Below are positions 1 through 32,886 of a stretch of DNA of 32,886 bases, one piece after another. Source of the DNA: Sedimentisphaerales bacterium (GTDB taxonomy: Bacteria > Planctomycetota > Phycisphaerae > Sedimentisphaerales > Anaerohalosphaeraceae); assembly GCA_016926155.1 (NCBI GenBank), contig JAFGPC010000108.1, positions 1 to 32,886 on the forward strand, in the 5' to 3' direction. The position numbers were made by a program, and so were the translations under genes. The stretch's first letter is position 1, and the number at the start of each line of letters is the position of its first letter. A model generated the notes under the pieces. The model was not told the origin of the DNA, ran no database searches, and saw only the letters and a program-made list of their open reading frames with translations.

Positions 1-456
1 CTGATTGACAAGGTGGTCGCTCTGGACAGCGGCAGGGAGTTGAAGGCTGTCAAAAGCGTTTCGCTGGCCGAAGAATATCTGGCCGATCATTTCCCCGCCT
101 TTCCGGTCTTGCCGGGGGTGTTTTTATTGCAGGGTTTGATCGAGTCGGCTTCCTGGCTGGTCCGCGAGCACCAGGCATTTGCCAATAGTATGGTCTTGCT
201 GGAACAGGCCCGAAATGTAAAATATAAGAGCTTTGCCGCTCCGGGCATGCAGATTCAGTATCACGTGCAGACCAGGGATATTGAGCCGAACGTCAGCAGT
301 TTCTCTGGTGTCGGGACATGTGGCAATGAGTCGATCGTCGAGGCACGGTTCGGCCTGCGGCATTTCAATCTGGCCGACGAGAATCCACGTCTGGCGATGG
401 TCGATGGACAGATTGTTGAACAAATGAAACGTCTATGGGGATTATTGTATTCATAG
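1..456 (+). CDS. Hotdog-fold 3-hydroxyacyl-ACP dehydratase-like protein, 5' end outside window
   Basis: The reading frame is open from base 1, so only a few N-terminal residues are probably missing; the GTG at 13 is internal by comparison with its paralogue at 1002. It has the FabZ-type signature DHFPAFPVLPG with the catalytic-type His codon at 88-90. The position where FabZ enzymes carry the catalytic Glu (as in IEAMAQ of the downstream paralogue) is Gln, codon 130-132, in LLQGLIESA. Known for the family: His and Glu together dehydrate 3-hydroxyacyl-ACP. Inferred: this copy is weak or inactive and may be the structural partner of the intact hotdog protein at 1002-1490. It is the first visible gene of a + strand module with ACP and two ketosynthases, 78 bp before the ACP. 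Confidence 0.8.
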   Translation: MIDKVVALDSGRELKAVKSVSLAEEYLADHFPAFPVLPGVFLLQGLIESASWLVREHQAFANSMVLLEQARNVKYKSFAAPGMQIQYHVQTRDIEPNVSSFSGVGTCGNESIVEARFGLRHFNLADENPRLAMVDGQIVEQMKRLWGLLYS

Positions 457-534
457 AAAATTGTAGTATAAGAGGTAACAACTTGGCCGGCCGAATAAGG
501 CTGAGCCGAAACAGAAGTTGCGGAGGCAAACACG

Positions 535-924
535 ATGGCGATGAGTCGCGATGAGATTTTTGATCAGGTCCGGGAAGTGCTGGTGGATGCATTGGGACTG
601 GATGATGATGAGGTCACAGAAGAGGCCACACTGATGGGCGATCTGGGCGCGGAAAGCATTGACTTTCTGGATATTGTATTCCGGCTGGAAAAAGCCTTTG
701 GGATCAAAGTCCCCAGAGAAGAACTGCTCCCCGCCGAAAGCCTGCTGACGAATCCTGATTATGTCAGCAACGGAAAGCTTACAGATAAGGGGTTGGCCGA
801 ATTGAAGGCCAAGATGCCCCACACGGATTTTTCGGATTTCGAGGCCGATCCCGATGTGAACAAGCTTATGGATTTGTTTACGGTACAATCAATTGTCAAC
901 TTCGTCGAGGCAAAACTCGCCTGA
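535..924 (+). CDS. Acyl carrier protein with internal insertion
   Basis: A 129-residue carrier protein. The phosphopantetheine attachment site is GAESIDFLDI with Ser41, followed by the usual helix FRLEKAFGIKVP. Ordinary ACPs are about 80 residues. This one has an extra stretch of roughly 45 residues between helix 2 and the last helix (about residues 64-112, with LLTNPDYVSNGKLTDKG), before the C-terminal helix VQSIVNFVEAKLA. The ATG at 535 has a GGAGG at 522-526. It lies between two hotdog dehydratases and upstream of two ketosynthases, so it most likely holds the growing chain for that system rather than being the housekeeping AcpP. From memory, similar long ACPs occur in planctomycete fatty-acid/ladderane-type clusters; that link is not shown here. 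Confidence 0.9.
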   Translation: MAMSRDEIFDQVREVLVDALGLDDDEVTEEATLMGDLGAESIDFLDIVFRLEKAFGIKVPREELLPAESLLTNPDYVSNGKLTDKGLAELKAKMPHTDFSDFEADPDVNKLMDLFTVQSIVNFVEAKLA

Positions 925-1001
925 AGCAGGTAAGGTATTACAGGAAATGGCAGGATGAGGAATGTTTCGGGGCAGCCGTTGTGGTTGCCCTGCTGTTTCT
1001 T

Positions 1002-1490
1002 ATGCGATGGATCTGGATTGACAAGTTTCTGGAGTTCAAGAGCGGGCAAAGCGCTGTGGCCTTGAAAAACGTCACGCTTGCCGAGGAACATTTGCATGAT
1101 CACTTTCCGGGTTTTCCCGTGATGCCGGAATGTCTGATGATTGAAGCGATGGCACAGACCGCGGGGATTTTGGTGGGTGAATCCCGAAAATTCGAAGAAA
1201 AGGTCATTTTGGCCAAGATCAAAAAAGCCGTCTTTCATCATTATGTCCGGCCCGGTGATACGATTACCATTCATGCGGAAATGGAATCAATTGCTCCGGA
1301 AGCGGCAAGCACCAACGGACAAATCCGTCGTGGAGATGATTTAATCGCTGAGATCAGTCTGATGTTCAGCCATATCGATAAGAATCTGGCAGGCAAGGAA
1401 TTCCCGGAAGAGAACTTTGTATTCACCGACATGTTTAATTCGCTGCTGACTGGTTTTATCGCCGACAACAAGACGGAGCAGACAGGATGA
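1002..1490 (+). CDS. Hotdog-fold 3-hydroxyacyl-ACP dehydratase, FabZ-like
   Basis: A 162-residue FabZ-like dehydratase. DHFPGFPVMP contains the catalytic His (codon 1101-1103) and MIEAMAQTAG the catalytic Glu (codon 1143-1145), so both active-site residues are present, unlike the paralogue at the left edge. The start at ATG 1002 (MRWIWIDKF) fits the paralogue's N-terminus; an in-frame GTG at 981 is an alternative and neither has a convincing ribosome-binding site. Its stop overlaps the next ATG in ATGA (1487-1490), so it is translationally coupled to the first ketosynthase. Role: removes water from 3-hydroxyacyl-ACP in chain elongation. It probably forms a heterodimer or works alongside the Glu-to-Gln copy. 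The housekeeping fabZ could be elsewhere. Confidence 0.85.
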   Translation: MRWIWIDKFLEFKSGQSAVALKNVTLAEEHLHDHFPGFPVMPECLMIEAMAQTAGILVGESRKFEEKVILAKIKKAVFHHYVRPGDTITIHAEMESIAPEAASTNGQIRRGDDLIAEISLMFSHIDKNLAGKEFPEENFVFTDMFNSLLTGFIADNKTEQTG

Positions 1491-2809
1491 GGAGCCGTCG
1501 TGTCGTCATTACGGGATGTGGGGCGATTACGCCGCTGGGGATCAATGTCCCCCAGACCTGGAATGCCTTGCTTACCGGTGGATGTGGGATCGGGAAGATT
1601 AAGGCATTCGATCCGGTTGGCTTTAGTTGTAAACTGGCCGGCGAAGTAGGCCCATACAAATTCCGTGATTATCTACCCAAATCGTACCGCAAGGCCGCCA
1701 AGCTGATGAGTCGGGATATTGAACTATCGATCATTGCATCCGATGAGGCCATAAAAGACGCCGGTGTTACAACACAAGCTACCGATCCAAACCATATCAC
1801 GATCCAGCCGGAACGAACAGCAGTCCAGTTCGGGGCCGGCCTGATCAGCTGCGATCTGCTGGAACTGGCTCCTTCAGTTGCCGTTAGTCTCACCGATGGG
1901 ATGTTTGACATCCACAAATGGGGTAAGGCGGGCATAGAAAGCCTGACACCGATCTGGCTGCTCAAATACCTGCCCAACATGCTGGCTTGCCATGTAGGGA
2001 TCATTCATGATATCCGGGGTCCCAGTAATTCGATCACGTGTGGTGAAGTTGGGGGACACTTGGCGATTGCCGAAGCGGCCGATGTTATCTCTCGTGGAAG
2101 TGCTGAGATGGCTCTGGCCGGGGGATGCGAGGCCAAGGTTAATCCGATTGTAATGATCCGTCAGTGTCTTTTGAAACGGGCGACCTCGGCAAGTAATGAC
2201 GATCCGGAAGGGGCATGCAGGCCCTTTGCCGCCGATGCCGCTGGTTCTGTCTTCGGAGAAGCGGCGGGTGTCGTTGTCCTGGAAGAATTGGAATCAGCAC
2301 AAAAACGTAAGGCGAAAATATATGCCGAAATCATCGGAACCGGATCGAGTACAAATATCAATCCTGTTTATGAGCATCTGGAGGCCGATGGAAAGGGAAT
2401 TGAAATCGCCATAAAGAAAGCCATGGGGGATGCCGGAATTATGCCCGGCGATCTGGACTTGATTATTCCGCAGGGAACGGGTATTCCACAGGATGATGCG
2501 GCCGAGGCGACCGCGATCACAAGAGCGCTGGGCGATGTGGTCGAATCTATCCCTGCCTGGCCGATAAAGAGTATGATGAGCCATACCGGGGCTGCCGCCG
2601 GAACATTGGATGTAATTGCCGCAATTAAGGCAATTTCAGAAAGTAGAATCGGACCGCCCAAGAATTGTGAAAAGAAAGCCGAAGGATGCCGCCTGAAACT
2701 GACTTGTCAGGATCAGGAACGCCCGATCCGCCATGCCCTCTGCTGCGGTTATACCTTTGGTGGCCAGACCGCGGCTATCGTATTGAAGAAGTTGGAAGGT
2801 GGCTCCTAG
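1487..2809 (+). CDS. Ketosynthase-like protein lacking catalytic Cys (chain-length-factor-like)
   Basis: A 440-residue thiolase-fold FabF relative starting RRVVITGCGAITPLG. Read against the usual GPSxSxxTAC active-site segment, its GPSNSITCGEVGG places Glu187 at the nucleophilic Cys position; the only nearby Cys is two residues early. The first active-site His (NAHGTS in FabF) is Gln329 in IPQGTGIP, while the second His is kept as His366 in SHTGAAAG. Loss of Cys with retention of the fold is the hallmark of KS-beta/chain length factors in type II polyketide systems, where Gln commonly replaces Cys. Inferred role: non-catalytic half of a heterodimer with the active ketosynthase that starts at the very next base (2810). 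It overlaps the upstream dehydratase by 4 bases. Confidence 0.87.
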   Translation: MRSRRVVITGCGAITPLGINVPQTWNALLTGGCGIGKIKAFDPVGFSCKLAGEVGPYKFRDYLPKSYRKAAKLMSRDIELSIIASDEAIKDAGVTTQATDPNHITIQPERTAVQFGAGLISCDLLELAPSVAVSLTDGMFDIHKWGKAGIESLTPIWLLKYLPNMLACHVGIIHDIRGPSNSITCGEVGGHLAIAEAADVISRGSAEMALAGGCEAKVNPIVMIRQCLLKRATSASNDDPEGACRPFAADAAGSVFGEAAGVVVLEELESAQKRKAKIYAEIIGTGSSTNINPVYEHLEADGKGIEIAIKKAMGDAGIMPGDLDLIIPQGTGIPQDDAAEATAITRALGDVVESIPAWPIKSMMSHTGAAAGTLDVIAAIKAISESRIGPPKNCEKKAEGCRLKLTCQDQERPIRHALCCGYTFGGQTAAIVLKKLEGGS

Positions 2810-4117
2810 ATGACACAGCGTATCGTCATAACGGGAATGGGAATTGTTTGTCCGATCGGTCATGATGTGGAGACGATGTGGGACAATCTGCTGGCCGGGC
2901 GCAGTGGAGCTGCACCGACAACGATCTTTGACGCCAGCACCTTCCCGACCACTTTCGGGGCTGAGGTTAAGGACTATGACCTGTCCCGTTTTATAAACAA
3001 TCCCAAGCTGCACGAATATGGCAACCGCGGCTCGAAATTCGTGTTAGGGGCATCCGTTCAGGCATGCCAACAAGCCGGGATTGATGTAGAGACAGACCAT
3101 CCTTCCGATGGGATCGACCGGGAGCGGATGGGGATCTATCTTGGCGCCGGGGAAGGATCGGTGGACAATGACGCCTTCTTTGCAGCCATTGTTAAAGGTT
3201 GGAAAAACGAATCCAACCAGATGGACTGGGCCGGATGGGCTGAGGTCGCCAATGCCAAGATGACACCCTATCGAGAACTGGAGCAGGAACCGAACTTGCC
3301 GGCCGGGCATATCGCATTGCTCACGGGAGCACGCGGCGAGACGCGAAGCTGTCTGACAGCATGCGCTGCCAGTACCCAAGCAGTCGGTGAAGCGGCCATG
3401 ATGATTCGTCACGGGCGAGTCGACATTATGATCGCCGGAGGAGCTCATTCGATGATCCACCCACTGGGTGTAACCGGTTTTAATCGACTGACCGCCCTTT
3501 CGACACGAAATGAAAGCCCCCAGACGGCATCCCGGCCCTTCTCGGCAACACGCGATGGTTTTGTGCTGGGCGAGGGAGCAGCAATCGTAATTCTTGAATC
3601 ACTCGATTCGGCTCGAAAACGGGGAGTACCGATCCTCGCGGAGATCACAGGCTTCGGCTCGAGCAATGACGCCTTCCGTGTAACCGACATGCATGAAGAA
3701 GCCCGCGGGGCGGTACAGGCCATGCGAGCGGCTCTGAAAGATGCTGGCGTGACACCGGATCAGATTGATTATATCAGTTCGCACGGCACCAGCACAACCG
3801 AGAATGACTCGATTGAGACGCTGGCAGTTAAGACCGTCTTTCAAGAATACGCCGTCAAAACGCCGATCAGTTCTCCGAAGAGCGTCTTCGGGCATCTGAT
3901 CGGGGCGACCGGATGCGCCGAGTTGATTACGTGCGTGCTGGCGATCCGGGATCAAATACTGCCGCCGACAATGAATCTGCACGATCCGGATCCGGCACTG
4001 GACCTGGATTATGTACCCAACAAAGCCCGAAAAGCCAACGTGAATTGTATAATGACCGAATCCTTCGGCTTCGGTGGGCAAAACAATGTCCTGATCCTGA
4101 AACAATTTGAATCATAG
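2810..4117 (+). CDS. Beta-ketoacyl-ACP synthase II-like, catalytically intact
   Basis: A 435-residue FabF-family condensing enzyme starting RIVITGMGIVCPIG. The complete Cys-His-His triad is present: Cys185 in LTACAAST, His325 in SSHGTSTTEND and His362 in KSVFGHLIGATG. It catalyses decarboxylative condensation of malonyl-ACP with an acyl chain. It begins immediately after the stop of the Cys-less ketosynthase, with no spacer, which fits equimolar production of a KS-alpha/KS-beta pair. The neighbouring ACP and dehydratases make a dedicated elongation system plausible; ketoreductase and enoyl reductase genes are not in the window and could lie upstream. It could instead be an ordinary fabF, but the degenerate partner argues for a specialised system. 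Confidence 0.92.
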   Translation: MTQRIVITGMGIVCPIGHDVETMWDNLLAGRSGAAPTTIFDASTFPTTFGAEVKDYDLSRFINNPKLHEYGNRGSKFVLGASVQACQQAGIDVETDHPSDGIDRERMGIYLGAGEGSVDNDAFFAAIVKGWKNESNQMDWAGWAEVANAKMTPYRELEQEPNLPAGHIALLTGARGETRSCLTACAASTQAVGEAAMMIRHGRVDIMIAGGAHSMIHPLGVTGFNRLTALSTRNESPQTASRPFSATRDGFVLGEGAAIVILESLDSARKRGVPILAEITGFGSSNDAFRVTDMHEEARGAVQAMRAALKDAGVTPDQIDYISSHGTSTTENDSIETLAVKTVFQEYAVKTPISSPKSVFGHLIGATGCAELITCVLAIRDQILPPTMNLHDPDPALDLDYVPNKARKANVNCIMTESFGFGGQNNVLILKQFES

Positions 4118-4162
4118 GGCAAGAATCCTGGAGTCTGGTGAAAAAAAACCAGTTATAAAGCG

Positions 4163-5434
4163 ATGATCGATATCAAGCAAATTCGACAAGAACCGGATCG
4201 ATTCAAACAGGCAGCACAAATCAAGCGGATAGAGGCTGATATTGACCGGCTGCTGGAGGTCGATACAAAACTGTTCGAAACCCGTAAGTTACTCCAGGAT
4301 ATTGCCACAGAAAAAAATCGGATCGGCAAGGATATCCCCAGGCTCAGCAAAGAGGAAAAACAACCCCTGCTGGACAAACTCGCTGAACTCAAGACCATCG
4401 AAGGTAATCTGAATGAATCAATCAAACTTCTCCAGCCGGAATTTGACTCCTTGATACTGCAGGTACCCCAACCGCCTGCCGAGGATGTGCCGGAGGGAAA
4501 AGACGATACTGAAAATGTCGAGCTGCGAAAATGGGGTCAGATTCGCCAGTTTGATTTTGAGCCAAAGGATCACATTCAATTGGGAATGGAACTGGGTCTG
4601 ATTGATGTGGAACGCGGAGTTAAGCTGGCCGGGACACGAAACTACTTTTTAACCGGCGATGGAGCCCTTCTGCATTGGGCTGTACTTCGGTTTTCCTTTG
4701 ATCACATGGTTTCCAAAGGCTATCGGCCGATGACCGTACCACTGTTGATGCGGGATGAGGCCATGCGCGGCACCGGATACTATCCCGGCGCCGAAGAGCA
4801 GACGTATCGCATGGAGCGTGATGAATTGAATTTAGCCGGTACCGCGGAGGTGCCACTAACAGCATATCGGTCCGATGAAATCCTTTCTGAAGAAGATCTG
4901 CCGCTCAAGTTTGTCGCGTTGAGTACCTGTTTTCGCCGTGAGGCGGGCGCTGCAGGCAAGGACACCTATGGCTTGTACCGTATCCATCAGTTTGAAAAGG
5001 TCGAACAGGTCATCATCGGAGAAAATGATGAGCCCAAAAGCATCGCCTATCACCAGGAGATCCTGAGCAACTCCGAGGCGGTCATGCAGGCAATGGAACT
5101 GCCATATCGTGTGGTCAATGTATGCTCAGGCGATCTGGGCCGCGGCCAGGTGCAGAAATTCGATATCGAGACATGGATGCCTTCTCGCAACAGTTATGGT
5201 GAGACACACTCGGCCAGCCGGTTTTATGAGTTTCAGGCCCGTCGGATGAACCTGCGTTATAAACAGGCTGACAAGAAGAACGTTTTTTGTCACACCCTCA
5301 ACAACACTGTAATTGCTTCACCACGAGTTTTGATTCCGATTCTGGAACTCTATCAGAATGCCGACGGATCGATCACGATCCCCGAGGTTTTAAGGCCCTA
5401 CATGAATGGTCGGGACCGCATCACGCGATCTTAA
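4163..5434 (+). CDS. serS: Seryl-tRNA synthetase
   Basis: A 423-residue class II aminoacyl-tRNA synthetase that charges tRNA-Ser in the cytoplasm. The N-terminal 100 residues are the charged antiparallel coiled-coil arm that recognises the long variable arm of tRNA-Ser. The catalytic domain shows LAGTAEVPLTA, motif 2 around FRREAGAAGKDTYGLYRIHQF, and motif 3 in NNTVIASPRVLIPILE. Length matches the family. It starts 45 bp after the ketosynthase, so may be read through from that operon. The cognate tRNA-Ser(GCT) lies in the same window at 20569-20659, unlinked in function to this location. Confidence 0.98.
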   Translation: MIDIKQIRQEPDRFKQAAQIKRIEADIDRLLEVDTKLFETRKLLQDIATEKNRIGKDIPRLSKEEKQPLLDKLAELKTIEGNLNESIKLLQPEFDSLILQVPQPPAEDVPEGKDDTENVELRKWGQIRQFDFEPKDHIQLGMELGLIDVERGVKLAGTRNYFLTGDGALLHWAVLRFSFDHMVSKGYRPMTVPLLMRDEAMRGTGYYPGAEEQTYRMERDELNLAGTAEVPLTAYRSDEILSEEDLPLKFVALSTCFRREAGAAGKDTYGLYRIHQFEKVEQVIIGENDEPKSIAYHQEILSNSEAVMQAMELPYRVVNVCSGDLGRGQVQKFDIETWMPSRNSYGETHSASRFYEFQARRMNLRYKQADKKNVFCHTLNNTVIASPRVLIPILELYQNADGSITIPEVLRPYMNGRDRITRS

Positions 5435-5568
5435 CCGCAAGACAAGTACACCAAATTCAAATTCTATTGCCTCGTCATCCACTTTGTAGTATACTAATGT
5501 CTGTATATCCTTTGCCGATAGAAACGTCTTGAAATCTGCATGGATACGATTGAGGAGCATACAGGCGG

Positions 5569-8115
5569 TTGGATTCGATTCGCAGACAGCTTCGGCAGCT
5601 TGATAGACAACTTTCCGGCCGGGAAGGCCTGCAAGCTTTGATTCTATACGAAGCCCCTCTTCTCGTTCCCGCCACAGGCTTGATAACCGGAATCGTGACA
5701 CACTATCATCTTTCCTTACCATTCTGCTTCTGGCTGGGCATTGGATTCTTGTCAGTCATAGGGTGGCTCATTTATTCGAGGATACATATTTCGAATCGCA
5801 TGATGCTACCGGCGATATTTATCTTGCTTATTTTAATCTCTCTCGGTGCCGTTCGCCTGGCCCTTTTTGAGCAACCGGCCCCGACAGATATTCGTAACTT
5901 CGTAGGCAAGGATCGAATTCTGGCCACGCTTCGTGGTGAAGTGCTTACGGATGTATTTGAAGCCGATAAAAATGATTGGAAATTTGGTCGCTATTCCTGG
6001 TCGGGAGGCGGTTCCAGTTTCTATCTCAAAACCACGGAAACCCAAACAGCTACCGGATTCCAACCCATATCCGGCACGATTCGTGTTCAGGTCGAGGATT
6101 CTTTGGAAGGAATCGAACCGGGTGATAACGTACAAATGTATTGCTGGCTCAGTCGTTTTAAGCAACCTTTGAATCCGGGCCAATTCAACGTCGCAGATTA
6201 TATGCATCGTAGAGGTGTGTTTGTCTCGGCTACCGTCAAAAGTACCAACGGCATCATGCTAATGGAAAAGGCCGCACCGACCTCGTTTCCCCGCTTGCAG
6301 AAACGGCTTCGCCAAATTACTACCTCGGCTCTGGTAGACGAATCGATTGCCCGGGAACCGGCACGAGGAATTCTGGAAGCTCTGATCCTTGGACAACGAA
6401 AAAATCAATCTTCCGAAGTTTTTGAGGCATTCCGAAAAACCGGCCTGGCCCATTTTATTTGTCTGTCCGGATTGCACTTTGGGATTTTAACCTTGTGTGT
6501 CTGGTGGATCAGCCGAGCCATGGGACTATCGAAGCGATGGCGGGCAGTTGTTTGTCTGGGTATTACAATCCTTTACGTAACAATTGTACCTCCTCGAGCA
6601 GCAACTTTACGAGCTGCCGTACTGGTCTGGTTCATGTGCCTGGCTATACTTGTGTTTCGTCGGCCCCGACCACTCAATACGCTGTCCCTTACGGCCATGA
6701 TTATGTTACTGATCCGTCCAATGGACGTGTTTGCGCCCGACTGGCAATTATCGTATGGCACCGTTACCGGAATTATTCTGTTTTATAATCCCATTCATAA
6801 TCGAATTCTGACAATGACACTGGACCGTTTCCCCGATACATGGGATTTGTCCATGGCGGGACGGTTTTGCCTGGAAGTGGCCAAACAGATTCTAGAAATA
6901 ACTACCGTAGGACTGGCGGCATGGCTCGGAGGAGCAGGAATACTGTTATATCACTTCGGCACGATTACGCCGCTGTCGGTTTTGTTTACTGTTCTTGTAT
7001 CTCCCCTGGTTTTTGCTATCCTGATCTTTGGTTTTCTAAAGATATTACTCAGCTTCTTACTTCCCACTCTGGGGGCGTTATTGGCGATCATCACGGCCGG
7101 GCTGGCCAACTTTCTGATCTGGCTGGTGACCTTATTGCAGCATATCCCCTTTTCGCAACTCACCCCCGGGCATATCTCATTGTTGATAATCGCTTTTTTT
7201 TACCTTTGCCTTCTCTGGCCGCGTCTGTTCCCCTCTAGAAAGCGACTTTATCGACACATCGCCTTTGCCTCTCTGCTGGGAGCTATCGTTCTTCCCCTTG
7301 CATGGAACAAGTATAATAAGACACACTCTGGTAATTTAGAGGTCACAGTTCTGTCCGTAGGTCACGGCCAGGCGATCCATATTTCCCTGCCGGACTCAAC
7401 GAATCTTCTTTTTGACGCCGGATCACTGACCATGCAGGATCCCGGGCGGCGCGTGATTCTACCCTTTCTGCGTCATCGAGGTATAACCGAGCTGGAGGCG
7501 ATTATTATCAGCCACGATGACATCGACCATCTCAATGCTGTACCCGAAGTGATCAACAGTATCCACCCAAACACCATACTAGCCAATCAGGATCTTATCC
7601 AACGGTCACAAACACTTTCTTCAGCTGGTTTTCTTCGTCAATGCCTTGAACAGGAAAGAATGGAGCTTAGGCCTATTGATCTCACGCGGTGGAAAAACGG
7701 CTCCGTTCAACTGAAACTTCTTTGGCCGACAGAAGAAATCTTACAAAATGATACATTTAGTGATAATGATAAAAGTCAGGTCGTTTTACTCAAATATTCC
7801 GAAAAACGGATTTTGATCTGCAGTGATATCGAGCTGCCCGCCCAGATCAAATTGTTTGAACAGTTTCCCGAGCTGAAATCGGATGTAGTTATCATGCCCC
7901 ATCATGGCTCTACTACCAATCTTCTGGATGATTTTGTACAACGACTCAACCCCCAGGCGATTGTCATCAGTTGCTCCCGGCAACGAATGGAAACAGCCTT
8001 TCAACCACCTTCCTCCATCAAGGCATTTTACACACCGATCGATGGAGCTGTTTCCATTTATATCAGTCAAGAAGGAAAGCTGACTATCCAAGGATTTTGC
8101 GAACAAACCCAATAA
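5569..8115 (+). CDS. comEC: ComEC/Rec2-type DNA uptake channel protein
   Basis: An 848-residue inner-membrane protein for passage of single-stranded DNA in natural transformation. Order of parts: a short soluble N-terminus, two or three membrane helices (about 30-100), a DUF4131-type soluble region (about 105-230), the multi-helix competence domain (about 260-570, including FICLSGLHFGILTLCV) and a C-terminal metallo-beta-lactamase-like domain with SVGHGQA, the metal motif HDDIDH (residues 649-654), CSDIE and MPHHGS. I take TTG 5569 as start because the N-terminus MDSIRRQLRQLDRQLSGR resembles planctomycete homologues as I remember them; GAGGAG lies at 5552-5557. An ATG at 5540 is in another frame and stops early. 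It ends just before a strong terminator. Confidence 0.95.
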   Translation: MDSIRRQLRQLDRQLSGREGLQALILYEAPLLVPATGLITGIVTHYHLSLPFCFWLGIGFLSVIGWLIYSRIHISNRMMLPAIFILLILISLGAVRLALFEQPAPTDIRNFVGKDRILATLRGEVLTDVFEADKNDWKFGRYSWSGGGSSFYLKTTETQTATGFQPISGTIRVQVEDSLEGIEPGDNVQMYCWLSRFKQPLNPGQFNVADYMHRRGVFVSATVKSTNGIMLMEKAAPTSFPRLQKRLRQITTSALVDESIAREPARGILEALILGQRKNQSSEVFEAFRKTGLAHFICLSGLHFGILTLCVWWISRAMGLSKRWRAVVCLGITILYVTIVPPRAATLRAAVLVWFMCLAILVFRRPRPLNTLSLTAMIMLLIRPMDVFAPDWQLSYGTVTGIILFYNPIHNRILTMTLDRFPDTWDLSMAGRFCLEVAKQILEITTVGLAAWLGGAGILLYHFGTITPLSVLFTVLVSPLVFAILIFGFLKILLSFLLPTLGALLAIITAGLANFLIWLVTLLQHIPFSQLTPGHISLLIIAFFYLCLLWPRLFPSRKRLYRHIAFASLLGAIVLPLAWNKYNKTHSGNLEVTVLSVGHGQAIHISLPDSTNLLFDAGSLTMQDPGRRVILPFLRHRGITELEAIIISHDDIDHLNAVPEVINSIHPNTILANQDLIQRSQTLSSAGFLRQCLEQERMELRPIDLTRWKNGSVQLKLLWPTEEILQNDTFSDNDKSQVVLLKYSEKRILICSDIELPAQIKLFEQFPELKSDVVIMPHHGSTTNLLDDFVQRLNPQAIVISCSRQRMETAFQPPSSIKAFYTPIDGAVSIYISQEGKLTIQGFCEQTQ

Positions 8116-8139
8116 TGCAGTTCTGCCAAGGCATAGAAA

Positions 8140-8170
8140 AAAGGCCCTGGAGAATGCGTCCGGGGCCTTT
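8140..8170. terminator. Bidirectional hairpin terminator between comEC and ompA-like gene
   Basis: A 12-bp stem (8140-8151 pairing with 8159-8170, one G-T wobble) with a 7-base loop. AAAGGCCC opens the stem and GGGCCTTT closes it, with an A-rich run on the left and T residues on the right, so it can act in both directions. It sits between convergent genes, 24 bases after comEC and 24 before the end of the lipoprotein gene. Confidence 0.85.
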
Positions 8171-8194
8171 GATTTACCGATTAGACAAATTCAA

Positions 8195-8845
8195 TTATCG
8201 CATGTGGACAACAATCTCAACTCGGCGGTTCTTGGCCTTGCCACTGGATGTGCTGTTAGAGGCTACGGGGCGGCTCTGACCACATCCAACAGCGCGGATT
8301 TGGGCAGCGGAAATCCCACGTTCAACCATATAACGGACCACTGTCAGAGCTCGCTCTGTCGAGAGTTCCCAGTTATCCTTCCACAACTTGGCTGTTTTCT
8401 TGATCGGATCGGTATCCGTATGTCCGACTACATCGATCTCCCGGCCGGCATATCGCTCGCGGAGAACCGATAAAACATGATCCAGTTCAGTAACGGTAGC
8501 CTGACGCAGAGTGGCCTGGCCTGAGCTAAACAGAATTTCATTGGGCAAGGTCACGGTCAACGTTCCTGCCGCCTCATCCCATTTGACATCCATACCTGGC
8601 CCAAAACCGCTGGCTTCCCCAGGGCTCTTGCCCTGGGCCATCTGCCCTTTCAGATTCGCCAGTTCCTGGCTGAGCCGTGTCTTATCGGCAGCAGCACCTT
8701 CCAGCGATGCCACACAATTTTCGTATAGCCCTCGCAGGTTCTGGTGTTCAACGTCCAGGTCTTTGTACCTTTTTTCCCAGTTGGTGCATCCGGCCAGAGT
8801 AGAAAAGACCAGCAGCATGGCAACGCCAAGAAATGCTCGCTTCAT
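8195..8845 (-). CDS. OmpA/Pal-family peptidoglycan-associated lipoprotein
   Basis: A 216-residue protein with a lipoprotein signal peptide ending in the lipobox TLAGC (lipidated Cys at residue 20). A coiled-coil segment follows (about 25-70), then a Gly/Pro-rich linker and the OmpA C-terminal peptidoglycan-binding domain (about 85-216). Seen motifs are VVGHTDTDPI, the RALTVVRYMVERG helix, GCGQSRPVASN and KAKNRRVEI. Known for the family: the domain binds diaminopimelate of peptidoglycan and tethers the outer membrane. GGGAGG at 8852-8857 supports this start. It is the last gene of a probable argG-prepilin peptidase-lipoprotein transcript, 37 bp after the peptidase gene, and ends at a bidirectional terminator. 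Confidence 0.92.
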   Translation of the reverse strand: MKRAFLGVAMLLVFSTLAGCTNWEKRYKDLDVEHQNLRGLYENCVASLEGAAADKTRLSQELANLKGQMAQGKSPGEASGFGPGMDVKWDEAAGTLTVTLPNEILFSSGQATLRQATVTELDHVLSVLRERYAGREIDVVGHTDTDPIKKTAKLWKDNWELSTERALTVVRYMVERGISAAQIRAVGCGQSRPVASNSTSSGKAKNRRVEIVVHMR

Positions 8846-8882
8846 GATTGACCTCCCTTTGTCAAAAATGGAACATCCCTAT

Positions 8883-10073
8883 TCACTTTATATACAAGCT
8901 TGAAAAATATACCCACAACCTATCGTGGAGTATCATAACCGTTACGATCCCCAGTGACAAGAACGGACCGTACGGAATTTGTCGTGTTTTTCGACTTAAC
9001 ATTTGAAAACCCGCCCAACCAAGCCCGAAGAAAGGAGCCACGAAGAAGGCCAGTACGACTAGAAACGGGCCTAAAACTGCCCCGGCAGCCCCCATTAAAT
9101 GAACATCTCCCAGGCCCATGGCCTCTTTCCCGAAAGCCAGCGTCCCGAATATTCGCGTCATCCAGACCATGCCACAGCCAACAAAATAGCCCCAAGCACT
9201 ACCCAGAAGTCCTGATATTAGAGGAATTTGAGAGAAATTAATCCAGTTCTCTCTGAGGGATGTAATGTTTTGGTATAGAAGCCAAGCCAGCAAACCACCC
9301 AAAAAGACAGGCCCTAAAAAAATAATCTCTTTAAGGCTTTCGGCCCGGTGGTTACAATCCGGCTCCTCCTCGGGATCATACATGGACTCGGTGTCTTTCT
9401 CCTCCTCTACAATTGGATCTTCTTCCCAATCATAGCTGTGTTTAATCCACCCTAAAGATAATAATATCATTGACACAATCAAACCGAGAACACCTCCAGT
9501 CGCAATCATTCCTACAGAAGCCGAGGCCATAGGGAATAACCGATTACCCTGGACAATTTCTGCCCCGATTACATACCCTGAAGCCCCAGAACTGATAACA
9601 CCTATAACTGTGCAAGCCCAGCAGAGGGATAACGGAATGATCCACAACTCCAAATCGATCGCACTGGCGGCAAGTAAACCGGCCAGAAGAAACGCTTGGG
9701 CAATAAAAACGATCCACCCTCCTGAGAGAAACTGTTGTAAGGCCCCTTTTCCTTCTAATCCTAGTTGACGAATCGGAAAAACAAAGTATGCCACATATAA
9801 TCCGCCGAAAAGCAAAGCTGTAATCAACTCAATGATAAAATAGCGGACAGAAATGCGGGCTTTACAGTGCCGGCATTTGCCTTGAAGAAACAGCCAGGAA
9901 AGAAGTGGAATATTATCATAAAACGCTATGGAATGCCCACACTTCGGGCAGCTCGAGGGGGGGGCAATGAGTGATTTATCACGAGGTAACCGGTAAATCA
10001 CCACGTTTAAAAAGCTGCCGACACAGGCTCCAAGAGCAAAGATAAAAACCAGCCAAATCCCTTCAGGCGTCAC
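8883..10073 (-). CDS. Type IV prepilin peptidase (leader peptidase/N-methyltransferase), enlarged
   Basis: A 396-residue integral membrane aspartic peptidase that cleaves and N-methylates prepilins or pseudopilins. The N-terminal domain has GSFLNVVIYRLPR and two zinc-binding CxxC pairs (CPKCGH and CRHCKA) flanking DNIPLLSW. The two catalytic Asp residues are expected in AIDLELWIIPL and in MGLGDVHLMGAAG. Usual length is about 250-290; the surplus is a central stretch with an acidic loop (WEEDPIVEEEKDTESMYDPEEE) and additional helices between the two catalytic Asp segments. The start is GTG 10073, with AGGAG five bases upstream. It lies 18 bp after argG, so is probably co-transcribed. Whether it serves type IV pili or type II secretion cannot be told. 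Confidence 0.93.
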   Translation of the reverse strand: MTPEGIWLVFIFALGACVGSFLNVVIYRLPRDKSLIAPPSSCPKCGHSIAFYDNIPLLSWLFLQGKCRHCKARISVRYFIIELITALLFGGLYVAYFVFPIRQLGLEGKGALQQFLSGGWIVFIAQAFLLAGLLAASAIDLELWIIPLSLCWACTVIGVISSGASGYVIGAEIVQGNRLFPMASASVGMIATGGVLGLIVSMILLSLGWIKHSYDWEEDPIVEEEKDTESMYDPEEEPDCNHRAESLKEIIFLGPVFLGGLLAWLLYQNITSLRENWINFSQIPLISGLLGSAWGYFVGCGMVWMTRIFGTLAFGKEAMGLGDVHLMGAAGAVLGPFLVVLAFFVAPFFGLGWAGFQMLSRKTRQIPYGPFLSLGIVTVMILHDRLWVYFSSLYIK

Positions 10074-10091
10074 AGAAACTCCTTTTTTTTC

Positions 10092-11333
10092 TTATTTCTT
10101 CGCCTTTTGTCCCGTTCGTTTGACCTGCCGGTCTACAATCCCCGCTACTTTCATCGGTAAACCAAACAACCGGATGAATCCTTTTGCATCCATTGGATCA
10201 TATTCGGCCCCCATTTTGAAGCTGGCCAGATCCGGACGATATAAGCTTTTGGAACTCTTCATCCCTGCCAGTGTCGCACGCCCTTTATACAGTTTGAGAC
10301 GTACCGTCCCCGTAACATTTTGCTGGGTTTTATCGACAAATGAGTCCAAGGCTTCCCGAAGAGGACAGAACCATTGGCCATAATAGACCATTTCAGCGTA
10401 TTTCAAGGCAATCTGTTGCTTGAAATGCATGGTTTCCCGGTCCAGTGTCAGGCTTTCCAATGCCTGATGGGCCGTCACAAGTATCGTTCCACCGGGAGTC
10501 TCATAAACCCCTCGAGATTTCATTCCTACCAGACGGTTTTCGACCAGATCCGCCTGACCGACACCATGTTTGCCACCGATTTCATTCAACGTTTCGATGA
10601 GTTTTACACCACCGACAACGCGACCGTTTAACTTGACCGGAATCCCCTTTTCAAAGCCGATTTCGACATATTCGGCCTTATCAGGGGCCTTGGATACAGG
10701 CTTAGAAATCACAAAAAGGGGATCCTGCGGTTCATTCCAGGGATCTTCCAGATCCGCTCCCTCATGGCTGATATGCCAAAGATTTCGATCCCGTGAGTAG
10801 ATTTTCCGTTTACTCTGTTCGATGGGGATTTTGTGCTTTTTGGCATAGTCCACGGCAGCCTCACGGCTGGTTAAGGTAAAATTCGGATCCTTCCATGGAG
10901 CAATGATTTTCAGGCTTGGATCCAGAGCCATAAACGTTAACTCAAATCGTACCTGATCATTCCCCTTGCCGGTGGCACCATGCGCAACAGCAGTAGCGCC
11001 TTCGGCATGGGCGATATCCACCTGTTTCTTGGCAATCAACGGGCGTGCAATGCTGGTTCCCAGTAAATAATGATTCTCATATATGGCACCGGATTTGATC
11101 ATAGGCCAAAGATAATCTTCTACGAACTCCTTACGCAAATCCTGAACAACACACTTAATTGCTCCCGTTGCCAAGGCCTTCTTTTTGATCCCCTGAAGCT
11201 CATCGCCCTGTCCCAATTCAGCCGCAAAAGCGATCACCTCATAACCATATGTCTCCTTCAGCCAGGGTAGGATGACGCTTGTATCCAGCCCACCGCTATA
11301 GGCAAGCACTACTTTTTGAGCCTTTTCCGTCAT
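10092..11333 (-). CDS. argG: Argininosuccinate synthase
   Basis: A 413-residue enzyme joining citrulline and aspartate with ATP in arginine synthesis. The N-terminal PP-loop is [18 protein letters not shown]. Other signatures are [31 protein letters not shown] and [15 protein letters not shown] chose ATG 11333 (MTEKAQK) because AGGAA precedes it at a good distance and it places the PP-loop where the family has it. An in-frame GTG at 11357 would add eight residues without family support. It is the first gene of the - strand group argG-prepilin peptidase-lipoprotein. A TATAAT lies about 50 bases upstream. Confidence 0.96.
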
Positions 11334-11382
11334 ATTCTGGTTCCTATAAGTATACACATTGCTCTCATCCGATAATTTTCTT

Positions 11383-11388
11383 ATTATA
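11383..11388 (-). promoter_or_regulatory. Possible -10 element for argG operon
   Basis: On the - strand this reads TATAAT, a perfect sigma70-type -10, preceded by an AT-rich stretch but no good -35 at 16-18 bp. It would give a leader of about 40 bases before the argG ATG. Assignment rests on position and one hexamer only. Confidence 0.4.
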
Positions 11389-11487
11389 GCCTCGTTTTAT
11401 AACATGAATAGAATAAAACAGCGATTTTATACGTCATGAATAATGTTTTGGACTGGATTCTTATTTTCAAGTATATTGTTATTCCTT

Positions 11488-11516
11488 AAGAAACCCCTTC
11501 ATATAGGGTGTTTCTT
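11488..11516 (+). terminator. Hairpin with T-rich tail in divergent region
   Basis: AAGAAACCCCT pairs with AGGG(T)GTTTCTT, an 11-bp stem with one bulged T, followed by TTCTTC on the + strand. It looks like a terminator, but there is no + strand gene upstream. It could be an attenuator in a leader of the cluster starting at 11663, or a relic. Confidence 0.35.
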
Positions 11517-11662
11517 TTCTTCAAAATCCGGATTATTACTGATTGTTTCATATTTTAAAATTATGTAGTATTATAGGTTTAGGAATCCTTATTCCTTACC
11601 TTAAGGATGAGGGCGGAATTACACGATATTAGGAATGGGTTGTCCAAACATAGGTGATCGAA

Positions 11663-11914
11663 ATGAGCTATCGTGAGGTTATAAGAAATTTCATTGTTGA
11701 GACGTTTCTTTTTGGCGAAGAAGGAGACCTGGAAGATCATACATCATTTCTGGAAAGCGGTATTATCGACTCAACAGGAATCCTTGAACTAATCACTTTT
11801 CTTGAGGAAACATACGGAATCAAGATTCAGGATGACGAATTGATCCCAGACAATCTGGACAGCCTTCAAAACGTAGTCGCCTTTCTTGATAAGAAAGTGC
11901 CATGTGCGGGATAG
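11663..11914 (+). CDS. Small acyl/peptidyl carrier protein
   Basis: An 83-residue carrier protein. The attachment Ser is Ser37 in SGIIDSTGILELITFLEE, with typical four-helix spacing and the helix ETYGIKIQDDELIPDN. ATG 11663 is preferred over the in-frame GTG at 11654 because AGGTGATC (11652-11659) matches the anti-Shine-Dalgarno sequence directly upstream. Its 3' end overlaps the start of the amidotransferase gene by 13 bases, so the two are translationally coupled. It is unlike the long ACP at 535. It probably carries an acid activated by one of the two downstream AMP-forming ligases. In other bacteria such carrier proteins occur beside asparagine-synthetase-like genes in surface-polysaccharide or exosortase-type loci; that is a family-level comparison only. 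Confidence 0.88.
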   Translation: MSYREVIRNFIVETFLFGEEGDLEDHTSFLESGIIDSTGILELITFLEETYGIKIQDDELIPDNLDSLQNVVAFLDKKVPCAG

Positions 11915-13881
11915 CCGGCATTTGCCGCCTTTCTACCTCCAGTTCCATTGACCTGGATTGCCTACAAAGAATGGTCGCTGTACAGCGTCATCGCGGCCCT
12001 GATGAATCAGGTTTCTATCTCGACGACGGGGTAGGCCTTGGACATGTCCGTTTGAGCATTATTGATCTATCCGGCGGTTCTCAACCGATCCATAATGAAG
12101 ATCGATCGCTTTGGATTATCTATAATGGGGAAGTATTCAATTATCCTGAATTGCGGGAGGAATTGATCTGTCGAGGGCATCAGTTTTATACCAGCAGCGA
12201 TACCGAAGTCATTCTGCACCTGTATGAAGAGAAGGGGCCGCAATGTCTGGAGGACCTGAACGGCCAGTTTGGGCTGGCTATCTGGGACTCGACAAAGCGT
12301 GAACTATTTTTGGCAAGAGATCGGATAGGGATTCGACCGCTTCATTATGCCACCACGGAAGGAAAACTGGCATTCAGTTCGGAAATCAAGGCTCTTTTTC
12401 AGATGCCGGGCCTTCCACGACGAATCGACCCGATCGCGATGGACCAGATCTTTACATTCTGGACTACCTTGCCGGGTCGAACCGTATTTGAGGGAATTCA
12501 CGAATTACCGGCCGGACATTATATGCTGGTTCGAAATGGATCCTTTGAAATTCATCAATACTGGGATGTTCCTTTGTATTCCAAGGACCATTGGATCGAT
12601 GCTCCCATCGAAGAAATAATCGAGCAGATTGACGAGCTTCTGACGGATGCGATTCGTATCCGCCTGCGGGCCGATGTCCCGGTGGGTTGTTATCTAAGCG
12701 GCGGACTTGATTCTTCGGGTGTTACTTCAAGAGTATCACGTCATTTTAATAACCGCGTAAAAAGTTTTGGAATTCGATTTGAGCATCCTGATTATGATGA
12801 AGGTTCACATCAAAATCTAATGGTGAATTATCTGGGAGTCGATCATAAAGAAATCCATGCCACCAACGAACAGATCGCTCGCTCATTCCCCGATGTTATC
12901 CGGCATGTGGAAAAACCGATTCTGCGAACCGCCCCAACTCCACTGTTTCTTCTTTCACAATTGGTCCATGAATCCGATTTCAAGGTTGTATTGACCGGCG
13001 AGGGTGCAGATGAATTTTTTGGCGGCTATAATATATTTCGGGAGGCCAAGGTATGCCGCTTTTGGGCACGACAGCCTGACTCCGAATCGCGTCCAAAACT
13101 ATTGGGGCATCTATACCCGTATGTTTTCAAGGATCCCCGTCTCGTTCAAACACTTAGATCCTTTTTTGCTCGCAGTCTGTATCAGACGGAAAGCCCATTA
13201 TTCTCTCATCTGGTTCGATGGGAAAACACCAGCCGCATAAAGACTTTTTTCAGTTCGGAACTGAAGGCTCAAATTGGCCATTACAATGCACTGGAGGATT
13301 TAACACAAACTCTGCCCTCGGATTTGAATCATTGTGATTCCTTATCAAAAGCACAGTTCCTTGAGGCGAAGATCTTTTTAAGCAATTATCTTCTTTCTTC
13401 TCAGGGGGATCGTGTCGCGATGGCCCATTCACTGGAGATTCGTCTACCCTATCTTGATCGACGGCTGATGGAATTTATCATGCGGGTTCCCCCGCGGTGG
13501 AAAGTGCTCGGTCTCCGGGAAAAACATATTCTCAAGCGCGTTTTGGCCAACGACTTGCCCGACGCGGTATTACAACGCCCAAAACATCCTTATCGTGCAC
13601 CAATTCGAGAAAGTCTTCTAGGTGCCGGGGGACTTTCATATACGCAGGAATTGCTCCACGAACAAATCCTTCGTAATACCGGACTCTTTGATTGTAAAAG
13701 AGTAAACTCTTTATTGTTGAAAGCAAAACGATCGTTACAGCTCAGCGAAACGGATAATATGGCAATTGTTGGGATTTTATCCACCCAACTTATTAATGAT
13801 ATGTTTATTACAAACTGCCCCAGCGTCCAAATGCCAAATCATGCTCCTACTGTATTTGTGGATGCACGAAAAAAAACATAG
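11902..13881 (+). CDS. asnB: Glutamine-hydrolysing asparagine synthetase-like amidotransferase
   Basis: A 659-residue two-domain enzyme. The N-terminal glutaminase domain starts MCGIAGIC, so Cys2 is available as nucleophile after Met removal, with HRGPDESG and a conserved GEVFNYPELR loop. The C-terminal synthetase domain has the PP-loop CYLSGGLDSSGVTSRV and later GEGADEFFGGYN and DRVAMAHSLEIRLPYLDRRL. Known chemistry: glutamine-derived ammonia is passed to an AMP-activated carboxylate; true AsnB uses aspartate. Its 13-base overlap with a carrier-protein gene, and ligase and NadE-like genes downstream, suggest a specialised amidotransferase rather than simple asparagine supply, though the sequence cannot exclude the latter. 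The next gene starts 22 bp downstream. Confidence 0.9.
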   Translation: MCGIAGICRLSTSSSIDLDCLQRMVAVQRHRGPDESGFYLDDGVGLGHVRLSIIDLSGGSQPIHNEDRSLWIIYNGEVFNYPELREELICRGHQFYTSSDTEVILHLYEEKGPQCLEDLNGQFGLAIWDSTKRELFLARDRIGIRPLHYATTEGKLAFSSEIKALFQMPGLPRRIDPIAMDQIFTFWTTLPGRTVFEGIHELPAGHYMLVRNGSFEIHQYWDVPLYSKDHWIDAPIEEIIEQIDELLTDAIRIRLRADVPVGCYLSGGLDSSGVTSRVSRHFNNRVKSFGIRFEHPDYDEGSHQNLMVNYLGVDHKEIHATNEQIARSFPDVIRHVEKPILRTAPTPLFLLSQLVHESDFKVVLTGEGADEFFGGYNIFREAKVCRFWARQPDSESRPKLLGHLYPYVFKDPRLVQTLRSFFARSLYQTESPLFSHLVRWENTSRIKTFFSSELKAQIGHYNALEDLTQTLPSDLNHCDSLSKAQFLEAKIFLSNYLLSSQGDRVAMAHSLEIRLPYLDRRLMEFIMRVPPRWKVLGLREKHILKRVLANDLPDAVLQRPKHPYRAPIRESLLGAGGLSYTQELLHEQILRNTGLFDCKRVNSLLLKAKRSLQLSETDNMAIVGILSTQLINDMFITNCPSVQMPNHAPTVFVDARKKT

Positions 13882-13903
13882 ACACAGGAAAACTTTTCAA
13901 TAG

Positions 13904-15490
13904 ATGATTGATTTCGATCCGATTCTTGTTCACGAATGGTTGCGATATACCGCAAAACGCTTTCCGGAGAAAGTGGCCTTAATTCAGAACTCCAAGCAAT
14001 GGACATACGCTCAGGCAGATCAAATTTCAGATGGTCTCGCGCTGCATCTAATGCAACGAGGAGTTCGTCGTCATGATCGAATCGTTATATTTACCGACAA
14101 TTCACCGGAAACTGTGTTTTCCCTCTATGGGATTTTAAAAGCCGGCGGTGTTTTTATCGTAGTTTCTGCCACAATGAAAGGTCATAAATTACGTTATATC
14201 CTCGATAATTCAGGAGCCACCGGTCTGATTGTTCATACATCCAAGGCTTCGGTGGTAAATGAAGCTCTGTCCGGTTTTTCTTCCCCCCTTACAGTTTTTT
14301 GGACCGGCAACAAAAAACAAATCCCATCCAACTTACAACAATATTCCTCTTTTTGGGATGATATTGTCTCCGATGGCAACACGACCCTTATATCCAAAGA
14401 GGATTTTCCACGATGTATTGATGTGGACCTGGCCTGTTTGATTTACACATCGGGTTCAACGGGTCAGCCTAAAGGAGTTATGTCAACGCATCATAATATG
14501 GTTTCCGCAGCCCGAAGCATTATTCAATACATAGACAACCAGCCGGATGACATCATCCTGGATGTGCTTCCATTATCGTTCGATTACGGACTATATCAGG
14601 TAATCATGGCGTTCATGTTCGGAGGAACCATCGTTCTGGAGCAATCGTTCACTTTTCTCCATCATACCTTGGCGCAGATTTCTAAATATAAAGTAACAGG
14701 TTTCCCTGTCGTGCCCACGATTGTTGCCATGCTCTTAAATTTAAACAATCTTTCAAAATATGACTTTCGCTCTTTGCGATATATAACCAATACCGGCGCA
14801 GCTTTGCCGATAGAACACATTCGTAAACTTCGGAGCTTATTACCCGATGTGCGTATTTACTCCATGTTTGGACTTACAGAGTGTAAACGGGTTGGATACA
14901 TGCCGCCGGAATATCTGGATCAATATCCAGGATCCGTAGGAAAAGCCATGCCCAACTGTGAAACGTTTATCCTGGATGAGAAGGGAAATGAATTACCACC
15001 CGGGCAGGTCGGCGAGTTGGTTATCCGCGGGGCCAATGTAATGCAGGGGTATTGGCAATCCACTGAAAAAACCGACAGGACGTACAAACCTGGACATTAT
15101 CCGGAAGATCGCAGACTTTATTCCGGAGACTATTTTCAAGAGGACGAAAGAGGATTTCTGTACTTTCTCGGTCGTAAAGACGACATGATTAAAAGCAAAG
15201 GAGAACGAATCAGCCCTCGTGAGATTGAAGAAGTATTATGCAAAATGAATGGAATCACCGAAGCCGCTGTTATCGGCATACCCGATCCAATTCTGGGGCA
15301 GGCAATCAAGGCATTTATTGTATTACAAGCTTCGACGCCATTGGATGAAAAGGACATCCTCCAATATTGCGCTAAAAATCTGGAGTCTTTTATGGTTCCT
15401 CAACATATTGTGTTGTGTAAAAGCCTGCCTCGCACCCCCAATGGAAAGATTGATAAAAAGCAATTAGCAAATGAATCTTCCTCCATGTAA
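13904..15490 (+). CDS. AMP-forming acyl-CoA/acyl-ACP ligase, copy 1
   Basis: A 528-residue ANL-superfamily adenylating enzyme. The P-loop motif is LIYTSGSTGQPKGVM, motif A5 is MFGLTECKR, the hinge region is SGDYFQEDERGFLYFLGRKDDMIKSKGERISP, and the C-terminal catalytic Lys is in TPNGKIDKK. It adenylates a carboxylic acid and transfers it to a thiol, here perhaps the carrier protein at 11663. It is clearly paralogous to the ligase at 15655; shared strings include YGLYQVIMAFMFGGT and RYDFSSLRY-like segments, so the pair arose by tandem duplication. An AGGAAA lies ahead of ATG 13904. Substrate cannot be read from sequence. Confidence 0.92.
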   Translation: MIDFDPILVHEWLRYTAKRFPEKVALIQNSKQWTYAQADQISDGLALHLMQRGVRRHDRIVIFTDNSPETVFSLYGILKAGGVFIVVSATMKGHKLRYILDNSGATGLIVHTSKASVVNEALSGFSSPLTVFWTGNKKQIPSNLQQYSSFWDDIVSDGNTTLISKEDFPRCIDVDLACLIYTSGSTGQPKGVMSTHHNMVSAARSIIQYIDNQPDDIILDVLPLSFDYGLYQVIMAFMFGGTIVLEQSFTFLHHTLAQISKYKVTGFPVVPTIVAMLLNLNNLSKYDFRSLRYITNTGAALPIEHIRKLRSLLPDVRIYSMFGLTECKRVGYMPPEYLDQYPGSVGKAMPNCETFILDEKGNELPPGQVGELVIRGANVMQGYWQSTEKTDRTYKPGHYPEDRRLYSGDYFQEDERGFLYFLGRKDDMIKSKGERISPREIEEVLCKMNGITEAAVIGIPDPILGQAIKAFIVLQASTPLDEKDILQYCAKNLESFMVPQHIVLCKSLPRTPNGKIDKKQLANESSSM

Positions 15491-15654
15491 GAAACCTTTC
15501 AACTCACAATCTGTTTTCCACCCGTTTTTCGTCTCCGCTTGATTCCTACACCTATTTCATATGTTGTTATCAGGTTACGTCTATCAATCCTTTTGTCGAT
15601 GCAAAATCAGTAATGTCATGAGTGCGTCCGATAATCAAAAAGGAGTTATAGACT

Positions 15655-17292
15655 GTGATTTTACCACAAAACAGTCATGTTCAAACAAAGAAAAAAGCAT
15701 TGTATGAAGTACAAGCTATACCACGATTGCTTCACGATTCTCTACATTACACAAGCCGGAGAATGCCGTCGAAAGAAGCGCTCATTTGCGGGCAAACTCG
15801 ATTGGCGTACCGGCAAGTTGATCAGTTATCGGACAATATTGCAAAAAATCTCATACAATCAGGATTGCTTTGCCATGATCGCGTTGCTGTCTTTTTGGAC
15901 AATTCCATTGAAACCGTATTGTCTATATACGGCACATCAAAAGCAGGCGGCACTTTTGTCATTCTGAATGGAACTTTGAAAGCTCCTCGTCTTGCCTATA
16001 TCCTGGACAATGCCGGGCCCCGATTTATCATCGCCCATACGACCAAGGCCCGCATCCTTAAGGAAGCCTTAGAACGAATCCGGCTTGACTGTACAATTAT
16101 TTGGGTCTCTCCTACCGGGAAAATTCCAAGAGACTGGCCATGGAAGACGTCCTTGTGGGAAACCATGATCAAAGAACCTTCGAAATCATGCTATTCATTT
16201 GCAGAGCCGGGAACAATTGATCGAGACCTGGCCTGTCTGGTGTATACCTCAGGATCCACCGGAACTCCAAAAGGGATCATGACGCCGCATGCAACCATGC
16301 TGGCTGTCTCCCATAGCATCATTTCCTATTTGGAAAATACCGAAGATGACATTATTCTCAACGTTCTCCCAATGTCTTTTGGATACGGGCTTTACCAGGT
16401 GATTATGGCGTTCATGTTCGGAGGAACCGTCATCCTCGAAAAATCCCTGGTTTATCTGCACAATATTCTGGAGCGGATCTCCCAAGAAAAAGCAACGGCC
16501 TTTCCCTTTGTACCAACGATTGCCGCCATGCTTTTTCAAATGCAGGATCTTGATCGCTATGATTTCTCTTCTCTTCGTTACGTAAGCACTGCCGGGGCAG
16601 CCCTCCCGATGGAACACATTCGTCGCGTACGAAAGCTGATACCGAATGCGCAACTCTTTTCCATGTACGGTTTGACGGAGTGTGCCCGCGTCAGCTATCT
16701 GGATCCGTCACTGGTGGATATTTATCCCGATTCCGTAGGCAAAGCTATCCCCCATTGTGAGGTATTCCTCCTCGATGAAAACCATCATCCAATCCCCAAC
16801 GGACAAATTGGCGAGTTGGCCGTACGCGGCTCCAATCTCATGCCGGGATACTGGAACGACCCTGTTTTAACCTGCAACGTTTTCCGCGAAGACATTCTAC
16901 CGGGAGAGCGAGTCTTGTTAACCGGGGACCTGTTCCGACAGGATGAACAGGGACTTCTCTATTTTGTCGGTCGCAAAGATGACATGATTAATACCCGAGG
17001 TGAACGAATCAGCCCTCTTGAAATTGAACATATCCTCAGTAAAATGTCCGACATTTCCGAGGTCGCTGTAATCGGCGTTCCTCATGACGTGTTCGGCCAG
17101 GCCGTAAAATCGTTCATCGTAATTGCTGCGGGATCAACGTTGACAGAAGATGAAATTCGACGATTCTGTAATATGAATATGGAAAATTTCATGGTTCCCG
17201 AATATATTCAGATTGTGGACAACCTCCCGAAAACGCCAAACGGGAAAATCGACAAGAAAGTCCTTAAGGAAATGGAGAAAACAGAACTGTGA
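15655..17292 (+). CDS. AMP-forming acyl-CoA/acyl-ACP ligase, copy 2
   Basis: A 545-residue ANL-superfamily enzyme with LVYTSGSTGTPKGIM, MYGLTECAR, TGDLFRQDEQGLLYFVGRKDDMINTRGERISP and the catalytic Lys in TPNGKIDKK. The start is GTG 15655 with AGGAG at 15641-15645. It has an extra N-terminal stretch of about 20 residues relative to copy 1. A 164-bp spacer separates it from copy 1, longer than elsewhere in the cluster. Its stop overlaps the GTG of the NAD-synthase-like gene by four bases (GTGA), so those two are coupled. Retention of two full-length ligases with all motifs suggests two different acids or two acceptors. Confidence 0.92.
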   Translation: MILPQNSHVQTKKKALYEVQAIPRLLHDSLHYTSRRMPSKEALICGQTRLAYRQVDQLSDNIAKNLIQSGLLCHDRVAVFLDNSIETVLSIYGTSKAGGTFVILNGTLKAPRLAYILDNAGPRFIIAHTTKARILKEALERIRLDCTIIWVSPTGKIPRDWPWKTSLWETMIKEPSKSCYSFAEPGTIDRDLACLVYTSGSTGTPKGIMTPHATMLAVSHSIISYLENTEDDIILNVLPMSFGYGLYQVIMAFMFGGTVILEKSLVYLHNILERISQEKATAFPFVPTIAAMLFQMQDLDRYDFSSLRYVSTAGAALPMEHIRRVRKLIPNAQLFSMYGLTECARVSYLDPSLVDIYPDSVGKAIPHCEVFLLDENHHPIPNGQIGELAVRGSNLMPGYWNDPVLTCNVFREDILPGERVLLTGDLFRQDEQGLLYFVGRKDDMINTRGERISPLEIEHILSKMSDISEVAVIGVPHDVFGQAVKSFIVIAAGSTLTEDEIRRFCNMNMENFMVPEYIQIVDNLPKTPNGKIDKKVLKEMEKTEL

Positions 17293-18284
17293 GAACACAA
17301 AAAAAAATGTCTGCTGACGTATTGAATCTGGATTGCCGGAAGGAAACAGAAACGATCGTAAACGAAATTCGTAATCTTCTTCGAAACAACCTCAAACGCC
17401 AGGGACTTGTGGTAGCCATTTCGGGAGGTATTGACAGTTCCACTGTAGCCGCTTTGTGTGTTCAGGCTGTCGGAAAAGAACGAGTCTTTGGATTGATGAT
17501 GCCCGAAAGACATTCGGCTGGTGAAACAAGAGATTTTAGTAGAATGCTGGCGGATCATCTGGGAATTGAGTCGTTCCTGGAAGATATCTCCGAAATGCTT
17601 GAAGCGGTTGGGTGTTATCGCAGGCAAACGGAGGCCATTCAAAAGATCATCCCCGATTATTCGCAGGAATGGAAAAGCAAAATTGTGTTACCCAGTGTTA
17701 TTGACAACGATTCCTATCGTATTTTTTCAGTCGTCGCCCAGTCTCCGGATGGACGTCAGGTAAAAGAGCGACTGACTCCGAAAGCGTATCTTGGGATCGT
17801 AGCGGCCACCAACTTCAAACAGCGGATTCGAAAAATGCTGGAATACTACCATGCCGACCGGTTGAATTACGCCGTAACGGGCACACCCAATCGATTGGAA
17901 TATGATCAGGGCTTTTTCGTCAAGCTTGGAGATGGGGCGGCCGATGTCAAACCGATCGCTCACCTATACAAAACGCAAGTATATGCTATGGCGCGTCACC
18001 TGGGACTGCCGGATGAGATATGCAATCGACAACCGACAACCGATACTTATTCGATGCCGCAATCACAAGAGGAATTTTATTTCTCATTGCCCTATGACAA
18101 AATGGATTTATGTCTTTTCGGCAAAAATCACGGATACAGTCCTATTGATGTGGCTTCGGCGGTAGGATTGACTGCGGAACAGGTTCAACGGGTATTTGAC
18201 GACATTGACCAGAAACGAAAGACCACACGATATCTGCATCTTAAACCCCAGCTAATCAAAGAGGTATTGGAAATCGAAGTATGA
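17289..18284 (+). CDS. Ammonia-dependent NAD synthase homologue
   Basis: A 331-residue N-type ATP pyrophosphatase of the NadE family. It shows the PP-loop VVAISGGIDSSTVAAL, a substrate-region segment ATNFKQRIRKMLEYYHADRL and GTPNRLEYDQGFFVKLGDGAADV. NadE adenylates the carboxylate of deamido-NAD and replaces AMP with ammonia. There is no N-terminal glutaminase (CN-hydrolase) domain, so ammonia must come from elsewhere. GTG 17289 overlaps the ligase stop; ATG 17307 is an alternative. Relative to housekeeping NadE there is extra sequence around residues 110-165. Position in a carrier protein/amidotransferase/ligase cluster suggests recruitment as an amide-forming enzyme, but genuine NAD synthesis is possible. 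Confidence 0.88.
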   Translation: MRTQKKMSADVLNLDCRKETETIVNEIRNLLRNNLKRQGLVVAISGGIDSSTVAALCVQAVGKERVFGLMMPERHSAGETRDFSRMLADHLGIESFLEDISEMLEAVGCYRRQTEAIQKIIPDYSQEWKSKIVLPSVIDNDSYRIFSVVAQSPDGRQVKERLTPKAYLGIVAATNFKQRIRKMLEYYHADRLNYAVTGTPNRLEYDQGFFVKLGDGAADVKPIAHLYKTQVYAMARHLGLPDEICNRQPTTDTYSMPQSQEEFYFSLPYDKMDLCLFGKNHGYSPIDVASAVGLTAEQVQRVFDDIDQKRKTTRYLHLKPQLIKEVLEIEV

Positions 18285-18306
18285 TTGTAAAACAAAGAGA
18301 AAAGCA

Positions 18307-19179
18307 ATGACTTCTAAGAAGAATTATACATGGCTTTGCCTGGTTGTTTTCCTGGCTCTTGCCGCCATTTCGACGATTCATCTCTATGGAAAAAGGGATC
18401 GATTCAAAATGAAAGAAAACAAACTGCCTCAATTGGAAAACATTTCCACTGAAACATGGAATATCCTTGCGGAACGAAAGGTTTTTTTTGCCCATATGTC
18501 TGTTGGCGATAATATTCTCGACGGCGTAAAAGACGTTATCGCGGATAATGACCAGATCAAAATCACCCTTGTGGAAGTGGCTCAATCCGGAGAGATCGAT
18601 AGGCCAATGTTAGCTCATGCCAAACTCGGACACAATACCCGTCCATTGGCTAAAATAGAATCGTTTCGTGAATGGATGAAGAAGATCGCACCGGCCAAAC
18701 CGGACATCGCATTGATGAAGTTCTGCTATGTTGACATAGGAGATGATACAAACGTTGAGGCCCTTTTTAAAGAATACCGCAACCTCGCTGACGAATTGCA
18801 CGCCGATTATCCTGATATCATTTTAATACACACAACAGCTCCTCTATGCTCATCGCCTGTCCGTATTAAGAGAAGTATGAAAGAGGCCGTCAAGGCCCTA
18901 GTTGGAAAAGCCGTCACTGTAAATGACAATCTCAAACGTGAGCAGTTTAATGAATTACTCCGTAAAACATATGCAGGCACAGAACCTCTCTTTGATATAG
19001 CTGATATAGAATCTACCACTGTCGATAATAACCGTTGCTATATAAAACACAAGGGCCAGGATGTTCCAATGATGGTCAAAGCATATACAAACGATAGTGG
19101 ACATTTGAATGAATTGGGACGACGAATCGTTGCTGAACAATTTTTAATTACATTGGTCAATATCGTTTCAAAACAATAA
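18307..19179 (+). CDS. Membrane-anchored SGNH/GDSL-like hydrolase
   Basis: A 290-residue protein with one N-terminal membrane segment (about residues 8-26) and no clear cleavage site, so probably anchored outside the cytoplasm. The fold is suggested by FFAHMSVGDNIL, where block I GDS is replaced by SVGDN, by KFCYVDIGDD in the middle, and by a C-terminal DSGHLNELGRRIVAE that fits the DxxH catalytic block. Known for the family: esterases and acyl transferases, including polysaccharide O-acetyl-modifying enzymes. It follows the NadE-like gene by 22 bp on the same strand and probably ends the operon. Inferred role: adding or removing an acyl group on a surface molecule. The nucleophile assignment is uncertain because block I is atypical. 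Confidence 0.68.
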   Translation: MTSKKNYTWLCLVVFLALAAISTIHLYGKRDRFKMKENKLPQLENISTETWNILAERKVFFAHMSVGDNILDGVKDVIADNDQIKITLVEVAQSGEIDRPMLAHAKLGHNTRPLAKIESFREWMKKIAPAKPDIALMKFCYVDIGDDTNVEALFKEYRNLADELHADYPDIILIHTTAPLCSSPVRIKRSMKEAVKALVGKAVTVNDNLKREQFNELLRKTYAGTEPLFDIADIESTTVDNNRCYIKHKGQDVPMMVKAYTNDSGHLNELGRRIVAEQFLITLVNIVSKQ

Positions 19180-19185
19180 CTTTTA

Positions 19186-20367
19186 TTACTCTTCCTGATA
19201 GATTCGATACAAGTGTACATCCCAGACGTCAAAGTGATCAACGAAAGATCCGTCATGTACGGGAAGCATTCTTTGCTCACCCAATACTTCCACAGATGTT
19301 TTATCGGATTGGACTCGAAGAGTGACTGTCATCTGGGTTTTTTCCGGTCGCATGGCCACTGTAAACAAATATAATTCCTTATCACTAGCCTTCGCTATAA
19401 AAGCGATCGGGACCGATGGATTGCTTGATGTAAGAAATATTTTTTCCTCTTGTGATGGACGATTGAGGATCGGTGCTAATGCATGGACTTGCTGGTTGAT
19501 CTTTGTAACTCCGGCAAGCATATCCGAATCATCCAATAAGGCCGATTCATTGAAACGGGGTTCCCATTCGTGCACAAAATAGATCAAGCCCCGTGATCCA
19601 TGGATCAGTGACATCCACACCTCACAACGGACCTCATGCGGAGTGGGCCTGGCCGTCTTGCTCTGGATGCGAGTGCACTCGATACAGTTCCAGACTACTT
19701 TAGTCCCATTTGACCATTCCTTCAACCGCTGCACGCCTTTGGGCACAAACCATAGTTTTCCGGCCACATCGGGATTGCGATGCACTACTGGATAAATATC
19801 AAAGGAGACAATATCGCAACCCTGGATATACAGCGGATAATCCTCGGGATGGTTTCTACGAACCCCCCTTCCTATCCAATTGTCATAGGCGACTCCCTGC
19901 CCCAAATTTAACAAAATCGGCCGGGATGGATCAACATCTCTTATATGTTCATAATCAGAAGTGATCTTTGATGGCGGTATCGGCGGACCATATCCCTGAC
20001 CATCCTTTCGGGCCTGGGTATTGTCGGGCTCATCCCCATGCATCCACCCAATAATGGTCGGATCGTCCCGATGCTGCAAACCCACCTCATTCGGGACACA
20101 AATAAGTTTCATCCCAGCAGCTTTAAGCTGGGCAAGCTGGATTTCGGTAGGTCCTTTCCATAACCCAACATAGGTATTGATACCAGCCTGTTGATATTGC
20201 TGTGCCTTTCGTGGGTCCTGAAGCCATACGGCAATAGGGAAAAAATCATTCGATTTCGGGGGGCCGTTCCTCCATTGCCCATAGGGATTCGCAATAGCCC
20301 GCGGAACCATGAAAAAAGCCAACATCCATACAAGAATTAGTACGATATTCAGCCATTTTTTTTCCAT
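19186..20367 (-). CDS. Secreted TIM-barrel glycoside-hydrolase-like protein
   Basis: A 393-residue protein with a signal peptide (hydrophobic stretch about 7-22, likely cut near AIA-NPYG). The body starts FFPIAVWLQDPRKAQQYQQAGIN, typical of the first strands of clan-A-type (beta/alpha)8 barrels. Candidate catalytic acids are in GWMHGDEPDNT and in VWNCIECTRI, as expected for acid/base and nucleophile Glu after strands 4 and 7; FVHEWEPRF is also present. It resembles GH42-like proteins common in Planctomycetota/Verrucomicrobiota, but I cannot name a family or substrate. A GGAGG precedes ATG 20367. It ends 6 bp from the convergent SGNH gene with no evident terminator between. Confidence 0.72.
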   Translation of the reverse strand: MEKKWLNIVLILVWMLAFFMVPRAIANPYGQWRNGPPKSNDFFPIAVWLQDPRKAQQYQQAGINTYVGLWKGPTEIQLAQLKAAGMKLICVPNEVGLQHRDDPTIIGWMHGDEPDNTQARKDGQGYGPPIPPSKITSDYEHIRDVDPSRPILLNLGQGVAYDNWIGRGVRRNHPEDYPLYIQGCDIVSFDIYPVVHRNPDVAGKLWFVPKGVQRLKEWSNGTKVVWNCIECTRIQSKTARPTPHEVRCEVWMSLIHGSRGLIYFVHEWEPRFNESALLDDSDMLAGVTKINQQVHALAPILNRPSQEEKIFLTSSNPSVPIAFIAKASDKELYLFTVAMRPEKTQMTVTLRVQSDKTSVEVLGEQRMLPVHDGSFVDHFDVWDVHLYRIYQEE

Positions 20368-20507
20368 AAAATGTTGCCTCCAAACGAGGTTTTCTATTTA
20401 TCCCAGTATATAAAATCTGGCGGGATTTGAGCAGAAAAATATCGAGATTGGATCTATATTTGAAGTTGTGGAATTTTTGAAAGCATTCTTGCATTTACTT
20501 CCGGTTC

Positions 20508-20535
20508 TTGATAGGGTACTCCGTTGTTTTACGAA
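20508..20535 (+). promoter_or_regulatory. Possible promoter of tRNA-Ser
   Basis: TTGATA at 20508-20513 and TACGAA at 20530-20535, separated by 16 bp, lie about 34 bases before the tRNA. The -35 matches consensus in five of six positions and the -10 in three, so this is tentative. Confidence 0.35.
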
Positions 20536-20568
20536 ATGAGATGTTTCCATGCTGGAAACCGAATGTCA

Positions 20569-20659
20569 GGAGAGGTGGCCGAGCGGCTTAAGGCAACGGT
20601 TTGCTAAACCGTCGTACGGGTTCAAACCCGTACCCCGGGTTCGAATCCCGGCCTCTCCG
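20569..20659 (+). tRNA. tRNA-Ser (anticodon GCT)
   Basis: A full cloverleaf of 91 bases. The acceptor GGAGAGG (20569-20575) pairs with CCTCTCC (20652-20658), with discriminator G. The anticodon stem ACGGT/ACCGT encloses loop TTGCTAA with GCT at 20603-20605. A long variable arm with stem GTACGGGTT/AACCCGTAC is the class II hallmark of tRNA-Ser, and the T arm is CCGGGTTCGAATCCCGG. CCA is not encoded; a T-run follows at 20660. It reads AGC/AGU codons. Phage-derived genes begin directly downstream, so it may have served as an integration site. Confidence 0.97.
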
Positions 20660-20880
20660 TTTTTGGCCTTAGAAGGCGAAATATCGTATCCTAAGGCCTG
20701 TTTCGTAGTATCTCGACTTTCCGTCCTTGTCCCCCGATTTGTTCGCTGGTGTTCGCCCGTGTTCGTCCTGCAGCGCCCCAAGACGCGCCCCACTTTTTGA
20801 CCGTCACCACCTTGCCCCACAACATTCAAAGGTCTGTCATCTGTCCCCGTAGCCCTTTGTTCCTGCGGTGTTGCCTTACT

Positions 20881-21909
20881 ATGGTCCGGCAAACGTTCAA
20901 CCACCCGTCGTGTGTCATTCAAACCGACATTGGGCCTACCGCAACAGCCATACAATTCCGCTATCCGAAACAAATCCCCCGGCCGGGTGCTTCGATGGCT
21001 TCCATTAGTCAATGTGATATCGCTCCCATCGCTCTGGGCTCACCATCCCACCGAATAGGGTTTACTGCTTCCCCAGTCAAACGACCGATCTATCCGCCAG
21101 GTGGCCGGAATGTCAAACGGCTCGATAACATGCACATCCCTATCCCAGACATCATCGAACATCCCCCCTGCCACGATATCCCAATCCCCTTCCAGCCAGG
21201 CCGCCCGCCGTGCCCCTCCCTGGGCCTGCAGGTTCTTGAGATAGTCCGGATCGTTGGTCAAAAGGATTTGATTCTCCCAGATCGAGCCGTGAATACAGAC
21301 CCGCTCGCGTCCCTCTTTATCCTGAACAACCACCCCACGCGGCGCGGGATCGATGAAGCGGGCCTTGACCCAGTTATGCCCCGGCCCATACGGATTGCAG
21401 GTCGCCCGGTAATGCCGCGGCATCCCCGGATGCGAGGACCGGCAAACACTCATCATCGACAGGTACAATCGATCATTCGGCCAGTTGGTCAGCTCCTCCC
21501 AGCCAATCCAGGGATACTCATGGCCGTGATATTTCCAATAATCCGATTCCCGCTTGGCATGGCGAAACAACAAGGTTTCGCCCTCCGGAAACACCCAACG
21601 ATGCTGACTCTCGTTATATATCGCCCCGGGAAAGATCGCCGGAAACCACTTTTTACTCTTGACGATCACATCCTCCAGATTCGGATACTCCTCCCGAAAC
21701 AATACTCCCCTCCACGCCGGACCGAAGCCCTGTCCGGTGAACTGGGCAAAATCCATTAACAGCGCATCGGTCTTGCCCGGACCTCGCGTACCCTCATACA
21801 AACACTCAAATACCGGACAACTCAAAAATACCTCCTGTGAGCCCGGCTGAGGCTGCCAGATCACGTTCAAGTCCGGCTCTGTTGTCGTCGTTGGGCAAAC
21901 TGCTGCCAT
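20881..21909 (-). pseudogene. Phage terminase large subunit, broken by in-frame TGA
   Basis: DNA-packaging ATPase/nuclease remnant. From ATG 21909 it runs 289 residues to a TGA at 21040-21042. The ATPase domain has the Walker A-like GTRGPGKTDALL, a Walker B/catalytic-Glu region WIGWEELTNW and the coupling-type RATCNPYGPG. The nuclease domain begins at SFDWGSSKPYSVGW and then meets the TGA, whose position in homologues as I recall them is a second Trp. The same frame continues with a plausible nuclease segment (GDLFRIAELYGCCGRPNVGLN), then loses resemblance near 20881 and stays open into the antisense of tRNA-Ser. So there is both a nonsense codon and loss of the C-terminal end. It overlaps the small subunit gene by 43 bases. 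Confidence 0.82.
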
Positions 21910-22451
21910 TGCTCGGTCTCCATCTGTCCCGGCACCACTAATACGCCACACCCTTCCGGGAAACTATGGTTGTGATTGTCCGTAAAGTCCGCCTCGCTGC
22001 GCCCCAACAATTCCGAGGCCCGCAGGCGATTCTTAATATCTTCGCCCGGATCCCGCATGATCTGGGACCAGAAGCTCTGTCGTTCCTGTCGGCCGGCGAT
22101 ATCGCAGGGACGGATCTCGGTTTCCTGCCGTGTCTGGATGGCCTCCAAAATGTGACTTTTTGTGACCAGTCGACGACAATAGTCATACGACAGGTCTGCC
22201 TTCTGGGCAGCTGCCTTGATATCCCCGTCGAAACAGTCCACAAACCGTTGCTGTCGGACTGTCATTGGTCGTTGCTTCTGGGAAGAAATCACCTCTGAGG
22301 ATATGGTTTTCCGGGCCTTACGTTCAAAGGTCTCCAATTCTCGTAATTCAGCGGAAGTGAGCTGTTTTCCCTGCTTGACCTTGCCCAGCAGGTAGACATA
22401 CCGTTGTTTACGGGCGATCTCGGTGATATTGGGCTTGCCTTCCCCAGCCAT
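21867..22451 (-). CDS. Phage terminase small subunit-like protein
   Basis: A 194-residue protein upstream of and overlapping the large terminase gene, the usual order for phage packaging genes. The middle part (about 60-150) resembles terminase_2-type small subunits: MTVRQQRFVDCFDGDIKAAAQKADLSYDYCRRLVTKS gives a helix-turn-helix-like DNA-binding segment for recognition of packaging sites. The N-terminal 55 residues are basic and helical (LTSAELRELETFERKARK). GAGGGGATGAT lies before the ATG, and it starts 12 bp after the end of the ParB-methyltransferase frame. No internal stop is seen, but its partner is broken, so it is probably a relic. Confidence 0.75.
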   Translation of the reverse strand: MAGEGKPNITEIARKQRYVYLLGKVKQGKQLTSAELRELETFERKARKTISSEVISSQKQRPMTVRQQRFVDCFDGDIKAAAQKADLSYDYCRRLVTKSHILEAIQTRQETEIRPCDIAGRQERQSFWSQIMRDPGEDIKNRLRASELLGRSEADFTDNHNHSFPEGCGVLVVPGQMETEQWQQFAQRRQQSRT

Positions 22452-22463
22452 ATATCATCCCCT

Positions 22464-23789
22464 CTATTCCTCAATCCGTTGGGCCTGCTGGCCGGTCCAT
22501 TTTTCCCAGCGCTGGACGGCCACATCCACAAACACTGGCTCCAGTTCCATGGCAAAACAGCGACGTCCCAACTTCTCAGCGGCAATGATCTGCGAACCCG
22601 ATCCACAAAACGGTTCATAGCAGATATCCCCCGGCTGGGTATGGACGCGCATCGGGATGGCAAAGACCTACACCGGCTTGCTAGTGGGATGATCGAATCC
22701 GACGGGCCGTTTTTTACCGTCCCAGTCCAGTTCCCAGACATCGGTATAATACTCTGGTGTGGTCGGATCGCCCGACCGGACATAGCCCACCGGCCAGACA
22801 CTGCCTATGGATTTATCCTTCGGTTTGTAGGGAGGTTTCTGGCCACGTTTCCACATCAGAAGACACGGCTCATGCCGCCAGGAATAAAACGAATACGTCA
22901 GGATCACACAGGGCTTGACCCAGATAATCTGCTGATGGATGAGGATATCCAAGGCATCACAAACATCCTCAATCTCTCGTCTGCGTTTGCTGGCATGCCA
23001 CAGGTACAAGGCTGTATTGGGCTGGATCACTTCCAGACCGACTTGGTAGAATGCCTTCATGAATTCTGCCGCATCGGGGATATCCACCTCGCGATAGACA
23101 TCCGACCAATCCTTGCCGCCATTGGGCCGGTCCATGCCCGTATAGTTAACACAATACGGCGGATCGGTGGCAAAGAGTGAGGCCTTCTGGTTATCCATCA
23201 GCCGGGCGACATGATTGGGATTGGTACTATCACCGCATAACAATCGGTGTTGTCCAAGAATCCATAGGTCACCGTGTCGAGTAATAGCCTCCTTGGGTGG
23301 CTCGGGAATGTCATCATCCTCGATGCAGCCGGTTTTTTCGGGGGGAGCGTCCATCTCGCTGCGGAGCTTGTCGATCTGCAGGTCGAGATAGTCCTTGTCG
23401 TCTGGAAGTTCAATGAGCAGGCTATCCAGATACGTATCCAGATCCTCGATGAAATCGCCCTGGATGTGAGGATTGTTCAAGGCCAGGTTCAGCAGCTTCT
23501 CCTCGGCCGAATCCAGGTCCACCGCCACACAGGTGACCTTCGCTTCTGCTCCATGCAATTCCAACAGTGCTTTGTGTCGCTGATGGCCTCCCACAATCGT
23601 TCGCTGCCCATCCCGGACATTGACGACAATCGGCTCGACACAGCCATATTTGGCCAGGGAATGGCGAAGACCTGTCATCGCCTCGTCCGTGATTATTCGC
23701 GGATTGTACACTGCAGGATTCAACTCATCGAGCCGAAACACCTGAAATTTCGGCTCGATCCGGGTTGTTTGTTGCTTCTTTCTGGCCAT
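22464..23789 (-). pseudogene. ParB-like/DNA N-6-adenine or N-4-cytosine methyltransferase fusion, broken by in-frame TAG
   Basis: Phage-type modification protein of 441 codons including one stop. The N-terminal ParB/sulfiredoxin-like domain (about 15-110) shows LNPAVYNPRII and IVGGHQRHKALLELHG. The C-terminal methyltransferase has LLCGDSTN, the catalytic DPPY (ATDPPYCVNYTGMDR), and HPTSKPV. A TAG at 22668-22670 follows SKPV; the same frame then continues for 67 residues with VFAIPMRVHTQPGDICYEP, FCGSGSQIIAAEKLGR and ELEPVFVDVAVQRW, the expected SAM-binding end of this circularly ordered class. Without readthrough the SAM motif is lost and the enzyme should be dead. It lies directly upstream of the terminase genes on the same strand. 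Confidence 0.87.
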
Positions 23790-23917
23790 GTCAGCATGAT
23801 CTCCACAAGTATCTCATGCCGACAGGATAGGCACATTCCCCCAAAAAACATGGCGACATTTCTGTCGCCAATTAAATGTTGTGCGAAATTAGAAATAACT
23901 AACAAAAAAAACAATAC

Positions 23918-26900
23918 TCAACGACATACCCGAAATCCATGACTATGATACGTGCTATCTGGTGGTGCTTTGTATCTGCCCGTAACCTCGCTGGCAATCT
24001 TTCCATTAGGCCAACAACCACCCAGAAAAATTCGGTCATCAGGATCGCATTCTTGATTATAACAACTACTCGTCCATTCCCATACATTTCCTGCCAAATC
24101 ACAAAGGCCATAACCATAAGCACCAAAGCTACCTACGGGTGTTGTACCGTTAGGATGAACTGAATCACGGTAGTTTGCCATATTATTATCTATCGTTGGA
24201 CCACAACCATATTTATAACTGCCGTCGTAGTCTGCCACAGCCTGCCATTCCCATTCAGTTAGTAGCCGATAGCCATAATAATTACAAAAAGCTGTTGCGC
24301 CATACCAGCTAACATAACTTACAGGATGATCTTCAAAACTGCTATCAACAGTAAATATGCTACCGTTATAATTAATTCTTGCTGCACCCCCATTTGTCGC
24401 GCCGTTGTCGGTATATCCTGGCCCAGAAAGGTCAAAATATACAAGATTAATATAATCCTCTCCTGGATTTGAACCGTTCGCTCCGTAAATCATGCTTCCA
24501 TCGATTGTAATATCACCAGTTGTTAAGGCAGCATTTAGAAATGTAGCGAATTGAGCATTGGTAGTTTCATATTTGCTCACATAACCATCAAAGCCCTCAT
24601 GACCAGTTACACCCGGATCATCAACATAAACCCATTCAATGTTGAGGAAATTGTCTGTAGCACTATATAGCCAGTATTTTACAAAATGTAAGAAATCTTC
24701 CATGTCTACATCATTTGAATGATTCATATCCGCATTTTCACACCAATTAAACTGCCAACAGTCCTCATGCATCCACCATTCTGCTAGGATCTTATAATCT
24801 GAAAGATCAACTTGCTCATCTGAGTTGGAGTCCGGAGGAATGTCCACAGAAAATCTAATGAGGGTAGCGCTGCCCAAGCAGGTATCTGGGCTGTTCTTGT
24901 CTACTACAAGTAAGCAATTTTCCCTGCTAAGGCCCAAGGTGTCAATGTGTATATTAAAGGGTAAATTCGGAGTGATTTGAACAGGTAAGATTTCTAGCCA
25001 TGTCATAGAATCTGAAATCTCAATCCAGTCAATATTTGTATCTGTCCAAATAATTGATAAGGGCAGTTCTGTTATTGTTTGCAAATCTTGTGGATTCTGC
25101 ACTTCAGGCCAATCTGGATAATTACCTTCTTGACGAATTAATTGATGTGAATAGGAAGTGCCATCAGAACAAGAAATGTTGATTAAATATATGCCTGTCG
25201 TAAACGTATTCTCAATATCCGTAAGAGAAACTGGGCTGTATCCAAAAACATCCTCTTCATCCATACTGGCAGGTTCTCCTGCTTCTAAACCAGTGACAGT
25301 CCCTCCAAGCACGGTTAAATCCGGTAAGGTTATGGTTGCTTCTGTTAGCGTTTTATCACTTGGAGGCCATACAATCCCATTCCACCAACCATCTGGCTCT
25401 TGAGATCCAGTGCCGTATCTCAAGCGAGTTATTTCAAAGTGATAATCTAACGGGATTTGTTTTACTTCACAATTAAGCTCAATATCGTGAGTTCTTCCTC
25501 CGCCAGAACCAGTTAATGTAATAGCATAGTTATCGACTGGAGTGTCTTCTGAAGTGTTAACGGCAACAATTACCATCGCGTATGGTGTAACTGTAGCAGG
25601 TTCGATTTGGATAGAAACATTTGGAGGTATATTTGAGGCTGAAAGCATAACAGGACTGGAAAAATCTCCTATCTTATCAATCGTAATACGATATTGAACA
25701 CTTTCACCCTGTACAACTTCGAGATTATTTTCTTCAACTGATAAAGAAAAGTCCAGTTTGCCTTTTACCTCAAAAGGTCCATAGTATTTAATGTCATTAC
25801 TTGGATTTGTATCTGTAAATTTAGTGTTTGTATTTGCCTTGAGAACTAAGTATAGTGTACCAATGTCACTCTCCTCAAACAAAACGGGGAATGGTCCACT
25901 GTCAGGCATTTCTTCTGTCTCGCCGGGTGACAAAGTATCACCATCAACCGGCGAATCCTGAAGTTCATTACTCATGTCATTAGATGCAGTCCCAAGATAA
26001 ATCCCAGTATCAAAATCAACGATATCTTTTGGTCCATGGTTGATCGCTGTCCAAGAGAATGAAACAGTATCACCAACATAAAACGGAGGTGTATGGGAAC
26101 TTGCAATTGAAGGAGTTGTCACTTCGAGGTCTGTAGGGCCTGTTTCGATATATCTCACATATAGTCTTGGGTGGTAAGATGAATTTGAATGTTCTTTACT
26201 TGCGATTTCAGCTACACTTCCAGATCTATCATTTTGATATATAAGAAAGCCGTGATTATCGTAACTGCCATTTACAGACCACTGCCGTACTATGCTATAG
26301 ACATTAATAATAACATCTTCGTTGTCATCAATTGAAGATGAAGTAATCTCAACGCCCTGTACGCCTGAATTAAAATTATCCTCCGTTACAGTTTCACTCC
26401 AATCATTGGCGACGGCCTTAATTTTGAATCGAGGACTTCCAGTTGTATCAAATGCATGCAAAACAAGTTGTGCTGAAGCAATCTCTTTACTACCAATGTC
26501 TCCCAAATCAAATTTTATAAGTGCCTTTTGATAGCTGTACTGTCCGGGATAGCTTGGTATTTCAGGCTGACCTACCTTAAGTATTTGATCCGTTTTGTGC
26601 TGGGTATAAGGATTTAAGCCGTCAAGCCAAGTGTCCTTTTCAACGGGCGCACTGCCCGGGTTGGCGACATCGCCAATTATGAGTTTAACACTAATATCTT
26701 TTGGTGATCCTTGTGCCCCAGAAGCAGACACTTGAACGTTGCCATTATAAGTGCCTTTAGATAATGAAGAAGAGTTCGCACCGATATAGATATTGCTCGG
26801 AGCTGTCCCGCTTGTTGAAGTTGCTCCATTGACTCTTAACCAACTGAAACCTGAAGTTACACTGGCAGTCCAATCATTCATCGTGCCACTACCACTGTTA

Positions 26901-28138
26901 TCAATTGATATTCTTACATCATCCGGATTGTATCCCTGAGATATTGCAAATTCCACGTTATTGCTTGATAACCATAGAGCTGGAGCAGGCGAGGGACCAA
27001 ATACATCAAAAACCAAAGACCATGGATTAGGCATCGGATTGCCATCAATGTCCTTTACACCACTTCCCATCGTTATTGTTACTGTTTCCCACGAAGTAAA
27101 ATCTGTATCTGGATTGATTGTTAATTCATAATTATTACTATCAAAGCTAAATGAGCAGCTATGTGATTGACTTGATGAACCTGTGACACTAATCGTCTGG
27201 TTTGTAAAAGTCGAAGTATCCATTTCTTTGTTAAATATTACTGAAATATTAATATCAGTCTCAGCAATGTTGTCATTTTCTGGAGTTGAAGAAAGTATTA
27301 TGGGGAAGTCAGGTGTAACTGACACCTCTAAGTCGAGGTCTAAACGGAGGATTGAAACTCGTCCTCCCAGTGCAGCTTGAGTGTGTGCATAGGTATCCGA
27401 ATCAACATTTACTGTCCAAGTATAAACGGTTCCCTCTTCCAACCAAGCTTTTGTGGATAATGATTCATCCAACACTACTATTTGTTGCAAGCCTGAAGTA
27501 TGAACCTGTTTGTAGTAATCTATAGCAGTTCCAACACCGCTATTAAAGGCTGTGTCTAAGATTTGCGTAACAATAAGATCTTCGAGAAAATTTGTATCTC
27601 CAAGATTTTCTACATGATATACGTCAGGCAAATTTAATGGTGATACTCCAATCGGAGTACTACTCTGATAAAATCCTGTATGCAAATCGAGATCAAAATC
27701 ACTCCATCCTTTACCAATAAATGTATTCCCGCCTGCATGTATCTGAGCTAATCCATTTAAATTTGCATTTAAAGAATATAATCCAGCTTGAGAAACGACA
27801 AATGTTGCTTCAATTATATCATCAGCACTAATCTCAGAATTACCGGACAAACCAAATAATGAACCAGCGCCTGCAATCGTATTGTGTTGTAGAAATCCAT
27901 ATTCGTCAGGTTCCCATTCTGAATTTCCATTTGTGTCGTCCCATCTCCATAAAGTACTTGCCTTTGCATAATAATCATTTTCCGGCATATGATTAATGAT
28001 TCTATTTTGATTACGCAAGTCATATTCTTTCCATGTAATGCCTTCGATTGGAACCACTAATTGTTCACCATAAGTCTCTTGTGAAAACATTGACACCGTT
28101 AAAAAAGAAAGAAATACATAGATTATCTGACATCTCAT
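23918..28138 (-). CDS. Large secreted multidomain protein with dockerin-like and FGE-sulfatase-like domains
   Basis: A 1406-residue protein with a signal peptide (first 24 residues, cut near TYG-EQ). Visible parts in order: a unique N-terminal region (about 25-275); an Ig-like SbsA-type domain (about 280-385, NKEMDTSTF); a BACON-like beta domain (about 395-500); a DNRLRE-type carbohydrate-associated domain (about 510-670, KALIKFDLGDIGS); a CARDB-like domain (about 675-800); a further beta-sandwich (about 800-900); a dockerin-like EF-hand pair (about 1150-1200, DSNSDEQVDLSDYK and ADMNHSNDVDMEDF); and a C-terminal formylglycine-generating-enzyme-like domain (about 1210-1406) with YETTNAQFATFLN, PVSYVSWYGATAFCNYYGYRLLTEWEW and LAGNVWEWTSSC. 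AGGAGG precedes the ATG. It is visibly AT-richer than the phage genes on both sides. Probably a surface or extracellular polysaccharide-interacting protein. Confidence 0.85.
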   Translation of the reverse strand: MRCQIIYVFLSFLTVSMFSQETYGEQLVVPIEGITWKEYDLRNQNRIINHMPENDYYAKASTLWRWDDTNGNSEWEPDEYGFLQHNTIAGAGSLFGLSGNSEISADDIIEATFVVSQAGLYSLNANLNGLAQIHAGGNTFIGKGWSDFDLDLHTGFYQSSTPIGVSPLNLPDVYHVENLGDTNFLEDLIVTQILDTAFNSGVGTAIDYYKQVHTSGLQQIVVLDESLSTKAWLEEGTVYTWTVNVDSDTYAHTQAALGGRVSILRLDLDLEVSVTPDFPIILSSTPENDNIAETDINISVIFNKEMDTSTFTNQTISVTGSSSQSHSCSFSFDSNNYELTINPDTDFTSWETVTITMGSGVKDIDGNPMPNPWSLVFDVFGPSPAPALWLSSNNVEFAISQGYNPDDVRISIDNSGSGTMNDWTASVTSGFSWLRVNGATSTSGTAPSNIYIGANSSSLSKGTYNGNVQVSASGAQGSPKDISVKLIIGDVANPGSAPVEKDTWLDGLNPYTQHKTDQILKVGQPEIPSYPGQYSYQKALIKFDLGDIGSKEIASAQLVLHAFDTTGSPRFKIKAVANDWSETVTEDNFNSGVQGVEITSSSIDDNEDVIINVYSIVRQWSVNGSYDNHGFLIYQNDRSGSVAEIASKEHSNSSYHPRLYVRYIETGPTDLEVTTPSIASSHTPPFYVGDTVSFSWTAINHGPKDIVDFDTGIYLGTASNDMSNELQDSPVDGDTLSPGETEEMPDSGPFPVLFEESDIGTLYLVLKANTNTKFTDTNPSNDIKYYGPFEVKGKLDFSLSVEENNLEVVQGESVQYRITIDKIGDFSSPVMLSASNIPPNVSIQIEPATVTPYAMVIVAVNTSEDTPVDNYAITLTGSGGGRTHDIELNCEVKQIPLDYHFEITRLRYGTGSQEPDGWWNGIVWPPSDKTLTEATITLPDLTVLGGTVTGLEAGEPASMDEEDVFGYSPVSLTDIENTFTTGIYLINISCSDGTSYSHQLIRQEGNYPDWPEVQNPQDLQTITELPLSIIWTDTNIDWIEISDSMTWLEILPVQITPNLPFNIHIDTLGLSRENCLLVVDKNSPDTCLGSATLIRFSVDIPPDSNSDEQVDLSDYKILAEWWMHEDCWQFNWCENADMNHSNDVDMEDFLHFVKYWLYSATDNFLNIEWVYVDDPGVTGHEGFDGYVSKYETTNAQFATFLNAALTTGDITIDGSMIYGANGSNPGEDYINLVYFDLSGPGYTDNGATNGGAARINYNGSIFTVDSSFEDHPVSYVSWYGATAFCNYYGYRLLTEWEWQAVADYDGSYKYGCGPTIDNNMANYRDSVHPNGTTPVGSFGAYGYGLCDLAGNVWEWTSSCYNQECDPDDRIFLGGCWPNGKIASEVTGRYKAPPDSTYHSHGFRVCR

Positions 28139-28248
28139 TTGAACCTCCTATCTATTGCGATTTGATAAGACCCTACTCCGATTAATATTTCTTGTCGATT
28201 ACTCTCACCGTCAGAAATCTACTTTCGGCACAGAATCGAAACTCAATT

Positions 28249-28276
28249 ATTGTAGTCCTATAATACAGAGTGTCAA
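28249..28276 (-). promoter_or_regulatory. Sigma70-type promoter of the large secreted protein
   Basis: On the - strand a perfect TTGACA (28271-28276) and TACAAT (28249-28254) are 16 bp apart. Transcription would start near 28241, giving a leader of about 100 bases before the ATG at 28138, which has its own AGGAGG. Confidence 0.62.
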
Positions 28277-28480
28277 TCTGTATAAATACGGAGTTTCTCT
28301 ACAATTCAAGCTTTAACAAAAGTATTGACAGTCGATATTTTCTGTAGAAGATGGGATTTCAGAGACGTTCTTTTTTTTTCCTCAAACTATTAACTTAAAA
28401 CTCCATCTACGGATTACACCCGTAGTATTGCGGTGGAAGAATAAATACTAAAATAGTAAATAATCAAAATTCCAACAAAA

Positions 28481-28519
28481 AAGCCAGCACCAGAGAAACA
28501 CGCTCTCTGCTGCTGGCTT
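28481..28519 (-). terminator. Rho-independent terminator for - strand transcripts
   Basis: A 9-bp stem (AAGCCAGCA with TGCTGGCTT), one mismatch, then a 5-bp inner stem and a 9-base loop. On the - strand it is followed by a run of T. It ends the transcript of the XRE/coiled-coil module about 190 bases beyond the XRE stop and insulates the large secreted gene. Confidence 0.78.
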
Positions 28520-28706
28520 GTACCTACATAAACAAATTGTCTATACCCCTCTCCGAACACAATCTCTCTCCGTCCTCTAGACTCTCAAGAATCTATTATG
28601 AGATCCCTTGATCTGTCAAATAAAATTGTCCTAAAAAAAGTTGGATAAGATATTGTTAGGTATTTTCACTCTAACATTTCAGTAGAATTCCCCCACGAAA
28701 ATCATC

Positions 28707-28934
28707 CTACATCCTATCCACGATCTTCTTCCCCTTTAATAATAGCATAAGCTGTTCCATCTCTGCTGGATGCAGGCAAAACTGATGTGCCCGTTCATAG
28801 CGTTCGACTTTCTTCTTGTACCAGCCCATTTTGCGAGCTAAGGCGCGTTCGGACAGGCCCGCTGCGATTCGCAACCGCCGCAGCTCCTTGCCATGCATAC
28901 ACAATTCATTACAGGGAAAGATATGCGCTTCCAT
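28707..28934 (-). CDS. Small XRE-like helix-turn-helix protein
   Basis: A 75-residue protein. The segment HGKELRRLRIAAGLSERALARKMGWYKKKVERYER has the spacing of a Cro/C1-type helix-turn-helix (short helix, helix-turn-helix, then a recognition helix ending YER). I chose ATG 28934 because GGGGGAT lies just upstream; the frame is open further up to 29015 but that part has no HTH-family character. Inferred role: phage or mobile-element regulator. It follows the coiled-coil membrane protein on the same strand and is GC-richer than the adjacent spacer, matching the phage genes at 21-23.8 kb. Confidence 0.6.
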   Translation of the reverse strand: MEAHIFPCNELCMHGKELRRLRIAAGLSERALARKMGWYKKKVERYERAHQFCLHPAEMEQLMLLLKGKKIVDRM

Positions 28935-29015
28935 CCGTAAAATCCCCCAAAACAGCGAGAGGAAAATACCGAGCGGACGACATTTTCGCCGCCCGCCCGT
29001 TTTCCAAAAACACAC

Positions 29016-29339
29016 TTACTCGGCTGTGGTTTTTGCCTCGGCGATAATGCGATTTTTACGGGCTGAATCGACCACACCCCCCACGGCGGTCCCGATCCCG
29101 GCCAATGCAATCAACGACGACAACACAGCCGGCCAGGTGACCGTGCCTCCCGAAGCGGCTGTTACCGCCACACCCGAGGCCAGTTCCAGGAATCCCTGGC
29201 GAAACTGCTCGATCCTGGTAAACTTCTGTTCGGCAGTATCTTGCTGCTCGGACAGGAGAGCGACCTTGCGATTGTATTCGGCTTGCAGGCTTTCAATCTC
29301 AAGGCGCTCCCTGTCCAGTGCGGTGGCGGCCTCGGCCAC
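29016..29339 (-). CDS. Coiled-coil membrane protein, probably phage-derived, 5' end possibly lost
   Basis: A 107-residue open frame from GTG 29339. The first half is charged and heptad-like (about residues 1-45). A Gly/Ala-rich hydrophobic segment follows (about 70-92, LSSLIALAGIGTAVGG), then a basic tail. The layout recalls small phage holin-like or tail-accessory proteins, but no family is recognised. The frame is open upstream through GDKVTRIEFQAEV to about 29415, where it meets the IS256 remnant, so the true N-terminus was probably cut off by that rearrangement. The start given is only the first usable codon. Confidence 0.45.
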   Translation of the reverse strand: MAEAATALDRERLEIESLQAEYNRKVALLSEQQDTAEQKFTRIEQFRQGFLELASGVAVTAASGGTVTWPAVLSSLIALAGIGTAVGGVVDSARKNRIIAEAKTTAE

Positions 29340-29399
29340 CTCGGCCTGGAACTCGATCCGCGTAACCTTATCCCCGGAAATCGGCGACGGTATCGGCCA

Positions 29400-29878
29400 A
29401 CGATGGGACGGTTACGCCAGGTCGCAATCTGGGCGTATATCTTCTTATTCAGTTCGCTTACCGTGCCCGGACTTACACGGGTTCCCCATAAAGCCTGCGT
29501 GATATCCTCCACACGGCGAACGGAGACACCGGCCAGATACATCTCGATCAGGGCTTCTTCCACCGACGCTTCACGACGACGATACCGCTCAATGATTGCT
29601 GTCTCGAAGGTGGTCTTCCGGAGCTTGGGTACCTTCAGTTGGACTTGGCCTGCCTTGGTGTGCAGTTGCCGGTTGTAATAACCCGCCCGGCTGTCCTTGC
29701 GACGTTCTGTGTGCTCATAACGCCGGGCGTTGCACAGCCGATCGGCTTCCTCCTCCAACATCCGGTTGAGGGTCTCCTCGACGGTCGTGCGAATCATCGT
29801 ATCCAGGTGGGATTGGATGTGTTCTTCGTTGACTGTGATTGCTTTTTTCAAGTCTTTCACCGATTCTGTCGTCTTCAT
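29400..29878 (-). pseudogene. Truncated IS256-family transposase
   Basis: The N-terminal 160 or so residues of a mutator/IS256-type transposase (full length about 400). It shows the early zinc-free N-terminal region RRYEHTERRKDSRAGYYNRQLHTKAG, QVQLKVPKLRKTTFETAIIERYRRRE, and EEALIEMYLAGVSVRRVEDITQALWG. Homology stops after KKIYAQIATWRNRPI, just before the first catalytic Asp, and the rest of the frame is the neighbouring gene read out of frame. The DDE catalytic core is therefore missing and the element is dead. No convincing inverted repeats were found. Confidence 0.85.
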
Positions 29879-29965
29879 AATAGGCCCTTTCTCTGATGGA
29901 TTGACGTTGTCCTGAAACTACTACAATCGACCAGATCGAGGGCTTTTCTCTCTCGACCGATAATA

Positions 29966-30274
29966 ATGTGCGAAGAATATCCTACCTTATCTTTTCCTCA
30001 GGATAAAAAGCATAGAAACAGCATAATTAAGATGTTAGAAAAACTAGGGCAATTAACATGGTCTGAAATAAAAGGAAGCCGCTTTAAAGATGGCTGTGGC
30101 TATGAACCTCTACCGAATCTTAACAAAAAGACACCTGTGTCTTTGCCAAAGGATTCAGTTATTATATCATTCTACTGTTCAAATAGTGGCCGAGTAATAG
30201 GTTATCGCGATGCCAAGATATTTTATATAATATGGTTTGATTGGTCACCATTTAAAGTCTATAGCCACGGCTGA
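29966..30274 (+). CDS. Small protein of unknown function
   Basis: A 102-residue protein. The C-terminal half has VIISFYCSNSGRVIGYRDAKIFYIIWFDWSPFKVYSHG, a pattern (phenylalanine-rich strand, GYRD, then I/L-W-x-D) I associate with small uncharacterised proteins of mobile regions, possibly toxin-like; this recall is not verified. The N-terminal part has LTWSEIKGSRFKDGCGYE. The start at ATG 29966 lacks a clear ribosome-binding site. It lies between the IS256 remnant and a tRNA-like fragment, divergent from the transposase, and is AT-rich. Function not assigned. Confidence 0.5.
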   Translation: MCEEYPTLSFPQDKKHRNSIIKMLEKLGQLTWSEIKGSRFKDGCGYEPLPNLNKKTPVSLPKDSVIISFYCSNSGRVIGYRDAKIFYIIWFDWSPFKVYSHG

Positions 30275-30573
30275 TAAGCACTTCCCTTGTGCGTTAAGTA
30301 CATACTTCCGAAAGTGGAATATAAGTCATTTCTTTATAATGGGTTATGAGCCCAGTTTTGGACTTTCGATCCGAAGATTGAGGGTTCGAGCCCCTTCGGG
30401 GTTTACCTAAATTGCCATTTTCGCGGTCCTTGCTTTTCTCAATACCATAGCTTGATTTCCAGTTAGAAATACATATAATGGACTAAAACGTCCGGAGGAC
30501 GATAACTTCACCTAGTGAGAATATACTGTCCTATGCCAGAACGCATGCCTGTTCTCAGAGTATTAGGCCTGCG
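30275..30573. other. Intergenic region with tRNA-like fragment
   Basis: A 299-base spacer before the kinase-fusion gene. It contains a tRNA-like 3' half (30358-30403) and a short CGTCC/GGACG hairpin at 30489-30501. No convincing promoter for the downstream gene was seen. Confidence 0.5.
30358..30403 (+). pseudogene. tRNA-like fragment (anticodon and T arms only)
   Basis: TTGGA/TCCGA forms a 5-bp stem around a 7-base loop CTTTCGA. Five bases later, GAGGG/CCCTT encloses TTCGAGC, a typical T loop, followed by CGGGGTT. Spacing matches the 3' half of a short-variable-arm tRNA with anticodon TTC if read strictly. The 5' half does not supply an acceptor strand pairing with CGGGGTT, nor a good D arm, so this is a relic or chance resemblance, not a functional tRNA. 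Confidence 0.4.
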
Positions 30574-32475
30574 ATGTTGGGACAAAGTTCTCCCTCTGAA
30601 GACGCGGACTTTAAAATGTTCGATATCATATTAAGTTATATAAAAGTCCTTTTCTCAAAAGATGCTAGAGATGGTGTATTAGCCCTATTTCACTTTCTTA
30701 AAAAGTCTCCTGAATGGCAGAAGAACATCTATCCGATCGACACGCAGATATCTGTTCAAGACAGGGAACAAGTGAGTCTATTGCAGGATCTTATTGATAA
30801 GAAGCTTGAGACGTTGGGTTATCCCCCAGAATCAAGAAGAAGCGTTAGATCGATTTCGACAGAACTCACCAATAATGCTTTTGAACATGGCGCAACGAGC
30901 CCGTCAGATTCAATAAGATTAGTATTTGATGTATGTAACGCTTACGTTTCCATCACTGTCTATAATCCTGAAAAACGGCAGAAGACGAACCTGTCGCAAT
31001 GGAAACAAGAAGGCAGGAAGCTGTTGGGAATTAAAAGAGATGGGACGAGAGGGAGAGGATTACTACTAGTTGAGAAATTAGCTGACAATCTGCAGGAAGT
31101 TGATAATGGTGTAAAGGCCGTTGTTTACAAGGAACCCGTTGTCATCACTGTTCAGGAATCTGATGACTGTGATATTGTGAAAATCTCCCAGGGCCATAAA
31201 AATCCCTCCCTTGCTTCTCGCTTAGACGAAATCCTGAATTCTGTGTTCGATAGAAATGTTATTGTCGATACGACCGGCTTCTCGAACGGGGGTTCATCAT
31301 CTGACACTACGATGATAGGAGTTTATGCAAAACACCTAGGAGGCTCTACCGGTTTACAACTCAGCATTATAGGAGACTCTTCTTTGGAAGATGTGCTTCC
31401 TCCTGGAACTGTTTTTGATTCCCTGCAAAAAGCCAAGAAACAGCTCTTGGCTATTAGGCAATCTGCCAGTAATATCCCTGGTTACAAGATCCTCAGCAAA
31501 GTAGGATCTGGAGCTATGGCAGTGGTCTACAAGGCCAGGCAGCTCAGTCTCGACCGAACTGTGGCGATCAAGGTTCTGCCCAAACGTTTCACCAAAAAGC
31601 CGGATTATGTTCGGAGTTTTTTCAAAGTAGGCAAGATCGCGGCCAAAATGAACCACAATAATATCGTGCAGGTCATCGATATCGGAGAGGCGGGCGGACT
31701 GTGTTATTTTGTAATGGAGTATGTCGAAGGAAAGACCCTTTATGATGATCTGTTACAGGGCAAAGTGTTCAGCGAAAACGAAGCACTGGATATCATCATC
31801 CAACTTGCCCGGGCACTGGCTCATGCTCATGGACAGGGTCTGATCCACCGCAATGTCAAACCCAAGAACATCATGATCAATCATGAAAATGTGGTCAAAC
31901 TAGCTGACATGGTATTGGCTCGCGAAACTTCGGATATTCAAGCCGCCAAACACGAAGAGGGAAAGGCCTTCGGTACACCCTACTACATCGCCCCAGAACA
32001 AATTCGTGGAGAACTGGAAATTGACGGCCGAGCGGATATTTATGCTTTGGGCGCCACCCTTTTTCATATGGTGACCGGCCGGGTTCCCTTCGAAGCTAAA
32101 ACTCCGACTGAAGTGATGAAGAAACATCTCAAGGAGGCTCTTACTCCCCCGGACTACATTAACACTTCTCTGTCAACCGGGATCTCGGAAATGATCGAGA
32201 CGATGATGGCCAAGGATCCCAAGGATCGCTACAATAACATGGAGGAACTCCTGGCTGATCTGGAAGAGGTGAGAGAAGGTCGTCCGCCAATCCAGGCAAG
32301 ACGAAAGTTTAACCTTGAGTCATTGATTGATTCTGCCGGAATGCCGAGTAATGAATCTGGCTCAGATACCTACTCCTCCAAGGTTATCGCAAGGTATCGC
32401 ATCTTATTGGTAGCGCTTGGCGTACTGACAGGGGTGTTCTTCTTGAGTTTGACTTTCATGCTCCTACACAAGTGA
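30574..32475 (+). CDS. Fusion of anti-sigma-type ATPase, STAS-like domain and Ser/Thr pseudokinase
   Basis: A 633-residue protein. Residues about 60-185 resemble RsbW/SpoIIAB-type HATPase domains: N box STELTNNAFEHG (Glu97, Asn101) and G2-like RGRGLLLVEKLAD, but the DxGxG G1 box is not evident. Residues about 188-295 look like a STAS-type domain. Residues about 304-575 are a Pkn/Hanks-type kinase fold: GSGAMAVVY, VAIK (Lys333), GTPYYIAPEQ. However, the alphaC Glu position is Val352, HRD is HRN (Asn427) and DFG is DMV (Asp445). Loss of the catalytic Asp and the alphaC Glu indicates a pseudokinase. A C-terminal membrane helix (about 608-630) anchors it, placing all domains in the cytoplasm. Likely a signalling scaffold in a partner-switching pathway. 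ATG 30616 is an alternative start. Confidence 0.82.
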   Translation: MLGQSSPSEDADFKMFDIILSYIKVLFSKDARDGVLALFHFLKKSPEWQKNIYPIDTQISVQDREQVSLLQDLIDKKLETLGYPPESRRSVRSISTELTNNAFEHGATSPSDSIRLVFDVCNAYVSITVYNPEKRQKTNLSQWKQEGRKLLGIKRDGTRGRGLLLVEKLADNLQEVDNGVKAVVYKEPVVITVQESDDCDIVKISQGHKNPSLASRLDEILNSVFDRNVIVDTTGFSNGGSSSDTTMIGVYAKHLGGSTGLQLSIIGDSSLEDVLPPGTVFDSLQKAKKQLLAIRQSASNIPGYKILSKVGSGAMAVVYKARQLSLDRTVAIKVLPKRFTKKPDYVRSFFKVGKIAAKMNHNNIVQVIDIGEAGGLCYFVMEYVEGKTLYDDLLQGKVFSENEALDIIIQLARALAHAHGQGLIHRNVKPKNIMINHENVVKLADMVLARETSDIQAAKHEEGKAFGTPYYIAPEQIRGELEIDGRADIYALGATLFHMVTGRVPFEAKTPTEVMKKHLKEALTPPDYINTSLSTGISEMIETMMAKDPKDRYNNMEELLADLEEVREGRPPIQARRKFNLESLIDSAGMPSNESGSDTYSSKVIARYRILLVALGVLTGVFFLSLTFMLLHK

Positions 32476-32539
32476 CCGCTGGCATGAGTGATCTCCCAAC
32501 TTACAGCAGGCATTCAAATAGATTGTATCCTACGTACCC

Positions 32540-32886
32540 GAGGAGAAGTTCCACACTGGTTAAGAGTATTTGCTCTTTATGCACCCAGTTGTTTACCGTT
32601 CCTACACCCACGCCCAACTCTCTGGTTATTCTAATCTACCCCCACCCAGCCTTTCTTAGTTCAGCTGCTCGCTTCTTGTCAAAGAAACTACCGGGATTGC
32701 CAATGCGTTTGCCCTTTCCGCATTGGATGACCGTCATGTAAGAAATACTATCCACTACAGACAATTCCACCAGCCTGTCGGCCAAAAGCCGTAAGCTCCA
32801 TTCGCTACGACCAGTTGGTGGGTCGCTACAGGCTATGGCGGGGGCCTCCCCATCGTGGCCCATACCACGGCCGCCAATCAGCACGA
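32540..32886 (-). pseudogene. Chimeric remnant: IS630-type transposase piece joined to recombinase-type HTH
   Basis: It enters from the right edge on the - strand. The first part, ACSDPPTGRSEWSLRLLADRL and VELSVVDSISYMTV, matches the helix-turn-helix linker of IS630-family transposases. After MTV it switches to KRIGNPGSFFDKKRAAELRKAGWG, a TAG at 32636-32638, and then in the same frame IRITRELGVGVGTVNNWV, which matches the C-terminal HTH of serine recombinases; the TAG falls at a position often Trp in that motif. The stretch is thus a fused, nonsense-bearing relic with no catalytic core in view. The exact left limit near 32540 is approximate. Confidence 0.65.

Follow-up and report, generated by a model that had tools for sequence, protein, structure and literature searches.

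A recurrent gene cassette uniting a carrier protein, AsnB, AMP-forming ligases and a NadE paralogue, with a possible role in cell-surface glycan decoration

Several known systems resemble parts of the locus described here. The Dlt D-alanylation system (the ligase DltA, the carrier DltC, the MBOAT protein DltB, and DltD) includes an exported SGNH-type protein and decorates the cell envelope. The XrtA/PEP-CTERM exopolysaccharide (EPS) sub-cassette pairs an AsnB-type protein with a ligase (subfamilies TIGR03108 and TIGR03098). In the Wbp/Vim system of Porphyromonas gingivalis (WbpS, the deacetylase VimE and the FemAB-like protein VimA), WbpS, an AsnB homologue, forms a sugar uronamide, and the same study links genes of this kind to exosortase loci (PMC7468200). 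In glutarimide clusters, a discrete acyl carrier protein and an AsnB homologue are the proposed makers of malonamyl-ACP (PMC7756379).

We analyzed a 32,886-nucleotide stretch of DNA (the window) from a Sedimentisphaerales bacterium of the Planctomycetota, in which a block of six genes on the + strand spans positions 11663–19179:

11663–11914, + strand: ACP, an acyl/aminoacyl carrier protein (PP-binding) with an ATG start; GTG at 11654 is an alternative start
11902–13881, + strand: AsnB-type glutamine-dependent amidotransferase/synthetase (Asn_synthase and GATase domains)
13904–15490, + strand: Lig1, AMP-forming ligase of the D-type (FDYGLYQ), with AMP-binding and C-terminal domains
15655–17292, + strand: Lig2, AMP-forming ligase of the G-type (FGYGLYQ), with AMP-binding and C-terminal domains
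17289–18284, + strand: NadE-like, a NadE paralogue of the PRK00876 subfamily (NAD_synthase / NF002048)
18307–19179, + strand: SGNH-like, a membrane-anchored and probably exported hydrolase/transferase (SGNH fold in the structure model)

All six reading frames are open, and the tight arrangement reported in an earlier note on this DNA was borne out: ACP and AsnB overlap by 13 bases and Lig2 and NadE-like by 4 bases, while AsnB/Lig1 and NadE-like/SGNH-like are each separated by 22 bases. The gap between Lig1 and Lig2 is longer (164 bases), making a second promoter possible there; no Rfam element was found near the operon. The same note described the block as lacking condensing enzymes, which holds for the block itself but not for the window, where 1–4117 holds a separate ketosynthase pair accompanied by FabA-like genes and an ACP; other genes, three of them on the minus strand, lie between it and the block. 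Its statement that the block has no glycosyltransferase stands: scans of window ORFs turned up no glycosyltransferase, flippase or dedicated acyltransferase beside the block, and no exosortase or EPS genes with it. A Dlt-like reading was considered and set aside, as the Pfam scan of window ORFs found no MBOAT domain; the block shares with Dlt an adenylation enzyme, a small carrier and an SGNH-type protein (here probably exported), but its two amide-forming enzymes have no counterpart in Dlt.

The gene set recurs far beyond this genome. Of 80 loci surrounding NadE-like homologues, 45 hold ACP, AsnB, ligase and NadE-like genes within 9.5 kb, and 19 of these also carry an SGNH gene; the NadE-like gene stands alone in only 7 of the 80. 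The check proposed earlier, whether the neighbourhood is conserved or its members scattered, thus came out strongly on the side of conservation. Cassette loci come from about ten phyla (Planctomycetota, Spirochaetota, Desulfobacterota, Actinomycetota, Verrucomicrobiota, Fibrobacterota, Acidobacteriota and others), the four-gene set also occurs on alphaproteobacterial megaplasmids such as pSymB of Sinorhizobium meliloti, and phyla are intermixed in the gene tree. Fine details of layout are shared as well: the 13-base ACP/AsnB overlap is identical in L046, L048, L049 and L126, and a 4-base ligase/NadE overlap appears in 9 of the 23 loci with that gene order; the annotated records of S. medicae and Shinella show it too. 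Inter-gene distance correlations were positive for every gene pair (r 0.40–0.67) and exceeded all 999 permutations; with the comparison restricted to cross-phylum pairs, 0–1 of 999 permutations reached the observed correlation in nine of ten gene pairs. The host genome holds few AsnB-like genes (6 full-length in 5.0 Mb) and few strong AMP-binding genes (4, two of them Lig1 and Lig2), so that a chance meeting is unlikely for a set that recurs in many genomes. The six-gene block is a real, co-inherited module. One actinobacterial set (L121) has a gene of the phosphopantetheinyl-transferase family next to it. The NadE-like gene had no match in phage records. No publication describing this gene combination turned up in the literature library searched, and Pelobacter carbinolicus proved a false lead.

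The carrier protein and AsnB retain the residues expected of active proteins. ACP scores 26.1 bits against PF00550 (cut-off 20.8), and its phosphopantetheine serine lies in a DSTG motif kept in at least 90% of 60 homologues. AsnB scores 285 bits for PF00733, 155 for GATase_7 and 521 for TIGR01536, and its Cys2 and SGGxDS motif are kept in at least 90% of 76 homologues. Stand-alone carriers with AsnB homologues also occur in the glutarimide trios ChxBCD, MgsHCD and GdsBCD, likewise proposed to amidate a carrier-bound acid, but there loading is by an acyltransferase rather than a ligase, no NadE paralogue is present, and the product feeds a polyketide synthase.

Both ligases are clear AMP-binding enzymes (PF00501: Lig1 309 bits, Lig2 278 bits) and are 51% identical. 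In the alignment, Asp227 of Lig1 falls on the FD of the gramicidin synthetase domains (the GrsA Asp235 position), where amino-acid adenylation domains typically have their amino-binding Asp; Lig2, with Gly at this site, lacks the hallmark. Lig1 stays under the TIGR01733 cut-off (267 versus 317 bits). Arg329, beside the ligase pocket, is found in 74 of 75 ligases of all classes, a figure to be read against a thin non-cassette control set. The nearest AsnB and ligase subfamilies are those of the XrtA/PEP-CTERM sub-cassette, and in Desulfobacterota and some Planctomycetota such genes lie within exosortase loci, but the window proteins fall below the curated cut-offs (AsnB 472 bits versus 817 for TIGR03108; Lig1 477 and Lig2 439 versus 592 for TIGR03098). 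The cassette further differs in adding the NadE-like and SGNH genes, and many cassette loci have no exosortase gene nearby.

The NadE-like protein falls within the curated PRK00876 family (NF002048, 517 bits against a cut-off of 313) and is an N-type ATP pyrophosphatase without a glutaminase domain. It might be a genuine accessory NAD+ synthetase whose neighbours form an unrelated acid-activation set, and NCBIfam indeed names PRK00876 NAD(+) synthase. The protein shares with ammonia-dependent NAD and NMN synthetases (NadE) the fold, an invariant SGGIDS PP-loop, adenylation residues kept among homologues and many other active-site residues; the top fold matches of its structure model are NAD or NMN synthetases (Z 29.8 to 3fiu over 238 residues, rmsd 2.6; Z 29.6 to 2e18). 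We nonetheless consider this explanation highly unlikely. Relative to NAD synthetases, the protein has about 40–54 extra residues within approximately positions 98–174, a family-specific region holding invariant Y110, R161 and L162, and its gene is tied to AsnB, ACP and ligase genes in many phyla. The earlier note had asked whether the AsnB and NadE copies are the genome's only housekeeping enzymes; they are not, as a two-domain NadE is encoded elsewhere, at C38, and other AsnB copies on C17 and C97. Likewise, the NadE-like gene occurs in 8 of 59 relatives, and the relatives checked that carry it also show a second NadE-family match elsewhere. NadE1 and NadE2 of Azospirillum brasilense were rejected as family members, both being glutamine-dependent two-domain enzymes. 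The NadE-like protein keeps the catalytic core and adds a family-specific segment; its substrate is probably something other than nicotinic acid adenine dinucleotide (NaAD).

The last gene product had no Pfam match and a PDB sequence search gave nothing meaningful; its SGNH-like fold was recognised from the structure model alone (AF2, pLDDT 90.8), which best matches 4ppy (Z 16.1, rmsd 2.9, 182 residues). Candidate catalytic residues follow the serine and DxxH-histidine pattern, with Ser65 and Asp263 invariant and His266 kept in at least 90% of 26 homologues. Block I reads HxSVG rather than GDS, and G108-x-N110, invariant among homologues, is a candidate block III by sequence only. The modelled N-terminal helix (6–28) and the lipobox-like N-termini of several homologues suggest that the protein is membrane-anchored and probably exported. 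This bears on the idea that the cassette makes a free small amide (a secreted or intracellular metabolite, osmolyte or signal) and that its location in polysaccharide loci is incidental. Cassettes that stand isolated in complete Planctomycetota genomes (L143, L144, L148), the placement of the S. meliloti set near minCDE, and a conserved core without any acyltransferase all favor such a product. However, an SGNH partner is present in 27 loci, and its probable export is hard to square with a cytoplasmic metabolite; moreover, 42 of the 80 loci contain at least one EPS marker (a raw count). We therefore regard a free amide as rather unlikely.

Markers over cut-off near cassettes include the XrtA-type deacetylase TIGR03006, EpsI-family TIGR02914, exosortase TIGR02602 and FemAB TIGR03019 (the last in L061, L089 and L106). 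Relatives such as L051, L052, L054, L056, L061, L066 and L091 carry the cassette together with exosortase and EPS genes, the first four with an exosortase fusion downstream of it; the Shinella set has an EPS transport gene close by, and that of Azospirillum is flanked by a deacetylase and glycosyltransferases. In the host, exosortases are on other contigs, and the exosortase-polysaccharide core is on a separate contig from the cassette.

These surroundings recall the Wbp/Vim system, with which the cassette shares an AsnB homologue that could amidate a surface-sugar carboxylate and, at some loci, adjoining deacetylase and FemAB genes. The cassette might make an amidated, amino-acid-bearing linking sugar for exosortase-processed proteins, much as the Wbp/Vim sugar serves T9SS cargo; such a role has been the subject of speculation where exosortase loci include FemAB, deacetylase and AsnB genes (PMC7468200), and Desulfobacterota cassettes sit in loci of this kind. 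Exosortase is present in 58 of 59 relatives, which is compatible with the idea but offers no contrast for co-occurrence and, set against the rarity of the NadE-like gene in the same genomes, indicates that exosortase does not need it. No sorting genes were detected near Actinomycetota and Alphaproteobacteria cassettes, the host genome has no VimA-type FemAB (TIGR03019, 0 matches), and its best TIGR03006 (CE4 deacetylase) score is 48.9 bits against a cut-off of 276. Wbp/Vim as described, unlike the cassette, has no ligase, ACP or NadE paralogue. We judge a linking sugar improbable. A complete Wbp pathway near cassettes was also considered and rejected: several loci hold single genes of the aminotransferase, dehydrogenase or WecB type, but the aminotransferase tested from cassette loci fell below every specific cut-off.

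We instead favor, with confidence that is evenly balanced, a mobile biosynthetic set whose enzymes activate a small acid and amidate it for use in decorating cell-surface glycans. The earlier note had suggested an amidated acyl decoration of a surface polymer, which fits the EPS markers in about half of the loci and the uronamide role of WbpS (PMC7468200), but fits less well with a window cassette unlinked to glycan genes and with several homologous cassettes, in complete Planctomycetota genomes and in S. meliloti, that are isolated or have unrelated neighbours. The order of steps, substrates, product and acceptor that we infer is as follows. Judging from the enzyme families, a ligase would adenylate the acid and transfer it to the dedicated ACP's phosphopantetheine arm. 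With glutamine as donor, AsnB would then form an amide at a carboxylate, either on the carrier-bound acid or on a sugar uronate, and the NadE-like protein would carry out another adenylation-amidation, probably on something other than NaAD. Transferases encoded elsewhere would pass the product to a glycan precursor and, where present, the exported SGNH enzyme may transfer or trim the acyl group outside the cytoplasm.

More tentatively, it is possible that the PRK00876 enzymes are not NAD synthases but a novel class of adenylating amidases whose substrate is an acid held on a carrier or linked to a nucleotide, and that with ACP, AsnB and exchangeable ligases they form an unnamed, horizontally spread system making donors of amidated acyl or aminoacyl groups for surface glycans in many phyla. 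Because the gene set lies on pSymB of the genetically tractable S. meliloti, its product can be sought directly. If the proposal is true, the cassette would give specific candidates for part of the undefined chemistry of exosortase-associated exopolysaccharides, and many genes annotated as 'NAD(+) synthase' and 'asparagine synthase', in organisms ranging from planctomycetes to nitrogen-fixing rhizobia, would be misnamed parts of surface chemistry.

All six genes that the earlier note had placed in one plus-strand block at 11663-19179 are present: a carrier protein (ACP), AsnB, two AMP-forming ligases (Lig1 and Lig2), a NadE-like protein and an SGNH-like protein. The claimed overlaps, 13 bases between ACP and AsnB and 4 bases between Lig2 and the NadE-like gene, also hold. 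Gaps of 22 bases each separate AsnB from Lig1 and the NadE-like gene from the SGNH gene; 164 bases lie between the two ligases, so an extra promoter may precede Lig2. The neighbours of the block are:

10092-11357, minus strand: argG, divergent from the cassette
19186-20367, minus strand: an ORF convergent with the cassette

The window is an entire contig (G000:C161, 32,886 bases) of the 5.0 Mb host assembly, and the closest named homologues are from Planctomycetota, Sedimentisphaerales among them. Another carrier-protein set occupies 1-4117 (+), with some 7.5 kb and other genes between it and the cassette downstream; it comprises two FabA-like ORFs flanking an ACP, then two beta-ketoacyl synthases in tandem, and is followed by seryl-tRNA synthetase (4163-5434). 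Beyond the convergent ORF are a tRNA-Ser (gct; 20569-20659, +), an ORF of 1406 residues that combines a Big_5 domain with a C-terminal FGE-sulfatase (formylglycine-generating-like) domain (23918-28138, -), a 238-residue Mutator-family transposase fragment matching the first part of the profile only (29162-29878, -), and a 633-residue protein with HATPase and Ser/Thr protein kinase domains (30574-32475, +).

When named genomes were scanned once with the NadE-like protein, 80 loci from many phyla matched at roughly 60-75% identity. ORFs were called (a few loci were lost at this step), compared with the six window proteins, and all neighbours clustered; the set analysed, again 80 loci, includes the window and four relatives. 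The earlier note had suggested a neighbourhood search, and the genes proved not to be scattered: ACP, AsnB, ligase and NadE-like genes lie together inside 9.5 kb in 45/80 loci, 19 of which also carry the SGNH gene. The NadE-like gene stands alone in only seven of the 80, several contigs being short. Annotated plasmids of Sinorhizobium medicae, Mesorhizobium, Shinella and Azospirillum carry this four-gene set too, as does pSymB of S. meliloti, although the gene table of the pSymB record names just ACP, ligase and nadE and leaves the place of asnB blank. At L054 7382-8383 (also G055:C119:8827-9780 and G341:C76), another NadE-like paralogue adjoins a second ACP within the same cassette; it is divergent, sharing about 36% identity with the window protein, and sits on a very long tree branch.

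The NadE-like protein belongs to PRK00876 (517 bits; cut-off 313), and its model superposes on NMN synthetase (Z 29.8) and NAD synthetase (Z 29.6). The ATP loop and several adenylation residues recur in the housekeeping NadE of the host and of its relatives. Between positions ~98 and 174 the protein carries roughly 40-54 residues more than small NAD synthetases do, as counted from alignments; part of this region forms beta strands in the model (129-133, 147-151 and 157-161), and the invariant residues Y110, R161 and L162 lie in it. The intact core, the conserved extra segment and the fixed genetic partnership together suggest that the substrate has changed. The cassette's AsnB and NadE are neither the host's only copies nor its housekeeping ones; had they been its sole housekeeping enzymes, the earlier note would have counted this against its reading. 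The host has a two-domain NadE on contig C38 and full-length AsnB-like genes on C17 (three, ~74-88 kb) and C97 (two, ~158-163 kb), both AsnB clusters possibly being other polysaccharide loci. Relatives with the NadE-like gene likewise have another NadE-family match elsewhere.

AsnB has the glutaminase Cys2 and SGGxDS loop, both kept by at least 90% of 76 homologues. Among specialised subfamilies it comes closest to the XrtA amidotransferase TIGR03108, with a score well under cut-off. The ACP keeps its DSTG serine. Lig1 and Lig2 are two of only four strong AMP-binding genes in the host. Across cassettes, the ligase slot is filled by a D-type (FDYGLYQ), a G-type (FGYGLYQ) or a third class (F-x-Y-x-x-G-x-S-L). 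Lig1 is D-type, as are the ligases of the Sinorhizobium medicae and Mesorhizobium cassettes (L151 and L153), and its Asp falls opposite the FD of the adenylation domains in gramicidin synthetase, the residue known in such domains to bind the amino group; Lig2, 51% identical to Lig1, has Gly there. An Arg three residues past the G-x-T-E motif occurs in 74/75 cassette ligases of all classes, and is not at the same place in gramicidin synthetase or in a parsable non-cassette ligase (L157), a hint that the substrate may carry one more negative charge.

The SGNH protein had no Pfam match and no meaningful match in a PDB sequence search. In its AlphaFold model (pLDDT 90.8), a helix at the N-terminus accompanies an SGNH fold (Z 16.1 with 4ppy), whose matches include both esterases and acyltransferases, so that the protein may act as a hydrolase or a transferase. 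Ser65 and Asp263 do not vary among homologues, and His266 hardly does. Since several homologues have lipobox-like N-termini, the protein probably acts outside the cytoplasm.

The amidated surface-polymer decoration proposed in the earlier note is unproven, but its direction appears right: at least one exopolysaccharide marker occurs in 42/80 loci, a raw count for these loci alone on the DNA examined. Desulfobacterota cassettes sit within XrtA-type loci, with TIGR03006 polysaccharide deacetylase, TIGR03019 FemAB and TIGR02914 EpsI over cut-off. In four loci (L051, L052, L054 and L056) a nucleotidyltransferase-exosortase fusion lies just downstream. This fusion of a sugar-nucleotidyltransferase-like domain with an exosortase occurs in Planctomycetota polysaccharide loci and, in the host, on contig C71, which has the same polysaccharide core without the cassette. 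Near the cassette are an exopolysaccharide transport gene in Shinella, and deacetylase, glycosyltransferase and GNAT genes in Azospirillum. Stand-alone cassettes occur in Sinorhizobium, near minCDE, and in three complete Planctomycetota genomes related to one another, where AsnB-ACP-ligase-NadE is joined by a protein with a polysaccharide-deacetylase domain.

The NadE-like gene exceeds the family cut-off in 8/59 sampled related genomes and is found in 11/294 sampled Planctomycetota genomes; its distribution is therefore patchy. Among 14 control genomes, only Methanosarcina acetivorans has a PRK00876-type NadE over cut-off. Well-supported branches of the gene tree force Planctomycetota into at least four separate positions, the window sequence grouping with Planctomycetota beside Spirochaetota. 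Phyla are partly clustered, indicating a mixture of inheritance and transfer, and MAG binning errors may add noise to the mixing. Distance matrices of cassette proteins correlated beyond all 999 permutations. With cross-phylum pairs only, the correlation persisted in nine of ten gene pairs (0-1 of 999 permutations) and was not kept for AsnB-SGNH (94 of 999). The cassette genes have largely travelled together.

Published systems offer precedents. In P. gingivalis the AsnB homologue WbpS (PGN_1234) forms a sugar uronamide, and the same paper points to similar genes in exosortase loci (PMC7468200); a discrete ACP and an AsnB homologue are the proposed malonamyl-ACP makers of glutarimide clusters (PMC7756379); floc-forming Zoogloea and Aquincola have two asparagine synthetase genes in a conserved exopolysaccharide cluster (PMC9012009); and cell-wall diaminopimelate is another target of AsnB-type amidation (PMC8554201). 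In light of these precedents we favour a scheme, with chances we judge to be even, in which an acid would be activated on the ACP and amidated through AsnB and the NadE-like enzyme, and the amidated product put onto a surface glycan. In the literature that we searched, nothing described this gene set; papers beyond that collection may do so. We view the block as a putative cassette for surface chemistry that activates and amidates its substrate on a carrier protein, its unusual part being a NadE paralogue that has probably been repurposed.
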